The notes beneath the pieces are model-generated. The model was not told the origin of the DNA. It was given only the letters and a program-made list of their open reading frames with translations, and ran no database searches. The translations under genes and the position numbers were made by a program. From Pseudomonas sp. PA15(2017) (GTDB taxonomy: Bacteria; Pseudomonadota; Gammaproteobacteria; Pseudomonadales; Pseudomonadaceae), in assembly GCF_001945395.1 (NCBI RefSeq), contig NZ_MSXV01000044.1, forward strand, positions 138,313 through 202,312: a stretch of 64,000 bases of DNA, read 5' to 3'. Each line of letters starts with the position of its first letter. The stretch's first letter is position 1. This document shows positions 1-64,000 of the stretch, one piece after another.

Positions 1-117
1 TACAGCGAAGGCACCACCCTGCGTGAGGCGGCCCTGTCGCTGGGGCACCTTACCGAGGAGCAGTTCGACGCCTGGGTACGCCCGGAAACCATGTTGGAGG
101 CTGGCCAACATGACTGA
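1..117 (+). CDS. fumC: Class II fumarate hydratase, C-terminal end (partial)
   Basis: Only the last 38 codons are inside the window; the 5' part lies to the left. The visible tail contains [20 protein letters not shown] followed by RPETM, which matches the C-terminal end of class II fumarases, where an EAAL.LG.L..EQFD.WVRP pattern is typical. The enzyme interconverts fumarate and malate in the TCA cycle, in the cytoplasm. The stop codon at 115-117 overlaps the start of the next gene by 8 bp, so the two are probably co-transcribed. The family assignment rests on the tail alone; a related aspartase/fumarase-superfamily member is the main alternative. Confidence 0.75.
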
Positions 118-730
118 CGGCGCCAAGAGTGGCGCTACCCCACTGGAGGGAGATGGCAAGCGGATTCTGATGATCATCGGCTCGCCGAAAAGCGACAGCC
201 TCTGCCATTCCCTGGCCGAGGCCTACGCCCAGGGCGCGCGCACCGAAGGCCATGTGGTGCGGCAGATCCGTCTGGGCGAGCTGAGCTTCGATCCGGTATT
301 GCACGAAGGCTACAGCCAGAGCCAGGCCCTGGAGCCGGATCTGCTCGAAGCACAGCGGCAGATCCACTGGGCCCAGCACCTGGTGTTCGTCTACCCCGTC
401 TGGTGGGGCGGCCTGCCGGCCCAGCTCAAGGGCTTCTTCGACCGCGTGCTGCTGCCCGGCTTCGCCTTCAAGTACCGCAGCGATTCGCAGCGTTGGGACA
501 AGCTGCTCAGCGGCCGCACCGCCGACCTGCTGGTCACCCTCGACACGCCGCGCTGGTACTTTCACTGGATCTACGGCGCACCGGCCCACCGGCAGATGAA
601 GCGCACCATCTTGGGCTTCTGCGGCATCAGGACGCGCCACCTTCAGACGTTCTCGCCGGTGCGGCCCTCTTCGGAGAATCAGCGGCAGAACTGGATAAGG
701 CGCGCGGAGTTGCTAGGTAGCAGGGTTTGA
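110..730 (+). CDS. NAD(P)H dehydrogenase (quinone), flavodoxin-2 fold
   Basis: A 206-residue protein of the flavodoxin-like NAD(P)H:quinone oxidoreductase family (Flavodoxin_2), expected to be a soluble FMN or FAD enzyme making two-electron reductions of quinones. Visible family features are an N-terminal beta strand and phosphate loop ([13 protein letters not shown], from about residue 17) and the [20 protein letters not shown] block near residue 90-110 that packs around the flavin. The ATG at 110 is chosen because it keeps the first strand intact and overlaps the fumC stop; an internal ATG at 170 would remove part of the strand. The physiological substrate cannot be told from sequence. Confidence 0.85.
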
Positions 731-775
731 TATTTGGACTCTGCCGATCTTCTAGGCGACGTTAAAACGCTGAAG

Positions 776-1297
776 AGGTTGCTATCAGGCAGAAGCAGCC
801 GTTCGCCGATCCACTGTGGGAGCGCGCCATGCGCGCGAAAAATCGCGGGCATGGCCCGCTCCCACAGATAACCGCCGATCCATGGAGCGGATCTGGGCGC
901 TTGTCCGATGCTTCACCTGCGCGGCCTGCCTCATCTACCGCCCTGCAATCGCTGTATTGGACAAAGAGCGTCGTCCACCCTGCGGGCTGCTAGAAGGCAG
1001 AAGTGGCCGCTCACCGATCCACTGTGGGAGCGCGCCGTGCGCGCGAAAAATCGCGGGCATGGCCCGCTCCCACAGATAACCGCCGATCCATGGAGCGGAT
1101 CTGGGCGCTTGGCCGATGCTTCACCTGCGCGGCCTGCCTCATCTACCGCCCTGCAATCGCTGTATTGGACAAAGAGCGTCGTCCACCCTGCGGGCTGCTA
1201 CAAGGCAGAAGTGGCCCTTCACCGATCCACTGTGGGAGCGCGCCATGCGCGCGAAAAATCGCGGGCATGAACTGGGCGTCCCCGCCCGCTCCCACAG
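776..1297. repeat. 208-bp tandem duplication around a REP-like hairpin, in a gene-free stretch
   Basis: The 712-bp gap 731-1442 holds no gene. A unit of exactly 208 bp is repeated in tandem: the hairpin beginning CTGTGGGAGCG starts at 814, 1022 and 1230, and the spacer (for example TGTATTGGACAAAGAGCG) is nearly identical in the two complete copies. Each hairpin runs from CTGTGGGAGCG to CGCTCCCACAG (814-867, 1022-1075, 1230-1297), with inner arms GCGCGCCATGCGCGC and GCGGGCATGGCCCGC. The third copy diverges after the hairpin loop and continues to a distal end (GTGAACGGGCTCTT, about 1362-1375) that matches the terminal repeats of related elements elsewhere in the window. Open frames across the repeats have no family features and are not genes. 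Confidence 0.9.
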
Positions 1298-1442
1298 GTA
1301 CTGCGCCGATGACCGCTACCGCTACATTGCAGTCAACACGCCGAAGCCGAGCCTAAGGGTCGTGAACGGGCTCTTGGAGCGATCAGGCGGCCTCGAAGGG
1401 TTTCACCTTTACGATCCGCCCCATCTACGGAATAAATCGCTC

Positions 1443-2384
1443 CTAAGATGAACCCGCGCCGATAAACACCAGCGCCACGCTGATGGTGACGAACGACAGC
1501 ACCGTTGCCACCAGTAGCGTCGCGCTGCAGCGGTCCTCCAGGCCGAAGCGTTGGCCGAGGATCGGGAAGATGCTCATCATCGGCGAGCAGGCGAACAATA
1601 CGCCCACCGTTTTCATCACCGGGTCGACGCCCGGCACCAGCATGAACGCGCACAGTACCGCCAGCGGGTGCAGGATCAACTTGCCGCCGGAAATCCACGC
1701 GGCGTCGACCCAAACGCCGCGTGCCTTCATGCCGAACAACCCGGCACCGATCACGAACAGCGCCAGTGGCGCCGACACCCCGGCCAGCATGTCGATGGGT
1801 TTGAACAGCAGCGGCGGAATTTCGATGCCCAGCAACGAGACGCACAGGCCGATGATGATGCCGATGATCACCGGGTTCTTCAGCAGCCGCCCGAAGGTCA
1901 TACCCAGCACCTTGAGGCCGCCGCCACCCTGCTGCTTGCCCGCCTCGGCCAGCATCAGCGCCAGGGGAATCATCAGCAGGTTCTCGATCAGCATGCCCAT
2001 CGCCATGCCCAGCACTGCCGGCGAGCCGATGGCAGCGGCTACCAGCGGATAACCGACGAAACCGCTGTTGGAAACCGACATACCCATGGCGTTGATGGCC
2101 GAGCCCGACAGGTTGTCGCCACGCACCCAGCGCGACACGCCGAAGGCCAGGATAAAGGCCGCCAGGGAGCCGAACGCATAGGCGAGCAGGTAGCCGGGCA
2201 CCATGGTTTGCTGGATCGGCGAGGTGCCCAGGGTCTTGATCAGCAGCGCGGGCATGGCGAAGGTGATCACGAAGGCGCCGATGCCACGCACCTGCTCACG
2301 ATTGAGCAGGCCGCCCATGGCCGCGAGGTAGCCGAGGCCGATCAGCAGGAAGATCGGTGCGGTGATCTGGAGGATTTGCAGCAC
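1443..2384 (-). CDS. AEC family (auxin efflux carrier-type) transporter
   Basis: A 313-residue inner-membrane protein with about ten hydrophobic segments. The N-terminal segment (LQITAPIFLLIGLGYLAA) and the NREQVRGIGAFVITFAMPAL block are typical of bacterial AEC permeases such as MdcF and malonate or malate transporters. Length fits the family (about 310). Near the middle, NAMGMSVSNSGFVGYPLV resembles the conserved N.G..G.P segment of the first repeat. The substrate is not evident; a dicarboxylate or aromatic acid is possible given the nearby pcaHG genes, but this is inference. It lies 4 bp downstream of the ATPase gene on the same strand. Confidence 0.88.
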   Translation of the reverse strand: MLQILQITAPIFLLIGLGYLAAMGGLLNREQVRGIGAFVITFAMPALLIKTLGTSPIQQTMVPGYLLAYAFGSLAAFILAFGVSRWVRGDNLSGSAINAMGMSVSNSGFVGYPLVAAAIGSPAVLGMAMGMLIENLLMIPLALMLAEAGKQQGGGGLKVLGMTFGRLLKNPVIIGIIIGLCVSLLGIEIPPLLFKPIDMLAGVSAPLALFVIGAGLFGMKARGVWVDAAWISGGKLILHPLAVLCAFMLVPGVDPVMKTVGVLFACSPMMSIFPILGQRFGLEDRCSATLLVATVLSFVTISVALVFIGAGSS

Positions 2385-2388
2385 GGGA

Positions 2389-3519
2389 TCAGCATTCCTT
2401 GTCGCGGGTGGCGCGGGCCTCTAGGCCGGTGCCTTCAATCGTAGCCAATGCTCGCCTGTGCAATTGACCGAGACGGCTGCGGGTTCGTACGAAATCCTGA
2501 TGGGCGGAGCCACGGCACAGGCGTTCGAGACTGAATTCGCTGCATAACAACAGCGTGGCGCCGGCATCGTACGCGATATCCACCAGGTTGATGAACCGCT
2601 GGCAGGCATCGGTGGGTTGCGAATCCAGAGTCGGCACGCCGGTCAGGGCCAGACGCGGATAACGCTGCAGCAGCCAGAGAAAATCCGCCGTGGAGTGGGC
2701 GTTGCCGCACAGTTCAGCGAACTCCAGCCAGGCGCGACCGGGCGCCAGGGCGCGCACCGACAAGGGATGATGATTGACGGTCAGCAGCTGATCGCGCTGC
2801 GCCTGCTCATCCAGCCCCAGCCAGTTTTCCAGATAAGCTTGACCGCCCGCCGACTGCGGCCAGAGGTACTCACCCCACTGCTGAGCGTTGCCCGGCAACT
2901 CACGGTAGTCGCTGCCGGCATCCAGGCTCATCACCGTGAAACGCTTCTCGAGCATCTGGATGGCTGGGGTAAACCGCTCGCGGTACAGCGGATTGGGGCA
3001 CAGCCCGGCAGGCGAATAGTTGGAGGTCATGACCAGGCCGACGCCTTCCTCGACCAGCACGTCGAGCAAACGGCGCAGCAGCATGGCATCGCCGATGTCG
3101 TGCACATGAAATTCATCGAAGCACAGCAGGCGAATGTCTTGGGCCAGCGCGCGGATCGCCAGCACCAGCGGGTCGGGCTGGCCAGCAAAGGCCTGCATGC
3201 GCTGCTGCAGCTCCTGCAAAAAGGCATGGAAATGCACACGGCGCTTGGCGCTCAATGGCGCTGCCGTGAAGAAGGCGTCCATCACGAAGCTCTTGCCGCG
3301 CCCCACGCCACCCCACAGGTAGACGCCGGCAACCGGCTTGCGCAACCAGCCACGCCGCCCGGTGCACCAGCTTTGCAGCCACTGCCCCAGGGTGTCGATC
3401 GCGCGCTGCTGCTCGGTATCGGCGTGGAAACCGCGGGCCTCGAGGGCCGCGGTGAAACCTTGGTGGATGCGCGCGTCGATCCGCTCGGCGGGCGCATCCA
3501 GGTCGCTGTCAGAAATCAA
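2389..3519 (-). CDS. AFG1/ZapE-type P-loop ATPase
   Basis: An AFG1-like ATPase of the ZapE family (about 376 residues), related to the factor that destabilises FtsZ rings in E. coli and to the mitochondrial protein-quality factor AFG1. Walker A is GGVGRGKSF and Walker B is LLCFDEFHVHD, with the family's MTSNYSP and NPLYRERF blocks. The N-terminal segment differs from the zapE I remember from P. aeruginosa, so this may be a second paralogue; no symbol is given. No ATG is available near the N-terminus. The TTG at 3519 overlaps the pcaG stop by 11 bp; a further TTG at 3582 would overlap pcaG by 74 bp and is less likely. It is probably transcribed with pcaHG. Confidence 0.8.
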   Translation of the reverse strand: MISDSDLDAPAERIDARIHQGFTAALEARGFHADTEQQRAIDTLGQWLQSWCTGRRGWLRKPVAGVYLWGGVGRGKSFVMDAFFTAAPLSAKRRVHFHAFLQELQQRMQAFAGQPDPLVLAIRALAQDIRLLCFDEFHVHDIGDAMLLRRLLDVLVEEGVGLVMTSNYSPAGLCPNPLYRERFTPAIQMLEKRFTVMSLDAGSDYRELPGNAQQWGEYLWPQSAGGQAYLENWLGLDEQAQRDQLLTVNHHPLSVRALAPGRAWLEFAELCGNAHSTADFLWLLQRYPRLALTGVPTLDSQPTDACQRFINLVDIAYDAGATLLLCSEFSLERLCRGSAHQDFVRTRSRLGQLHRRALATIEGTGLEARATRDKEC

Positions 3520-4117
3520 AAAACACCGTTTCGCCGTCCCCCTGAATGCGAATATCAAATCGGTAGGCCGGCTTGCCGTCAACCTCGCAGCGCCTGGCGA
3601 TCAGGGTCTCGCGGCGCGAAGGCTGCTCGATCAGGTTGAGTACCGGGTCCTTGCCGTTGGCCTCGGCCTCATCCTCGAAATACAGGCGTGTGTGCAGATG
3701 GATATTGATGCCACGGGCGAACAGCGCGACGTTGATGTGTGGCGCCATCGGCAAACCGGCGGCGTTATCGACCACGCCGGGCTTGATCGTCTGCACCGTC
3801 CACTCGCTGCCGGCATCGAAGGTGGTTGCGGTACGGCCAAAGCCGTTGAAGGGCTTGTCCGGGTCGTAGTCGGCGTCATAGCGGCCCTGGTGGTCGGCCT
3901 GCCAGAGTTCCAGGAAGGCGTCGCGCACCAGATGGCCGTTACCGTCGTAGACGTGGCCGATCAGGGTGATGTGCTCACCCGAAGCGCCGGGCTTGGCCAT
4001 CTGGTTCCAGATTTCCTGGTCACGGGTCGGGTTGCCGGCAGCGGCCAGGGCCAGGCCGATGTGCACGTAGGGGCCGGCGGTTTGCGAAGCGGTTTCGGGC
4101 AAGAGTTCGACAGGCAT
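3509..4117 (-). CDS. pcaG: Protocatechuate 3,4-dioxygenase alpha subunit
   Basis: A 202-residue alpha subunit of the intradiol ring-cleavage dioxygenase that converts protocatechuate to 3-carboxy-cis,cis-muconate, the entry to the beta-ketoadipate pathway. Family features are TAGPYVHIGLA at the N-terminus, the LELWQADHQGRY block and the PHINVALFARGINIHLHTR segment that corresponds to the His-ligand region of the beta subunit. In this enzyme type the alpha chain does not carry the catalytic iron. It follows pcaH by 10 bp, and its stop overlaps the start of the downstream ATPase gene. Soluble cytoplasmic heteromultimer with PcaH. Confidence 0.95.
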   Translation of the reverse strand: MPVELLPETASQTAGPYVHIGLALAAAGNPTRDQEIWNQMAKPGASGEHITLIGHVYDGNGHLVRDAFLELWQADHQGRYDADYDPDKPFNGFGRTATTFDAGSEWTVQTIKPGVVDNAAGLPMAPHINVALFARGINIHLHTRLYFEDEAEANGKDPVLNLIEQPSRRETLIARRCEVDGKPAYRFDIRIQGDGETVFFDF

Positions 4118-4127
4118 GGCGGGCTCC

Positions 4128-4841
4128 TCAGCAATTCTCGAAGTGGGTCTTGCGCTGGCCGCGCAGCACGATGTCGAAGCGATAGGCCAGGCAGTCCATG
4201 GGGTTGGCCATGCCCATGTCGAGCTTGGCGATCAGCGTCTGTACCGCGTCCGGGTTGGCGATCGACTTGACGATCGGGCACAGCGGAATCAGCGGGTCCC
4301 CTTCGAAATACAGCTGGGTGATCAGTTTGGTGGCGATCGACGGGCCACTGATGGAGAAGTGAATGTGCGCCGGGCGCCAGTCGTTGGGGCCGTTGCGCCA
4401 CGGATAAGGGCCTGGCTTGACGGTGCGGAAGCTGTAGTTGCCGTCGCTGTCGGTCAGCGCGCGGCCCACACCGCCGAAGTTGGGGTCCAGCGGCGCCAGG
4501 TAGCGGTCGTTCTTGTGGCGGTAGCGACCGCCGGCATTGGCCTGCCACATTTCCACGAAGGTATGGGGAATCGGCTTGCCGTACTGATCCATCACCCGAC
4601 CGCACACCAGGATGCGCTCACCGATGGGCAGGCCACCCTTGTTGAAATTGAGCAGCAGGTCGTTGTCGTGCTTGCCCATCTTCAAGTGGCTGAAATCCGG
4701 CCCAGTGGTTTCCGATATCGATTGCGGGATGCTCACCAGCGCCTGGCGCGGCGAACGGGCGATGGAAGTCTTGTAATCGGGGGTGAAGGCTTTGGGGTGC
4801 CAGTTGCGATCACGGATGATGAAACGGCTGTCCTCGGACAT
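4128..4841 (-). CDS. pcaH: Protocatechuate 3,4-dioxygenase beta subunit
   Basis: A 237-residue beta subunit that binds the non-haem Fe(III) of protocatechuate 3,4-dioxygenase. The iron-ligand regions are visible: the tyrosine-containing [14 protein letters not shown] block, then a second tyrosine ([13 protein letters not shown]) and the paired histidines of RPAHIHFSI. The N-terminal [18 protein letters not shown] is the usual PcaH start, and a GAGCGTCCC-type leader precedes the ATG. First gene of the pcaHG pair. A PcaQ-type operator lies 130-145 bp upstream, and a PcaQ-like regulator is encoded 4 kb away, so LysR-type activation by a pathway intermediate is likely. Confidence 0.95.
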
Positions 4842-4970
4842 GGGACGCTCCTGTTTATTTAAATTATGGAGTCGCCGGTCATACGGCCGCTGGGGGCGCC
4901 GATGCAGGCTCTGCGGGCCATGATCAGATGAAGGAGGGCGAGGCGCCTAATGAAAAAAAACCGTCGATAG

Positions 4971-4986
4971 ATAATCAAAAGGTTAT
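4971..4986 (-). promoter_or_regulatory. Putative PcaQ (LysR-type) operator upstream of pcaHG
   Basis: Read in the direction of pcaHG the site is ATAACC-TTTT-GATTAT, a dyad matching the ATAACC-N4-GGTTAA-type motif I recall for PcaQ from Sinorhizobium. It sits inside a longer imperfect inverted repeat (4961-4999, arms CCGTCGATAGATAAT and TTATGTATCGCCGACGG). The rest of the gap 4842-5317 contains no gene or repeat that I recognise. Binding is inferred from motif and position only. Confidence 0.6.
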
Positions 4987-5317
4987 GTATCGCCGACGGC
5001 AATGGTGACGAGCGCATAACGGCCAAACGTGGCTCTGCCATCCGCGTAGCCCTGCGCATGCCAGCAGAAGAACTGTCACTCAGACTGGCCCACCGAGCCT
5101 GGTGTCGAGGCGCCACGCAAAGGATTTCCGGTTCATGCCCACGCCTTTCCCGATCCGGACGCGTACATGTCAATAGCGCATGAAGCGCTGGTTGCGGCGC
5201 CCCTCTCACGCCCCGCAGCAGGCCGCCGTAACGAGTGGGCCAAGGCCGGACGTGCACCTGATGGCTAAGTCCTCTGAGTACAGCAGCAGGCGGCTGCTCA
5301 GCCTGGCCATTCGCCCA

Positions 5318-6811
5318 CTACGGTGGGCCCGGCGAGGCCCTGTCGTCCACCAGCACATAGCAGTTCTTGCCCGCCTGCTTGGCACGATACATCGCCTCGT
5401 CTGCCTCTTTGAGCAACGCCGAGCAATCGGTATCGTGTTCGCCGCGGTACAACATGGCGCCAATACTCGCCCGTACCTCTACGGTGCCGCTGGCCAGTTC
5501 GAGCGGAGCGGCAATTGCCTGCACCACGCGCGCGAGCACGGCCTCACATTGGGCGCGGCTGGCGACCCGACTCATGACCAGAACGTACTCGTCGCCACCC
5601 AACCTGGCCACCAGGTCAGAGACCCTGACCTCCTGCTTCAAGCGCCGCGCGACGTTTATCAGGACCTGATCGCCCTCGGCATGGCCGAGCTGGTCATTGA
5701 TGGCCTTGAAACCGTCCAGATCCAGCAGAGCGACTGCCAGGCAGGAGCGCTCGCGACGCGTCAGGGCGAGGGCCTGCTCGAGCTGGGCCAGCATGAAACG
5801 TCGGTTGGCCAGGCCGGTCAGCGGGTCGATAAATGCTTGAGCCTGCAGTTCGCGCCGGTTCTTCCTCAGCCTCAACAACGTGTAGATCAGCCACGCGGGC
5901 ATCACACTGCCAACGAGCACCAGCACGATATCGAAAACACTGCGCGCCGAGCCCTGCGGCGCCGCCAACGGCGCCACGCAAAGTTGCCAGGTCGTGGAGC
6001 GGACATGTACATCGCGGCATTGCGGGGCACTCAGTGGAGCCGCCGACCGTTGTATGACCCGCCGCTCTCCGGTTACAGGGTCAATGCCAGTGAGCGCATA
6101 GGCATAACCTTGCGCTTCGATAGCCGGCAGGTTGGCGTTCTCGAGCGCTTCAGGCAATACCAGCGTAACAACGGTGTAGCCCCAGAACCTGGGTTGCCCG
6201 CCAGGGTCATCGAGAAACACCGGCAGCATGCCGATAGCCCCCAATGGTCCCTGGACGAGATTGAAAGGTCCCATGAAGGTGATGTCCAGGGCATTTGGGT
6301 CCAGGCTAGCGATCACCGCGCTCCGGTCCTGCATCTTGAACAGGTCGTGATCCCTGGCCAACAGGTTGTTGTCCAAGGGCTTTATTTGCCGAATCACCCC
6401 CTCCGGGGCCAGGGACACGGCATAGGCGCCCTTGTAGAGCGGCAATAGAAAGCTGGCCAGGCTGGAAAACTCGGGGACCTCTCCCTTGCCCTGGTAGACC
6501 ATCACCGCCAGCGAACGGGTGGCGATGAGCGAGCCCTCCATTACTTTCTCCACTGCCACCGAGAAAATACCCGCCGTCTCCCTGGCGCGTGTCGCCTCGA
6601 GTTGCAGATCGTCCGCCTCGAAACGCTGCAGGATCAAAAGCCCCAGCATGAAGAAACTACAGAAGGCCAGCGAAGGCAGTCCCCAGACAATCCAGCGTCC
6701 TGATTCATCGATGCGTGCCAAAGCGTTAATACCCGACGTGCGTCCAAGCCATTTTTTCAAACCGCGCGTCAAGCGCAGCGCTGCCAGCGCCGAGATTACA
6801 CCAATGGGCAA
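5318..6811 (-). CDS. Membrane diguanylate cyclase with CHASE-type periplasmic sensor
   Basis: A 497-residue signalling protein making cyclic di-GMP. A first membrane helix lies near residues 42-64 (WIVWGLPSLAFCSFFMLGLL), followed by a periplasmic CHASE-like region and a second helix near 298-318. The C-terminal GGDEF domain starts at DPLTGLANRR; the active-site motif is GGDEY (about 405-409) with Y in place of F, and a product-inhibition I-site RVSD lies five residues before it, so it should be active and feedback-inhibited. No EAL domain. The only upstream start is TTG at 6811, directly next to a truncated gene, so the true 5' end may have been rearranged. The signal sensed is unknown. Confidence 0.88.
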   Translation of the reverse strand: MPIGVISALAALRLTRGLKKWLGRTSGINALARIDESGRWIVWGLPSLAFCSFFMLGLLILQRFEADDLQLEATRARETAGIFSVAVEKVMEGSLIATRSLAVMVYQGKGEVPEFSSLASFLLPLYKGAYAVSLAPEGVIRQIKPLDNNLLARDHDLFKMQDRSAVIASLDPNALDITFMGPFNLVQGPLGAIGMLPVFLDDPGGQPRFWGYTVVTLVLPEALENANLPAIEAQGYAYALTGIDPVTGERRVIQRSAAPLSAPQCRDVHVRSTTWQLCVAPLAAPQGSARSVFDIVLVLVGSVMPAWLIYTLLRLRKNRRELQAQAFIDPLTGLANRRFMLAQLEQALALTRRERSCLAVALLDLDGFKAINDQLGHAEGDQVLINVARRLKQEVRVSDLVARLGGDEYVLVMSRVASRAQCEAVLARVVQAIAAPLELASGTVEVRASIGAMLYRGEHDTDCSALLKEADEAMYRAKQAGKNCYVLVDDRASPGPP

Positions 6812-6830
6812 TCAGCAATAACCGCAGCGG

Positions 6831-7026
6831 CAGCGACGTTCGCCGTATCTGCTCGGCGCCAGCGAACGCGCCATTCAGCTACGCCGCGACCTGCCACAGG
6901 TATCGCAACGGATGCCAACCCTGGAGTTGCGCGCTGGAACAGGCCGGCCGGATCCGGCGCACCGTCTTCCCGGAGATTTCTCCGCGAGTGGAGTACTGCC
7001 TCGATAAACAGGGCGAGCGGCCGTGA
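6831..7026 (+). pseudogene. Remnant of an HxlR-family transcriptional regulator
   Basis: Read on the plus strand, codons from 6831 give PYLLGASERAIQLRRDLPQ then VSQRMPTLELR. After a frameshift near 6930 the reading continues as LEQAGRIRRTVFPEISPRVE to a TGA at 7024-7026. Together this follows the HxlR winged-helix pattern (FNELRR.LPG.SQRML...LRELE..GL..R.V..E.PPRVEY.L). The N-terminus is missing and one frameshift separates the halves, so the gene is broken. The gap 6812-7151 holds nothing else recognisable. Confidence 0.7.
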
Positions 7027-7151
7027 CCGATGGTCGAGGTGGTCAAGACTCTTGGCTCGTAATTGAAGAGCAGGCCAATGCCTGGAGAGAAGGTTGCCAA
7101 CCAGAGATGGGTTGACGCAGTGCTCGCTCTCGCGAGCACTGCAGCCACTCG

Positions 7152-7949
7152 TCAGTTCTGCACGCTCTGCACCGAGCCACCATCGACCCGCAGGTTACTG
7201 CCGTTGATGAACGAGGCACGCTCCGACACCAGCAGCGCAATAGCCGCTGCCACTTCCTCGGGCTGGCCACGACGCTTCTGGACGATCCCAGGACGTTCTT
7301 CCTTCAGGAAGCTCTGCACCGCTTCCTCGAAGCTCACACCCATTTCTTTGGCACGTTTTTCCATCATGCCGTCGGTCATGCCGGTTTCGATGAACGCGGG
7401 CGATACCGTGTTGCACAGCACACCGTGGGCCGCCTCCTTGTAGGACAGGTTTTTGATGAAAGCAGCCAGCGCGGCTTTGGCCACGTTGTAGACCGCCTCG
7501 TCCCAATACGGCTGTACGGCGTTTTCCGAGGTGATGCACACCAGCCGGCCCCAACCACGCTTGCGCATGGCTGGCACCGCAGCCCGGGCGATACGCACGG
7601 CGGTGAAGAAGTCGGTGTCCCAGGCCTCCTGGTAGTCGGCGTCCGAGAGCACCAGCGGGTCGCCCTTGGCGCCGGTAACGCCGGCGGTATGCACGACGAT
7701 ATCCACCTTGCCGAAGCGCGCTTCGGCCTGGCGGACGAGATCATCGACCTCGGCTTGCCGGGTCATGTCCGCGGCGATCAGCAACGGGGCGCCGGCGAGA
7801 TCCGCCGCGGCCTGCTGCAATGCATCCTGCTCGCGGTCGGTCAGCACCAGCTGCACGCCCTCCTCTGCCAGCAAGCGGGCGGTCGCCAGACCGATACCAC
7901 CCGCCGCGCCGCTAATCAGTGCCACACGGTCTTTCAAGCCCAAGTCCAT
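7152..7949 (-). CDS. SDR family NAD(P)-dependent oxidoreductase
   Basis: A 265-residue classical short-chain dehydrogenase/reductase. Cofactor-binding loop SGAAGGIG lies at residues 13-20, the NNAG-position motif is HTAG, catalytic Ser is in CITSE, and the Tyr/Lys pair is YNVAK. The C-terminal GSNLRVDGGS is the usual SDR ending. The start is taken at the ATG at 7949, which overlaps the upstream hydrolase stop as TGATG; this indicates translational coupling. The order pcaQ, hydrolase, SDR on one strand suggests a small operon. The substrate is unknown; an alcohol-to-ketone step paired with hydrolysis of an ester or lactone is possible. Confidence 0.88.
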   Translation of the reverse strand: MDLGLKDRVALISGAAGGIGLATARLLAEEGVQLVLTDREQDALQQAAADLAGAPLLIAADMTRQAEVDDLVRQAEARFGKVDIVVHTAGVTGAKGDPLVLSDADYQEAWDTDFFTAVRIARAAVPAMRKRGWGRLVCITSENAVQPYWDEAVYNVAKAALAAFIKNLSYKEAAHGVLCNTVSPAFIETGMTDGMMEKRAKEMGVSFEEAVQSFLKEERPGIVQKRRGQPEEVAAAIALLVSERASFINGSNLRVDGGSVQSVQN

Positions 7950-8725
7950 CAACGTTCTCCTTCAGCGATACGAGTCGCGATCAAATGAGCGAATGCGAGC
8001 ATCTGCTCGGCCAGTGCACGGGGTGTCTGCAGGGGCATCAGGTGCCCGGCGCCGGGTAGCGTCAGCACGGCGCTGAGGGGAAAGTGCGCCAGGGTGGTAC
8101 GGCTCTGCTCCTCGGCATCCGGCACCTGGCGGTCGTCGGCGCCGCAGATCAGCAGCGCCGGGTAAGGCAGGCTGCCGATTCGATCCTGCCAGTCTTCGCG
8201 GCTACCGTGGTCGACCCAGGCGCGCCAGGCCTCGAGGTTCACGCTCTGGGCGTCGGCAATGGCGACCTCACGCAGGTCATCCGGCAAGCGGTGGAAACTG
8301 GACTCATCGACGAAGACCTCGGCCTGCTCTCGCGAAGCGTCGTAGGCGCGCTGGCGGTCGCGATCGGCGTCGCTCATCGGCTGCGGGCCCGGCGGCGAAG
8401 GCGCCACCAGCACCAGGCCGCGAAGATAAGATGGTTGCCGCGATGCCAGGACCGCCGCGACCTTGCCGGTCATCGAATGGCCGACAAGGATGCAGCGCTC
8501 AAGCCCCAGCTCGCGAATGCTCTGGTCGACCTGATCGGCCATCTCGCTGACCCTGTACCCCGACACCGCACTGGCGTCACCGAAACCCGGCGTATCGAGC
8601 GCCACGCAGCGGTGCTCGCGATCAAGGTAGGGAATGGTCGGCCCCCAGGTTCGGTGCGAGCCGCCGAGAAAATGCATCAGCACGAAAGTGATCGGGCCTT
8701 GGCCCTGTTGGCTGTGTGGGAGCAT
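7949..8725 (-). CDS. Alpha/beta-fold hydrolase
   Basis: A 258-residue alpha/beta hydrolase. The nucleophile elbow is GHSMTG, the acid residue is probably in ICGADDRQVP, and the catalytic histidine is in GAGHLMP. The oxyanion-hole region near the N-terminus reads HFLGGSHRTWG. It lies 73 bp downstream of pcaQ and overlaps the SDR gene. It does not resemble the PcaD enol-lactone hydrolase strongly enough to be named so. An esterase, lactonase or C-C hydrolase role cannot be separated by sequence alone. Confidence 0.87.
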   Translation of the reverse strand: MLPHSQQGQGPITFVLMHFLGGSHRTWGPTIPYLDREHRCVALDTPGFGDASAVSGYRVSEMADQVDQSIRELGLERCILVGHSMTGKVAAVLASRQPSYLRGLVLVAPSPPGPQPMSDADRDRQRAYDASREQAEVFVDESSFHRLPDDLREVAIADAQSVNLEAWRAWVDHGSREDWQDRIGSLPYPALLICGADDRQVPDAEEQSRTTLAHFPLSAVLTLPGAGHLMPLQTPRALAEQMLAFAHLIATRIAEGER

Positions 8726-8798
8726 GGAACGCCTGCCTCATGGGTGTTCAGAGTGGAAAGCGAGGCGACGCTGGGAGTTCAGATAATCGCTGGGGCGC

Positions 8799-9737
8799 TC
8801 AGGCGGATGCGGACGGTTCGGCGTTGCGCTCCGCCGCCAACTCCCGCAACGTCTCGCAACACCACTGGGCCGCCAACGACAGCGGCAGCGTGGCGTTGCT
8901 GCAGATGCCGACCGAACCGCCGGGCTCGCGGATGCCGAGGGCGAGTTCGGCCAGGTCGCCGTTCGCCAGGTCGAGGCGCACCGCATCGAGCGGCGCGACC
9001 CACACGGCATCACTCTGCTGCACGTAGCGGCGGCTGAGCGCCGGGGACAGGGTTTCCAGGCGCTGGCGCGGCTGGGCCACGCCGCATTGTACGAACAGGC
9101 TGTCGGCGTAACGGCGGATGGTGGTGCCGGCCAATGGCAGCACCACGGGGTAGTCACCCAATTGACTGAGGCCGGCATCACTGGCGGCCAGTAACGGATG
9201 CTCGGGCCGCACCACCAGGCTCATCGACTCGCTGTACAGATGCTCGAAGGTCAGGCCCTGGATCTCCGGGCTGTCGGTCATACGGCCGACCACCAGGTCC
9301 AGCTCGCCGACACGCAGTTGCGCCAGCAGGTAGGCGCTGGGGCCAGTGGCAACGCTGACCACCAGCGCCGCATGGCGCTCGTGCAGGCGCCGCACCACTT
9401 CTGGGATCAGCAGGCTCTCCACGGTGGACAGCACGCCCACGCGTACCTGCCCGGCATCGTGCTCGCCACTGCGCAGGCTGTTCACGCCATCACGCAGCGC
9501 CTGCACACAGGGGCCGGCGTAGCGCATGAAGGCCAGCCCGGCCGTGGTCAGGCTGACGCCCGCTTTGCCGCGCTCGAACAGCGATGCGTCGAGGATTTCT
9601 TCCAGTTCCTTCACCGTCTTGGAGATGGCCGGCTGGCTGACGGCCAGGGCATCGGCGGCCTTGGCAAAGCTGCGTTGCCGGGCGATCTCGAGAAAGCAGG
9701 TCAGGTGGCGAAATTTGATGCGGGTGTCGAGGTTCAT
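8799..9737 (-). CDS. pcaQ: LysR-type regulator, PcaQ-like
   Basis: A 312-residue LysR-family activator. The winged HTH covers about residues 8-67 (FRHLTCFLEIARQRSFAKAA, then LAVSQPAISKTVKELEEIL), and the effector-binding domain follows. The opening MNLDTRIKFRHL with the AVSQPAISKT helix matches the PcaQ subgroup, which activates protocatechuate genes in response to carboxymuconate-type intermediates. A site fitting the PcaQ dyad is present upstream of pcaH. The ATG at 9737 is chosen over 9770 because it gives the normal N-terminus. Unusual for a PcaQ gene, it is separated from pcaHG by a cyclase gene and followed by a hydrolase and an SDR. Confidence 0.75.
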   Translation of the reverse strand: MNLDTRIKFRHLTCFLEIARQRSFAKAADALAVSQPAISKTVKELEEILDASLFERGKAGVSLTTAGLAFMRYAGPCVQALRDGVNSLRSGEHDAGQVRVGVLSTVESLLIPEVVRRLHERHAALVVSVATGPSAYLLAQLRVGELDLVVGRMTDSPEIQGLTFEHLYSESMSLVVRPEHPLLAASDAGLSQLGDYPVVLPLAGTTIRRYADSLFVQCGVAQPRQRLETLSPALSRRYVQQSDAVWVAPLDAVRLDLANGDLAELALGIREPGGSVGICSNATLPLSLAAQWCCETLRELAAERNAEPSASA

Positions 9738-10449
9738 GGCCGGAGTGCGCAGGTTAGGGCCAGGCAACAATACCAGAACCCTGATGCCACCGCCGGCCCA
9801 CCTCGGTCGTTCACGATCTGCAACAGCCGATTGGCTGAACGAAACGCTAGCCCCGGAAAAAACTCTTTATTTCCAAGCCTCTTATTGGCCGTCGTGATTA
9901 ACAGAACGATGGTGGCACTTTTACTTCCGTCACGAATATCGAACGGATTGTCGAACAATAAAACAGCAAACTTAATTGAGCGTTCGAACGATAAAAATAG
10001 ATGCAACTTTCCGCCCGTTTAATTTCGCCGATAGTTGTATAAGCGTTGTCCAGCCGAGGGACGGGTACGCCAGCCGGGGCAGACATGACCGCTCGTCGCC
10101 CCGCGCCAACCCAAACACCCGAAAGCCCCTTCTGGAGGGGCATCAGGGCAGATCAAACCTGCGTCGCAAATCGCCTATCGCAGTCGAAACCTCACAACTT
10201 ATAGGCCATTGGTAGCGAAAACCTGTTGCCGCGCAGTAGTTCCCTGACGACCGGGCAGCCTGGTGAAAATAGGCGAAACTTCTTATTCGCGAGCTGGGTC
10301 ATCAACAAGGTGGGAATTAATCACCAGCAAGCAGCTTTTCCTCCTGCCCCGACACGGCAATCAACTGGAAAGACAGGCGGCCTATTCCCGTCGGCGTGCA
10401 AGCGAACGAATTATTTACGAGTCAAGGACAGAATCGAGCGGAGGATGGT
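9738..10449. other. Gene-free upstream region of glgA and pcaQ
   Basis: A 712-bp divergent gap containing an AT-rich stretch (about 9890-10030) unlike the surrounding coding DNA. TCGAAC is repeated three times within 50 bp (9939, 9951, 9984), which could be a regulator-binding cluster, but I cannot name the protein. A GAAACTT sequence at 10275-10281 followed after 17 bp by TCATCA only loosely resembles an AlgU-type promoter. No RNA gene or coding sequence is supported. The AGGATGGT just before 10450 is a plausible ribosome-binding site for glgA. Confidence 0.5.
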
Positions 10450-11988
10450 ATGGGAAACGCTGTTGCGGTAACACGGTTCGATCAAGCAATATCGGTAGAA
10501 ACATCCCTCAAGCCACATAACACCATTACCAACCTGCACGCGGCCAAGAAGAAAATTCTCTTCGTCAGCCCCGAATTGGCCGACCTGATCAAGGTGGGCG
10601 GCCTGGGTGACGTTTCCGCGTCGCTGCCGCGGGCGATGAACGCCGATCACGACGTGCGCGTGCTGATTCCCGGTTATCGCCAGGTGCTGCAAAGCGGTCA
10701 CGCGATCCGCGACGTCGGCAGCGTGCCGGGCCACGCCGCCCTGCCCCCCGCTCGCATTGGCTGCATGACGCTGCCTGACGGGCTGATCGTCTACGTGCTC
10801 ATGTGCCCCGAGCTTTACGATCGCGATGGCACGCCGTATGGCGACGCCCAGGGTCGCGACTGGCAGGACAATCACATCCGTTTCGCCAGTCTCGGCTTGG
10901 CCGCCGCCGAGATCGCCGCCGGCACCGCCTGCCTGAGCTGGTGCCCGGAAGTGGTTCACGCCAACGACTGGCCCGCTGCCCTGGCGCCCGCCTACATGAG
11001 CTGGCGCGGCTTGCAGACGCCAACCGTATTCACCATCCACAACCTCGCCTACCAGGGCCTGTGCAGTCTGGAATGCAGCCCGGAGCTGGGTTTGCCCTCC
11101 TCGGCCTGTGGCCACCAGGGCATGGAATTCTATGGTCGCCTATCGTTCCTCAAGGCCGGCCTGGTGTACTCGGATCACGTCACCACGGTGAGCGAGAACT
11201 ACGCCCGTGAGATCACCACCCCGGAATTCGGCTGCGGCCTGGAAGGCATGCTGCAGTTCAAGGTGCAGCTCAACCAGCTCAGCGGCATCCCCAACGGCAT
11301 CGACGACAGCTGGGATTCGGTCAACGACCCGCACTTGGTACAGGGCTTCGACGCCCACGATTGGGAAGGCAAGCGCGCCAACACCCGTCACGTCGAGCAG
11401 ATGTTCGGTCTTGAGCAGAGCGATGGCCCGCTGTTCGCCGTGGTTTCGCGCCTGGTGCAGCAGAAAGGCATCGACATGACCCTGGAGATCGCCGACACCA
11501 TCGTTGCCGAAGGTGGTCGCATCGCGATCATCGGCCGTGGCGAGGAGCACCTCGAGGAAGCCGTCCGTGAGCTGGCGCGTCGCCATCCGGGCAAGGTCGG
11601 CGCCAACGTCGGCTTCAACGAAGCGGATGCCCGCTGCATGTTCGCCGGCAGCGACTTCCTGCTCATGCCGTCGCGTTTCGAACCTTGCGGCCTCAGCCAG
11701 ATGTACGCCCAGCGCTTCGGCTCGCTGCCGATCGCCCGCGCTACCGGCGGCCTCGCCGACACCATCGAAGACGGCGTCAACGGTTTCCTGTTCAAGGAGC
11801 CGAGCAGCGACAGCTACCTGACCGCCGTGCGCCGCGCCATGGCGATCCACCGCAACCCGGAGCTGCTCAACGCCATGCGTGCCCATGCCATGGCCGCGCC
11901 GCTGTACTGGAAGCAGTCCGTGGAGCCCTATGCCGCGCTGTATCGCAAGCTGGTGGCAGCGAAGATATCGGGCGGGAAACTTGTGTGA
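10450..11988 (+). CDS. glgA: Glycogen synthase (GT5)
   Basis: A 512-residue bacterial-type starch/glycogen synthase that transfers glucose from a nucleotide sugar to alpha-1,4-glucan ends. The donor-binding KVGGLGDV motif starts at K48, and the C-terminal SRFEPCGLSQ and ATGGLADT blocks contain the catalytic glutamate region of GT5. About 33 extra residues precede the first beta strand (KKKILFVSPE). The ATG at 10450 has a GGAGG just upstream; an earlier ATG at 10396 has no such site. First gene of a run of ten same-strand genes. No glgC is present in the window, so the source of the sugar nucleotide must lie elsewhere. Confidence 0.95.
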   Translation: MGNAVAVTRFDQAISVETSLKPHNTITNLHAAKKKILFVSPELADLIKVGGLGDVSASLPRAMNADHDVRVLIPGYRQVLQSGHAIRDVGSVPGHAALPPARIGCMTLPDGLIVYVLMCPELYDRDGTPYGDAQGRDWQDNHIRFASLGLAAAEIAAGTACLSWCPEVVHANDWPAALAPAYMSWRGLQTPTVFTIHNLAYQGLCSLECSPELGLPSSACGHQGMEFYGRLSFLKAGLVYSDHVTTVSENYAREITTPEFGCGLEGMLQFKVQLNQLSGIPNGIDDSWDSVNDPHLVQGFDAHDWEGKRANTRHVEQMFGLEQSDGPLFAVVSRLVQQKGIDMTLEIADTIVAEGGRIAIIGRGEEHLEEAVRELARRHPGKVGANVGFNEADARCMFAGSDFLLMPSRFEPCGLSQMYAQRFGSLPIARATGGLADTIEDGVNGFLFKEPSSDSYLTAVRRAMAIHRNPELLNAMRAHAMAAPLYWKQSVEPYAALYRKLVAAKISGGKLV

Positions 11989-13724
11989 TGGCAGATGAAA
12001 AACGAAGACACGGCGCCTGGCCGGACGATAACGGTCACACCCACTTTGCACTGTGGGCGCCGGACGCCAAAAAAGTCGCGGTAAAGCTGCAAGAAGGCAC
12101 CCAACATGCAATGACGGCCGGCGACGACGGCTGGTACACCGCCAACCTCCCGGTGGCGGCGGGCACTGACTATCACTATCTGATCGACGAGCACCTGCTG
12201 GTGCCCGACCCCGCTTCACGCTGGCAGGCCAACGACGTGCATGGCCCCAGCCGCGTAGCCGATCCATCCCGCTATCAATGGCTCACTAATGACTGGCAGG
12301 GACGCCCCTGGCAGGAAACGGTGCTTTACGAAGTTCACGTGGGCACCCTGGGCGGTTACCAGGCCGCGCAGGCGCGCTTGCAGGGGCTGGCCGACCTGGG
12401 CGTCACCGCCATCGAACTGATGCCCCTGGGCGAATTCCCAGGCAGCCGCAATTGGGGTTATGACGGCGTGTTGCCCTTCGCCCCGGATTCTTCCTACGGC
12501 ACACCGGACCAGTTGCGCGCCCTGATCGACCACGCCCACGGGCTGGGCCTGATGGTGTTCATCGACGTGGTGTACAACCACTTTGGCCCGGACGGCAATT
12601 ATCTGGGCCAGTACGCCAGTGATTTCTTTCGCGAAGACGTCCACACGCCATGGGGCCCGGCCATCGATTTTCGTCGCCGCCAGGTGCGCGACTACTTTAT
12701 CGACAACGCCCTGATGTGGGTGCACGACTACCGGGTCGACGGCCTGCGTTTCGACGCCGTGCACGCCATTGGCGAACGCGACTTCCTGCTCGAACTGGCC
12801 GAACGGCTGCACGCCTCGATTCCCGCCGCGCGCCATCTGCACCTGGTGCTGGAAAACGAGAACAACGACGCCGAGCTGCTGCAACAAGGTTTCGCCGCCC
12901 AGTGGAACGACGACGGCCATAACGTGCTGCATCACCTGCTGACCGGCGAACATGAAGGCTACTACGCCGACTTCGCCACCGATGCCACTCACAAGCTCGT
13001 CCGCTGCCTGCGCGACGGGTTCATCTACCAGGGCGAAACCACCCGCCACGGTACCGCGCGCGGCAGCAGCAGTGGCCATCTGCCGCCCAGCGCCTTCGTG
13101 CTGTTCCTGCAGAACCACGATCAGGTCGGCAACCGTGCCGTTGGTGAGCGTCTGCGTACGCTGGCCGAGGACGATGCCTTGAAGAGCGCTACCGCCCTGC
13201 TGCTGCTCAGCCCGATGATTCCGTTGCTGTTCATGGGCGAGGAATGGGGCAGTGAGCAGCCATTCCAGTTCTTCACCTCGCACAACGACGAACTTGGTGA
13301 AGCGGTGCGCAAGGGCCGCCAGAACGAATTCAAGGATTTCTCCAAATTCTCCGGCCAGGCCATTCCAGCGCCCAACGACCCCAGCACCTTCGAGACCTCG
13401 ACGCCCGACTACCACAACCGCGATACCGCAGATGGCAAGGCCTGGCTGGCGTTCTATCGAGAGCTGCTGAGCCTGCGCCACCAGCACATCGTGCCGCGCC
13501 TGCCCGGCACCCACGCCCTGGAGAGCCGTGTGCTCGGCAACGCCGCAGTGGCTGCCAGCTGGCAACTTGGCGACGGCCAGGTACTGCATATCGCCCTGAA
13601 CCTGGGCAGCGAGCCGGTGGAGGCAGCGACGCCGCAAGGCGCCCGCCAGCTGTTCAGCTACCGTGCTGGCGGCGACCAACTGCCGCCGCGCAGCGTGCGC
13701 GTTTCGCTGGAGGGCGCCCAATGA
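11988..13724 (+). CDS. treZ: Malto-oligosyltrehalose trehalohydrolase
   Basis: A 578-residue GH13 enzyme releasing trehalose from the maltooligosyl-trehalose made by TreY. An N-terminal carbohydrate-binding-like domain (HFALWAPDAKKVAVKL) precedes the barrel. The nucleophile is in GLRFDAVHAI (near residue 255), the acid/base in LENEN (near 288), and the third acidic residue in LQNHDQVGN. The ATG overlaps the glgA stop (TGATG), which decides the start and implies coupling. It ends in a 4-bp overlap with malQ. Cytoplasmic. Confidence 0.95.
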   Translation: MADEKRRHGAWPDDNGHTHFALWAPDAKKVAVKLQEGTQHAMTAGDDGWYTANLPVAAGTDYHYLIDEHLLVPDPASRWQANDVHGPSRVADPSRYQWLTNDWQGRPWQETVLYEVHVGTLGGYQAAQARLQGLADLGVTAIELMPLGEFPGSRNWGYDGVLPFAPDSSYGTPDQLRALIDHAHGLGLMVFIDVVYNHFGPDGNYLGQYASDFFREDVHTPWGPAIDFRRRQVRDYFIDNALMWVHDYRVDGLRFDAVHAIGERDFLLELAERLHASIPAARHLHLVLENENNDAELLQQGFAAQWNDDGHNVLHHLLTGEHEGYYADFATDATHKLVRCLRDGFIYQGETTRHGTARGSSSGHLPPSAFVLFLQNHDQVGNRAVGERLRTLAEDDALKSATALLLLSPMIPLLFMGEEWGSEQPFQFFTSHNDELGEAVRKGRQNEFKDFSKFSGQAIPAPNDPSTFETSTPDYHNRDTADGKAWLAFYRELLSLRHQHIVPRLPGTHALESRVLGNAAVAASWQLGDGQVLHIALNLGSEPVEAATPQGARQLFSYRAGGDQLPPRSVRVSLEGAQ

Positions 13725-15799
13725 GCGATCCACGCCTGGCAGAACTGAGCAAGGCTGCGGGCCTGAGCGTCGACTGGATCGATGCCGACGGCAACGCCCA
13801 ATCGGTCAAGCCCGAGCATCAACGCCGCCTACTCGACGCCCTCGGCTACCCCGCCGCTGACGACGAGCAGATAGAAGCCAGCCTGGCGCAGTTGCAGCAC
13901 CGCCAGAACAACCTGGCCCTCGGCCCACTGGTCACCCTCGACCAGCAACAGGCCCTGGATCTGACCCGCTATTTCCCGCCGGGCACGCCCTTCGAGGTCG
14001 AGCTGGAACAGGGCGAACGCCTGGAGGGCCGGCTGGACGACAGCGGCCGCCTGCCGGTGATCGGCACCACCGGTTACCACCAGTTGCGCATTGCGGGCGG
14101 CGAAGTGACTCTCGCCGTGGCGCCTGCCGCCTGCCCGAGCGTCGCCGAATTGGCCAACCGTGCCGACGCCAAGATCTGGGGTCTCAGCGCCCAACTGTAC
14201 TCGCTGCGCCGCCCGGGAGACGGCGGCCTGGGCGATACCCAGGCGCTGGATACCCTGGTGCGCAGCGCGGCGGCCCGCGGCGCCGATGCCGTGGCGATCA
14301 GCCCGATGCACGCCATGTTCAGCGCCAACCTGCACACCTACAGCCCCTATTCGCCCTCCAGCCGCCTGTTCTTCAACGTGTTGCACGCTGCACCGGCCAG
14401 CGTGCTCGGCGAGGCGGCGGTTCAGCAGGCCATTCGCACGTGCGGGCTGGCCGACGAACTGGCGCGCCTGGAAGGCCTGGAGCTGATCGACTGGCCGGGC
14501 GTGGCCAGTGCGCGCATGCAGATCCTGCGGCAGCTGCATGCCGATTTCGCCGTCAGCATCCATCCGCTGCAGGCCGATTTCGAGGCCTTTCGCCAGGCCG
14601 GTGGCGAGGCCCTGCGCCAGCACTGCCGCTTCGAGGCGCTGCGCGGCTTCATGGACCTCAACGGCCTGCCGGTCGACTGGCGGGCCTGGCCCGAGCAGTA
14701 TCGCGACCCGGCCAGTGCGGCGGTCGAACAGTTCTGCGAAGGCCATCAGCACGAGATCGAATTCCACGCCTTCGCCCAATGGCTGGTCGCCCGCTGCCTG
14801 CATGGCGCGCAGGCGACTGCCCGTGAAGCCGGCATGGCGGTCGGCCTGATCGCCGACCTGGCCGTTGGCGCTGACGCCGCCGGCAGCCAGGCCTGGGGCC
14901 GCCAGGCCGAACTGCTGCAGTCGGTCAGCGTCGGCGCACCACCGGACATCCTCAACCGCTCGGGGCAAAACTGGGGCGTGTCGGCGTTTTCTCCCCAGGG
15001 GCTGCAACAGAACGGCTTTCGCGCCTACATCGAAATGCTGCGCGCCAACCTGGCTCACGCCGGTGGCATGCGCATCGACCATGTGATGACCCTGCGCCGT
15101 CTGTGGGTGATCCCCGAGGGCGAGGACTCTTCCGCTGGGGCCTACCTCAACTATCCGTCCCAGGACCTGTTGCGTCTGCTGTGCCTGGAGGCCGAGCGCC
15201 ACCGCGCGCTGATCATCGGCGAAGACCTGGGCACGGTGCCCGACGGCCTGCGCGATGAGCTGGCCGCACGCAACATTCTTGGCATGCGCGTGCTGCTCTT
15301 CGAGCAAAGCGACGGCCGCTTCCATGCGCCGGGCGATTGGCCCCGCGACGCTCTGGCCACCACCACCACCCATGATTTGCCAAGCATCCGCGGCTGGCTC
15401 GCCTCCCGCGACATTCATTGGCGCCAGGCTGCGGGCCACCGCAGCGACGACTACACCAGACAGGATCATCAATTGCGCGCCCAGGAAACCCGAGCACTGC
15501 ACCAGGCCCTGCACGACCACGGCCACGCCACCGCCGAACAAATGGATGACGGCCAGCAACTGGACGCCAGCATCGCCTTCATCGGCAGCACTCCAGCGCC
15601 ACTGGTGCTGCTGCCGCTGGAAGATGCTCTAGCCGCCACCGAGCAGCCCAATCTGCCAGGCCCCGGTGACGAACACCCCAACTGGCGCCGCCGCTGGGCG
15701 GAACCTGCCGATGGCATGCTCGACGCCCCGGCAGTCGCGCATCGCCTGCAGCGCCTGCAGTGGGCCCGCAACCTGGCCGAGGGCCTCGGCCATGACTGA
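13721..15799 (+). CDS. malQ: 4-alpha-glucanotransferase (amylomaltase)
   Basis: A 692-residue GH77 enzyme that transfers alpha-1,4-glucan segments between chains and can release glucose or maltose. The active-site regions are GMRIDHVMTLRRLWVIP (nucleophile), IIGEDLGTVP (acid/base) and TTTTHDLPSIRGW (third aspartate). The long N-terminal extension of about 150 residues is usual for proteobacterial MalQ. It sits between treZ and treY, where it probably adjusts glucan chain length for TreY. Start overlaps treZ by 4 bp; the end overlaps treY by 8 bp. Confidence 0.95.
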   Translation: MSDPRLAELSKAAGLSVDWIDADGNAQSVKPEHQRRLLDALGYPAADDEQIEASLAQLQHRQNNLALGPLVTLDQQQALDLTRYFPPGTPFEVELEQGERLEGRLDDSGRLPVIGTTGYHQLRIAGGEVTLAVAPAACPSVAELANRADAKIWGLSAQLYSLRRPGDGGLGDTQALDTLVRSAAARGADAVAISPMHAMFSANLHTYSPYSPSSRLFFNVLHAAPASVLGEAAVQQAIRTCGLADELARLEGLELIDWPGVASARMQILRQLHADFAVSIHPLQADFEAFRQAGGEALRQHCRFEALRGFMDLNGLPVDWRAWPEQYRDPASAAVEQFCEGHQHEIEFHAFAQWLVARCLHGAQATAREAGMAVGLIADLAVGADAAGSQAWGRQAELLQSVSVGAPPDILNRSGQNWGVSAFSPQGLQQNGFRAYIEMLRANLAHAGGMRIDHVMTLRRLWVIPEGEDSSAGAYLNYPSQDLLRLLCLEAERHRALIIGEDLGTVPDGLRDELAARNILGMRVLLFEQSDGRFHAPGDWPRDALATTTTHDLPSIRGWLASRDIHWRQAAGHRSDDYTRQDHQLRAQETRALHQALHDHGHATAEQMDDGQQLDASIAFIGSTPAPLVLLPLEDALAATEQPNLPGPGDEHPNWRRRWAEPADGMLDAPAVAHRLQRLQWARNLAEGLGHD

Positions 15800-18596
15800 G
15801 TTACGCGCCAGCGTTCGCCTGCAGTTTCACAAGGGCTTCACCCTTGACGATGCCGTGCCTCTGGTCGACTACTTCGCGCGCCTGGGCATCAGCCATATCT
15901 ATGCCTCGCCGCTGCTCACCGCGCGGCCCGGGTCCATGCACGGCTATGACGTGGTCGACCCGACTCGCGTCAACCCCGAACTGGGCGGTGAAGCGGCCCT
16001 CGAACGCCTGATCGCCGCCCTGCGCGGCAAAGACATGGGGCTGATTCTGGATATCGTCTCCAACCACATGGCAGTGGGCGGCGATGCCAACCCCTGGTGG
16101 CTGGACGTGCTCGAATGGGGCTCCAGCAGCCCTTACGCGAAGTTCTTCGACATCCACTGGCAGTCCCACGACCCGCTGCTACGCGGCCAGTTGCTGGTGC
16201 CGTTCCTGCGCAGCGACTACGGCGAAGTGCTGGCAGCCGGCGAAATCGAACTGCACTTCGATGGCGAACGCGGCCTGCTTTACGCCAAGCATTACGATCA
16301 CCGCTTTCCGCTCAATCCGCCGACCTACGGCGACGTACTGCAGCATAGCGGCCACCCTGAACTGCAAGCACTGGGCAAGCGCTTCGCCGCGCTGGACGAC
16401 GGTGCCGACGGCCAGCGCCAGGCCCGTGCGCTGTTTCGCGAGCTGGTTGCCCTGGCCAGCAAGGCCGGGCATGCCGTGGAGCATGCCCTGGCCAGCCTGC
16501 GGCCCAGCGAGGGGCAGAATGTCGAAGCGCTGCACCAGTTGCTCGAGCGCCAGCACTATCGCCTGGCCAGCTGGCGCACCGCGGCGGACGACATCAACTG
16601 GCGGCGCTTTTTCGATATCAACGAACTGGGCGGCCTCAAGGTCGAACGCCACGACGTGTTCGAAGCGACCCACGGGAAAATTTTCGAGCTGATCGAGAAA
16701 GGCCTGGTCGATGGCCTGCGTATCGACCACGTCGACGGCCTCGCCAACCCTCGCGCTTACTGCCGCAAGCTGCGCCGCCGCGTGGAACGGCTGCTGCCGA
16801 AACGCCCGGCGAATCTGCAGGGCGGTCGTTTCCCGATCTATGTCGAGAAGATTCTCGGCGAGGGTGAACAGCTACCCCGCGACTGGGGTGTGGACGGCAC
16901 CACCGGCTACGAATTCATGAACCAGGTGTCGCTGTTGCAGCACGCCCCTGAAGGCGAACCGCTGCTGGTAAAGCTGTGGAGTGAAACCAGCGGCCGTGAA
17001 GCCGACTTCATGGCCGAGGTACGCGAGGCTCGCCAGTTGGTGCTGACCACCTCCCTGGCCGGCGACCTGGAAGCGCTGGCCCAGGGCCTGCTGCTCGTTG
17101 CCCGTGATGACATCGCCACCCGCGACCTGACCCTGGGTGCCATCCGCCGCGCGCTACTGGAGCTGATCACTCATTTTTCGGTGTACCGCACCTACGTGTC
17201 GGCCGCCGGGCGTAGCGCCAATGACCAGGCGGTATTCGACCAGGCCCTGGAAGGCGCCCGCACGACGCTGGCCGAAGGTGATTGGCCGCTGCTCGAACAT
17301 CTGGACAGTTGGCTCGGCGGCCAGGCGCTGTCGCAGTTGCCACCGAGCCCACAGCGCAAGCGCCGGGCGAAGATGATCGAACGTTTTCAGCAACTCACTT
17401 CTCCGGCCGCCGCCAAGGCCGTGGAAGACACCGCCTGCTACCGCAGTGCGGTGCTGCTGTCGCGTAACGACGTGGGCTTCGACCCACAACAGTTCAGCGC
17501 ACCGGTGCAGGCCTTTCATGAGGCTTGCGTCGAGCGGGCCCGGTATTTCCCAGCCAACCTGCTGACCACCGCGACCCACGACCACAAGCGCGGCGAAGAC
17601 ACCCGCGCGCGCCTGACCGTGCTCAGCGAGCGCGCCGAATGGTTCGCCGAGCGCTGCCAGCACTGGCGCGAACGGGCTGCGCCGCTGCGCGCTGAGTTGG
17701 ATGACGGCCTGGCGCCCTCGCCTGGTGACGAGCTGATGCTGCTGCAGATCCTGCTTGCCTGCTGGCCGCTGGATCTGCACGCCGACGATACCGAGGGCCT
17801 GCAGAGCCTCACCGAGCGCCTCGGCGCCTGGCAGGAAAAAGCCGTGCGCGAGGCCAAGCTGCGCAGCACCTGGAGCAACCCCAACGAACGCTACGAGCAG
17901 GCTTGCCGACACTACCTGCAGGCACTGCTCGGCAGTGATGAGGGTCGCGAACTGCGCGCCGAGATCTGCCGCACCGCTGCCGAAATCGCGCCTGCCGGCG
18001 CCCTCAACAGCCTGGCCCAGAGCCTGCTGCGCATGAGCGTGCCCGGGGTGCCCGATCTGTACCAGGGCTGCGAATTCTGGGATTTCTCCCTGGTCGACCC
18101 GGACAACCGCCGCCCGGTGGATTTCGCCGCGCGCAGCCAGGCCCTGACCGGTGGCCAAGTGCTCGCCCAGGCACTCGAACACTGGCACGACGGCCAGGTG
18201 AAGCAGGCGCTGATCGCCGCCACCCTGCAGGCTCGCCAGCATCACGCGCAGCTGTTCGCCAAAGGCGATTACCAGCCGCTCGAGGTCGAGGGTGAGCATG
18301 CCGAGCGGGTCGTCGCCTTTCTGCGCAGCCATGGCGAGGACCACGCCATCGTCGTGGTGCCGCGCCTGAGCGCCAAACTGCTGGGCGACAGCGCCATGCC
18401 GCTGATCGCCGCCGACCAATGGGGCGACACCCGTATCGCCCTGCCCGCCGTGCTCGCCGACAGGCCCCTGCGCAGCGCGTTCGACCCTGCCCACCCACTG
18501 CCCACCAGCGGTCACCTCGCGCTATGCGATGTGCTGCGCGATATCCCCGTCAATCTGCTGATCGCCACTAGTCAATCTCAGGAGTCACACCCATGA
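15792..18596 (+). CDS. treY: Malto-oligosyltrehalose synthase
   Basis: A 934-residue GH13 enzyme that converts the reducing-end alpha-1,4 bond of a glucan into the alpha,alpha-1,1 bond of trehalose. The opening LRASVRLQFHKGFTLDDAV, the barrel motif LDIVSNHMAVGG, the nucleophile region GLRIDHVDGLANP, the YVEKILGEGE acid/base region and the C-terminal TTATHDHKRGEDTRARL block are all typical TreY. The ATG at 15792 overlaps malQ by 8 bp and gives the normal N-terminus. Works directly with TreZ. Confidence 0.95.
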   Translation: MTELRASVRLQFHKGFTLDDAVPLVDYFARLGISHIYASPLLTARPGSMHGYDVVDPTRVNPELGGEAALERLIAALRGKDMGLILDIVSNHMAVGGDANPWWLDVLEWGSSSPYAKFFDIHWQSHDPLLRGQLLVPFLRSDYGEVLAAGEIELHFDGERGLLYAKHYDHRFPLNPPTYGDVLQHSGHPELQALGKRFAALDDGADGQRQARALFRELVALASKAGHAVEHALASLRPSEGQNVEALHQLLERQHYRLASWRTAADDINWRRFFDINELGGLKVERHDVFEATHGKIFELIEKGLVDGLRIDHVDGLANPRAYCRKLRRRVERLLPKRPANLQGGRFPIYVEKILGEGEQLPRDWGVDGTTGYEFMNQVSLLQHAPEGEPLLVKLWSETSGREADFMAEVREARQLVLTTSLAGDLEALAQGLLLVARDDIATRDLTLGAIRRALLELITHFSVYRTYVSAAGRSANDQAVFDQALEGARTTLAEGDWPLLEHLDSWLGGQALSQLPPSPQRKRRAKMIERFQQLTSPAAAKAVEDTACYRSAVLLSRNDVGFDPQQFSAPVQAFHEACVERARYFPANLLTTATHDHKRGEDTRARLTVLSERAEWFAERCQHWRERAAPLRAELDDGLAPSPGDELMLLQILLACWPLDLHADDTEGLQSLTERLGAWQEKAVREAKLRSTWSNPNERYEQACRHYLQALLGSDEGRELRAEICRTAAEIAPAGALNSLAQSLLRMSVPGVPDLYQGCEFWDFSLVDPDNRRPVDFAARSQALTGGQVLAQALEHWHDGQVKQALIAATLQARQHHAQLFAKGDYQPLEVEGEHAERVVAFLRSHGEDHAIVVVPRLSAKLLGDSAMPLIAADQWGDTRIALPAVLADRPLRSAFDPAHPLPTSGHLALCDVLRDIPVNLLIATSQSQESHP

Positions 18597-18925
18597 GCGC
18601 AAAAGAAGACCGCATCCGTGAGTTCGCCTACCAGATCTGGGAATCCGAAGGGAAACCCCACGGTCAGGCCAAACGCCACTGGGAAATGGCCACCAAGCTG
18701 GTCGACGCCGAGCAGTCGCCTGGCAAGACCGCGCCCAAGCGCGTGAGCAAGCCCAAGGCCGCCGCTGGCGAGCCGGCCCCTGCCGCACCGATCAAACCCC
18801 GCACCAGCAAGGCAGCGCCCAAGGCCGACGCCGAGAAACCTGCCCTGCTCAAACCGGCCAAGGCCCCCGCCAAGGCCAAACCCAGCACCACCGCCAAGCC
18901 TGCCGCCAAGAAGCCCAAGGCCTGA
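18593..18925 (+). CDS. DUF2934 domain protein
   Basis: A 110-residue protein with an N-terminal DUF2934 motif (EDRIREFAYQIWESEGKPHG, then QAKRHWEMA) in the first 40 residues and a low-complexity tail rich in Ala, Lys and Pro that resembles histone-H1-like or DNA-binding tails. Function unknown. Its start overlaps the treY stop by 4 bp and glgX follows after 18 bp, so it is part of the trehalose/glycogen operon. DUF2934 genes are common in alpha-glucan clusters, suggesting an accessory role. No catalytic motif is visible. Confidence 0.88.
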   Translation: MSAKEDRIREFAYQIWESEGKPHGQAKRHWEMATKLVDAEQSPGKTAPKRVSKPKAAAGEPAPAAPIKPRTSKAAPKADAEKPALLKPAKAPAKAKPSTTAKPAAKKPKA

Positions 18926-18943
18926 TACCAGGAGCCACCCAGA

Positions 18944-21076
18944 ATGAGTCAACCACGCTCGCGTATAACCGAAGGTCAGCCCTTTCCGTTGGGGTCGACC
19001 TGGGATGGTTTGGGCGTCAACTTCGCGCTCTTCTCGGCTCACGCCACCAAGGTCGAACTGTGCATCTTCGACCCTGATGGCCTGGAAGAAATCGAGCGCA
19101 TCGAATTGCCGGAGTACACCGACGAGATCTGGCATGGCTACCTGCCCGATGCCCATCCAGGGTTGATCTACGGCTACCGCGTGTACGGCCCCTACGAGCC
19201 GGAAGCGGGTCACCGTTTCAACCACAACAAGCTGCTGATCGACCCTTACGCCAAGCAGCTGGTGGGCGAGTTGAAGTGGTCCGAAGCGCTGTTCGGCTAC
19301 GAGATCGGTCACCCGGACGGCGACCTCAGTTTCGACGAGCGCGACAGCGCGCCTTTCGTGCCCAAGTGCAAGGTCATCGACCCGGCCTACACCTGGGGCA
19401 AGCATCGCAATCATCGCGTGGATTGGGACAAGACGGTGTTCTACGAAGCCCACCTGCGCGGCCTGACCATGCGTCATCCGTCGGTGGCCGAAGACAAGCG
19501 CGGCACCTTCGCCGGCCTGATGAACGCCGACGTGATCAAGCACATCCGCAAGCTCGGCGTCTCGTCGGTCGAACTGCTGCCGGTGCATGCCTTCGTCAAC
19601 GACCAGCACCTGCTGGAAAAGGGCATGAACAACTACTGGGGCTACAACAGCATCGGCTTCTTCGCCCCGCACCCCCGCTACCTGGCCAGCGGCCACATCA
19701 ACGAATTCAAGGAAGTGGCCGCGCACCTGCACGATGCCGGCCTGGAGCTGATTCTCGACGTGGTCTACAACCACACCGCCGAAGGCAACGAGCTGGGCCC
19801 GACCCTGTCCATGCGCGGCATCGACAACGCCAGCTACTACCGGCTGATGCCTGATGACAAACGCTACTACATTAATGACTCGGGCACCGGCAACACCCTG
19901 GATCTGAGCCACCCGTGCGTGTTGCAGATGGTCACCGACTCGCTGCGCTACTGGGCCACCGAGATGGGCGTGGACGGCTTCCGCTTCGACCTGGCGACCA
20001 TTCTCGCTCGCCACCACGATGGCTACGACGAACGCCACAGCTTCCTGGTCGCTTGTCGTCAGGACCCGGTGCTGAGCAAGGTCAAGCTGATCGCCGAACC
20101 GTGGGACTGCGGCCCTGGCGGCTATCAGGTCGGCGGTTTCCCGCCGGGCTGGGCGGAGTGGAACGACAAGTTCCGCGACAACGTGCGCAGCTTCTGGAAG
20201 GGCGACGAAGGCCAGTTGGCCGAACTGGCCAGCCGTCTGACCGCCTCGGGCGACCTGTACAACCAGCGTGGTCGCCGACCGTTCTCGTCGGTGAACTTCA
20301 TTACCGCCCACGACGGTTTCACCCTCAATGACCTTGTCTCCTACAACGACAAGCACAACGAGGACAACGACGAGAACAACCAGGACGGCAGCAACAACAA
20401 CATGTCCTGGAACCACGGCGTCGAAGGCCCGACCGACGACGAGGCCATCAACGACCTGCGCCTGCGACAGATGCGCAACTTCATGGCCACGCTGATCCTC
20501 GCCCAGGGTACGCCAATGCTGGTGGCCGGCGACGAGTTCGCACGCACCCAGCACGGCAACAACAACGCCTATTGCCAGGACAGCGAGATCGGCTGGATCA
20601 ACTGGGACCTGAGCGAGCGTGGCAAGCAGTTGCAGGCGTTCGTCACCCGGGTGATCAAGCTGCGCATGAACTACCCGATCCTGCGTCGTGGCCGCTTCTT
20701 CGTCGGCGCCTTCAACGAGGAGCTGGGCATCAAGGACGTCACCTGGCTGGCGCCCAGTGGCGAGGAGATGAACGAGGACAACTGGCACGACCCCCATGCC
20801 CGCTGCATGGGCATGCTGCTCGATGGTCGCGCCCAGCCGACCGGCATCCGCCGCAGCGGTGCCGACGCAACGCTGCTGATGGTGGTCAACTCGCACCACG
20901 ATGTGGTCAATTTCCGCCTGCCGGAAGTTGCCCAGGGCAGCCATTGGACGTGCATGCTCGACACCAACCGCACCGACGAGCCGGAAGAAGACGAAGTGTT
21001 CCAGTTCGGTGACGAATTCATCGTTACCCACCGCTCGCTGGTGCTGTTCGAGCTGCAAAAGGAAAAAGTGGCATGA
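18944..21076 (+). CDS. glgX: Glycogen debranching enzyme
   Basis: A 710-residue GH13 isoamylase-type enzyme hydrolysing alpha-1,6 branches of glycogen, mainly after GlgP has shortened the outer chains. An N-terminal CBM48-like domain (PLGSTWDGLGVNFALFSAHA) precedes the barrel. Active-site regions: LDVVYNHTAEGNELGPTLS, GFRFDLATIL (nucleophile), LIAEPWDCGPGGYQVG (acid/base) and ITAHDGFTL (third aspartate). A GGAGCCACC leader lies just before the ATG. The stop overlaps the acyl-CoA dehydrogenase-like gene by 4 bp, linking glycogen breakdown to the uncharacterised four-gene block. Confidence 0.95.
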   Translation: MSQPRSRITEGQPFPLGSTWDGLGVNFALFSAHATKVELCIFDPDGLEEIERIELPEYTDEIWHGYLPDAHPGLIYGYRVYGPYEPEAGHRFNHNKLLIDPYAKQLVGELKWSEALFGYEIGHPDGDLSFDERDSAPFVPKCKVIDPAYTWGKHRNHRVDWDKTVFYEAHLRGLTMRHPSVAEDKRGTFAGLMNADVIKHIRKLGVSSVELLPVHAFVNDQHLLEKGMNNYWGYNSIGFFAPHPRYLASGHINEFKEVAAHLHDAGLELILDVVYNHTAEGNELGPTLSMRGIDNASYYRLMPDDKRYYINDSGTGNTLDLSHPCVLQMVTDSLRYWATEMGVDGFRFDLATILARHHDGYDERHSFLVACRQDPVLSKVKLIAEPWDCGPGGYQVGGFPPGWAEWNDKFRDNVRSFWKGDEGQLAELASRLTASGDLYNQRGRRPFSSVNFITAHDGFTLNDLVSYNDKHNEDNDENNQDGSNNNMSWNHGVEGPTDDEAINDLRLRQMRNFMATLILAQGTPMLVAGDEFARTQHGNNNAYCQDSEIGWINWDLSERGKQLQAFVTRVIKLRMNYPILRRGRFFVGAFNEELGIKDVTWLAPSGEEMNEDNWHDPHARCMGMLLDGRAQPTGIRRSGADATLLMVVNSHHDVVNFRLPEVAQGSHWTCMLDTNRTDEPEEDEVFQFGDEFIVTHRSLVLFELQKEKVA

Positions 21077-22107
21077 CCGGGGGCGGCACCCGTTCGCTGG
21101 AACGCCTCGGCGCCCTGCTGAACGAGTGGCCGCACCCGACCCTGCATCACCCCGAGGCCCTCGGCCACGCCCTGCAAGGGCTGTGCGCCGCGGGCCTCGA
21201 CCAATTACCGCAACCCGGCGGTGGCCACACCCTGCAACGTTGGCAGGCGTTGGCCACGGTCGCCGCATGGGACCTGAGCCTGTGCAAACTCTATGAAGGT
21301 CACACCGACGCCCTGGCGATCCTCGCGCATTTCGATGCGCCTATACCCGACCAGACCACCTGGGGCATGTGGGCCGCTGAGCCGCCCCAGGCCCGCGTGA
21401 CCCTGACTGCCGAGCAGCACCACGGCAACGTGCGCCTGAATGGCCGCAAGGCCTGGTGCTCGGGCGCCGGGGTGCTCAGCCACGGCCTGCTCACCGCATG
21501 GAATACCGACGGTGAACAGCAGTTGGTGGCCGTCGCCCTGGGACAGCCCGGCGTGCAGGTCACCAACGACGGTTGGCAGGCCGTGGGCATGGCCGCCACC
21601 GGAAGCGTCGAGATCTGCTTCGACGAGGCCCGTGGCCAGTTGATCGGTCCGCCGGGCGGCTACCTGGTCAGGCCCGGTTTCTGGCAAGGCGGCGCGGGCA
21701 TCGCAGCCTGCTGGCACGGTGCCGCGGGCCGCCTGGGCGAAGCGCTGCGCCGGCACTGCAGCGAACGCGACGAGCCCCACGCCCTTGCCCACCTCGGCCA
21801 TGTGGACTGCGCCCTCATCGCCGCTGCCAGCGCCCTGCGCGACTGCGCCGCCTGGATCGACGCCAACCCGGCAGCCGACGCCGAACTACCGGTACGCCGC
21901 GTGCGCGCCATCGTCGAGCACCGCGCGACCGAGGTGATCGAGCACGTTGGCCGTGCCCTTGGCGCCGCCCCCTATTGCCGTGACGCCGCGCTGGCGAGGC
22001 TGCTGGCCGACCTGCCGGTGTTTCTGCGCCAGAGCCATGCCGAGCGCGACCTGGCGGCCCTCGGTGTGCTCGCAGCCCGCCAACTACAAGAGAGCTGGAT
22101 GCTATGA
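21073..22107 (+). CDS. Acyl-CoA dehydrogenase-like flavoprotein
   Basis: A 344-residue protein resembling acyl-CoA dehydrogenases but shorter than usual (about 380). Recognisable features are the mid-domain strand VRLNGRKAWCSGAGVLSHGL, corresponding to the family's G.K.W.T.A segment, the VAVALGQPGVQV and GMAATGSVEICFDEA strands, and a helical C-terminus. The N-terminal helical domain looks reduced and I cannot place the catalytic glutamate with confidence, so it may bind FAD without classical acyl-CoA oxidation. First gene of four linked by 4-bp overlaps (this gene, PIG-L, methyltransferase, glycosyltransferase). Substrate unknown. Confidence 0.75.
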   Translation: MTGGGTRSLERLGALLNEWPHPTLHHPEALGHALQGLCAAGLDQLPQPGGGHTLQRWQALATVAAWDLSLCKLYEGHTDALAILAHFDAPIPDQTTWGMWAAEPPQARVTLTAEQHHGNVRLNGRKAWCSGAGVLSHGLLTAWNTDGEQQLVAVALGQPGVQVTNDGWQAVGMAATGSVEICFDEARGQLIGPPGGYLVRPGFWQGGAGIAACWHGAAGRLGEALRRHCSERDEPHALAHLGHVDCALIAAASALRDCAAWIDANPAADAELPVRRVRAIVEHRATEVIEHVGRALGAAPYCRDAALARLLADLPVFLRQSHAERDLAALGVLAARQLQESWML

Positions 22108-22862
22108 ACACCAATCCGATTCAGGGCCAGGGCACCTCGCCGCAAGCCTGGAGGGCCTCCCGGCGCCTGGCCCAGGTGGCCGATATCACCTGCACGCAGC
22201 TGGTGCCCGAAGGCTGTCGGGCGGTGATCATAGCCCCCCATCCGGACGATGAAATCCTCGGCAGCGGCGGCCTGCTGCAACTGCTGGCCCAGGCGCAGCG
22301 GCAAATCCTGCTGATCTCGGTCACCGATGGCGCCGCCAGCCACCCTGGTTCGAACCACTGGACACCGCAACGCCTGAGCATCGTGCGCCCCCAGGAAAGT
22401 GCCGATGCCCTCAAACGCCTCGGCCTGCCGCTCAATCAGGTGCAATGGGTGCATGGCGGCTTTCCCGATACTGGCGTGGGCGCTTGCGAAGTGCAGCTGC
22501 GCGAATTTCTCAAGACCTACCTGCAACCCAGCGACGTGGTATTCGCCACCTGGCGCGAGGACGGCCATGCCGACCACGAGGCCGTTGGCCGCGCGGCCCT
22601 GATGGCCGCACTGGAATGCGGCGCCCGTGCCCACGAGATTCCGATCTGGGCCTGGCACTGGGCGAGCCCCGAGGACCCGCGCATTCCGTGGGAGCGCGCG
22701 CGCAAGGTGCAGCTCGACAAGTGGGCCCAGGCGCGCAAGCGCCACGCCATCCAGGCCTTCGCCAGCCAGCTCTACGACGACCCCGATAACGGCCACGAGG
22801 CAGTGCTTTCCGGCACGGCGGTGGAGCGTCTGCAGCAGCCTTTCGAGGTGGTGTTTCTATGA
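22104..22862 (+). CDS. PIG-L family N-deacetylase
   Basis: A 252-residue LmbE/PIG-L metal-dependent deacetylase. The zinc-binding motif is PHPDDE (residues 45-50), followed by the usual SVTDGAASHPGS loop, and a third metal-ligand histidine in WREDGHADHEAVG. Family members remove N-acetyl groups from GlcNAc linked to lipids, inositol or small molecules. No signal peptide or membrane helix is visible, so it acts in the cytoplasm. It is coupled by 4-bp overlaps to the genes on both sides. It could deacetylate the product of the glycosyltransferase encoded downstream; this is inference. Confidence 0.88.
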   Translation: MNTNPIQGQGTSPQAWRASRRLAQVADITCTQLVPEGCRAVIIAPHPDDEILGSGGLLQLLAQAQRQILLISVTDGAASHPGSNHWTPQRLSIVRPQESADALKRLGLPLNQVQWVHGGFPDTGVGACEVQLREFLKTYLQPSDVVFATWREDGHADHEAVGRAALMAALECGARAHEIPIWAWHWASPEDPRIPWERARKVQLDKWAQARKRHAIQAFASQLYDDPDNGHEAVLSGTAVERLQQPFEVVFL

Positions 22863-23485
22863 GCGTCGCCGACAATTACTTCGAGAACCTCTACCGCAGC
22901 AGCGAAGACCCCTGGTCCTTTCGCGAGCGCTGGTACGAGCAGCGCAAGCGCAACCTGACCCTCGCCACCCTGCCGCGTAGCCACTACGGCAGCATTTTCG
23001 AGCCGGGCTGCGCCAACGGCGAGCTCAGCGTACGCCTGGCCGAACGCTGCACCCAGCTGCTGTGTAGCGACACCTCGGCGATCGCCCTGGAGCTGGCGCG
23101 CAACCGCCTAGCTCACCGCAGTAACGTGCGCCTGCTGCAAACCCGCCTGCCGGAACAATGGCCGGCCGGGCGTTTCGACCTGATCGTGCTCAGCGAGCTG
23201 TGCTACTACCTCGACGCGCAGGATCTGGATCGCCTGATCGACTGCGCCCGCGCCGCCCTCAACACTGGCGGCAACTTGCTGGCCTGCCACTGGCGCTGGC
23301 CGATCGACGAATGCCCGTTGAGCGGCGATCAGGTTCATCAGCGTCTGCACGAACGCCTCGGTCTGCCGCGCCTCCTGCGTCATGAAGATGCCGACCTGCT
23401 GCTCGAAGTGTGGGGCACCGAAGCCATGTCGGTCGCCCAGCGCGAGGGCCTGGCGCCGGAAACCACACAGGAGCCGCTGGCGTGA
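22859..23485 (+). CDS. NodS-like SAM-dependent methyltransferase
   Basis: A 208-residue class I methyltransferase of the NodS type. SAM-binding motif I is FEPGCANGELS (about residues 47-57) and the opening YFENLYRSSEDPWSFRERWYE matches the NodS/SAM methyltransferase N-terminus. LIVLSELCYYLDAQDL is motif IV. NodS N-methylates the free amine left on the sugar backbone of Nod factors after N-deacetylation, so the placement next to a PIG-L deacetylase is suggestive. It overlaps PIG-L and the glycosyltransferase by 4 bp each. The true substrate is unknown. Confidence 0.85.
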   Translation: MSVADNYFENLYRSSEDPWSFRERWYEQRKRNLTLATLPRSHYGSIFEPGCANGELSVRLAERCTQLLCSDTSAIALELARNRLAHRSNVRLLQTRLPEQWPAGRFDLIVLSELCYYLDAQDLDRLIDCARAALNTGGNLLACHWRWPIDECPLSGDQVHQRLHERLGLPRLLRHEDADLLLEVWGTEAMSVAQREGLAPETTQEPLA

Positions 23486-24126
23486 TCGGCGTCGTCATTC
23501 CCGCCCATAATGAGGAACAGAGCCTGGACGCCTGCCTCGACGCCCTGCTCCAAGCTGCCGCTCACCCCGCGCTCGACCAGCCGGTACGCATTCTGGTGGT
23601 GCTCGACAGCTGCAGCGACGGCTCGGCCAACCTGGTCGCCAATTACCCGGTCGCAAGCCTCGCACTGCAGGCGCGCAACGTCGGCCAGGCGCGTGCCGCC
23701 GGCGTGGCCTGGCAACTCGAGCGCGGCGCGGGGTGGATCGCCTGCTCCGACGCTGACAGCCGGGTCGCCGCCGACTGGCTGGTGCGCCAGCGCGAATTGC
23801 AGGCCGACATGGTCTGCGGCACCGTGGAAGTCGCTGAATGGGGCGAGCTGGATAGCGGCGTACAGCGCCGTTACCTGAGCGCTTACCAGGATCGCGACGG
23901 GCATCGGCACATCCACGGCGCCAATCTGTCGTTCAGCGCAGCCGCCTACCACCGCGCCGGGGGGTTCCAGAACATCGTCGTCGACGAGGACGTGCAGTTG
24001 GTCGCCGCTTTCGAGCGCATCGGCGCGCACATCGCCTGGAGCTCGCTGCCGCGCGTGTATACCAGTGCCCGTCTGGATTGCCGCGCCCGCGGCGGCTTCG
24101 GCGATTACCTGCGCTCGCTGCTCTGA
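23482..24126 (+). CDS. Family 2 glycosyltransferase, soluble
   Basis: A 214-residue GT2 (GT-A fold) enzyme. The N-terminus IGVVIPAHNEEQSLDACLDA is the nucleotide-sugar-binding strand, the DxD equivalent is SDADSR near residue 93, and the acceptor region HIHGANLSFSAAAYHRAGGF is followed by VDEDVQL. There is no membrane segment. The start is a GTG at 23482 that overlaps the methyltransferase stop (GTGA) and places the first strand exactly at the N-terminus. Last gene of the coupled run that begins at glgA. Donor and acceptor unknown. Confidence 0.85.
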   Translation: MIGVVIPAHNEEQSLDACLDALLQAAAHPALDQPVRILVVLDSCSDGSANLVANYPVASLALQARNVGQARAAGVAWQLERGAGWIACSDADSRVAADWLVRQRELQADMVCGTVEVAEWGELDSGVQRRYLSAYQDRDGHRHIHGANLSFSAAAYHRAGGFQNIVVDEDVQLVAAFERIGAHIAWSSLPRVYTSARLDCRARGGFGDYLRSLL

Positions 24127-24255
24127 ACCCGCCGCACGGCGACCAAAAACCTTGAACCGCCCACTCGCCGTTCCAGTCGGAATTTAACGATGCCCCCGCG
24201 CCTGCTGCGCCCGGGCCCCTCGCTGAACCACGGCGACCATCGCCAGGAGGCCAGC

Positions 24256-24669
24256 ATGAAAGTCAGCGATATCATGACTCGCGGCGTACAGACCATCACG
24301 CCCAGCCAAACCATCCACGAAGCCGCCGCCATGATGGCGCGCATCGATTGCGGTGCGCTGCTCGTCAATCAGGACGACCGCCTGGTCGGCATGATCACCG
24401 ACCGCGACATCACCGTGCGCGCCGTGGCCACCGGGATGCCGGGCGAAACGCCGATCTCCGAGGTGATGAGCGGCGAGATCCGCTACTGCTTCGAAGACGA
24501 GGATGTGCGCCAGGTGGCCCGCAACATGGGCGAAAACCAGCTGCGGCGCCTGCCAGTGCTCGACCGCGACAAGCGCCTGGTCGGCGTGGTGTCGCTGGGC
24601 AACTTGGCCCTGAGCGACGACCCGCAGGCCAGCGCCCAGTTATTGCGTCGCGTGACCGGCGCGCACTGA
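24256..24669 (+). CDS. CBS-domain pair protein
   Basis: A 137-residue protein made of two CBS domains (VSDIMTRGVQTITPSQTIHE to TDRDITVRAVA, then ISEVMSGEIRYCFEDEDVRQ to LVGVVSLGNLAL). Such stand-alone pairs bind adenine nucleotides and can act as energy or redox sensors. The ATG at 24256 has an AGGAGG seven bases upstream; an earlier in-frame ATG at 24190 has none. It begins 129 bp after the glycosyltransferase gene and may be a separate transcript. No other domain is attached and no partner can be named. Confidence 0.88.
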   Translation: MKVSDIMTRGVQTITPSQTIHEAAAMMARIDCGALLVNQDDRLVGMITDRDITVRAVATGMPGETPISEVMSGEIRYCFEDEDVRQVARNMGENQLRRLPVLDRDKRLVGVVSLGNLALSDDPQASAQLLRRVTGAH

Positions 24670-24696
24670 TCGATGAGCAGACCAACGCCGCAACCT

Positions 24697-24747
24697 AGGG
24701 TCTGTTCCCGTTTCAGCGCGAGCGTGCGTGAAACGGGAACAGACCCT
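24697..24747. repeat. Perfect 19-bp inverted repeat
   Basis: Arms AGGGTCTGTTCCCGTTTCA (24697-24715) and its exact reverse complement (24729-24747) enclose a 13-base loop. There is no T-run on either side, so it is not a standard rho-independent terminator. It separates the CBS gene from the DUF72 operon and differs in sequence from the GTGGGAGCG-type hairpins. Confidence 0.85.
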
Positions 24748-24797
24748 GGCGCCTGCGGGCAATCGCGCGTTGGCCTGCCATACGCGGATGAGCGACG

Positions 24798-25709
24798 GTG
24801 AAGGGCATCCATATCGGCATATCGGGCTGGCGCTATGCGCCTTGGCGCGGCGACTTCTACCCCGAGGGGTTGAAGCAGCGCGAGGAACTGGCGTTCGCTT
24901 CCCGGGCAGTGAGCAGCATCGAGATAAATGGTTCGTTCTACGCTCTGCAAACGCCCGAGCGTTATGCTGGCTGGGCCGACGAGACGCCGGACGGTTTTTG
25001 CTTCGCGGTCAAGGCGCCGCGCTATATCACCCACATCCGCCGCCTCCAGGACGTGGCTACGCCAGTCGCCAATTTCTTCGCCTCGGGGCTACTGCAGCTG
25101 GGCGACAAGCTCGGGCCGATCCTGTGGCAGTTCCCGCCGAGCATGGCCTTCGACGAGCAGCGTTTCGCCGACTTTCTTGCCTTGCTGCCTCAGGACACCG
25201 AGCAGGCCCTACGCAGTGCCGGGAAAGCCGACCGTCTGCAGGACGGCAGCCTGGACGTGCTCCACCACCAGAAACTGCGCCACGCCGTGGAGATTCGCCA
25301 CCAAAGCTTTTGCGACCCGGCGTTCATCAAGCTCCTGCGTAAATACAAGGTGGCACTGGTGTTCGCCGACAGTGCCGGCAAATGGCCTTACGCCGAAGAC
25401 CTGACGAGCGACTTCGTGTACCTGCGCCTGCACGGCAACAAGAAGCTCTACCAAAGCGGCTACGACGAACAGGCGATCGACCATTGGCACCAGCGCATCA
25501 TCACCTGGAGCCGTGGCCAGCAACCCGGCGATGCACAGCTGATCGACACCCACAAGCCGCGTGCCCGGGCATCACGGGACCTGTACTGCTATTTCGATAA
25601 TGACCTCAAGGTACGTGCGCCCTATGACGCCCACGCACTCTTACAGAAGTTCGACCTGGCCAAGGCGTTGCCCAACGTCCCCGGCCAGTCGCCAGGAGTG
25701 AGCCCATGA
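24798..25709 (+). CDS. DUF72 (YecE-like) TIM-barrel protein
   Basis: A 303-residue DUF72 protein. Family features are the opening [19 protein letters not shown], the [15 protein letters not shown] block, [22 protein letters not shown] and the C-terminal [18 protein letters not shown]. The fold is a TIM barrel; the activity is not established. The start is a GTG at 24798 chosen because it places the first strand at the N-terminus; the ribosome site is weak. It overlaps the next gene by 4 bp (ATGA), so it belongs to the downstream four-gene operon of envelope-related functions. Confidence 0.88.
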
Positions 25710-26485
25710 CCACCCACCAACCGGCCCCTACGGAGCTGGCCAACGCGGTGCATACGTTGAAGATTCTCACGGTGAACACCCACAAGGGGTTCACCGCGCT
25801 GAATCGACGCTTCATCCTTCCCGAGCTGCGGGATGCGGTTCGCACCCTGTCGGCCGACATGGTGTTTCTGCAGGAAGTGCACGGCACCCACGAACATCAC
25901 GCCAAGCGCTACGAGAATTGGCCGCCGACGCCGCAATACGAATTTCTTGCCGACAGCATGTGGCCGCAGTTCGCCTATGGCCGCAACGCCGTGTACCCCC
26001 ACGGCGACCATGGCAATGCCCTGCTTTCCAAATTCCCGATCCTGCGCCACGAGAACCTCGACATTTCCATCGGCACCCAAGAGCAGCGCGGTTTGCTGCA
26101 CTCGGTGCTGGACGTTCCGGGCCACGCCGAAGTGCACGCCATTTGCGTGCATCTGGGCCTGCGCGAAATCCATCGCAAGCAGCAGCTGGGTCTGCTCTGC
26201 AAGGTGCTCGACCGCCTGCCGTCCGATGCCCCGGTGATCGTCGCCGGTGATTTCAACGACTGGCGCCAGCGCGCCGATGGTCTGCTGGCCGCCAGCGGCC
26301 TGAAGGAGGCATTCGTCAACGAGTACGGCAAGCCGGCCAGGAGCTTCCCCGCGCGCTGGCCGCTGCTGTGCCTCGATCGCATCTATGTACGCAACGCGAC
26401 CACTCACAACCCGCAGGTGCTCTCGACCCGTCCCTGGTCGCACCTGTCGGATCATGCACCGTTGGCTGTGGAGATACGGCTATGA
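25706..26485 (+). CDS. Endonuclease/exonuclease/phosphatase family protein (YbhP-like)
   Basis: A 259-residue EEP-superfamily hydrolase. Catalytic features are the TVNTHKGF strand, the metal-binding glutamate in VFLQEVHG, the HLGLREIHR segment, the GDFNDW motif, LDRIYVRN and the C-terminal SDHAPL with its catalytic histidine. It is the likely counterpart of E. coli ybhP, which lies next to clsB and ybhN in the same way. Members can be nucleases or phospho-/phospholipid phosphatases; with a cardiolipin synthase beside it a lipid substrate is attractive but unproven. Confidence 0.88.
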
Positions 26486-27714
26486 AGTACGACTGGCGTG
26501 ATGGCAACCAGGTCGATTTGCTGATCAACGGCGAGGAGTTCTATCCCGCCGTGTTCGAATCCATCCGCAACGCCCGGCGGGAGGTGCTGCTGGAGACCTT
26601 CATCATCTTCGAAGACAAGGTCGGCATGGAGTTGCAGCAGGCGCTGATCAGCGCGGCCCGCAACGGCGCCAGCGTGGAGATCACCGTGGACGGCTACGGC
26701 ACCGCGGACCTGTCCACCGAGTACGTTGCCGCACTGACCGCCGCCGGCGTACGCGTGCATATGTTCGATCCCGGCAAGCGCCTGCTGGGCATGCGTACCA
26801 ACCTGTTCCGCCGCCTGCATCGCAAGATCGTGGTGATCGACAGCGAGATCGCCTACATCGGCGGCATCAACTTCGGTGCCGACCATCTGGGCGACTACGG
26901 CCCCATGGCCAAGCAGGATTACGCCGTGCGCGTGCGCGGCCCGATCGTTGCCGACGTGCACACCGCCGCCGAGCGTCTGCTCGAAGCACGCGACGACCGT
27001 GAAGTAGCCAAGCGCCGGGTCAACCAGCCCGGCCAGCACCGGCATGCCGGCAACAGTCGGCTGTTGATGACCATCCGCGACAACGCCGATGACAGCAATA
27101 CCATCGAACAGCATTACCTGGACGCCATACGCAAGGCCCAGCACCGGCTGATCGTCGCCAACGCCTATTTCTTTCCCGGTTATCGCCTGCTGCGCGAGCT
27201 GCGCAACGCCGCCCGCCGTGGCGTCAAGGTAACGCTGATCCTCCAGGGCATGCCGGACATGCCACTGGTGCGCCTGTGCTCGCGGCTGACCTACAACTAC
27301 CTGCTGCGCGACGGCGTGACCATCTACGAATATTGCCAACGGCCGCTGCACGGCAAGGTCGCCCTGGCCGACCACGAATGGTGCACCGTGGGTTCGAGCA
27401 ACCTCGACCCCCTGAGCCTGTCGCTCAACCTGGAAGCCAACGTGGTCATCCGTGATCCGGCGCTCAACCGTCGCCTGCACGAGCACCTCTCCGAGCTCGC
27501 CGAATCGAGCTGCAAATCGGTGCCGCTCAAGCGTGTGATGCGCGGCTACTGGTGGCGCGCGCCGCTGATCTTTCTGTGCTTCCACTTCCTGCGCCATTTT
27601 CCAGCCATCGCTGGCTGGTTCCCGGCCCATTCACCGCGGCTCAAGCTGCTCAAACCCGATATCGAAGCGCCGCAGTGCGGCACCTTGCAGGTCGACCAGG
27701 AGAAAGTCTCGTGA
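26482..27714 (+). CDS. clsB: Cardiolipin synthase B, phospholipase D family
   Basis: A 410-residue PLD-superfamily enzyme with two HKD motifs: [16 protein letters not shown] near residue 113 and [20 protein letters not shown] near residue 290. ClsB-type enzymes form cardiolipin, and with other donors phosphatidylglycerol, at the inner membrane. No N-terminal membrane helices are visible, as in ClsB rather than ClsA; a hydrophobic segment near the C-terminus ([16 protein letters not shown]) may anchor it. The ATG overlaps the upstream gene by 4 bp and the stop overlaps the ybhN-like gene by 4 bp. Confidence 0.9.
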
Positions 27715-28700
27715 GCAAACCCGACGACAAGCAAGGCAAACCGGCGTGGCGTTGGGCCAAGCGTCTGCTGACCCTGTGCTTCTTCATCCTGGTGCCGGTG
27801 CTGCTGTTCATGCTGGTCAAGAATCTCGACTGGCAGGAAGTCAGCCAGGCGCTACGCAGCTACAGCACTGGCACCCTGCTCGCCGCCATCGGCGTGGCGG
27901 CGCTGAGCTACGGGGTGTACTCGAGCTTTGACCTGATCGGCCGTGCCTACACGCAGCACGGCCTGCCCACCCGGCAGGTGCTGCCGCTGACCTTCGTGTG
28001 CTACGCCTTCACCCTCAACCTGAGTTCCTGGGTCGGCGGTGTGGCGCTGCGCTATCGCCTGTACTCGCGTTTGGGTCTCAAGGTCTCGACCATCACCCGT
28101 GTGCTGAGCATGAGCCTGATCACCAACTGGCTGGGCTATATCCTGCTGGCCGGTGTGCTGTTCACCTTTGGCCTGCTCAAGCTGCCCGAGGGCTGGGCCA
28201 TCGGCGCCACGGGCCTGCGCATCATCGGCCTGGCATTGCTTGCGGTGGGCATCGGCTATCTGCTGGCCTGCCAGTTCTCCAAGCGCCGCAGCTGGACGAT
28301 CCGCGGCCACGAATTGAACCTGCCGTCGCTGCCCATGGCCCTGCTGCAGGCCGGCCTCGGTGCGTTGAACTGGTCGCTGATGGCGCTGATCATCTACCTG
28401 CTGCTGCCCGAGGAAGCCTTCTACCCGACCATTCTCGGTATCCTGATGATCAGCAGCATCGCCGGGGTGATCACCCACATTCCCGCCGGCCTGGGGGTGA
28501 TCGAGGCAGTGTTCATCGCCATGCTGCAGCACGAGATGTCCAAGGGCAGCATCGTCGCCGCACTGATCGGCTACCGGGCGATCTACTTCCTGCTGCCCCT
28601 GGCGGTGGCCTGCGTGGTTTACCTGGTGTTGGAAAAACGCGCCAAGAAGTTGCGCCAGAATGCCGACCATGACAACAGCGAAGAGCCGCGCCCTGCCTGA
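27711..28700 (+). CDS. YbhN-type lysylphosphatidylglycerol synthase transmembrane protein
   Basis: A 329-residue inner-membrane protein with about eight hydrophobic segments, of the UPF0104/LPG_synthase_TM family (the membrane part of MprF-like proteins without the aminoacyl-transfer domain). Typical blocks are LSSWVGGVALRYRLYSRLGL and ITHIPAGLGVIEAVFIAML. Bacterial members are linked to lipid or undecaprenyl-carrier movement; the exact role is open. The GTG start at 27711 overlaps the clsB stop. Together with the EEP protein and ClsB it reproduces the ybhP-ybhO-ybhN grouping of E. coli. Confidence 0.87.
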   Translation: MSKPDDKQGKPAWRWAKRLLTLCFFILVPVLLFMLVKNLDWQEVSQALRSYSTGTLLAAIGVAALSYGVYSSFDLIGRAYTQHGLPTRQVLPLTFVCYAFTLNLSSWVGGVALRYRLYSRLGLKVSTITRVLSMSLITNWLGYILLAGVLFTFGLLKLPEGWAIGATGLRIIGLALLAVGIGYLLACQFSKRRSWTIRGHELNLPSLPMALLQAGLGALNWSLMALIIYLLLPEEAFYPTILGILMISSIAGVITHIPAGLGVIEAVFIAMLQHEMSKGSIVAALIGYRAIYFLLPLAVACVVYLVLEKRAKKLRQNADHDNSEEPRPA

Positions 28701-28793
28701 CAGGTTGCAATGACCGGGATTGGCTTGATCCCGGTCAAGGCGCCTGCGCCACACCGCGTTAGCCTGGGCTGGAAGCCCGGCGGAGTACGCGAG

Positions 28794-29006
28794 ATGGCCA
28801 AGAAATTCCCCCTGCAACCGAGCAACCCCGAGCGCGTGTGCTGGGGCTGCGATCACTACTGCAGCGCCACCGATCTGCAATGCGGCAACGGCGCCAGCCG
28901 TACCCAGCACCCTATCGAGCTGTTCGGCGAAGACTGGTACCTGGATGGCGACTGGGGCCTCGAACCGCCGGGCGACGAGCAGAAACCCAAGCAGCGGCAC
29001 ATCTGA
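28794..29006 (+). CDS. DUF3079 small cysteine-containing protein
   Basis: A 70-residue protein with the DUF3079 signature KFPLQPSNPERVCWGCDHYC, then DLQCGNGASRTQHPIELFGEDW. Four cysteines (CWGC, C in DHYC, LQC) could bind a metal, probably zinc. Function unknown. It has its own ATG about 94 bp after the YbhN-like gene, with a weak GGAGTACGCGAG leader. Confidence 0.85.
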   Translation: MAKKFPLQPSNPERVCWGCDHYCSATDLQCGNGASRTQHPIELFGEDWYLDGDWGLEPPGDEQKPKQRHI

Positions 29007-29077
29007 CCCGCTGCCTTGGTTACGGCGCTTGGCCGGTCAGCTACCATGGCGCGACTCTTCCAATGCGCGCGCCACTC

Positions 29078-29671
29078 ATGACTGCCACCGATCTGCTCGT
29101 TACCCTGCAAGCCGCCAATGCACGACTCGTGCCCCTGCAATCCGAACATGGGCCCGCCCTGGTCCGCGCGGCAGCCGACGGCGAGTTGTGGACGCTGCCG
29201 TTTACCGTGGTACCGGGCGCGCACAACGTCGCGGCCTATCTCGACAAGGCCCTGGCCGGCCGTGACGCCGGCCACGTCATGCCGTTCGTGGTGATCGACC
29301 AGCGCACTGGCCAGGTACTGGGCAGCACGCGCTTCTGGAAGATCGACCGCGACAATCGCAAGCTGGAGATCGGCCATACCTGGCTGGCGGCCTCGGCTCA
29401 GGGCACCGGGATCAACACCGCCATGAAGTGCGCCATGCTCGAACACGCCTTCGAAACGATGAATTGCGTGCGGGTGCAGTTCACCACCGATGAGCTGAAC
29501 GCACGCTCCCGCGCCGCGATCCTGGCCCTTGGCGCAGTACAGGAAGGCATCGTGCGGCACGAGCGGATCATGCCGGATGGGCGCAAGCGCAACTCGGTGC
29601 GTTTCAGCATCATCGACAGCGAGTGGCCTGCCGTGAAGGCGCATCTGCTGGCCAGGCTGACACGCCGCTAA
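29078..29671 (+). CDS. GNAT family N-acetyltransferase (RimJ/RimL type)
   Basis: A 197-residue GNAT protein resembling the RimJ/RimL group. The acetyl-CoA-binding region follows LEIGHTWLAASAQGTGINTA, with the usual VRVQFTTDELNARSRAAI and ALGAVQEGIVRHERIMPDGR tail of this subgroup. Two in-frame starts are possible (29063 and 29078), neither with a good ribosome site. It converges on, and overlaps by 4 bp, the MocR regulator gene on the other strand. The acceptor (protein N-terminus, antibiotic or small amine) is unknown. Confidence 0.86.
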   Translation: MTATDLLVTLQAANARLVPLQSEHGPALVRAAADGELWTLPFTVVPGAHNVAAYLDKALAGRDAGHVMPFVVIDQRTGQVLGSTRFWKIDRDNRKLEIGHTWLAASAQGTGINTAMKCAMLEHAFETMNCVRVQFTTDELNARSRAAILALGAVQEGIVRHERIMPDGRKRNSVRFSIIDSEWPAVKAHLLARLTRR

Positions 29672-31140
29672 GCCGGCAACTGCCAGGCCTTGCGTAGCGC
29701 CTGCAGCGCTTCGCCAATGGCCCGCTCCGGCACTGCCGCAAACCCCATCACCAGCCCGGCGCGCTGGTCCGTCGGCGTGCTCCCCTCGGGCAACCACTGC
29801 ACGCTGAGCGGGTTGATTTCCACGCCAACGCCCGCTGCGGCGGCGATCAGCTGGTGCTCTCGGGCCAGGCTCTCGCAGCGCACGCTCAGGTGCAGGCCGG
29901 CGTGCACCTCCGGCAGCGGCGCACAGCCGGGCACCAGCGTCGGCCAGCCGGCAAGCAGGGCGTCACGCCGCGATCGGGCGGCATTGCGCATGCGGCGGAT
30001 ATGCCGCTGGAAATGCCCGGCGGCGATGAACTCGGCCATCACCGCCTGGGTACCGATATCGGAGTGGCGCATGTCCACCCCGCGGCGCCGTGCGAAGGCC
30101 TCGGCCAGGCGCGGCGGCAGCACCAGATAGCCCAGGCGCAGCGCCGGAAAGACGATCTTGCTGAAGGTGCCGACGTACAGCACGCGCTGGCCGCGATCCA
30201 GTGCCGCCAGCGGGGCCAGCGGCGTGCCGCTGTAACGGTACTCGCCGTCGTAGTCGTCCTCGATGATCCAGGCATCGTTGCGCTCCGCCCAGTCGAGCAG
30301 GGCCAGGCGCCTGGGCAGCGACAGCGTCACCCCGGTCGGATACTGGTGCGACGGCGTGACATAGGCCAGCCTACACGGCCCAGCCTGTTCCAGAGCGGCG
30401 ACATCCAGGCCTTCGCTGTCGATACCGATGCCTTCGAGCCGTGCCCCGGCGACGCTGAATGCGTGGGCCGCGGCGCGATAGCCGGGATCTTCCAGGGCAA
30501 CCCGGTCACCGGGCTCCAGCAGCAACTGGGAGCACAGGCTGATGGCCTGCTGCGCGCCGCAGGTGATGACCACCTGCCCAGGGTCGCACTGCAGGCCGCG
30601 ACTGCTGCGCAGGTAGGCGGCAATCAACTCGCGCAGCTGCGCATCGCCCGCCGGGTCGCCATAACCCAGCAGCGCCGGCGCAGGTCGCCGCCAGAAACGC
30701 GCAGCCAGGCGTGCCCAGGTTTCGTGGGGAAACAGGTCGAAGGCCGGCACCCCGACGCGAAATGCCCGTGGCGGCCCCGGCAAATGCGGCGGCAGGTGAA
30801 AGCTCTGCAGCCGCTGCACGGCGCTGCTGCTGACCTCGTTCGGCGGGACTGCGGCGGGCAACGGCGCAGCGGCGGCGAGATCGGCCACATAGGTGCCGTC
30901 GCCGACCCGCGCCTGCACGTAGCCCTCGGCATACAGCTGATCCAGGGCGCGGTTGATGGTGTTGCGTGAGACGCCCAGTAGCCCGGCCAACTGGCGGCTG
31001 GCCGGCAGGCGGGTGCCGCCCGGCAGGCGCCCGTCGAGCATGCGCTCGCGCAGCGCCTGGTACAGCTGACGTGACAAACCTGCGCCGGGCTGCAGGCACA
31101 GGCCGGAAAGGTCGACGGGAAGCGGAGCTGGAGCGGCCAT
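29668..31140 (-). CDS. MocR-type PLP-dependent transcriptional regulator
   Basis: A 490-residue GntR/MocR regulator: an N-terminal winged helix (about residues 20-90, with GGTRLPASRQLAGLLGVSRN and GYVQARVGDGTYV) fused to a fold-type-I aminotransferase-like domain. The PLP lysine is in YVGTFSKIVFPALRLGY. Such proteins sense PLP, amino acids or GABA and usually act on divergent neighbours. Here the divergent gene is a PaiB-like FMN-binding protein, with a 90-bp shared promoter region. It resembles PdxR-type regulators, but the target cannot be fixed by sequence. Confidence 0.9.
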   Translation of the reverse strand: MAAPAPLPVDLSGLCLQPGAGLSRQLYQALRERMLDGRLPGGTRLPASRQLAGLLGVSRNTINRALDQLYAEGYVQARVGDGTYVADLAAAAPLPAAVPPNEVSSSAVQRLQSFHLPPHLPGPPRAFRVGVPAFDLFPHETWARLAARFWRRPAPALLGYGDPAGDAQLRELIAAYLRSSRGLQCDPGQVVITCGAQQAISLCSQLLLEPGDRVALEDPGYRAAAHAFSVAGARLEGIGIDSEGLDVAALEQAGPCRLAYVTPSHQYPTGVTLSLPRRLALLDWAERNDAWIIEDDYDGEYRYSGTPLAPLAALDRGQRVLYVGTFSKIVFPALRLGYLVLPPRLAEAFARRRGVDMRHSDIGTQAVMAEFIAAGHFQRHIRRMRNAARSRRDALLAGWPTLVPGCAPLPEVHAGLHLSVRCESLAREHQLIAAAAGVGVEINPLSVQWLPEGSTPTDQRAGLVMGFAAVPERAIGEALQALRKAWQLPA

Positions 31141-31230
31141 CGATTGGCTCCATGAAAGTCACTGGAAATGGATCTTACAACAGACCAATAGCAAATCTAC
31201 GATGACACCATCCCCTTCAGGAAACGGCCC

Positions 31231-31857
31231 ATGTACACACCCTCCGCCTTTCGCCAGCACGACCTCGCTACCCTGCACCGGGAAATCCAGGCCTGTCGCC
31301 TGGCCACCCTGATCAGCCACGGCGAGCGCGGCCTGCAGGCCAGCCATCTGCCCTTGCTGCTGCGCCCGGAGCAAGGCGCCCACGGCACGCTGTACGGTCA
31401 CCTGGCGCGGGCCAACCCCCATGCACGACTGCTGGCCGAAGGCGGCGCGGCGCTGGTGGTGTTCAGCGGCGCCGAGGCCTACGTCAGCCCTTCCTGGTAC
31501 CCGGCCAAGGCCGAGCACGGCAAGGTGGTGCCGACCTGGAACTACATCGCCGTGCACGCCCATGGGCGCGCCGAAGTGTTCGACGATGCCGAGCGCCTGC
31601 TGAACCTGCTCGGCGAGTTGACCGACCGCCACGAGAGACCGCGCCCGCAACCCTGGGCGGTCGCCGATGCGCCGCAGGACTACATCGCCGGCATGCTGCG
31701 CGCCATCGTCGGCTTCGCCCTGCCCATCGAGCGCCTGGAAGGCAAATGGAAACTCGGCCAGAACCGCAGCGAAGCCGATCAGCACGGCGTACGCGATGGC
31801 CTCGCCGCCAGCCTCGATCCTCGCGACTGCGCCCTGGCGCAACGCATGGCGGACTGA
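31231..31857 (+). CDS. FMN-binding negative transcriptional regulator (PaiB-like)
   Basis: A 208-residue PaiB-family protein. Typical blocks are MYTPSAFRQHDLATLHREI at the N-terminus, SHLPLLLRPEQGAHGTLYGH, FSGAEAYVSPSWYPAKAEHG and VVPTWNYIAVHAHG, followed by QDYIAGMLRAIVGFALPIER and GKWKLGQNRSEAD. The fold is a split-barrel FMN-binding domain; the name comes from B. subtilis PaiB, but a flavin-dependent role is as likely as DNA binding. Divergent from the MocR regulator and probably controlled by it; followed after 29 bp by a GNAT gene. Confidence 0.9.
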   Translation: MYTPSAFRQHDLATLHREIQACRLATLISHGERGLQASHLPLLLRPEQGAHGTLYGHLARANPHARLLAEGGAALVVFSGAEAYVSPSWYPAKAEHGKVVPTWNYIAVHAHGRAEVFDDAERLLNLLGELTDRHERPRPQPWAVADAPQDYIAGMLRAIVGFALPIERLEGKWKLGQNRSEADQHGVRDGLAASLDPRDCALAQRMAD

Positions 31858-31886
31858 ATTACCCGCTGAAAACAGGAGACCCGAAC

Positions 31887-32324
31887 ATGCAAATACGCGC
31901 CGTTACCGCTGCCGATCACGCCGCTTGGCTGCCCCTCTGGCAGGGCTACCAGCGCTTCTACACCACCGAAATTGCCGAGGCCACCAGCCAACTGACCTGG
32001 CAGCGCTTTCTCGACGCCAGCGAGCCGATGCATGCGGCCCTGGCCTGGCGCGATGGCCAGGCAATCGGCATGGTGCACTGGATCTTCCACCGCTCCTGCT
32101 GGACGGAGGGCGATTACTGCTACCTGCAGGATCTGTTCGTCGACGAGCAGCTACGCGGCGGCGGCATTGGCCGCGGGCTGATCGAGCACGTCTACGCCCA
32201 GGCTCGTCTGGCCGAGGCCTCGCGGGTGCACTGGCTCACCCATGAGAGCAATACCAGCGCCATGCAACTGTACGACCGCATCGCCGAGCGGCCCGGCCTC
32301 GTGCAGTACCGCAAGAAATTGTGA
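31887..32324 (+). CDS. GNAT family N-acetyltransferase
   Basis: A 145-residue single-domain GNAT. The acetyl-CoA pyrophosphate-binding segment is LQDLFVDEQLRGGGIGRGLI, and the C-terminal region (WLTHESNTSAMQLYDRIAER) follows the NxxAxxLYxR pattern. The ATG at 31887 has AGGAG nine bases upstream. It lies between the PaiB-like gene and another GNAT, so the three probably form an operon under MocR control. Substrate unknown. Confidence 0.88.
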   Translation: MQIRAVTAADHAAWLPLWQGYQRFYTTEIAEATSQLTWQRFLDASEPMHAALAWRDGQAIGMVHWIFHRSCWTEGDYCYLQDLFVDEQLRGGGIGRGLIEHVYAQARLAEASRVHWLTHESNTSAMQLYDRIAERPGLVQYRKKL

Positions 32325-32337
32325 CCCGGAGCCGACC

Positions 32338-33021
32338 ATGATCGACGATACCCTGCTCGACTGGCAACCTGTCCCACCACCACCCCGCGCGCCACTCGAC
32401 GGTCGCTTCGTGCGCCTCGAGCCGCTCGACGCCCAGCGCCATGGCGAGAATCTATGGCTTGCCCTGCAAGGCCCGGACAGCGACCCCGATTTGTGGGATT
32501 ACCTGCCCTACGGCCCGTTCGCCGAACGCAGTGCCTTCGACGCCTGGCTCGCGGGCAAGCAGGCGAGCGACGATCCGCTGTTCTTCACGGTGATCGACGC
32601 CGCGTCGAAACGTGCCGTAGGGCTGCTCAGCTTCCTGCGCATCGCCCCCGCCGATGGCTGCATCGAGATCGGCCATATCGCCTTTGGCCGCGCCATGCAG
32701 CGTTCCCCCGCCTCCACCGAAGCGATCTGGCTGCTGATGAGGCTGGCCATGGACGAACTCGGCAATCGCCGCCTGGAATGGAAATGCAATGCACGCAACG
32801 CACGGTCGGTGCGAGCTGCCGAGCGGCTGGGCTTCACCCGGGAGGGGCTGTTCCGCCAGCATGCGGTGATCAAGGGCCACAACCGCGACACTGCCTGGTT
32901 CTCGATCATCGACGGCGAGTGGCCGCAGTGCCGCGAGGCCCTGCAACGCTGGCTGTCGCCGAACAATTTCGATGAGCAGGGGCAGCAGCTTCAGCGGCTG
33001 AAGGACTTCCGCCAACATTGA
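32338..33021 (+). CDS. GNAT family N-acetyltransferase (RimJ/RimL type)
   Basis: A 227-residue GNAT of the RimL-like group. Features are the GRFVRLEPLDAQRHGENLW opening, IEIGHIAFGRAMQRSPASTE at the acetyl-CoA site, RLEWKCNARNARSVRAAERL and the GFTREGLFRQHAVIKGHNRD tail. The start ATG at 32338 is 13 bp after the preceding GNAT. The last of three co-oriented genes (PaiB-like, GNAT, GNAT). Target unknown. Confidence 0.88.
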   Translation: MIDDTLLDWQPVPPPPRAPLDGRFVRLEPLDAQRHGENLWLALQGPDSDPDLWDYLPYGPFAERSAFDAWLAGKQASDDPLFFTVIDAASKRAVGLLSFLRIAPADGCIEIGHIAFGRAMQRSPASTEAIWLLMRLAMDELGNRRLEWKCNARNARSVRAAERLGFTREGLFRQHAVIKGHNRDTAWFSIIDGEWPQCREALQRWLSPNNFDEQGQQLQRLKDFRQH

Positions 33022-33028
33022 TGCCTAC

Positions 33029-33083
33029 CTGCGGGAGCGCGCCATGCCCGCGATCTTTTTGCGCCCATGGCGCGCCCCCACAG
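33029..33083. repeat. REP-like hairpin
   Basis: CTGCGGGAGCGCGCCATGC ... GCGCGCCCCCACAG forms a long imperfect hairpin of the same family as those at 814, 36349, 42878, 57335 and 59500. It lies just downstream of two convergent genes (GNAT and LysE), the usual REP position. No flanking terminal repeats are evident for this copy. Confidence 0.8.
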
Positions 33084-33110
33084 GGGTTCGTCGTGGCGAC
33101 GCCCTGACAA

Positions 33111-33722
33111 TCAGCCCCCCCAAAGCGGTGCGCCGAACCAGGCTGAGGCCAACAACAATACGGCCATCACCTGATTGAAGCGGCCCATGGCACGTGCCGA
33201 GGTGAATAGCCGTGCGGCGCCGCGCCCCAGTAGCGCCCAGCAACCCAGGCACGGCAGGGAAATGGCCAGGAAAATCGCCGCCAGCAAGGCCACGCGCAGG
33301 GCTTGGCCGGGCCCCGGTGTGGCGAACACGCTGACCACCGCCAGGGCCATCATCCAGGTCTTGGGGTTGACCAGTTGCAGCGCCGCGCCGGCGAATAGCC
33401 CGAGGCGTTTTTCATCCGCCCCGGCCGCGCCATCCAGCGCTGCCGCGGGGCTGCTGAAGATGCGCCAGGCCAGATAGCTCAGCCACAGCACACCGAACCA
33501 GGCCATCGCCCATTGCAGACGCGGGTGCTGCTGCAGCAGCTCGCCCAGGCCGAGCCCCACCGCCACCACGATGGCCGCAGCGCCGAAACAGGCACCGAGC
33601 ACCAGCGGCAGGGTCGCGGCCACGCCGTATCGGGCGCTGCTGCCCAGCACCAGCACGTTGGTGGGCCCCGGGGTGATGGAGGCGACGAAGGCGAACAGCA
33701 TGAAGGGCAACAACTGAGTCAT
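33111..33722 (-). CDS. LysE/RhtB family amino-acid exporter
   Basis: A 203-residue inner-membrane protein with about six hydrophobic segments and the family's signature ASITPGPTNVLVLGSSARYG near residue 14. The LVNPKTWMMALAVVSVF block is also typical. Such exporters remove lysine, homoserine, threonine or other small amino acids. It lies 47 bp downstream of an AraC regulator on the same strand, which probably controls it. The exact substrate cannot be read from the sequence. Confidence 0.9.
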   Translation of the reverse strand: MTQLLPFMLFAFVASITPGPTNVLVLGSSARYGVAATLPLVLGACFGAAAIVVAVGLGLGELLQQHPRLQWAMAWFGVLWLSYLAWRIFSSPAAALDGAAGADEKRLGLFAGAALQLVNPKTWMMALAVVSVFATPGPGQALRVALLAAIFLAISLPCLGCWALLGRGAARLFTSARAMGRFNQVMAVLLLASAWFGAPLWGG

Positions 33723-33769
33723 GAACGGGCTCCAGAACGATCCGAGCCCTGATCATCGGCGCAAGCGTC

Positions 33770-34609
33770 TCAGCGGTCTGGAAGCTTTGAGCAGCGGCGC
33801 TGATAGTTTGCCGGGGTGATGCCGTAGGCGCGGCGAAACCAGCGGCCCAGGTGGCTTTGGTCGGCAAAGCCGAGAATCGCCGCCACCTGCACCGGCGGCT
33901 CGCCGCGGGCCAGCAGGTGTCGCGCACGGGCCAGGCGCAGTTGCACCAGGTAGGCGTGGGGCGCCAGGCCAAAGGCGGCCTTGAAGGCGCGGCTCAGCCG
34001 AAAGCGATCCACGCCGCAGGCCGCGGCCAGGTCATCCAGGCCAATATCGCGGGTGTGCTGGTCATGCAGGAAGTCCCGCGCACGCTGCGCCACCAGCGGC
34101 AGGCGCGGGTCGACATCCAGGCGGCGACGCCAATGCAGGCGTTCGGTAAGACCTGCCAGCAGGCCATCGAGCGCGGACTGCCTGACCATGCGCAACTCCT
34201 GGCGATGCAGGGCGCCGAACGCTTCGACCACCGAAGCCAGCAGGCGCGGGTCGCTGGCCAGGGTAGCGCTGAAACCCGGCAGACAGTCGGCTGGCGCCTG
34301 CTCGAACAGGCTGCGCAACTCACGTTCCAGCCACTGGGTATCCAGGTACAGCATCGAGTAGGTGAAGCCTTCCGGCTCCGGCGCGTGGCCGTCGTGCAGT
34401 TCGCCGGGCTCGAGCAGGAACACCTGGCCCGCGAGGCTGCTGTTCAACCGCTTGCGGCAATTGAACTGCTGCACGCCCTGTTCGGTGAAACCGACCAGAT
34501 AGGCGTCGTGCCAGTGGGGGTCGTAGGCGTGCCCGCGAAAATGCGCGCGGATGGTCTCGATACCGGTGTCTGCGTCCTGGGCCAGGTCGACCCAACTCTG
34601 CGCGCTCAT
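33770..34609 (-). CDS. AraC family transcriptional regulator
   Basis: A 279-residue AraC regulator: an N-terminal cupin-like sensing domain (AYDPHWHDAYLVGFTEQGVQ, VFLLEPGELHDGHAPE) and a C-terminal double HTH (DIGLDDLAAACGVDRFRLSR to VQVAAILGFADQSHLGRWFR). The arrangement is that of the AraC-binding cupin subgroup often found with LysE-type exporters. The LysE gene follows directly downstream on the same strand. The ligand is unknown. Confidence 0.9.
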   Translation of the reverse strand: MSAQSWVDLAQDADTGIETIRAHFRGHAYDPHWHDAYLVGFTEQGVQQFNCRKRLNSSLAGQVFLLEPGELHDGHAPEPEGFTYSMLYLDTQWLERELRSLFEQAPADCLPGFSATLASDPRLLASVVEAFGALHRQELRMVRQSALDGLLAGLTERLHWRRRLDVDPRLPLVAQRARDFLHDQHTRDIGLDDLAAACGVDRFRLSRAFKAAFGLAPHAYLVQLRLARARHLLARGEPPVQVAAILGFADQSHLGRWFRRAYGITPANYQRRCSKLPDR

Positions 34610-34689
34610 GCCTGCTCCAGCGCCACGGTGTGTGGACTGGTGATGCTAACCGACCCGGAGTGCCCTTTCTGGAAGTTTTGAGCAACCGT

Positions 34690-35778
34690 TCATCTGGCCC
34701 GTGCCATGCAGCGCTGGTGGCGCGTGTCGACGCGATCGGCAAACCAGGCGGTGGTCAGCCGGCGGGTGATCTTCGGGCTCTTCAGCACGATGCCCGGCAG
34801 CAGTTCGCGCGGTACCGGCTTGCCCTGCGCTTCGTCGGCCAGGGCGAACACCCGCGCGTAGAGGCGGCTGTCCTCGAAATCCAGGCTGTCGCCCTCCTCC
34901 AGATCGCGGCGAACCGCGCGGTCGCTCATATCCAGGCGCTCGCCCAGGGAGCGTACGGCCAGCTCGGTGGCGCTGGCCTTGCTGCTGCCGTGGATGATCA
35001 GGTCGCCGTCCAGCGCCAACCCAATCCCCGACGCGCTGGTGACGGCATTCTGGAAGGCGGCGTTGCGGCTGGCGTACCAGCCGGCGTTGAAGTCGGCGAA
35101 GCGGTACAGCGGTTTCGGGTAATTGGCCGGATAGCCCAGCAGGTGGGCGATGCCGAAGTACATGCCGCCACGGCGGCTGAACACCTCGCGGCGGATCGAG
35201 CCGTCCGGCGGATAGGGATAGCCCTCGGCATTGGCCTGGGCAAAGGCGATGCTGACCTGCATCGGCCCGCCGGTGCGCACCGGGTTGAGGGTGCCGAACA
35301 GCTGGCGACCGAGGGGCACCATGCCGGTGAAGTCATCGAAGATTTCGCTCAGCTGCTTTTCGGTGCGCACGCTGTCGAGGCGCTGCTGGTAGCTCTTGCC
35401 GGTCGGCGACTCGAGACGCAGCGCGGCGTTCACCAACAGCCGCGGGATGTGCAGGCTGGCGGCGCGACGATCGATTTCCGCCCGGGCGATCTTGGCCAAC
35501 CCCGGCACTGGCGGGTCGGCGTTGAAGGTCGATTCCTGTTCGGTCACCGCCAACACGGCGCAGATGTTCTCGGTGGTCGGCGCGATGTCCTGAGCGGCGA
35601 AGGCGGCGTAGATATCGGCGGCCCAACCTTCGCGATCCGGCGTGTTGATCGGCATCAGCCGTACGATCTGCGCGCGCACCTCGGCCGGTTTCGGCGCCGG
35701 TGCCCGTGACTGGGAGGCGCATCCGGCCAGCAGCAGAACCGATAACGCAGCGGATGAACGCAGGAACAAATACCTCAC
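34690..35778 (-). CDS. DUF1615 lipoprotein
   Basis: A 362-residue DUF1615 protein. It opens with a lipoprotein signal (ALSVLLLAGC, lipobox LAGC at about residue 20), so it should be anchored in the envelope. Conserved-looking parts are GWAADIYAAFAAQDIAPTTE and the MYFGIAHLLGYPANYPKPLY block. GTG start with AAGGAG eight bases upstream. Function unknown; the family is often noted near cell-envelope functions. Transcribed alone, since both neighbours are either opposite or separated by more than 80 bp. Confidence 0.88.
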   Translation of the reverse strand: MRYLFLRSSAALSVLLLAGCASQSRAPAPKPAEVRAQIVRLMPINTPDREGWAADIYAAFAAQDIAPTTENICAVLAVTEQESTFNADPPVPGLAKIARAEIDRRAASLHIPRLLVNAALRLESPTGKSYQQRLDSVRTEKQLSEIFDDFTGMVPLGRQLFGTLNPVRTGGPMQVSIAFAQANAEGYPYPPDGSIRREVFSRRGGMYFGIAHLLGYPANYPKPLYRFADFNAGWYASRNAAFQNAVTSASGIGLALDGDLIIHGSSKASATELAVRSLGERLDMSDRAVRRDLEEGDSLDFEDSRLYARVFALADEAQGKPVPRELLPGIVLKSPKITRRLTTAWFADRVDTRHQRCMARAR

Positions 35779-35994
35779 CAGGGGCTCCTTGGAATGATCG
35801 GGCTTGAGCCTCTGACAACGCCAACGCCACGCCGTCCGCGATTATTTCAGCGCCAACCGCTCGCAGCCCAGCGTGAGCGCTGCGAATCGACCGGCAAGCG
35901 ATGCGGTCTATCCATCCACGAAGGCCCGCATTATCTGGCCTGCGGACGAGGAGCGAGTTGCGCTCCAGGATCGATATGAGCAAGGAGATCCACC

Positions 35995-36279
35995 ATGGTT
36001 ACCCATTACACGATCGACGGTCATCTCGCCTGTGGCACCCACGGCGAAAAGCTCGCCGCCAGCAAAGAACTGAATCAGGTGAAATGTCGCAACTGCCGTA
36101 ACACCGAAGCGTACAAGCAGGCGCGTCGCGACACCCGTAACGCTACCCGCCGCGCGGCCCGCAAATCCAAGGTCGCACAGCCGCGTACCGATTGGCGCAC
36201 GTCCTGGCAGCAACGCCTGGCCGACCTGCCAGGTCGCAACCGCCTGCCCAGAGGGTTCGCTACGCAACCTTACGTATAA
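35995..36279 (+). CDS. Small basic protein with two cysteine pairs, unknown
   Basis: A 94-residue protein, strongly basic in the middle (ARRDTRNATRRAARKSK). A cysteine at ACGTHG and a VKCRNCRN pair could bind zinc. I do not recognise a named family. It has an AAGGAG eight bases before its ATG, so it should be translated. The stop TAA at 36277-36279 overlaps the terminal inverted repeat of the element that follows. A nucleic-acid-binding role is possible from composition alone. Confidence 0.7.
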   Translation: MVTHYTIDGHLACGTHGEKLAASKELNQVKCRNCRNTEAYKQARRDTRNATRRAARKSKVAQPRTDWRTSWQQRLADLPGRNRLPRGFATQPYV

Positions 36280-36486
36280 GAGCCCGTTCATAATCTTTAA
36301 GCCCAGGTTCGGCGACTTTGGCGGCGTTAGCGGCCGTTCCCCGATCCACTGTGGGAGCGCGCCATGCGCGCGAAAAATCGCGGGCATGGACTGGGCGTCG
36401 CCGCCCGCTCCCACAGATACTGCGCTGATGTTCGCTTCTGCCTTGTAATTGCCGCTTCATGCGCATAAGACTTTGAACAGGCTCTA
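36278..36486. repeat. Composite REP/MITE-like element with terminal inverted repeats
   Basis: About 209 bp bounded by imperfect inverted ends: AAGAGCCCGTTCATAATCTT on the left (36278) and, read as reverse complement, TTAGAGCCTGTTCAAAGTCT on the right (about 36486). The centre (36349-36416) is the CTGTGGGAGCG ... CGCTCCCACAG hairpin. The left arm continues AAGCCCAGGTTCGGCGACTT, matching the reverse complement of the right arm of the element at 57264-57483. No open reading frame of its own, so it would be non-autonomous. Confidence 0.8.
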
Positions 36487-36526
36487 AGGATCGCGGTGGC
36501 CTCAACGAGGCCCGCAACTGATCGAT

Positions 36527-36560
36527 AAAGGGGTGGGCCATGCAAGCGGCCCACCCCTTT
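36527..36560. terminator. Rho-independent terminator after glgB
   Basis: A 13-bp perfect stem, AAAGGGGTGGGCC (36527-36539) and its complement (36548-36560), with an 8-base loop, six bases from the glgB stop. T-runs are short on both strands (CCCTTTT on plus, CCCTTTAT on minus), so it may be bidirectional. Confidence 0.8.
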
Positions 36561-36565
36561 TCGCC

Positions 36566-38770
36566 TCACTGCGGCTTGATGACCAGTGTGCCCAGCGGTG
36601 GCAGATCCAGGTTCAGCGACTGTGGCTGGCCATGGCTGGCCACTGCCTCGCTGAACAGCCCGCCCTGGCTGCCGGCGTTGGAGCCAGCATAACGCTCGGC
36701 ATCGCTGTTGAGCAGCACATGCCAGGCACCCTCTCTCGGCACGCCGATACGGTAGCCGATGCGCGGCTCGGGCGTGAAGTTGTGCACCACCAGCAGCGGC
36801 GCGCCGCTCTGATCATGACGCAACCAGGCGAACACGCTGTTACTGGCGTCGTCGCCGATCAGCCAGGCGAAACCCTCGGCGCTGCCGTCGAGCTGATGCA
36901 GCGCCGGCTCGTGGCGGTACAGGCCATTGAGGTCACTGACCAGTTGCTGCACGCCCTTGTGTTCACCGTAGCGCAACAGATACCAGTCCAGTTCGTGGTC
37001 GTGGTTCCACTCGCGCCACTGGCCGAACTCGCAGCCCATGAACAGCAGCTTCTTGCCCGGATGGCTCCACATGAAGCTCAGGTACAAACGCAGGTTGGCG
37101 AACTTCTGCCAGCGATCGCCAGGCATCTTGTCGAGCAAGGAGCGCTTGCCGTGCACCACTTCGTCATGGGAGATGGGCAGCACGAAATGCTCGGAGAAGG
37201 CGTACAGCAGGCCGAAGGTCAAATGATGGTGGTGGTGGCGACGATGCAGCGGGTCCTCGGCGGCGTATTTGAGGCTGTCGTGCATCCAGCCCATGTTCCA
37301 TTTGTAGGAGAAGCCCAGGCCGCCTTCCTGGGTCGGTCGGCTGACGCCCGGCCAGGCGGTCGATTCCTCGGCGATCACCAGCGCGCCGGGCACTTCCTGG
37401 GCGACCACGTCATTGAGGTGGCGCAGAAAATCGATGCTTTCCAGGTTCTCGCGCCCGCCGAAACGGTTGGGGATCCACTCGCCTTCCTTGCGCGAATAGT
37501 CGCGGTAGAGCATCGAGGCCACGGCATCCACGCGCAGGCCGTCGATGTGGTAGGTACGCAGCCAGTGCAGCGCCGAGGCCAGCATGAAACCGTGCACCTC
37601 GGTTCGACCCAGATTGTAGATATAGGTGTCCCAATCCTGGTGGAAGCCCTCGAAGGGATGGGCGTACTCGTACAACGCGGTGCCATCGAACTGGCCCAGG
37701 CCGTGGGCGTCAGTGGGGAAATGCGCAGGTACCCAGTCGAGGATCACACCAATGCCGGCCTGGTGGCAGGCGTCGACGAACGCGGCGAAATCCGCCGGGC
37801 TGCCATAGCGGGCGGTCGGCGCGAACTGCGACAACAACTGGTAGCCCCAGGAGCCGCCGAATGGATGCTCCATGATCGGCATCAGCTCGATATGGGTGAA
37901 GCCCAACTGCTGCACGTAGGGAATCAGCTGTTCACTCAGCTCACGCCAGCTCAGCAGGCGGCCATCCTCGCCGCCCTCGCGACGCCAGGAGCCGGCGTGC
38001 AATTCATAGATCGACATCGGCGCCTGGTAGCCCTGCTGCGCGCCACGTTGCTGGAGCCAGTGCTCGTCGTGCCACTCGAACTGCAGCGGCGCGGAAACCA
38101 CCGAGCCAGTGGCCGGCGGCAACTCGCTGGCCAGCGCCATGGGGTCGGCTTTCAACGGCAGCAGGCCATCGCGGCCGAGAATCTCGTATTTGTAGACTTC
38201 GCCGGGCGCCAGGCGCGGAATGAACAGCTCCCACACGCCGCTGGGCTGGCGCAGGCGCATCGGATGGCGGCGGCCATCCCAGCCGTTGAAGTGGCCGACC
38301 ACCGAGACCCGTCGGGCGTTGGGCGCCCATACTGAAAAACGCACGCCCTGCACGCCTTCGTGGGTGGTGAACTGGGCGCCGAGGCTCTTGCCCAGTTCAC
38401 GGTGATTGCCCTCGGCGAACAGATACAGGTCCATTTCGCCGAGCAGTTGGCCGAAGGCGTAAGGGTCCTCGGTTTCCTGTACGCCGGTGCCCCACTGGAT
38501 GCGATAGCGATACGGTAACTGCTGTTCGATGCGAATGCTGAACAGCCCCGGCACGCTGGACTGTTCCAGGCTGCCGAGCACCTCACCACTCACTGCGTGG
38601 ATCAGCTCGACGCCAAGGGCGCCGGGCAGGTAGGCGCGAATGGTCAGCCCGTGGGCGAACGCATGGGGGCCCAGAAGCGAAAACGGATCGCCATGCTCGC
38701 CCCGTATCAGGGCCTCGACGGCGGCGCGCTCGATACCCGCCACCTGGCGCTCGGTTTCTCCGTTGCTCAT
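36566..38770 (-). CDS. glgB: 1,4-alpha-glucan branching enzyme
   Basis: A 734-residue GH13 enzyme adding alpha-1,6 branches to alpha-glucan. Two N-terminal beta domains precede the barrel (CBM48 motif [20 protein letters not shown]). Active-site regions: [20 protein letters not shown] (nucleophile), [13 protein letters not shown] (acid/base) and [12 protein letters not shown]. The stop is followed by a terminator; the start overlaps mak by 4 bp, making glgE-mak-glgB one leftward unit. Length is normal for Pseudomonas-type GlgB. Confidence 0.95.
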
Positions 38771-40401
38771 CGTTTACCGCTCCCCAAGAGATAGTTGCTC
38801 AGCTCTATCAACCCTTGCACCGGAACTTCCAGCCAATCGGGACGATAGCGCGCTTCATACAGAATTTCGTAAGCCGCCTTCTCGATGCAGAACAGCGCCA
38901 GGGCTGCCACTTCACCTTCGCGGTCATGCCAGGCGTGGGGCAGCTCGGCAGCCGCCAGCCGGTAGGCTTCGTTGAATGCGCTTCTGGCCTGGCCACGATA
39001 CAGCCCGGCGATATGCTGGCGGGCCTGCTCGGCTTCGGCCGTGAGGTCGGCGCCCTGTGCGCTGCGCATGGCCATGGCGGCCGCGTAGTCGAAGGAGCGC
39101 AACATGCCGGCGACGTCCTTGAGCGGGCTGTAGAAAGCGCGGCGCTCTTCCAGCGTGCGGGTCGGTTCACCTTCGAAATCGATCAGGTAGGCGTCGCCCT
39201 GCACCACCAGCACCTGGCCTAGGTGCAGGTCGCCATGCACGCGCATGCGAATGCCGCCCGCCGAGCGCCGCGCCAGGTCGTCGACCCGTTCGAGAATCTG
39301 CGCATGGCGCGCGGCCAGCCAATCTGCCTGGTTGGCGGCTTCACCCGGCAAGTGCCCGCGCCCCTTGGCGATCACTTCCAGGGCCTCGCGCACCTGAGCG
39401 GTGATGTTCTGCGACCACTCGGCCACGTCGGCGTCGCCGGTCTCGTGGTAGCCGAAGTCCGGGTTGTCGCTGGCCTGGCCGAGGGCCACGTGCATCTCAC
39501 CCAGGCGCTTGCCCAACAAACCGGCGAAGGTTTCCAGCTCGGCGAGGGCGCCTTGCCGGTTCTCCTGCTCGCCATGGCCGCCGGCCAGTTCTTCGCGAAC
39601 CGCGCGCTCCAGATTGTTCAGCGTCCACTGCCAGGCATCGCCCTGATTGTTCAGGTAGCCCTGCAGGATCATCAACGTGTGGGGCACGCCCTGCTCGTCC
39701 ACGCGGCGCACTTCGCCAAGCAGCGGCGCGATGTGCTCGAAGCCGGCTGCCGTCAGATAGCCACCGATCTCCGCCTCCGGGTGGATGCCGGGCAGCACGC
39801 GACGTACCAGCTTGAGTACGGCCTGCTCATCGATGATCGCCGAGCTGTTGGATTGCTCTGCCGAGATCAGCTTGACCCCGGCCCTACTCAGATCGCCCAG
39901 CTCCCGCAGACGCGTGGTGGGCAGGAACTGGATCTCGCTGCCCTGCCAGCCCAGCACCTCGCGCCCGCTCAGTTGCTCCATCACATGGCGCACGAAACCC
40001 GGCAGCGTATAGCCGTCGGTGAGCAGCCCCTCCTGGCCACCGCGCCGCAGCCGGGCGAGGGCCAGTTGCTGTGGCAGGCCGCTGGCGGCGTCCTGCTCGC
40101 CTACATAGCCGAGCGGCACCTGATAGTGCTCGATACTGCCGGACTGGCGCACAACTGCCACCTCACTGAGTACGTAAGGCTGATCCGCGCCGCCGAACGG
40201 GACGGCATACAGCAGTTTCACCTGTTTGATGTCCTCGGCCCCGCCGGAGAACCAGCGTCGCCTGGGCAGGTAGGCCGGCAGCGACTCCTGCTCCAGGGTC
40301 GCGCGAGCCGGCAGTTGCAGCAGCTCGCCGAGTTGGTCGTTGATCACCAGGGTGGTCAGCTCCAGCCTGGGGTCGACCGATGTTGAGTGCGAGCGGGTCA
40401 T
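38767..40401 (-). CDS. mak: Maltokinase, stand-alone (normally the C-terminal part of TreS)
   Basis: A 544-residue maltokinase (Pep2-type) that phosphorylates maltose to maltose 1-phosphate with ATP. The N-terminal lobe has the [14 protein letters not shown] block, and the kinase motifs [14 protein letters not shown] (near residue 389) and IDFEGEP are intact, so it should be active. In the Pseudomonas species I know, this domain is fused behind a TreS trehalose synthase of about 550 residues. Here the TreS part is absent: only codons GIYWFLLAEEAH precede the ATG in frame, after a stop. The GAGGAGG in those codons is well placed as a ribosome site. Product is used by GlgE. Confidence 0.9.
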
Positions 40402-40437
40402 GTGCGCCTCCTCGGCGAGCAGGAACCAGTAAATGCC
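40402..40437 (-). pseudogene. Residual 3' codons of the TreS catalytic domain
   Basis: Read in the mak frame, the 12 codons before the mak ATG are GIYWFLLAEEAH, which resembles the closing strand of the TreS GH13 C-terminal domain (pattern GFYWFxL). An in-frame TGA lies further upstream, about 70 bp before the ATG, and no more TreS sequence is found up to the glgE stop. This looks like the right boundary of an internal treS deletion. Twelve codons are little evidence, so this is an inference supported by gene order. Confidence 0.55.
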
Positions 40438-40534
40438 AGAAGACGAACGAGTGGACAGGCCATCGAGTGGCCCTGTCCGCAGCGGTCATCGGGAAGGGTG
40501 AAGTGCCAGGCTCGGCGTGCCATCAACCGATTCC

Positions 40535-42559
<2,025 letters not shown>

Positions 42560-42835
42560 CGAAACGGGCTCCTCACGCCTGGCAGGCGTATAAGCTGTTG
42601 CACCGTGGCATGCCACGGGCTGTACGCGACAGTGCGTACCTGAATGCGAATTTGCCGAGCCCCCCTAACCGCCTCATCGCGTGCAGGCTCGGCCTGGGAA
42701 GCGCCGTCACCTTGCTCGTCGACAAGGCGCTGCGGGGTGCCGCGACCTGTCTATCTCCGAACCTGGCGTGTTTGCCAAAGTTCATAGTTTCCGAGGCGAG
42801 GCAGATGCGCCTCTGAAACTGCACACGATGAGATC

Positions 42836-43006
42836 AAATTGGCTGCTACAAGGCAGAAGCGGCCATCGATGCGGTACCTGTGGGAGCGGGCCATGCCCGC
42901 GAAAAATCATGGGCATGGCCCGTTCCCACAAGATAGGGGAACGGCTGCTAACGCCACCCTGCAGTCAATCCGCCGACATCGAGCCGCAAGATCGTGAACA
43001 GGCTTT
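42836..43006. repeat. Composite REP-like element between glgE and ligD
   Basis: Begins near GGCTGCTACAAGGCAGAAGC (42841), carries the hairpin CTGTGGGAGCGGGCCATGC ... CGTTCCCACA (42878-42932) and ends in GATCGTGAACAGGCTTT, the terminal repeat shared with other copies, which touches the ligD stop codon. The rest of the gap 42560-42840 contains the short glgE leader and nothing else that I recognise. Confidence 0.75.
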
Positions 43007-45564
43007 CAGACACGCTCGGCGCCGAGCTTGCTCCACATCGCCTGGGTGATGCGCTGCCGGTTGGCGTAACCATCCCAGGGATCACCCTTCAGCTTGGCCA
43101 ACCGCTGTTGCAGGTTGCCGATATGCCACTGCCTGGAGTCGCGCAGTTGCCCCAGTTCCTCGCGGCTGATTGGCACCGATACCGGCAGGCCGGAACGCGC
43201 GCGCACCGAATAGGCAGCCACGGTGCTGGCGCCGCGACCGTTGCGCAGGTAATCCAGGTAGACCTTGCCGATGCGATTCTTCGGGCCCATGCGGGCGCTG
43301 AAGCGGTCCGGCAACTCGCTGGCCATGAACTGCGAGATCGCCTTGCCAAAGGCCTTCAGCGTATCCCAGTCGACATGCCGGGCCAGCGGCACCACCAGGT
43401 GCATGCCGGCACCGCCGCTGGTTTTCACGAAGGTTTCCAGGCCCAGTTCGTCGAGCACCGACAGGCTCAGGCGGGTGGCCTCCAGCACCGCGCGCCAGGG
43501 CAGCGCCGGGTCCGGGTCGAGGTCGAGGATCAGCCGGTCCGGCCGTTCGATGCTGGCGTAGGCGGCATTCCAGGTGTGCAGCTCGATGGTGCCCATCTGC
43601 ACCGCGCCGACCAGGGCCGGCACGCTGTCGATGGCCATCAGCCGGTCGTGTCCGGGATCGAGGTCGGCATCCAGATGATGGATATTGGGAATCGCCAGGC
43701 GCTCGGCATGCTTCTGGAAGAACTGCTCGCCGCCGACGCCGCCTGGCGCGCGCAACAGCGAGACCGGCCGGTTGCGTACGTCGGGCAGCAGCCAGTCGGC
43801 AATCTCGGCGTAGAAGCGTGCAAGCTGCGCCTTGGTGGTGCCGCTCTGCGCGTCGATGATCCGCTCTGGATGGCTGACCGACACCTCGCCGATCTGCTCA
43901 CGCCCCTTACGCGGCGAAACCTTGCCGGGTGCTTTCTTTACTGACGCACCCTCTTCCACAGCCTTGACTGACGCCGGCTGCTCTTCGACGATCTGCTCGA
44001 CCGGCTTGTCGCTACGCTCGCCAACGAAGGCACCCTGGCGCACCAGGCCCTCGCCGGTCCAGCCGGCAAAGGCCACCTCGACCACCAGTTGCGGCTCGAT
44101 CCATTGCACGTCACGGCGCTGGGCCGCGCCTGGCTGCTTGTGCAGCGGCGAGTCATCACGCGCCAGCGCTTTCATGCGCTGGTGCAGGCTGGCGAGCAGC
44201 GCCTCGTTGAAGCCGCTGCCGACCCGCCCGGCGTAGCGCAGGCCCTTCGCCTCGTTGACCGCCAGCAGCAGCGCACCGAAGCCGGAGCGGCTGCCCTGTG
44301 GCTTGGTGAAACCGACCACCACAAACTCCTGGCGCTGCCGGCACTTGAGCTTGATCCAATCGGCGCTGCGCGAGGATCGATAGGGACTGCCGGCGCGCTT
44401 GCCGATCACCCCTTCCAGGCCCAGGGCGCAGGCACTGCCCAGCACGCTCTGGTGATCGACCTCGAAGGCCTCGGAAAACCGCAGTAAACCTTTGCGTTTG
44501 GGCAGCTTCTCCTGCAGCGCCTTGCGGCGCTGCTCGACCGGCAACTCGCGCTGGTCGACGCCATCGAGCCAGGGCGCGTCGAACAGGAAATACAGGATGT
44601 CGCCGCTGCGGGCGTCATCGAAAGCGTTCTGCAGCGCCTGGAAATCGGGCATGCCCTGCTTGTCGAGCACCACAGCCTCGCCGTCCAGCCAGCTGTCGCC
44701 GAGCTTGAGCTTTTCCAGCGCCTCGGCCTGGGGCGCCATGCGCGCCGTCCAGTCGTGGCCGTTACGGCTGAACAGCGTCACCTCGCCAGCCTTGACACGC
44801 GCCATGATCCGGTAGCCGTCGTACTTGATCTCGTAGATCCAGTCACCGGCCGGTGGTGACTCGACCAGGGTCGCCAGCTGCGGCGACAAGCCGTCCGACA
44901 TGGCCGACCGGGCGACTTTCCTGCCGCTCGACGTGGCCGGTGCCTTGTTGCGCGATTTGGCCTTGTGTGCCTGGTTGGCCGCCGGTTTGCCCGTGCCGCC
45001 AACCAGCTCGCCGCTGATCACGCTGGCCGGCAGTTCGCTGACGATGTCGTACTCGGCTGCGGGCCGAGCCACGTCATCCTGCTCCTTGATCAGTAGCCAT
45101 TGCTGCTTGTCGGCGCTGCCCTTCAGCCGCGTGCGCACCAGTGTCCAGGCGCCGGTGAGCTTCTCGCCGATCAAGGTGAACTTGAGCTTGCCGGCCTCAT
45201 ATGCCGCGACGGGATCGCCCTCGGGCTGCCAGATACCGTGATCCCAGACGATCACGTCACCGGCGCCGTAATTGCCCTCGGCGATGCTGCCCTCGAAACT
45301 GGCGTAGGCCAGCGGGTGATCCTCGACATGCACGGCCAGACGCTTCTGGCTCGGGTCGAGGCTCGGCCCCTTGGGCACGGCCCAGCTTTTCAGGGTGCCT
45401 TGCAGCTCCAGGCGAAAGTCGTAATGCAGGTTGCGGGCATCATGTTTCTGCACCACGAACGCCAACGCACCCACCTTGGCCCGGCTGCGCCGGCTCGGCT
45501 CGCGGGGCTCGCTGGTGGAGTCGAAATTGCGCTTGCGGTTGTATGCACTGGTTGCCTTGGCCAT
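43006..45564 (-). CDS. ligD: Multifunctional DNA ligase D (PE-LIG-POL)
   Basis: An 852-residue ATP-dependent ligase for non-homologous end joining with Ku. Domain order is phosphoesterase (about 1-165, KHDARNLHYDFRLE near 41-53), ligase (about 225-530, catalytic lysine in YEIKYDGYRIMARV near 245) and primase-polymerase (about 560-852, metal-binding aspartates in LILDLDPDPALPW near 676). This order is the Pseudomonas type. A linker of about 60 residues rich in Ala and Lys separates the first two domains. It starts 11 bp after ku and is probably co-transcribed with it. Confidence 0.95.
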   Translation of the reverse strand: MAKATSAYNRKRNFDSTSEPREPSRRSRAKVGALAFVVQKHDARNLHYDFRLELQGTLKSWAVPKGPSLDPSQKRLAVHVEDHPLAYASFEGSIAEGNYGAGDVIVWDHGIWQPEGDPVAAYEAGKLKFTLIGEKLTGAWTLVRTRLKGSADKQQWLLIKEQDDVARPAAEYDIVSELPASVISGELVGGTGKPAANQAHKAKSRNKAPATSSGRKVARSAMSDGLSPQLATLVESPPAGDWIYEIKYDGYRIMARVKAGEVTLFSRNGHDWTARMAPQAEALEKLKLGDSWLDGEAVVLDKQGMPDFQALQNAFDDARSGDILYFLFDAPWLDGVDQRELPVEQRRKALQEKLPKRKGLLRFSEAFEVDHQSVLGSACALGLEGVIGKRAGSPYRSSRSADWIKLKCRQRQEFVVVGFTKPQGSRSGFGALLLAVNEAKGLRYAGRVGSGFNEALLASLHQRMKALARDDSPLHKQPGAAQRRDVQWIEPQLVVEVAFAGWTGEGLVRQGAFVGERSDKPVEQIVEEQPASVKAVEEGASVKKAPGKVSPRKGREQIGEVSVSHPERIIDAQSGTTKAQLARFYAEIADWLLPDVRNRPVSLLRAPGGVGGEQFFQKHAERLAIPNIHHLDADLDPGHDRLMAIDSVPALVGAVQMGTIELHTWNAAYASIERPDRLILDLDPDPALPWRAVLEATRLSLSVLDELGLETFVKTSGGAGMHLVVPLARHVDWDTLKAFGKAISQFMASELPDRFSARMGPKNRIGKVYLDYLRNGRGASTVAAYSVRARSGLPVSVPISREELGQLRDSRQWHIGNLQQRLAKLKGDPWDGYANRQRITQAMWSKLGAERV

Positions 45565-45575
45565 GGCCGCTCACC

Positions 45576-46400
45576 TCACTTGGACGAGCGTTTGCGCGTT
45601 GGTTTGCTGGCATTGCCTTCCAGGCTGCGCTTGAGCAGATCGGTAAGGTCGATGACGTCGGCACTTTTGCTTGGCGGCTTGCGCTCGCCGCCTTCCACGT
45701 CCTCGATCTTGCCGGCCTTGGCCTTCTTCTCGACCAGCTTCATGATCTTGTCGCGGAAGGTGTCCTGATACTCGTCGGGCGACCACTCGACGGTCATGTC
45801 GCGCACCAGGCGCTTGGCCATGTCGCGCTCGCCCTTGCTGAGCTTGGCGCCGGTCACCGCCGCGCTCAGCTCCAGGGTATCCAGGCCACGGACTTCATCC
45901 GGCCAGCGCAGCATCACCAGCAGCAGCGCATCGCCATCGACCATCACCGCCGCCAGATGCTGCTTGACGTGCAGCACGACGTTGGCGAGCGCCACCTTGC
46001 CGGAGCCCTTGAGGGTCTGCTGCAAGAGCGCGTAGACCTTTTCGCCGCGCTTGTCCGGCGCCAGGTAATAGGGTCGCTCGATGTTCTGCAGGGGAATGCT
46101 CTCGGCATCTAGAAAACCGAAGATGTCGATGGTCTGGGTGGATTCCGGGTGGGCAGCGTGGATCTCGTCTTCGCTGATGATCACGTAGCGGCCCTTCTCC
46201 ACCTGCACGCCCTTGGCGATGTGCTCCTTGTCGACCTCCTTGCCGGTGGCCTTGTTGACGCGCTTGTAGCCGACCGGCTCCATGCTGCGCGCATCCAGCC
46301 AGTCGAAATCGATGCCCTTGGATTCGGTGGCCGAAACCAGCGACACGGGAATGTGAACCAGCCCGAAACTGATCGCCCCCTTCCAGATTGCACGCGCCAT
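45576..46400 (-). CDS. ku: Bacterial Ku DNA end-binding protein
   Basis: A 274-residue Ku homodimer subunit that binds double-strand DNA ends and recruits LigD. The opening ARAIWKGAISFGLVHIPVSL is the usual Ku start, followed by the beta-barrel region and the VEWSPDEYQDTFRDKIMKLV segment. The C-terminal tail is short and basic (KPTRKRSSK), as expected for DNA-binding Ku tails. Together with ligD it forms a two-gene end-joining operon. In other bacteria such genes are used mostly in stationary phase. Confidence 0.95.
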   Translation of the reverse strand: MARAIWKGAISFGLVHIPVSLVSATESKGIDFDWLDARSMEPVGYKRVNKATGKEVDKEHIAKGVQVEKGRYVIISEDEIHAAHPESTQTIDIFGFLDAESIPLQNIERPYYLAPDKRGEKVYALLQQTLKGSGKVALANVVLHVKQHLAAVMVDGDALLLVMLRWPDEVRGLDTLELSAAVTGAKLSKGERDMAKRLVRDMTVEWSPDEYQDTFRDKIMKLVEKKAKAGKIEDVEGGERKPPSKSADVIDLTDLLKRSLEGNASKPTRKRSSK

Positions 46401-46520
46401 GGCGAATCTCCCGTGAATTAACCTTTACGGGTGACTGGCCGGTAAAAACAAAAGTTTCAGTGATCCGCCGGAGAGCCCGGCGACACAAGCGCGGGACCGC
46501 GCCGTGAGGGAAGTGGCAGC

Positions 46521-46763
46521 CTACAACGCAATGCCGTCGCGATAGATCACGTCACCGTCGATGGTGATGTCGCGAATCTGCCGCAACATGTTGTCGGCAG
46601 CGGTTTCCGCCTCGCTCTCGCATACCGAGCCCAGGGCTGGCACCCAGAGCAACTGCACCGCAGCGCCGGCGCACTTGGGTTGGTACTCGATCAGGCCAAC
46701 ATAGTGCTGGCCATCCTTCATGGCGTCCGTCCAGGCGATGCATTCCTTGAAATTACGGAACAT
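46521..46763 (-). CDS. Small conserved-looking protein, unknown
   Basis: An 80-residue soluble protein (FKECIAWTDAMKDGQHYVGL, VLW-type strand, QIRDITIDGDVIYRDGIAL). I do not recognise a family. The ATG and regular codon use suggest a real gene. It lies between ku and the MgtC-like gene on the same strand. Confidence 0.65.
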   Translation of the reverse strand: MFRNFKECIAWTDAMKDGQHYVGLIEYQPKCAGAAVQLLWVPALGSVCESEAETAADNMLRQIRDITIDGDVIYRDGIAL

Positions 46764-46824
46764 ACCAGGCTCCCAGTTTCACGAATTACTCCATAGGAGC
46801 TCGACAAGCTCGCAGACGTTCCCG

Positions 46825-47316
46825 TCATCTACGCGCGCGTTTCTCCAGCCAGGCGATCAGGTGCGGCACGATGTTGAAGATGAACAGCGCCATCAGCGTG
46901 GCCAGTACCGCCGTGGCCTCGCGCCCCACGCCCACGGTTATGCCGATGGCGGCGGTCAGCCAGATACCGGCTGCGGTGGTCAGGCCCCTGACCTCGTTTA
47001 TCGAATCGCCCTTGAGGATGGTGCCCGCACACAGGAAACCGATGCCGGCGACCAGGCCCTGGATGACCCGGCTCATGGCGTCATGCTCGGCGCCCATTTG
47101 CGCCGGCACCAGCACGAACATCGCCGAACCGATCGCCACCAGCATATGGGTGCGTACGCCGGCAGCCTTGCCACTGGTCTCGCGTTCGAGCCCCAGCAAA
47201 CCGCCCAGCAGTGCCGCCAGCAACAGGCGCAGGGTCACCTGGGTGAGCTGCTCGGGGGTGCTCAGATCGGAAAACTCGTTTGCCAGCGTGGCCAGTACTG
47301 CGTCCCAGAAACTCAA
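46825..47316 (-). CDS. MgtC/SapB-type membrane protein
   Basis: A MgtC-family inner-membrane protein of about 163 residues with four or five hydrophobic segments. The signature LLLAALLGGLLGLERE and the GVRTHMLVAIGSAMFVLVPA and EVRGLTTAAGIWLTAAIGI blocks are clear. MgtC proteins inhibit the F-type ATPase or aid survival at low Mg2+ in pathogens; this environmental homologue may act similarly in stress. The start is uncertain: TTG at 47316 gives the normal N-terminus, while an ATG at 47421 would add 35 residues of untypical sequence. Confidence 0.85.
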   Translation of the reverse strand: MSFWDAVLATLANEFSDLSTPEQLTQVTLRLLLAALLGGLLGLERETSGKAAGVRTHMLVAIGSAMFVLVPAQMGAEHDAMSRVIQGLVAGIGFLCAGTILKGDSINEVRGLTTAAGIWLTAAIGITVGVGREATAVLATLMALFIFNIVPHLIAWLEKRARR

Positions 47317-47526
47317 GTCGTTCGCTCCAGCCTGCTCGTTCAGGAAATCCAGTGCAGCGCTCGCCCGCGCCTGTGCAATCGACCCGTACCGCGACCAGAG
47401 GTTTGCCTTTTTTGCCGGCATACCGCTGGGCGAAAAACCTGAACGCCGTGCAACGCCGCTCTCTCTACTTCTCTGACAGGCGAGCACGCCGACCCGCGCC
47501 CAAGGCGCACGACGAAAGAGGTTCGG

Positions 47527-47745
47527 ATGTCCAGAAATCACTACTTTCTCGTCAGCTACAGGCTTGGCAGGCAGAAGAAATCCACGGAGGTGCAGGCCGC
47601 AGCCCCGGTGCTCACGCCCGAACAGGCCCGCTACCACATCGAGTCGCTGCACGGCAGCCAGCTACCGGGTGAGATCACCGATATCGAGGTGAAGCCGATG
47701 GGCGGCGCGACCGATCAGGAACCCGGCCAGCAGCGACAGACCTGA
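47527..47745 (+). CDS. Small uncharacterised protein
   Basis: A 72-residue soluble protein (RNHYFLVSYRLGRQKKSTEV, TPEQARYHIESLHGSQLPGE). No known family recognised. ATG with AAAGAGG upstream. Located 8 bp before the next co-oriented gene, so likely translated from the same transcript. It diverges from the MgtC-like gene. Confidence 0.65.
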   Translation: MSRNHYFLVSYRLGRQKKSTEVQAAAPVLTPEQARYHIESLHGSQLPGEITDIEVKPMGGATDQEPGQQRQT

Positions 47746-47753
47746 GCACGATC

Positions 47754-48332
47754 ATGAGCGACCTACGCCCCATCGAGAAAATCGCCCTCTACGGCGCACC
47801 GGATCGCGTCACTGACGCCTTGCAGGACGTATTGCTGGAGCGTGGCCTGCAGGTCGTGGTGATCGTCGATGATCCGACCGATATCGCCGCGCGTCCGGGC
47901 CTGGCAGCCAAGAGCGGCTCGCCTTTCAACGCCGAGAGCGTGGCGCGAAGCGTGGCCGGTACGGACGCGGTGATGGTGGTGCTGAACAGTCGCTCGCTGC
48001 ATCCGGGAGGTTTCGAGCACACCTACGAAGCCATCATCGCCTTGCTTGAGGGGCTGCCGACAGCGCGGGTCGAACGCCTGATGCTGATCGGCGAGCACAG
48101 CTGGCTGAACAGTGATGATGGGCTACCCGCCGAGAAACTCGAGCACCTGCAACACAGCCTGCATAAATCGCCGCTGGCGTGGACGCTCGTTGATGCGCCC
48201 GGCAAAGAGCCAACCGTATTCATGACGCTGCAACAATACGCCTGCAGCGTGATAGACCAATGCCTGCAGGGGACGAGTGTCAAACAGCGTTTGCACGTCG
48301 ACTCTCGCCCGCAGGCCGAGGAGGCCCCATGA
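47754..48332 (+). CDS. Rossmann-fold NAD(P)-binding-like protein
   Basis: A 192-residue protein resembling the N-terminal part of NAD(P)-dependent epimerases or NmrA-like proteins: IEKIALYGAPDRVTDALQDV in place of the GxxGxxG loop, then VVVIVDDPTD, DAVMVVLNSRSL and RLMLIGEHSWL strands. The dinucleotide loop is degenerate (GAPDRV), so cofactor binding is uncertain. It precedes a small membrane-protein gene with a 4-bp overlap. Function unknown. Confidence 0.7.
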   Translation: MSDLRPIEKIALYGAPDRVTDALQDVLLERGLQVVVIVDDPTDIAARPGLAAKSGSPFNAESVARSVAGTDAVMVVLNSRSLHPGGFEHTYEAIIALLEGLPTARVERLMLIGEHSWLNSDDGLPAEKLEHLQHSLHKSPLAWTLVDAPGKEPTVFMTLQQYACSVIDQCLQGTSVKQRLHVDSRPQAEEAP

Positions 48333-48577
48333 GTCCTGAAAGCTATATTCTGTTGATGATTTCCGGTTGGTTACTGGTATCGGCGGCCATGCTCTGGGGC
48401 ATGCTACGCCTGCTGAACCGTTATCAGCTCGAAGCCCAACTGGCCGAAGAATTCCCACCCCTGCCCGCCTCGCCCAGCGATCCGATATGGCGTCGCCAGC
48501 ATGCACCGCGTCGCGCCAAATTGCGCGCCCGTGCCCAGCGTACCTGCCAGCAGCATGCGCATGTGCTGATGAGCTAG
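48329..48577 (+). CDS. Small single-helix membrane protein
   Basis: An 82-residue protein with one membrane helix (YILLMISGWLLVSAAMLWGM, residues 6-25) and a basic cytoplasmic tail. ATG overlaps the preceding stop by 4 bp. No family recognised. The TAG stop at 48575-48577 is followed immediately by the left end of a composite repeat (TAACCTGTTTGATC). Confidence 0.65.
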   Translation: MSPESYILLMISGWLLVSAAMLWGMLRLLNRYQLEAQLAEEFPPLPASPSDPIWRRQHAPRRAKLRARAQRTCQQHAHVLMS

Positions 48578-48920
48578 TAACCTGTTTGATCGTTCCTCAC
48601 GTCGAGTCGTCGAACCGTCCCGCCGAGGGCGCTCTGCGTCGGCCGTCGTATCCAGCGCGCGGCCGAAGCAGGCGCGGAGCGCCTTTCCCTGAGCTCCCAC
48701 GCTGGAGCGTGGAAGTCATCTTAAAGAGGCTGCTACAAGGGGCGGAAGCGGCCATTGGCGTGACTCGTAGGAGAGGCTTTAGCCCCGAGCTCTTTGTTTG
48801 CCTTGATAAAAAGCTCGGGGCTAAAGCCCCTCCTACAAAAGCCACACATTCACTGACCGCTCCCGCCACTTTGCAGGCAAAGCGCTGAAACCGGGCCGGA
48901 CGATTGTGAAAAGGTTCTGA
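48578..48920. repeat. Composite element carrying a different hairpin family
   Basis: Ends TAACCTGTTTGATC (48578) and, as reverse complement, TCAGAACCTTTTCACAATC (48920) look like diverged versions of the terminal repeats of the other elements, and GGCTGCTACAAGG...GGAAGCGGCCAT at 48729-48755 is the shared flank. The core is a 25-bp stem with one mismatch, GTAGGAGAGGCTTTAGCCCC (from 48768) against its complement ending at 48836, not the GTGGGAGCG type. The 391-bp gap 48578-48968 has no gene. Confidence 0.75.
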
Positions 48921-48930
48921 TACCCAGCTG

Positions 48931-48962
48931 AAAGCCCCTGCACCTCGCGGTACAGGGGCTTT
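48931..48962. terminator. Hairpin terminator beside katE
   Basis: Stem AAAGCCCCTG (48931-48940) with its complement (48953-48962), 12-base loop, then TTTT on the plus strand, six bases from the katE stop. The T-run favours plus-strand reading; on the minus strand it would be weaker. Confidence 0.7.
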
Positions 48963-48968
48963 TTCGCG

Positions 48969-51107
<2,139 letters not shown>

Positions 51108-51299
51108 CAGTATCTCTCCTCGCATGGGTATCGCCCGCCGGATCGATTGATCGGGGGCAACAGCGTCCTCCGCGCTCAGGCAGGCGCGATATGGACGTAT
51201 GGACGCCTCAGGAATGTGAGGCCGTGCCGGAGGGGACGTTCGGGTTATTTAGCGGGGCAGTGCCCTGCAACAAGACGGACGGCACCCGTAGCATGAAAA

Positions 51300-51330
51300 A
51301 AGCCCGGCATGCGCAAGGCATGCCGGGCTT
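51300..51330 (-). terminator. Rho-independent terminator of glgP
   Basis: Perfect 12-13 bp stem AAGCCCGGCATG (51300-51311) with its complement (51319-51330). Read on the minus strand it is followed by TTTTTT (51295-51300 side), 19 bases after the glgP stop. Confidence 0.92.
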
Positions 51331-51348
51331 CTCGTCACGACGCAGCGA

Positions 51349-53805
51349 TCAGTTGTCGATGCCGGACACGTTCCAGATTTCCTTGGCGTATTCGCGGATG
51401 GTGCGATCCGAGGAGAACCAACCGGTGCGCGCGGTGTTGAGCACCGCCGCCTGCCACCAGCGATCCGGGGTGCGCCAGAGGATGTCGACCTTGCGCTGCG
51501 CCTCCCAGTAGGCCTGGAAATCGGCGCAGACCAGAAAGCGGTCATGGGCCAGCAAGCCATCGATCAGCCCGCTGTAGCGACCCGGATCGTCGGGCGAGAA
51601 CACCCCGGAACGGATCGCCTCCAGTGCGCCGGCCAGCCGCTCGGAAGCCGCCACCTCGGCGCTCATGTTCAGATCACGCCGCGAACGGGCTGCGACCTGC
51701 TGGGCGGTCATGCCGAAGATGAACATGTTCTCGCGACCGATCTGCTCGGACATCTCCACGTTGGCGCCATCCAGGGTGCCAATGGTCAGCGCGCCGTTGA
51801 GGGCGAACTTCATGTTGCTGGTACCGGACGCTTCCAGGCCGGCCGTGGAAATCTGCTCGGAGAGGTCCGCTGCCGGGATGATCACTTCGGCCAGGCTGAC
51901 GTTGTAGTTGGGGATGAACACTACCTTGAGCAGCCCGCGCAAGGTCGGGTCGGCGTTGACGGTGCGGCTGATGTCGTTGGCCAGTTTGATGATCAGCTTG
52001 GCCTGGTGATAGCTGGCCGCAGCCTTGCCGGCGAAGATCTTCACCCGCGGCGCCCAGTCGGTGGCCGGGTCGTTGCGCATCGCCTGGTACAGCGCCACGG
52101 TATGCAGCAGGTTGAGCAGTTGGCGCTTGTATTCATGGATGCGCTTGACCTGCACGTCGAAGATCGCCTGGGTGTCCAGGCTGATGCCCATGCGCTCGCG
52201 CACCAGTTCGGCGAGGGCTCGCTTGGCGTGCTGGCGCTGGGCGGCGAACTGCTTGCGGAACGACGATTTGGCGGCGAACGGTTCGAGCGAGCGCAAGGTG
52301 GTTTCCGGCGTGTCGAGCACGCCCTCGCCCAGCGCGCCGACCAGCAGTTCGGTCAGCTGCGGGTTGGACTGGTACAGCCAGCGGCGGAAGGTCACGCCGT
52401 TGGTCTTGTTGTTGATGCGCTCCGGGTACAGGCGATGGAAATCGCTGAACACGCTCTTGCGCATCAGGTTGGTGTGCAGCGCCGACACACCGTTGATGCT
52501 GTGCGAACCCAGGAATGCCAGGTTGCCCATGCGCACGCGGCGGCCATGGTCCTCGTCGATCAGCGAGATGGAGCGCAGCAGCTCGAAATCGTGGATGTCC
52601 TTCGCGCGTAGCGAATCGATGTGGTACGCATTGATCAGATAAATGATCTGCATGTGCCGCGGCAGCAGGCGCTCCATCAGCGACACCGGCCAGGACTCCA
52701 GCGCCTCGGGCAGCAAGGTGTGGTTGGTGTAGGACAGGGTCGCGGTCGTCAGCTTCCAGGCCTCGAACCACTCCAGGCGATACACGTCGACCAGCAGGCG
52801 CATCAGCTCGGCCACGGCAATCGCCGGGTGGGTGTCGTTGAGCTGGATGGCGACACGATCGGGCAGCGAATGAATGTCGAGATTCAGCTCCAGGTGCCGG
52901 GCGATCAGGTCCTGCAGCGAGGCGGACACGAAAAAGAACTCTTGGCGCAGACGCAACTCCTGGCCAGCCTCGGTGCTGTCGGCCGGATAGAGCACCCGGG
53001 AAATACTCTCTGCCTTGACCACATCGGCGACCGCGCCGAAGTGATCACCGGCGTTGAAGCGCTCCAACTGCAGATCTTCCTCGGCCCGGGCACGCCACAG
53101 GCGCAGTGTGTTGACGCTGGAATGGCGCCAGCCGACCACCGGGGTGTCATAGGCGATGGCGCGCACCTGCTCGTTGGGGTGCCACTCGTGGCGCGAGATA
53201 TCGGCGGATTCGGCCAGGTTCACCACGCTGCCGCCGAAGCCGACGCTGTAGCTGACTTCCGGGCGCTCGAACTCCCAGGGGTTGCCGAAATCCAGCCAGG
53301 TTTCGGTGTGCTCCTGCTGCCAGCCATCGACCACCACCTGACGGAACAGGCCGTGCTCATAGCGGATGCCATAACCGTGGGCGGCGATGTTCAGGGTCGC
53401 CATGCTTTCCATGAAGCAGGCGGCCAGGCGACCCAGGCCACCATTGCCGAGGGCGGCATCGGGCTCCAGGTTACGAATCTGCTCGAAGTCCACGTCCAGC
53501 TGGGCCAGCGCTTCGCGAGCGGTATCCAGCAGGCCGAGGTTGCTGAGGTTGTCGACCAGCAGGCGGCCGATCAGGAACTCCAGCGAGAGGTAGTAGACGC
53601 GCTTCTGCTCCTGACGGTCGACCTGCAGGGACGCGTCTTCCCAGTGATCGACCAGATGATCACGAGCCGCCAGGGCGACCGCCTCGAACCAGTCGTGGGC
53701 GAAAGCGTTGCCCGGGTCCTTGCCCACCGAGTACCTGAGCTTGGCCAGGATCAGTTGTTTGAAAGTATCGACGGTGTCTGTTGCTTTCACTGCTTCCTCG
53801 GCCAT
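51349..53805 (-). CDS. glgP: Glycogen/maltodextrin phosphorylase
   Basis: An 818-residue GT35 phosphorylase that releases glucose 1-phosphate from non-reducing ends. Recognisable parts are VYYLSLEFLIGRLL, EPDAALGNGGLGRLAACF, the NKTNGVTFRRWL segment and the PLP-binding lysine in ASGTSNMKFALNGALTIGTL. Length is normal. It sits between katE and a DUF2513 gene, followed by a strong terminator and probably transcribed alone or with the upstream small gene. Works with GlgX and MalQ in glucan breakdown. Confidence 0.95.
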   Translation of the reverse strand: MAEEAVKATDTVDTFKQLILAKLRYSVGKDPGNAFAHDWFEAVALAARDHLVDHWEDASLQVDRQEQKRVYYLSLEFLIGRLLVDNLSNLGLLDTAREALAQLDVDFEQIRNLEPDAALGNGGLGRLAACFMESMATLNIAAHGYGIRYEHGLFRQVVVDGWQQEHTETWLDFGNPWEFERPEVSYSVGFGGSVVNLAESADISRHEWHPNEQVRAIAYDTPVVGWRHSSVNTLRLWRARAEEDLQLERFNAGDHFGAVADVVKAESISRVLYPADSTEAGQELRLRQEFFFVSASLQDLIARHLELNLDIHSLPDRVAIQLNDTHPAIAVAELMRLLVDVYRLEWFEAWKLTTATLSYTNHTLLPEALESWPVSLMERLLPRHMQIIYLINAYHIDSLRAKDIHDFELLRSISLIDEDHGRRVRMGNLAFLGSHSINGVSALHTNLMRKSVFSDFHRLYPERINNKTNGVTFRRWLYQSNPQLTELLVGALGEGVLDTPETTLRSLEPFAAKSSFRKQFAAQRQHAKRALAELVRERMGISLDTQAIFDVQVKRIHEYKRQLLNLLHTVALYQAMRNDPATDWAPRVKIFAGKAAASYHQAKLIIKLANDISRTVNADPTLRGLLKVVFIPNYNVSLAEVIIPAADLSEQISTAGLEASGTSNMKFALNGALTIGTLDGANVEMSEQIGRENMFIFGMTAQQVAARSRRDLNMSAEVAASERLAGALEAIRSGVFSPDDPGRYSGLIDGLLAHDRFLVCADFQAYWEAQRKVDILWRTPDRWWQAAVLNTARTGWFSSDRTIREYAKEIWNVSGIDN

Positions 53806-53823
53806 GCGGGTTCGCTCCCTGAA

Positions 53824-54222
53824 TCAGTTGTAGACGTGGCCGTTGTGACCCTCTTCGGTGCCGCGGCTGGCGGCAAACAACATCGAGTCGGCGGTCGGCG
53901 CGTTCTTCAGACCTTCATAGGTGATGCCGCCGGCGCGGGCCTGCAGAAAGGCCTTCTTGGCTTCCCAGAGCGAATCTTCGCGGATGCCGTCGAGCAGATC
54001 ATGACCGGTCAGGGTCAGGCCGTTGGCGATGGACACCGGCGCGCCGTTCCACGGATGGTGCTGGGAGCACTCGATCAGGTTGGCCTGGCACATCAGATGA
54101 ATATGGTAGCTGACCGATTCGGCCGTGTGCTCGCCGACCTGCTGCGGATAAAAGTGGTGCCCTGTTTCCAATGCTTCGATGTGCAGCAGCAGTTCACGGA
54201 TCAGTTCCCAATCACGTTTCAT
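53824..54222 (-). CDS. DUF2513 family protein
   Basis: A 132-residue DUF2513 protein: the opening KRDWELIRELLLHIEALETG, the YHIHLMCQANLIE strand-helix and the LTLTGHDLLDGIREDSLWEA block fit this winged-helix-like family of unknown function. The second of two close ATGs (54222) is chosen because GAGGAG then sits seven bases upstream; the first would abut it. It lies 18 bp upstream of glgP on the same strand. Confidence 0.82.
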   Translation of the reverse strand: MKRDWELIRELLLHIEALETGHHFYPQQVGEHTAESVSYHIHLMCQANLIECSQHHPWNGAPVSIANGLTLTGHDLLDGIREDSLWEAKKAFLQARAGGITYEGLKNAPTADSMLFAASRGTEEGHNGHVYN

Positions 54223-54455
54223 CGTCATCTCCTCGAATAAGGTTCAGCGGCTGGCGGGCGCATGCCAGAGCTTGGCGCGCCCTGCCCCAAAAGCACTTAG
54301 CAATGAGTACGGCACCCGAAGGAGAGTTCAATTCGTCTGCCCAATTGCCGACGACCACTCATCCAGCCTCCTGAACTCGACATGCGGACGGCCTGCCACA
54401 GGGATATCGGCCAATGCCTTTCTGACCAAGTGCCGTTCTGACGAGGAGCCACGAC

Positions 54456-54833
54456 ATGCCACGTGGAAGCAAAGACAAGTATACCGCGGCCCAGAAGCGC
54501 AAGGCGGCGGCCATCGAAGCCAGCTACGAGGAACGCGGCATCCCTGAAGACGAGGCACGCGCCCGGGCCTGGGCCACTGTCAACAAGCAGTCCGGCGGCG
54601 GCGAACGGGCCGGCGGCTCGGGGCGTGAAACCAGCGCCAGGCAGAAGGCCAGTGCCCGCAAGGATTCCGCCCGCCAGGCAGCCGCCAGCCGACGCGGCGA
54701 GGTGCATCCCGACCGCCCCCTCGACGAACAGAGCAAGCGGGAACTGTTGCACTTGGCCCGCGCCCGGCAGATCAGCGGACGTTCGACGATGCGCAAAGCC
54801 GAATTGCTCGGCGCCCTGAAGAAAGCCTCTTGA
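54456..54833 (+). CDS. Small basic protein with Rho-N/SAP-like C-terminus
   Basis: A 125-residue basic protein. N-terminal helix-rich part (KYTAAQKRKAAAIEASYEER, GIPEDEARARAWATVNKQSG) is the pattern found in proteins often annotated as plasmid stabilisation protein; the C-terminus (RELLHLARARQISGRSTMRK, AELLGALKK) resembles a Rho N-terminal or SAP-type DNA/RNA-binding helix-extended loop. A Gly/Ser/Ala-rich linker separates them. Good AGGAG eleven bases upstream. Role unknown; nucleic-acid binding is likely. Confidence 0.75.
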   Translation: MPRGSKDKYTAAQKRKAAAIEASYEERGIPEDEARARAWATVNKQSGGGERAGGSGRETSARQKASARKDSARQAAASRRGEVHPDRPLDEQSKRELLHLARARQISGRSTMRKAELLGALKKAS

Positions 54834-54844
54834 TAGGAGCTCCC

Positions 54845-55105
54845 ATGCCTGCACACGACAGCAAACACAGTGACACCAACCTGGCCCCCATGGAGCGGGT
54901 AATCTCCATCGCTGGCGGCGCACTGTTGATTCGCAAGGGGCTGGCCATTGGCGGCCTGTTCGGGCTGACCGATATCGCCGCCGGCGCGTTGGGCATCTTT
55001 CGCGGGGTGACCGGAATCTGCCCGGCCAAACGGCGCATGGCGGCGCGTGGCAGGGCCGCCACGCTCAAGCGTCTGCCGCCACCGCAGCGCCTGTTAGGCC
55101 AGTAA
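54845..55105 (+). CDS. DUF2892/YgaP-like small membrane protein
   Basis: An 86-residue protein with two short hydrophobic segments (ISIAGGALLIRKGLAIGGLF, TDIAAGALGIFRGVTGICPA). The pattern N...ER..S...G..L...G...G....G....Y.G.TG.CP. matches DUF2892. GGAGC precedes the ATG at 54845. Eleven bp after the preceding gene; converges with the lipoprotein gene four bases downstream. Function unknown. Confidence 0.82.
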   Translation: MPAHDSKHSDTNLAPMERVISIAGGALLIRKGLAIGGLFGLTDIAAGALGIFRGVTGICPAKRRMAARGRAATLKRLPPPQRLLGQ

Positions 55106-55109
55106 TCAG

Positions 55110-55502
55110 TTAGCGATAGGAGCAGATCATCGCCAGGAACTGATTTTCGGTGCTGGTGCCGTAGGGCGCGGCTTCGTCCCACAGCAGCAGTTCGCCATTG
55201 TAGTGGGCGAAATACAGCGCGCCGTCCTGATCGTCGCGCGTGGCGAAGCCGCACACGGCCAGATCATCCCCGGATGCGTTGGCTGCCGTGCCGAACAGCG
55301 AGTCGAATTCGACGCCATCGGCATCGATGGCCGTGAACAGGCTGGCCTTGGCCGCTTCGATAGCGGCTTCACCAGGCGTCACCTGCACCCGGGTCGGGTT
55401 GATCTTGCCGGTCACTGGCGCCTGCAACGCCGGCGGCTTGCCCGGCGTACCGCAGCCGGCCACTAGCAACAGCACGGCGAAACTCGCCATCACGCTCTTC
55501 AT
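55110..55502 (-). CDS. Small uncharacterised lipoprotein
   Basis: A 130-residue predicted lipoprotein. Signal peptide KSVMASFAVLLLVAGCG with lipobox VAGC at residues 14-17. The mature part (TPGEAAIEAAKASLFTAIDA, QFLAMICSYR) matches no family I recognise. The ATG at 55502 is preferred over an upstream in-frame start at 55601 because it gives the signal peptide. Confidence 0.75.
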   Translation of the reverse strand: MKSVMASFAVLLLVAGCGTPGKPPALQAPVTGKINPTRVQVTPGEAAIEAAKASLFTAIDADGVEFDSLFGTAANASGDDLAVCGFATRDDQDGALYFAHYNGELLLWDEAAPYGTSTENQFLAMICSYR

Positions 55503-55691
55503 ATACCGACTCCCTGACCAGTCTGATCGATGCCGCACTAGCGGTGCGGCATTGTATGCCAGAAGCAACTGGCAAGGTGACCGGCGCCGGCCGCAGGCCA
55601 CTCACTGGCGCCGTGCGCTGCCGCTTTGGCTGGCATCGAGCGGACCGGCGCGCTAAATTGCGCCCTTGCCTGCCCTCATCCCGGAGCTTCC

Positions 55692-56141
55692 ATGACCACC
55701 GACGACACCTGCGCCGATCTGCTGCTCGACAACCAGGTGTGCTTCGCCCTGCACTCGACCTCGCTGATGATGACCAAGGTCTACAAGCCGCTGCTCAAGA
55801 AACTCGGCCTGACCTATCCGCAGTACTTGGCAATGCTGGTGTTATGGGAAGGCGACGGCATCACCGTGAGCGAGATCAGCGCACGTCTGCTCACCGATCC
55901 GGGTTCGCTGACCCCTCTGCTCAAGCGCCTGGAGGCCGAGGGCCTGATCGACCGCAAGCGCAGTAGCGCCGACGAGCGCGTGGTGCACCTGCACCTCACC
56001 GACAAGGGCCGCGCCCTGCACGCCGATGCCCGGCAGATTCCCGGCTGCATCCTCGATGCCAGCGCCCAGACGGCCGAGCGCCTCGCCAGCCTTACCGCAG
56101 AACTGACCGCCCTGCGCAAGCAATTGCAGGACAGCCTCTGA
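55692..56141 (+). CDS. ohrR: Organic-hydroperoxide-sensing MarR regulator
   Basis: A 149-residue OhrR. The reactive cysteine is C17 in DNQVCFALHSTS, and the winged HTH covers LTYPQYLAMLVLWE to VSEISARLLTDPGSLTPLLK. A second cysteine, C119 (QIPGCILDA), makes it a two-cysteine type able to form an intersubunit disulfide. The peroxide-oxidised form releases ohr. Located directly upstream of ohr, same strand, 189 bp apart. ATG at 55692 chosen over 55626 because it gives the usual N-terminus. Confidence 0.93.
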   Translation: MTTDDTCADLLLDNQVCFALHSTSLMMTKVYKPLLKKLGLTYPQYLAMLVLWEGDGITVSEISARLLTDPGSLTPLLKRLEAEGLIDRKRSSADERVVHLHLTDKGRALHADARQIPGCILDASAQTAERLASLTAELTALRKQLQDSL

Positions 56142-56237
56142 GCACAGGCGTGCAACCACCAAGCAGTAGCCCGGGTCTAGACTAAGCGTCGTCGAGGCGA
56201 TACAGGTTCGACCCTATTATGATTTTTTGAAAATAAC

Positions 56238-56247
56238 TTGCGCGCAA
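56238..56247. promoter_or_regulatory. Candidate OhrR operator upstream of ohr
   Basis: A perfect palindrome TTGCGCGCAA in the AT-rich 189-bp gap between ohrR and ohr, 83 bp before the ohr ATG. A related AATTGCGCA half occurs near 56284. Assignment is by position and symmetry; I do not recall a matching published Pseudomonas consensus. Confidence 0.4.
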
Positions 56248-56330
56248 AATAAATCACAACTAAAGTTCGCTTCGAGCAGTTGAATTGCGCACTAACAAAC
56301 ATCGAACAAATCAAATACGAGGATTTCACC

Positions 56331-56759
56331 ATGTCGATCGAAACCGTTGCCTACCGCGCCTACGCTGAAGCCACTGGTGGCCGTGAGGGCCGTGCCATTT
56401 CCTCCGACGGCGTGCTGGATGTCGCGCTGACCACACCCAAGGAGCTGGGCGGCGCTGGCGGCCAGGGCACCAACCCCGAGCAGCTGTTCGCTGCTGGCTA
56501 CTCGGCCTGCTTCCTGGGTGCGATCAAATTCGTCGCGGCTCGTGACAAGCACAAGGTTTCGCCGGACAGCTGGATCGAAGGCATCGTCGGCATCGGCGCA
56601 GTGCCCACCGGCTTCGCCATCGAAGTGGAACTGAAAATCACCCTGCCGGGCCTGGATCGTCAAGAAGCCAAGGCGCTGATCGACAAGGCGCACATCGTCT
56701 GCCCTTACTCGAACGCGACCCAGGGCAACATCGACGTGACCCTGACGCTGGTCGAATAA
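56331..56759 (+). CDS. ohr: Organic hydroperoxide resistance protein
   Basis: A 142-residue Ohr thiol peroxidase that reduces organic and fatty-acid hydroperoxides with lipoyl-type reductants. Both catalytic cysteines are present: C60 in [12 protein letters not shown] and C124 in [11 protein letters not shown]. The [20 protein letters not shown] and [11 protein letters not shown] blocks are typical. ATG at 56331 with GAGG eight bases upstream; an earlier in-frame start at 56280 lacks a site. Followed by a strong terminator and expected to be repressed by OhrR. Confidence 0.95.
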
Positions 56760-56773
56760 GCGCCCGCCGCACC

Positions 56774-56811
56774 AACGCAAACGCCCCGGCATGGACTGGG
56801 GCGTTTGCGTT
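56774..56811 (+). terminator. Rho-independent terminator of ohr
   Basis: Perfect 14-bp stem AACGCAAACGCCCC (56774-56787) with its complement (56798-56811), 10-base loop, 14 bases after the ohr stop; only a short T-stretch follows. Confidence 0.88.
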
Positions 56812-56978
56812 TCTGGCCTCAGGCGGCGCGGCGAGGGTCTGAATGAAAGGTCGCCGAGCGAAGGTCAGGCGAGGCAAAAATCGGTAAGGGTGCGGAGTTT
56901 ACGCGCTGTAAATGAGCAGGCCCACTGGGCTGGCACTCCAGCCGATTTTTAACGAAGCATCACCGAGCGCAGGTACTT

Positions 56979-57251
56979 TCATACCGAGCCTTGCAGGTGC
57001 TGGATCGCCCCGCTCCTCCATGCGCTATCGATTACTTCCTGCAGCAGCGGTTGGGCGAAGTAGTGCTCGAGGTCGGCAGGGCTGCGCCAGCGACTGTGCA
57101 ACTGCCAGCGCCGACGATCACGTTGCAGTTCAAACGCCAGACAACCGTCCAACCGGCGTGTTGGCTCCAGCAGGTCACGCAGGTAGCCACCCAGTTCCTC
57201 ACAACGACCAGGAGCGGCTTCTAACACGGTGATGTGGGTTTGCAGGGTCAT
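56979..57251 (-). CDS. Antibiotic biosynthesis monooxygenase-like (ABM) protein
   Basis: A 90-residue dimeric ferredoxin-like-fold protein of the ABM/YgiN family: LQTHITVLEAAPGRCEELGG, LDGCLAFELQRDRRRWQL, WRSPADLEHYF. Members oxidise quinone-like compounds without cofactor or have unknown roles. ATG at 57251 with GGGAGAA upstream. Transcribed alone, away from the composite repeat that begins at 57264. Confidence 0.85.
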   Translation of the reverse strand: MTLQTHITVLEAAPGRCEELGGYLRDLLEPTRRLDGCLAFELQRDRRRWQLHSRWRSPADLEHYFAQPLLQEVIDSAWRSGAIQHLQGSV

Positions 57252-57263
57252 GGTTTTCTCCCT

Positions 57264-57483
57264 GGATCCTGTTCAAAGTCTGGTATGCGCATGAAGCGGC
57301 AGCTACAGGGCAGAAGCAGCCGTTCGCCGATCCCCTGTGGGAGCGCGCCATGCGCGCGAAAAATCGCGAGCATGGACTAGGCTTCCGCGCCCGCTCCCAC
57401 AGGCACTGCGCCGATGTCCGCTCCCGCCATTTAGCAGCCAAAGTCGCCGAACCTGGGCTTGAAAATCATCAACAGGTTCTTGA
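57264..57483. repeat. Composite REP/MITE-like element
   Basis: About 220 bp. Left end ATCCTGTTCAAAGTCTGG, right end (reverse complement) TCAAGAACCTGTTGATGATT. The right arm reads AAAGTCGCCGAACCTGGGCT, the exact reverse complement of the left arm of the element at 36278. The core hairpin is CTGTGGGAGCG ... CGCTCCCACAG (57335-57402). No coding capacity. Confidence 0.8.
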
Positions 57484-57527
57484 TACAGTCGGTGCCGTCA
57501 CGGCGAATTGCCGTGGCATCTGCCCTG

Positions 57528-58265
57528 TCAGTGAATGCTTGCCGTCGGCCGCACCACCAGTTCGCTGACGTCGACGTCCGCCGGTTGCTCGATGGCATAG
57601 GCCACGGCCCGGGCGATGGCTGACGGGCTGATGGCTACCTTGCGAAATTCGCGCATGGCGTCGCGGGCGCCGTCATCGGAGATGCTGTCAGCCAGTTCGG
57701 ATTCCACCACGCCGGGTGACACCAGGGTGACTCGGATGTCGCCACCGACCTCCTGACGCAGGCCGTCGCTGATCGCCCGCACTGCGTACTTGGTGGCGCA
57801 ATACACCGCAGCCGTCGGTGACGCCCGGTAGGCACCAATCGACGCCACATTGATGATCTGCCCGCTACGCCGGGCCTGCATGACCGGCAAGGCTGCAGCG
57901 ATGCCGTGCAGCACGCCGCGGATGTTGACGTCGACCATGCGATTCCACTCGTCCAGCTTGAGCGCCTCGATCTTCGACAGCGGCATCACCCCGGCATTGT
58001 TGAGCAGCACATCGACGCGGCCGTACTCGGCCATGGCGACATCGACGAAGGCCTGCACGTCGGCAGCATCGGTCACGTCCAGGCGACGGGCGATGGCCTG
58101 GCCACCGGCAGCGCGAATGTCCTCGACCAGGCTTTCGAGGCGTTCGACCCGGCGGGCACCGAGCACGACCCGTGCGCCCTTCTCGGCCAGCAAGCGTGCA
58201 CAACCTTCGCCAATGCCACTGCTGGCGCCGGTGATGAGCACGACTTTGTCTTGGATATTGTTCAT
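57528..58265 (-). CDS. SDR family oxidoreductase
   Basis: A 245-residue classical SDR (YdfG-like group). Cofactor loop TGASSGIGEG (residues 13-22), NNAG at about 88-91, catalytic Ser in NVASIGAYRAS, Tyr-Lys in YCATKYAV. NADP preference is suggested by the GARRVERL segment. It is divergent from the AraC regulator at 58539 with direct repeats in between, so probably controlled by it. Likely reduces small aldehydes or ketones; the substrate is not known. Confidence 0.9.
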   Translation of the reverse strand: MNNIQDKVVLITGASSGIGEGCARLLAEKGARVVLGARRVERLESLVEDIRAAGGQAIARRLDVTDAADVQAFVDVAMAEYGRVDVLLNNAGVMPLSKIEALKLDEWNRMVDVNIRGVLHGIAAALPVMQARRSGQIINVASIGAYRASPTAAVYCATKYAVRAISDGLRQEVGGDIRVTLVSPGVVESELADSISDDGARDAMREFRKVAISPSAIARAVAYAIEQPADVDVSELVVRPTASIH

Positions 58266-58432
58266 GGTGCGATCCTCTGGTCAGTGCGGCGAACGGTGCC
58301 GCGATGGGTCCAGAGTAGGAGCCGAGGCCCCTTTCCCGTTAGCCGGATACTGGAACATTCTTGCCTGATCGTGCGGACCTTCATGAAAGCTCAGCTATCG
58401 AGCGCCAAATGCGGGGCATGCAGCACGGACAA

Positions 58433-58470
58433 TTGCCTAATGCTGCGTAACGCTTGCCCAATACTGCGAA
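58433..58470. promoter_or_regulatory. Direct repeats, candidate AraC-type operator
   Basis: TTGCCTAATGCTGCGTA (58433-58449) and TTGCCCAATACTGCGAA (58454-58470) match at 14 of 17 positions and are spaced 21 bp apart, two helical turns, as expected for an AraC-family dimer. They lie in the 273-bp gap between the divergent SDR and AraC genes, about 70 bp before the AraC start. Confidence 0.65.
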
Positions 58471-58538
58471 GATCGATGGCCGTGCAGGACGTCTGGGCAA
58501 TTCCCGGATAGGCTTCGCACAAATTCGCGAGTGAGTAC

Positions 58539-59453
58539 ATGATGCAACCCGACCAGCCTGATGACCTGGCCCTTCGCCAACGCGAACTGGCCCACCTGAT
58601 TCAGCAGAACACCCCCACCGAGGGCATGCACGATACCCTTATCGACGGCCTGGGCCTGGCCTACACCACGGCGCCCAGCCTGCCCATGCCGACGCTGTAC
58701 CGGCCGTGCCTGTGCATCATCGCCCAGGGCCGCAAGGAAATTCGCCTGGGCGCCGAGCAGTATTACTACGACCCGCTCAACTATCTGGTGGCCTCGGTCA
58801 CCCTCCCGGTCACCGGCCAGGTGATCGAAGCGACCCCCGAGCAGCCCTATCTGAGCGTGCGTCTGGACATCGACCCGGCAGTGATCAGCGAACTGCTGTC
58901 TGCCGCCGGCCCGATCGGCCTGCCGGCGCCCGGTCCGAGCCGTGCACTGTTCGTCGATAGATTGGACGCGTCGATGCTCGATGCGGTGATTCGCCTGCTG
59001 CGTCTGCTCGAAACGCCCCGCGACGCCGCCATGCTGGCACCACTGGCGCTGCGCGAAATTTTCTATCGCCTGTTGCGCAGCCCCCAGGGCCAGCGCCTGC
59101 GCGAGATCGTCATGGCCGACAGCCAGAGCCACCGCATCGCCCGTGCCATCGAATGGATCAACCGCCATTACGACAAGCCGCTGCGCATCGAGGAACTGGC
59201 CCGCGAAGTGAACCTCAGCGCCTCGACCCTGCACCACCGCTTCAAGGCCGTCACTGCCCTGAGCCCGTTGCAGTACCAGAAGCAGCTGCGCCTGCAGGAG
59301 GCGCGCCGGCTGATGTTCAGTGAAGGCCTGGAAGCGGCCTCGGCGAGCTTTCGCGTTGGTTACGAGAGCCCCTCGCAATTCAGCCGCGAGTACAGCCGCC
59401 TGTTCGGCGCCCCGCCGCTGCGCGACATGCACCGCCTGCGCAATGCAGGCTGA
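58539..59453 (+). CDS. AraC family transcriptional regulator (AraC_N type)
   Basis: A 304-residue regulator with the AraC_N sensing domain (YRPCLCIIAQGRKEIRLGAE, YDPLNYLVASVTLPVTGQVI) and a C-terminal double HTH (PLRIEELAREVNLSASTLHH, SASFRVGYESPSQFSREYSR). This is the YqhC-like architecture, in which the regulator controls a nearby aldehyde reductase; here the divergent gene is an SDR. Two start codons in a row (58539, 58542) are possible. Followed by a REP-like hairpin. Confidence 0.92.
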   Translation: MMQPDQPDDLALRQRELAHLIQQNTPTEGMHDTLIDGLGLAYTTAPSLPMPTLYRPCLCIIAQGRKEIRLGAEQYYYDPLNYLVASVTLPVTGQVIEATPEQPYLSVRLDIDPAVISELLSAAGPIGLPAPGPSRALFVDRLDASMLDAVIRLLRLLETPRDAAMLAPLALREIFYRLLRSPQGQRLREIVMADSQSHRIARAIEWINRHYDKPLRIEELAREVNLSASTLHHRFKAVTALSPLQYQKQLRLQEARRLMFSEGLEAASASFRVGYESPSQFSREYSRLFGAPPLRDMHRLRNAG

Positions 59454-59499
59454 GCGTAAAAGGGCTGCTGGAAGGCAGAGGCGAACATCGATGCAATAC

Positions 59500-59552
59500 C
59501 TGTGGGAGCGGGCCATGCCCGCGAAATCACGGGCATGGCCCGCTCCCACAAG
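59500..59552. repeat. REP-like hairpin
   Basis: CTGTGGGAGCGGGCCATGCC ... GGCCCGCTCCCACA, with the shared flank GGCTGCTGGAAGGCAGAGGC (59463) on the left. Lies between the convergent AraC and TonB-receptor genes. Clear terminal repeats are not visible for this copy. Confidence 0.8.
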
Positions 59553-59626
59553 TGGCGGTCGGCCGTCCGTTTTCGCTACTTTGCAGTCCACGTCGAAGAA
59601 TCCGAACGCAACGACGAAGCCGCCTC

Positions 59627-62116
59627 TCAGAAACGCTGAGTGACGGTCGCCGTCAGCGTCCGCTCTTCACCCAGGTAGCACGCCACAGCCGAGTAGCAGG
59701 ACGCCACGTAGTACTCGTCGGTGAGGTTGTTGGCGGTGAGCTGCAGCGACGTTCCACTCAAACCGACCTGACTCAGGTCGTAGCCGATGGAGGCATCGAA
59801 CAGCGTGTAGGACGGCACGTCGAAGTTGTTCAGCTCGCTGCCCTCGCTCTGGCCGACATAGCGCGCGCCGGCACCGACGGTCAGGCCGGCCAGTGCGCCG
59901 TCGCTGAAGCGGTAGTCGGCCCACAGGCTGGCCATGCGTTCGGGCGTCTGCGGCGGCGTATTGCCCTTGGCGTCCACCACGGCAGCACCATCGTTGACGA
60001 AGTAGGACTTGCTGTAGGAAACGTCCGTGTAAGTATAGCTGGCGATCAACTGCAGGTTGTCGACCGGCTTGAAGCGCGCCTCCAGCTCCACGCCGCGGGA
60101 ACGAATACCACCGACGCCTTTGTAGAAACTGTCGGTGACCAGACTGTTTTCCTTGGCGTACAGGTTCTCCATCTCCAGGTTGAAGAACGACAGGGCGTAC
60201 AGATCGTCCGTGCCGGGCGGCTGGAACTTGAGGCCGGCTTCCCACTGCTCGCCGGTGGTCGGGTCGAGGATCTGCGCGCCGCTGGAGTAATTGGAGGTGG
60301 GGTTGAACGAGGTCGAGTAGCTGACGTAGGGCGAGATACCGTTGTCGAACGCGTAGAGCACACCGACATGGCCACTGAGCTTCTCGCCCTGGTTGGCGTC
60401 CTTGCCGCTGATTTCGTCATCGATGGATACGTCGTACCAGTCCTGGCGCAGGCCGAAGGACAGGTTCCAGTTGTCGATCTCGACCAGGTCCTGCACGTAC
60501 AGGCCGGTCTGCTTCTGCCGGCGCAGGGCGTCGGTCACCGGGGTGATGGAAGTCAGGGGATTGTTACCGTAGACCGGGTCGAACACGTCGATCGGGGTAA
60601 CCGAGCCGGGCGGCTGCAGGATCGAGTTGTCACGCTGGTCGGCGATCTTGTTCTTCGAGTATTGATAGTCCAGGCCCAGTACCAGGGTGTGCTGGGCTGC
60701 GCCAGTGGCGAAGTCGGCCTGCAGCATGTTGTCGACGATCCAGGCGTGCAACCGCTCCTGGCCGCCGCTATAGCCGCGATACAGCTCGTTGCTGGTGTCA
60801 CTCAGGTAGCCGGAGGCCCAGATCTGGCTGTTCGACACCCGGGCATCCACATAGCGGAAGTTCTGCCGCGCACTCCAGGTGTCGTTGAAGCGGTGCTCGA
60901 CTTCGTAACCGACCATCTGCTGGGTGCGGGTGAATTCTTCCACGCCCGGGTCACCTTCGAAAAAGCCGCTCGAGAGGCGGCGCCCATCACGTTTGTACAG
61001 GATGCCGGACGCCGGCAGGCTACCGTGATAGCCGCCGTTGGGATCGTCCTGCAAGTAGGCGTAGAGCGTCATGAAGGTGTCGTCGCTGAGATTCAACGCC
61101 AGGCTGGGCATCAGCGCATAGCGCGTCTCGGTGACGTGATCGGCCTGAGCATCGGCGTCCTTGGCCAGGCCGACCACCCGGTAGGCGACGTTCTCGTTCA
61201 GCGGCCCGGTGACATCGAAGCCCAGGGACTTGCGGGCGTTGTTGCCGTAGGACAGGTCCACCCGACCGGACTGGGTGAACGCCGGTCGCTTGGTGCTGAT
61301 GGCGGCCAGGCCGCCGGGGTTGCTGCGCCCGTACAGCACCGAGGACGGTCCCTTGAGAATATCGATGCGCTCGATGAAATAGGGGTCGATCTGCAGGCTG
61401 CTGTAGGAGCCCGGATCACCCATGGACTTCAGGCCATCGATGGTGATGTTGTCCACCGAGCCATCGTTGATGCCGCGAATCGCCAGGTAGTCGTAGCGGT
61501 GGGTGTTGCCATAGGGATTGGTCAGCACACCCGGGCTGTAGCGCATGGCATCGGCAGCGGTAAGCGCGCCCTGGCGCTCGATCTGCTCGCGGGTGACCAC
61601 CGATACGCTCTGCGCGGTTTGCGCCAGCGCCTTGCTGGTCTTGGTCGACACGCTGCTGTGGGTGGCGTTGTAGCCGTCCATGCTGCCCAGCGCATTACCC
61701 AGGGCGAAGGCGCGTACATCGGTACTGTCCAGCTCCAGCGAAGCACTGCCGGTTGGCGCCGCGGCCTCCAGGGAGTAGCCGCCGCGACCGTCGGCGGCGA
61801 CCTGTAGACCGCTCCCCTGCAACAGCTGCGCGAAGCCCTCGTCGACCGCCGCCTCGCCCTGCAGCCCTGGGCTCTGCTTACCGGCCGTCAGCCGCGCATC
61901 GACAGACAGCAGCACGCCGGCCTCCGCCGCGAAACGGCTGAGCGCTGCCGACAGTGGCCCCGCCGGAATCTGGTAGCTGCGTGTCGCCTGCTGGTGGCTG
62001 CCGGCATCGATGGTCTGGGCCTGCACGAACAGCGGCGAACAGGTCGCCAGGGCCAGGGTAGCCAGGCGGATCGAACGGCGCAGAGCAAGGGGCGAAAAGC
62101 AGAGCGGTGACGACAT
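59627..62116 (-). CDS. TonB-dependent siderophore receptor with signalling domain
   Basis: An 829-residue outer-membrane receptor for a ferric siderophore. A signal peptide (about 1-35, LATLALATCSPLFVQA) is followed by an STN signalling domain (about 40-115, SYQIPAGPLSAALSRFAAEA), a plug domain (from SVVTREQIERQGALTAADAM, with IDILKGPSSVLYGRSNPGGL) and a beta-barrel ending in phenylalanine. The STN domain means it transduces occupancy to FecR. ATG at 62116 is used because it gives the signal peptide. Third gene of the leftward fecI-fecR-receptor unit. The siderophore cannot be named. Confidence 0.93.
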   Translation of the reverse strand: MSSPLCFSPLALRRSIRLATLALATCSPLFVQAQTIDAGSHQQATRSYQIPAGPLSAALSRFAAEAGVLLSVDARLTAGKQSPGLQGEAAVDEGFAQLLQGSGLQVAADGRGGYSLEAAAPTGSASLELDSTDVRAFALGNALGSMDGYNATHSSVSTKTSKALAQTAQSVSVVTREQIERQGALTAADAMRYSPGVLTNPYGNTHRYDYLAIRGINDGSVDNITIDGLKSMGDPGSYSSLQIDPYFIERIDILKGPSSVLYGRSNPGGLAAISTKRPAFTQSGRVDLSYGNNARKSLGFDVTGPLNENVAYRVVGLAKDADAQADHVTETRYALMPSLALNLSDDTFMTLYAYLQDDPNGGYHGSLPASGILYKRDGRRLSSGFFEGDPGVEEFTRTQQMVGYEVEHRFNDTWSARQNFRYVDARVSNSQIWASGYLSDTSNELYRGYSGGQERLHAWIVDNMLQADFATGAAQHTLVLGLDYQYSKNKIADQRDNSILQPPGSVTPIDVFDPVYGNNPLTSITPVTDALRRQKQTGLYVQDLVEIDNWNLSFGLRQDWYDVSIDDEISGKDANQGEKLSGHVGVLYAFDNGISPYVSYSTSFNPTSNYSSGAQILDPTTGEQWEAGLKFQPPGTDDLYALSFFNLEMENLYAKENSLVTDSFYKGVGGIRSRGVELEARFKPVDNLQLIASYTYTDVSYSKSYFVNDGAAVVDAKGNTPPQTPERMASLWADYRFSDGALAGLTVGAGARYVGQSEGSELNNFDVPSYTLFDASIGYDLSQVGLSGTSLQLTANNLTDEYYVASCYSAVACYLGEERTLTATVTQRF

Positions 62117-62231
62117 GCAGCGGTCCTCGAGACATCGCCCGCGCAGAGTGCGCATGGGCCGGATGCACTGAGGCCAAGCGAGATCGAAAAAGGGGAACCG
62201 CATTGGCCAGAATAATTTCACCGGCAGGCCA

Positions 62232-63179
62232 TCAGCCGGTCAGCGGCTCTACCGTCACCCACCAGGGCAAGCGTCGATTGACGCGGATCGGCAGGCTGCC
62301 GGCCAGGGCGTCGAGAATGCGCCCGGTGTCGCCCAACGGATAGGCACCGACCAGACGCAGGTCAGCTACCCGCGGGTCGCAGCCCAGGTAACCGGGCACG
62401 TAGTCGGCCAGCTCGGCGATGAAATCGCCCAGGCGCCGGTCATTGGCCAGCAGCACGCCGCGGCTCCAGGCCTGGCGTGCCGGGTCCGCCGGCTCGCTGG
62501 CCGAGATACCGCTGGCGCTGAAGCGCACCTGGTGGCCAGCTTCTAGCACCTGCACGCCGCGGGCGTTGGACGGTTCGATACGTACCGCTCCCGCGAACAC
62601 GGCGAGCTGCGTGAAACCATCGCCCTCGCGCACGCTGAAGCGCGTGCCGAGAGCCTGCAGCCGACCGTGCCGGGTATCGAGCAACAGCGGGCGCGGGTCC
62701 CTGGCGGTGTCGAGCAGCACCTCGCCCTGCAGCAGTCGCAACAAACGGGTCGAGGCGCTGTAATCGATGTCCATGGCCGTGCGGCTGCCCAACCAGAGAT
62801 GGCTGCCATCGGCCAGACGCAGATCACGGATTTCCCCGGTGCCGGTACACTCGCTGGCCAGCCATGCGCGCCATGGCCGGCCCTGTCCGGCAGCCGCCAA
62901 CAACCCTGCGCCCCCCAGCACGGCGAACAGCCCGAGCACCTGCCGCCGGCTGCGCGCTGGGCTGCGCAAGGCCTGAGCTGCGGCGCGGCGATGGGTATCG
63001 GCAGGCAGCCTGGCGAACTGACTGCTGATCGCCTCGACCTGCTGCCAGGCCGCCGCATGTTCGGGGCGATCCGCCAGCCATTGCTGCCAGGCACGCTGCT
63101 GCTGGGCACTGGCTGGTGGATCGGCGAGCACCGCGAACCACTCGGCAGCCTGTTGCAGGGCGGCGTGATCAGACGCCAC
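62232..63179 (-). CDS. fecR: FecR-type anti-sigma/sigma regulator
   Basis: A 315-residue FecR-like protein. The N-terminal DUF4880 region (AAEWFAVLADPPASAQQQRA) is cytoplasmic and binds the sigma factor, one membrane helix lies near residues 82-100 (VLGLFAVLGGAGLLAAAG), and the periplasmic FecR domain follows (LRLADGSHLWLGSRTAMDID, LGTRFSVREGDGFTQLAVFA), ending in an STN-like C-terminus (ILDALAGSLPIRVN). It lies 3 bp after fecI and 115 bp before the receptor gene. Confidence 0.92.
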   Translation of the reverse strand: MASDHAALQQAAEWFAVLADPPASAQQQRAWQQWLADRPEHAAAWQQVEAISSQFARLPADTHRRAAAQALRSPARSRRQVLGLFAVLGGAGLLAAAGQGRPWRAWLASECTGTGEIRDLRLADGSHLWLGSRTAMDIDYSASTRLLRLLQGEVLLDTARDPRPLLLDTRHGRLQALGTRFSVREGDGFTQLAVFAGAVRIEPSNARGVQVLEAGHQVRFSASGISASEPADPARQAWSRGVLLANDRRLGDFIAELADYVPGYLGCDPRVADLRLVGAYPLGDTGRILDALAGSLPIRVNRRLPWWVTVEPLTG

Positions 63180-63182
63180 GGC

Positions 63183-63689
63183 TCAACCCTCAGCCAACAG
63201 CAGGCACTGCAGCATGGCCTGGGCCATGTACTTCTTGACCATGCGCTCGGACACCTGCAGGCGCATGGCGATGGCCGCATAGGTCAGCCCGTCGAGCTGG
63301 GAAAGCAGGAACGCTTCGCGCACGTTGGAGGGCAGGCGCAGCAACATGGCGTCGATGGCCAGTAGGGTCTCGATGATCAGCTCGTTGGTTTCCGGCGACG
63401 GTGCGTGCAGCTCCGGCTGCATCGCCAGGGCTTCGAGGTACGCGCGTTCGATCGCCTGGCGACGCCAATGGTTGACCAGCAGCGAATGGGCGATGGTCGA
63501 GAGATAGGCCCGCGGTTCACGCAGAGACGGCACTTCGCGGTGCTTGGCGAGCAGGCGCACGAACGTGTCCTGGGCCAGATCCGCGGCGTTTTCCGCGCAA
63601 CCCATGCGCTTGCGCAGCCAGCCGTTCAGCCAGCCGCTGTGCTCGAGATACAGCTGCTGCAAGGACTGTTGGGAGGAAGCGAACGACAT
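63183..63689 (-). CDS. fecI: FecI-like ECF sigma factor
   Basis: A 168-residue extracytoplasmic-function sigma factor of the iron-starvation group. Region 2 is QQLYLEHSGWLNGWLRKRMG to AADLAQDTFVRLL, and region 4 is RLPSNVREAFLLSQLDGLTY to MRLQVSERMVKKYMAQAM. Three starts are in frame (63704 GTG, 63701, 63689); the last fits typical FecI N-termini. It directs transcription of the receptor gene; its own promoter has a Fur-box-like site. Confidence 0.92.
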   Translation of the reverse strand: MSFASSQQSLQQLYLEHSGWLNGWLRKRMGCAENAADLAQDTFVRLLAKHREVPSLREPRAYLSTIAHSLLVNHWRRQAIERAYLEALAMQPELHAPSPETNELIIETLLAIDAMLLRLPSNVREAFLLSQLDGLTYAAIAMRLQVSERMVKKYMAQAMLQCLLLAEG

Positions 63690-63725
63690 CGAGCACACCA
63701 TCACCGTGCGGGAATAACGCAGGAA

Positions 63726-63740
63726 TAGTAATGCTTCTCA
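63726..63740 (-). promoter_or_regulatory. Candidate Fur box before fecI
   Basis: On the minus strand TGAGAAG-C-ATTACTA matches the 7-1-7 Fur consensus TGATAAT-N-ATTATCA at 10 of 14 positions, 37 bp before the fecI ATG. Fits the iron control expected for this gene; not tested. Confidence 0.5.
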
Positions 63741-63792
63741 GAAACAAATTACAGGTATTCCTAACGCTGCCAGGGTGGCGTCGAATCACCAA

Positions 63793-64000
63793 TCAGAGGT
63801 TGATCGGCCGGCGCCCTGCCAGGGCGTGGGCCAGCGTGCCGCCATCGACCAGTTCCAGCTCGCCACCAAGCGGCATGCCGTGGGCGATGCGCGAGGCGAC
63901 CATGCCTTTACCGGCCAGCAACTGGGCGATGTAATGCGCGGTCGCTTCGCCCTCCACCGTCGGGTTGGTAGCCAGGATCACTTCACTGAACTGCCCCGCC
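63793..64000 (-). CDS. recR: Recombination protein RecR, C-terminal part (partial)
   Basis: The last 68 codons of RecR; the N-terminus lies beyond the right edge. The visible part reads [20 protein letters not shown], then the TOPRIM end [20 protein letters not shown] and GRRPINL, diagnostic of RecR. RecR works with RecF and RecO to load RecA on gapped DNA. Confidence 0.95.

Follow-up and report, generated by a model that had tools for sequence, protein, structure and literature searches.

Known routes that combine a glycosyltransferase with a sugar N-deacetylase include Nod-factor backbone synthesis, carried out by NodC, NodB and NodS, and mycothiol or bacillithiol synthesis (MshA/B, BshA/B), in which glycosyl transfer is followed by PIG-L deacetylation; MshA and BshA are GT4 enzymes. 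A block of four genes found in Pseudomonas sp. PA15(2017), in the window (the whole 64,000-nucleotide stretch of DNA that was analysed), resembles both in part. As in Nod-factor synthesis there are a family-2 glycosyltransferase (GT2), a sugar N-deacetylase and a NodS-type N-methyltransferase (MT), and relatives of the block use or fuse polysaccharide-deacetylase domains of the NodB type. Unlike in Nod-factor synthesis, the GT2 is only 214 amino acids long, the deacetylase is of the PIG-L type and a flavoprotein is added; a NodA acyltransferase is not among the four genes. The glycosyltransferase and PIG-L deacetylation are shared with the thiol pathways, whereas the GT2 type, the N-methyltransferase and the flavoprotein set the block apart, and none of the four genes codes for a cysteine-adding enzyme (BshC/MshC). 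The flavoprotein has the acyl-CoA dehydrogenase (ACAD) fold and finds its best profile matches among the group D flavin monooxygenases and amino-sugar N-oxygenases (DszC, MsuC, SfnB, KijD3, DnmZ). Searches of the open-access literature yielded no paper giving the block a function and no known pathway accounting for it, in line with the original prediction, whose author knew of no assigned function. (The sources cited in this work are PMC5660220, PMC6240043, PMC8084333, PMC8982409, PMC6372562 and PMC12647597.)

The block spans positions 21073-24126, immediately 3' of glgX, the final gene of the run glgA-treZ-malQ-treY-(small ORF)-glgX (Table 1). The junctions from glgX through GT2 read ATGA, ATGA, ATGA and GTGA, each an exact 4-bp overlap; the chaining of the four genes by such overlaps, noted earlier, was thus confirmed by ORF coordinates and junction sequences. 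Among 45 loci including the window, the 4-bp overlap was found in 21/39 ACAD/PIG-L, 32/39 PIG-L/MT and 26/37 MT/GT2 same-strand pairs, whether or not the two genes adjoin. In 31 of the loci a single strand carries the genes in the order ACAD-PIGL-MT-GT2. These counts are not independent, because starts were chosen close to where the homologous protein of the window begins and some of the loci are closely related. A consensus scan of 20900-24400 detected no promoter or terminator, which is uninformative at chance expectations of 0.3 and 1.8, respectively. The sole PADLOC match was the methyltransferase (mad2, 56 bits); it was taken as a generic SAM-domain match, and a phage-defence reading of the block was rejected.

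Table 1. Features of the four-gene block and of the preceding gene, in positions of the window
Feature	Coordinates	Strand	Evidence
glgX	18944..21076	+	TIGR02100 1076.7 bits, cut-off 640.9; stop overlaps block start by 4 bp
ACAD-fold flavoprotein, 344 aa	21073..22107	+	PF02770 Acyl-CoA_dh_M 34.6 bits
Gln320 codon	22030..22032	+	invariant in 37/37 relatives; one residue before usual dehydrogenase base position
PIG-L (CE14-type) N-deacetylase, 252 aa	22104..22862	+	PF02585 86.7 bits
HPDDE motif, residues 46-50	22239..22253	+	H46, D48, D49, E50 invariant in 32/32
NodS-like SAM methyltransferase (MT), 208 aa	22859..23485	+	PF05401 NodS 43.9 bits, Methyltransf_12 47.4 bits
Small family-2 glycosyltransferase (GT2), 214 aa, GTG start	23482..24126	+	PF00535 Glycos_transf_2 52.5 bits

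Co-occurrence was scored in 398 Pseudomonadota genomes at E 1e-15 against the window proteins (1e-12 for the methyltransferase). The flavoprotein had matches in 29 genomes and the methyltransferase in 41, covering all 29; GT2 was matched closely in 21, all within the flavoprotein set, and PIG-L in 29, of which 25 belonged to this set. All four proteins were found together in 19 genomes. Among the 29 flavoprotein genomes a match at 1e-15 was missing for GT2 in eight and for PIG-L in four; in G054 and G339 GT2 was retained though on a separate contig. The flavoprotein gene occurred without the other three inside 10 kb on a Methylobacterium plasmid, and likewise without them nearby in G049; a Paraburkholderia plasmid carried MT and GT2 alone. 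Twelve genomes had the methyltransferase match without that of the flavoprotein, and the loci of eight of them were examined. A diverged ACAD gene and PIG-L lay beside MT in four (G299, G415, G430, G475), two (G132, G165) encoded GT2-MT-polysaccharide-deacetylase proteins, G148 had MT and a deacetylase within a frame interrupted by the contig end, and G414 had MT alone within 20 kb. Long frames similar to the GT2-MT-polysaccharide-deacetylase proteins were present in G140, G217, G263 and G363. A single-protein search of named genomes gave four Pseudomonas loci, distant relatives were drawn from the genome sample and from named plasmid records, and viral contigs contained no flavoprotein relative detectable with search patterns from one protein. 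Since the four genes mostly co-occur, independent occurrence in most genomes, against which the original prediction had been staked, was not what we found; they behave largely as a unit. Within Pseudomonadota the block is a conserved cassette; Deinococcus, Actinomycetota and Nostoc have relatives of it. Its distribution is patchy, and it has probably been passed between genomes by horizontal transfer. A coherent gene set that reaches from Pseudomonas to Kitasatospora, has related sets in Deinococcus and Nostoc and is often a neighbour of end-joining, catalase or trehalose genes points to an unrecognised stress-tolerance metabolite.

The reading that we prefer, with a probability of about one half, is that the four genes form a biosynthetic operon complete in itself, which belongs to the osmotic and desiccation stress repertoire and makes a small N-methylated amino-sugar conjugate. 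In the reaction order that we infer, GT2 would attach an N-acetylamino sugar to a small soluble acceptor, with UDP-GlcNAc as the most likely donor and GlcNAc as the sugar transferred, the PIG-L protein would take the acetyl group off the sugar, and the NodS-like enzyme would methylate the amine thus freed. The ACAD-fold flavoprotein would then oxidise the product, flavin-dependent oxygenation or oxidation being likelier than acyl-CoA dehydrogenation. Cells that dry out or meet salt, presumably also those of Pseudomonas sp. PA15(2017), would make the conjugate at the same time as trehalose (or sucrose), catalase and the proteins of end-joining repair. Such a compact and testable four-enzyme set would represent Nod-factor-like amino-sugar chemistry outside symbiosis.

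The DAD motif (D90-D92) and E169-D170 of GT2 were invariant in 27/27 relatives, and its 13 NCBIfam matches included no NodC model. The Foldseek search, made with a model that is weak at 115-123, 126-146 and 190-214, returned many GT2 enzymes with similar scores, so no donor or acceptor was assigned. Two of these matches, TarP and WrtF, are surface-polymer enzymes. Alternatively, the block might add an N-methylated amino sugar to a surface component, either a polysaccharide or a glycolipid (LPS, capsule, membrane lipid), and so shield the envelope in drying. L034 and loci outside the window's class add GT4 and GT28-like enzymes, the GT4 at L034 is similar to N-acetylglucosaminyl phosphatidylglycerol synthase (60.4 bits, cut-off 480), and the D. 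gobiensis locus adds glf. The core four proteins, however, are small, and in gene tables that identify a minority of the neighbours, none of the genes that constantly accompany the block codes for a flippase, polymerase or acyltransferase. A surface role is possible, but we would not bet on it. In profile searches the methyltransferase matched 4isc ('Methyltransferase') at 2e-73 and NodS (3ofj) at 8e-32, the next match being at 3.5e-14; unlike NodS, it stayed far under the cut-off of the NodS equivalog NF041650 (52.8 of 300 bits).

glgX is genomic context, outside the conserved cassette: it adjoins the block in 10/25 Pseudomonadaceae loci, one arrangement on which the original prediction had focused too narrowly. 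Other loci have LigD/Ku, otsBA, katE or sucrose-phosphate synthase beside the block, or none of these. In Pseudomonadaceae, glgX was present in the genomes of 24/25 block carriers versus 30/74 non-carriers, and the block genome without it (G012) has otsBA beside the block. Plasmid loci combine the block with katE and otsA/otsB (Acinetobacter), glgE and katE (Cupriavidus) or otsB and GH65 (Legionella lytica). In the gene tables, with their minority of identified neighbours, neither a sugar-nucleotide gene nor a transporter or regulator adjoined the block consistently.

A trehalose/alpha-glucan, otsAB, KatE, LigD or Ku gene was present in 23/40 block windows versus 0/40 random windows, with markers picked after the neighbourhoods had been inspected; as the loci share descent, the Fisher values (2.6e-9 and 1.3e-6) make the evidence look stronger than it is. 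The block windows comprised 20 of the 25 Pseudomonadaceae loci (G000, G047, G075, G079 and G083 omitted) and 20 further phylum-sample loci, and some were shorter than 20 kb (L068, 8.6 kb; L076, 14.4; L078, 15.0; L081, 17.5; L022, 19.0). Controls were taken from 20 of the 40 genomes, two from each, on the block's contig but no nearer than 50 kb to the block. The marker query labelled treS matches the maltokinase (TreS C-terminal) model only. In the phylum sample, 25 of the 29 genomes were counted, all but G000, G243, G259 and G079 (the last close to G071); 12/25 loci had a marker, which in one of them (L079) was an incomplete LigD match where the window ends.

The other 13/25 loci had none of the listed markers. 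They are consistent with the view that proximity to trehalose genes merely reflects shared membership of a stress island, and that the product of the block is unrelated, for instance a signal or an antibiotic, and plays no osmotic role; so is the fact that markers vary by lineage and that some are repair or catalase rather than solute genes. We consider this unlikely in view of the recurrent placement beside treYZ/glgX, otsBA, glgE, GH65 and sucrose-phosphate synthase, and of co-expression with otsAB in A. baumannii. In a published A. baumannii expression table, ACICU_02432-02435, labelled one operon, are down 31-62-fold together with otsA, otsB and catalase; judged by name and order only, this appears to be the same operon as the block. 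At the A. baumannii locus L091 no stress marker was found near the block. In a P. fluorescens rpoS mutant treY and glgX are reported to be reduced, and the text of that paper does not mention PIG-L, LmbE, acyl-CoA dehydrogenase or methyltransferase. Of the suggested link to trehalose and glycogen metabolism, the recurrence of trehalose/alpha-glucan genes and the co-regulation seen in the A. baumannii table hold, but not glgX itself.

The first gene had been labelled an acyl-CoA dehydrogenase. The fold was borne out, the PF02770 match lying barely above the threshold of 33.3 bits. The profile search gave DszC (4.2e-19), MsuC (2.4e-15) and KijD3 (4e-13), then isobutyryl-CoA dehydrogenase (1e-11); a chain named 'Acyl-CoA dehydrogenase type 2 domain protein' also matched (3e-15). 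In acyl-CoA dehydrogenases the catalytic Glu is carried by the C-terminal RD...EG segment or, alternatively, sits at the isovaleryl-type site. At the usual position none of 37 relatives has Glu or Asp (S, P, H, T, C, A or N instead), and at the second, aligned to residue 206, an acid is found in 1/37. Of the same-genome paralogues, L154 has E at the usual site, whereas the isovaleryl-like L153 has A at this site and its E at the second. At the position of Gln320, SfnB/DszC-like paralogues of the same genome have His (LHDP segment). The block flavoprotein shares the C-S/T-G-A motif with these paralogues but sits apart from all paralogues in the tree, and scores 37.4 of 430.9 bits on the SfnB model.

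Fold comparison, made with a model of moderate quality (pLDDT 65.8, C-terminus under 50), does not distinguish dehydrogenase from monooxygenase. Foldseek placed KijD3 and DnmZ at ranks 1, 2 and 5, though the E-values lay close together, and rank 4 was 2dvl, a chain named acyl-CoA dehydrogenase. In VIA-align the two groups were level (Z 20.7-22.5 over the best 50 rows, dehydrogenases on top); KijD3 and DnmZ were not among these rows, which excludes neither. The Z of 22.5 and the slight excess over the domain cut-off would suit a genuine acyl-CoA/acyl-ACP dehydrogenase desaturating the acyl chain of an amino-sugar lipid (a Nod-factor-like lipo-oligosaccharide), and an acid at residue 324 (E/D, 35/37) or 326 (31/37), both shortly past the usual base position, could serve as a displaced base. 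The lack of an acid at the usual catalytic site, its rarity at the isovaleryl-type site, the profile preference for monooxygenases and the lack of an N-acyltransferase among the four genes make such an enzyme decidedly improbable. As judged from sequence, the product of the first gene probably does not work as an acyl-CoA dehydrogenase and may be a flavin oxygenase or oxidase, which throws the label of these proteins into doubt. More speculatively still, and at long odds, the flavoprotein could be an amino-sugar N-oxygenase, and the product an N-methylated, N-oxygenated aminosugar on a non-reducing disaccharide, which would be trehalose or, in organisms with sucrose as their solute, sucrose. 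If so, placement by TreYZ, OtsAB, OtsB plus GH65 or sucrose-phosphate synthase would reflect the acceptor, and the product would be an undescribed class of stress metabolite in several phyla, including drying- and radiation-tolerant genera.

The deacetylase belongs to the PIG-L / CE14 family, exceeding the PF02585 cut-off of 28.2 bits and having the invariant motif residues; D153, H155, D157 and H158 of the distal DxHxDH are likewise invariant (32/32), and we take them and HPDDE to form the metal site. Its best solved relative by profile, though distant in sequence, is archaeal diacetylchitobiose deacetylase (Dac; 2e-21). Synthesis of a low-molecular-weight thiol, as with mycothiol or bacillithiol, would fit the GT and PIG-L pair, BshB1 as top NCBIfam match and the catalase neighbours at some loci, but is very improbable given the BshB1 score of 45.3 bits (cut-off 182.5), the lack of a cysteine-adding enzyme among the four genes and the unexpected methyltransferase and flavoprotein; MshB scored 14.5 bits (cut-off 224.35).

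The logic of glycosyltransferase, N-deacetylase and N-methyltransferase put forward in the original prediction is backed by gene fusions. L177 encodes a PIG-L-MT fusion, L178 and L184 GT2-NodS-polysaccharide-deacetylase fusions of about 1000 amino acids, and L183 a similar one interrupted by the contig end; in Rubrobacter a polysaccharide deacetylase gene occupies the place of PIG-L. Together with the profiles, the fusions lend support to the sequence 'glycosylate, de-N-acetylate, N-methylate'. For the N-terminus of the Deinococcus fusion (about 400 amino acids), neither the PDB at 0.01 nor Pfam and NCBIfam at the limits used gave a match. This part contains NE and ETG segments, which we take to be typical of clan-A glycosidases.

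The Pseudomonas that the window comes from is a near relative of P. straminea: the first protein of the block, a 344-aa flavoprotein of acyl-CoA dehydrogenase (ACAD) fold, is 91% identical to its counterpart in locus L086 (P. straminea JCM 2783). The prediction that this gene and those for a PIG-L protein, a NodS-like methyltransferase (MT) and a GT2 glycosyltransferase are linked to glgX by 4-bp overlaps was confirmed from the ORF coordinates; every junction of the block is such an overlap, ATGA or GTGA. The identities of glgA, treZ, treY, glgX, glgB, the maltokinase gene, LigD, Ku and catalase are backed by NCBIfam models; glgE was named after an annotated gene of Cupriavidus with which it shares 57% identity, and malQ is a name given here. 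A 544-aa protein encoded beside glgE matched the maltokinase (TreS C-terminal) model alone, whereas treS/pep2 of P. aeruginosa is reported to be a fused gene. The genes on the 3' side of the block are kept next to it, whole or in part, in L022, L025, L086 and L087.

Features of the window and of the compared loci
Record	Position	Strand	Feature	Remark
Window	10450-21076		glgA-treZ-malQ-treY-small ORF-glgX	upstream of block, no gap between
Window	21073-24126	+	four block genes	directly after glgX
Window	24190-28700		CBS-domain, DUF72, Exo_endo_phos, PLD-like, LPG_synthase_TM proteins	3' of block
Window	36566-42559		glgB, maltokinase gene, glgE	
Window	38767-40401	minus	544-aa protein	beside glgE
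Window	43006-46400		LigD, Ku	
Window	48969-51107		catalase HPII	
L178	8379-11384		GT2 + NodS-like MT + polysaccharide deacetylase in one protein	without flavoprotein
L184	8947-12003	minus	GT2 + NodS-like MT + polysaccharide deacetylase in one protein	without flavoprotein
L092	4193-6532		extended ACAD-fold protein	Deinococcus
L093	6899-9247		extended ACAD-fold protein	Deinococcus
L090	1-20885		plasmid stretch with block	Acinetobacter ursingii
L034	12155-15189		additional glycosyltransferases	alongside block
L026	7020-7787		second PIG-L protein	after block
L028	near 12974		second PIG-L protein	after block
L031	near 12362		second PIG-L protein	after block

An orthologue of the first protein was found at E < 1e-70 in 25/99 Pseudomonadaceae genomes, all remaining scores being 31 bits or lower. 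When 398 genomes were drawn from the phylum, 29 contained the first protein, 41 the MT, 21 the GT2 and 29 the PIG-L protein, and 19 contained all four. MT was present in every one of the 29 first-protein genomes, and this set included every genome with the GT2 (21) as well as 25 of the 29 with PIG-L. GT2 was retained on a separate contig in two genomes (G054 and G339). Twelve genomes had the MT without an ACAD match; in four of the eight that were fetched for inspection (G299, G415, G430 and G475) diverged ACAD and PIG-L genes adjoined the MT gene. The order ACAD-PIGL-MT-GT2 on a single strand was seen in 31/45 loci and GT2-ACAD-PIGL-MT in 3/45. All four genes were also located on named plasmid records of Acinetobacter, Legionella lytica and Kitasatospora, and on a Cupriavidus plasmid where the PIG-L gene lies approximately 3 kb away on the opposite strand. 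Deinococcus, Rubrobacter and Nostoc have partial, fused or substituted versions of the set. The four genes behave largely as a single unit. Exceptions were ACAD alone (genome G049 and a Methylobacterium plasmid) and MT plus GT2 alone (a Paraburkholderia plasmid). Some genomes of the window's genus encode a second PIG-L protein after the block. In genome G030 a similar PIG-L gene is 0.3 kb from glgX, and the other three proteins had no match at the limits used.

glgX was present in 24/25 Pseudomonadaceae genomes with the block versus 30/74 without it, and adjoined the block in 10/25 loci. The only block genome lacking glgX (G012) has otsBA next to the block. In a second genus of the family (8 loci in total) the block comes after Ku-LigD in 5/5 loci read over 20 kb, and match coordinates place glgX 2.6-19 kb from it in 8/8. 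Outside the family, nearby genes included otsBA (L072, Pfam-confirmed, and L078), otsA (L071), treYZ-glgA (L076), KatE (L075, L080, L081), Ku/LigD (L081) and sucrose-phosphate synthase/phosphatase (L080). Plasmid-borne blocks had katE as a neighbour in Acinetobacter, with otsAB, and in Cupriavidus, with glgE and a maltokinase gene; in Legionella lytica the neighbours were otsB and GH65. Such markers (trehalose/alpha-glucan, otsAB, KatE, LigD or Ku genes, listed only after the neighbourhoods had been inspected) occurred in 23/40 block windows versus 0/40 random 20-kb control windows, which came from 20 of the same genomes and excluded 50 kb around the block. In an evenly drawn phylum sample 12/25 block windows contained a marker and 13/25 had none; because of these marker-free loci, the post hoc list and the exclusion zone, the claim of linkage is a limited one. 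The trehalose-linked setting was upheld to that extent, but glgX is one neighbour among several and not the constant partner. The L090 stretch resembles a plasmid-borne stress island: the block lies there together with genes for a Y-family polymerase, catalase, DUF421 protein, haem-oxygenase-like iron protein and MFS transporter, and with otsA/otsB.

Expression data are available for A. baumannii genes ACICU_02432-02435, which were taken to be the block on the evidence of gene names and order, of the four-gene block in A. baumannii record L091, and of PMC6240043, which sets four genes of these same kinds next to blsA. In the part of PMC5660220 that deals with them they are labelled one operon (glycosyltransferase, SAM methyltransferase, LmbE protein, acyl-CoA dehydrogenase-related protein), were down 31-45-fold in one colistin-dependent mutant and 42-62-fold in another, and are given no function. 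In the same mutants otsA was down 27- and 50-fold, otsB 12- and 35-fold and a catalase 22- and 31-fold (PMC5660220). RpoS dependence of treY and glgX in P. fluorescens is reported in PMC6372562.

The role of the first enzyme as an acyl-CoA dehydrogenase is in doubt, although its fold is of that type. None of 37 relatives has Glu or Asp at the usual catalytic position, which is immediately preceded by an invariant Gln (Gln320), and only 1/37 has an acid at the second, isovaleryl-type position (residue 206). Simple loss of the catalytic base is opposed by residue 324, acidic in 35/37. Same-genome paralogues carry the catalytic Glu at the usual (L154) or the second site (L153); SfnB/DszC-like paralogues have His at the position of the Gln and share a C-S/T-G-A motif with the block proteins. 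Profile searches ranked DszC, MsuC and KijD3 above isobutyryl-CoA dehydrogenase; chains that bear no other name than 'Acyl-CoA dehydrogenase type 2 domain protein' came after MsuC and before KijD3. With a moderate-quality model, KijD3 and MsuC took Foldseek ranks 1-3 by a narrow margin, and VIA-align put dehydrogenases on top in tied rows. In the tree the block flavoproteins were separated from ten paralogues (support 0.99), and grouping with the nearest paralogue group had a support of only 0.49. An oxidase or oxygenase is the favoured prediction. The Deinococcus ACAD-fold proteins have an additional N-terminal region of about 400 aa, for which, in L092, no Pfam, NCBIfam or PDB match was obtained at the limits used.

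In the PIG-L protein H46, D48, D49, E50, D153, H155, D157 and H158 were unchanged in 32/32 relatives; its best solved relative by profile was archaeal diacetylchitobiose deacetylase, followed by BshB1 and MshB. The MT matched the uncharacterised structure 4isc first (2e-73) and NodS next (8e-32). Deacetylation appears tied to methylation because L177 encodes a PIG-L-MT fusion, L178 and L184 encode GT2-NodS-polysaccharide-deacetylase proteins of about 1000 aa (interrupted by the contig end in L183), and in Rubrobacter a polysaccharide deacetylase gene occupies the PIG-L position next to ACAD and MT. The L178 and L184 proteins carry chemistry comparable to Nod-factor synthesis within a single polypeptide. 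The folds of the two deacetylase families are unrelated. Since both accompany one MT type, the methyl acceptor is probably the amine freed by deacetylation.

No paper assigning a function to the block was found in the open-access full-text literature. An N-methylated amino-sugar compound made in step with trehalose metabolism, as in the original prediction, is still the best available reading of the product; the focus on glgX was too narrow, and the setting would be general stress rather than glgX alone. The DAD and ED motifs of the GT2 were unchanged in 27/27 relatives, and profile and structure searches found no characterised close relative. Additional glycosyltransferases (Glyco_transf_7C type, GT28-like and GT4, the types being domain-scanned in L034 alone) are encoded alongside the block in L034 and L080-L083, which represent one Pseudomonadaceae genome, one same-order genome and genomes of another class.
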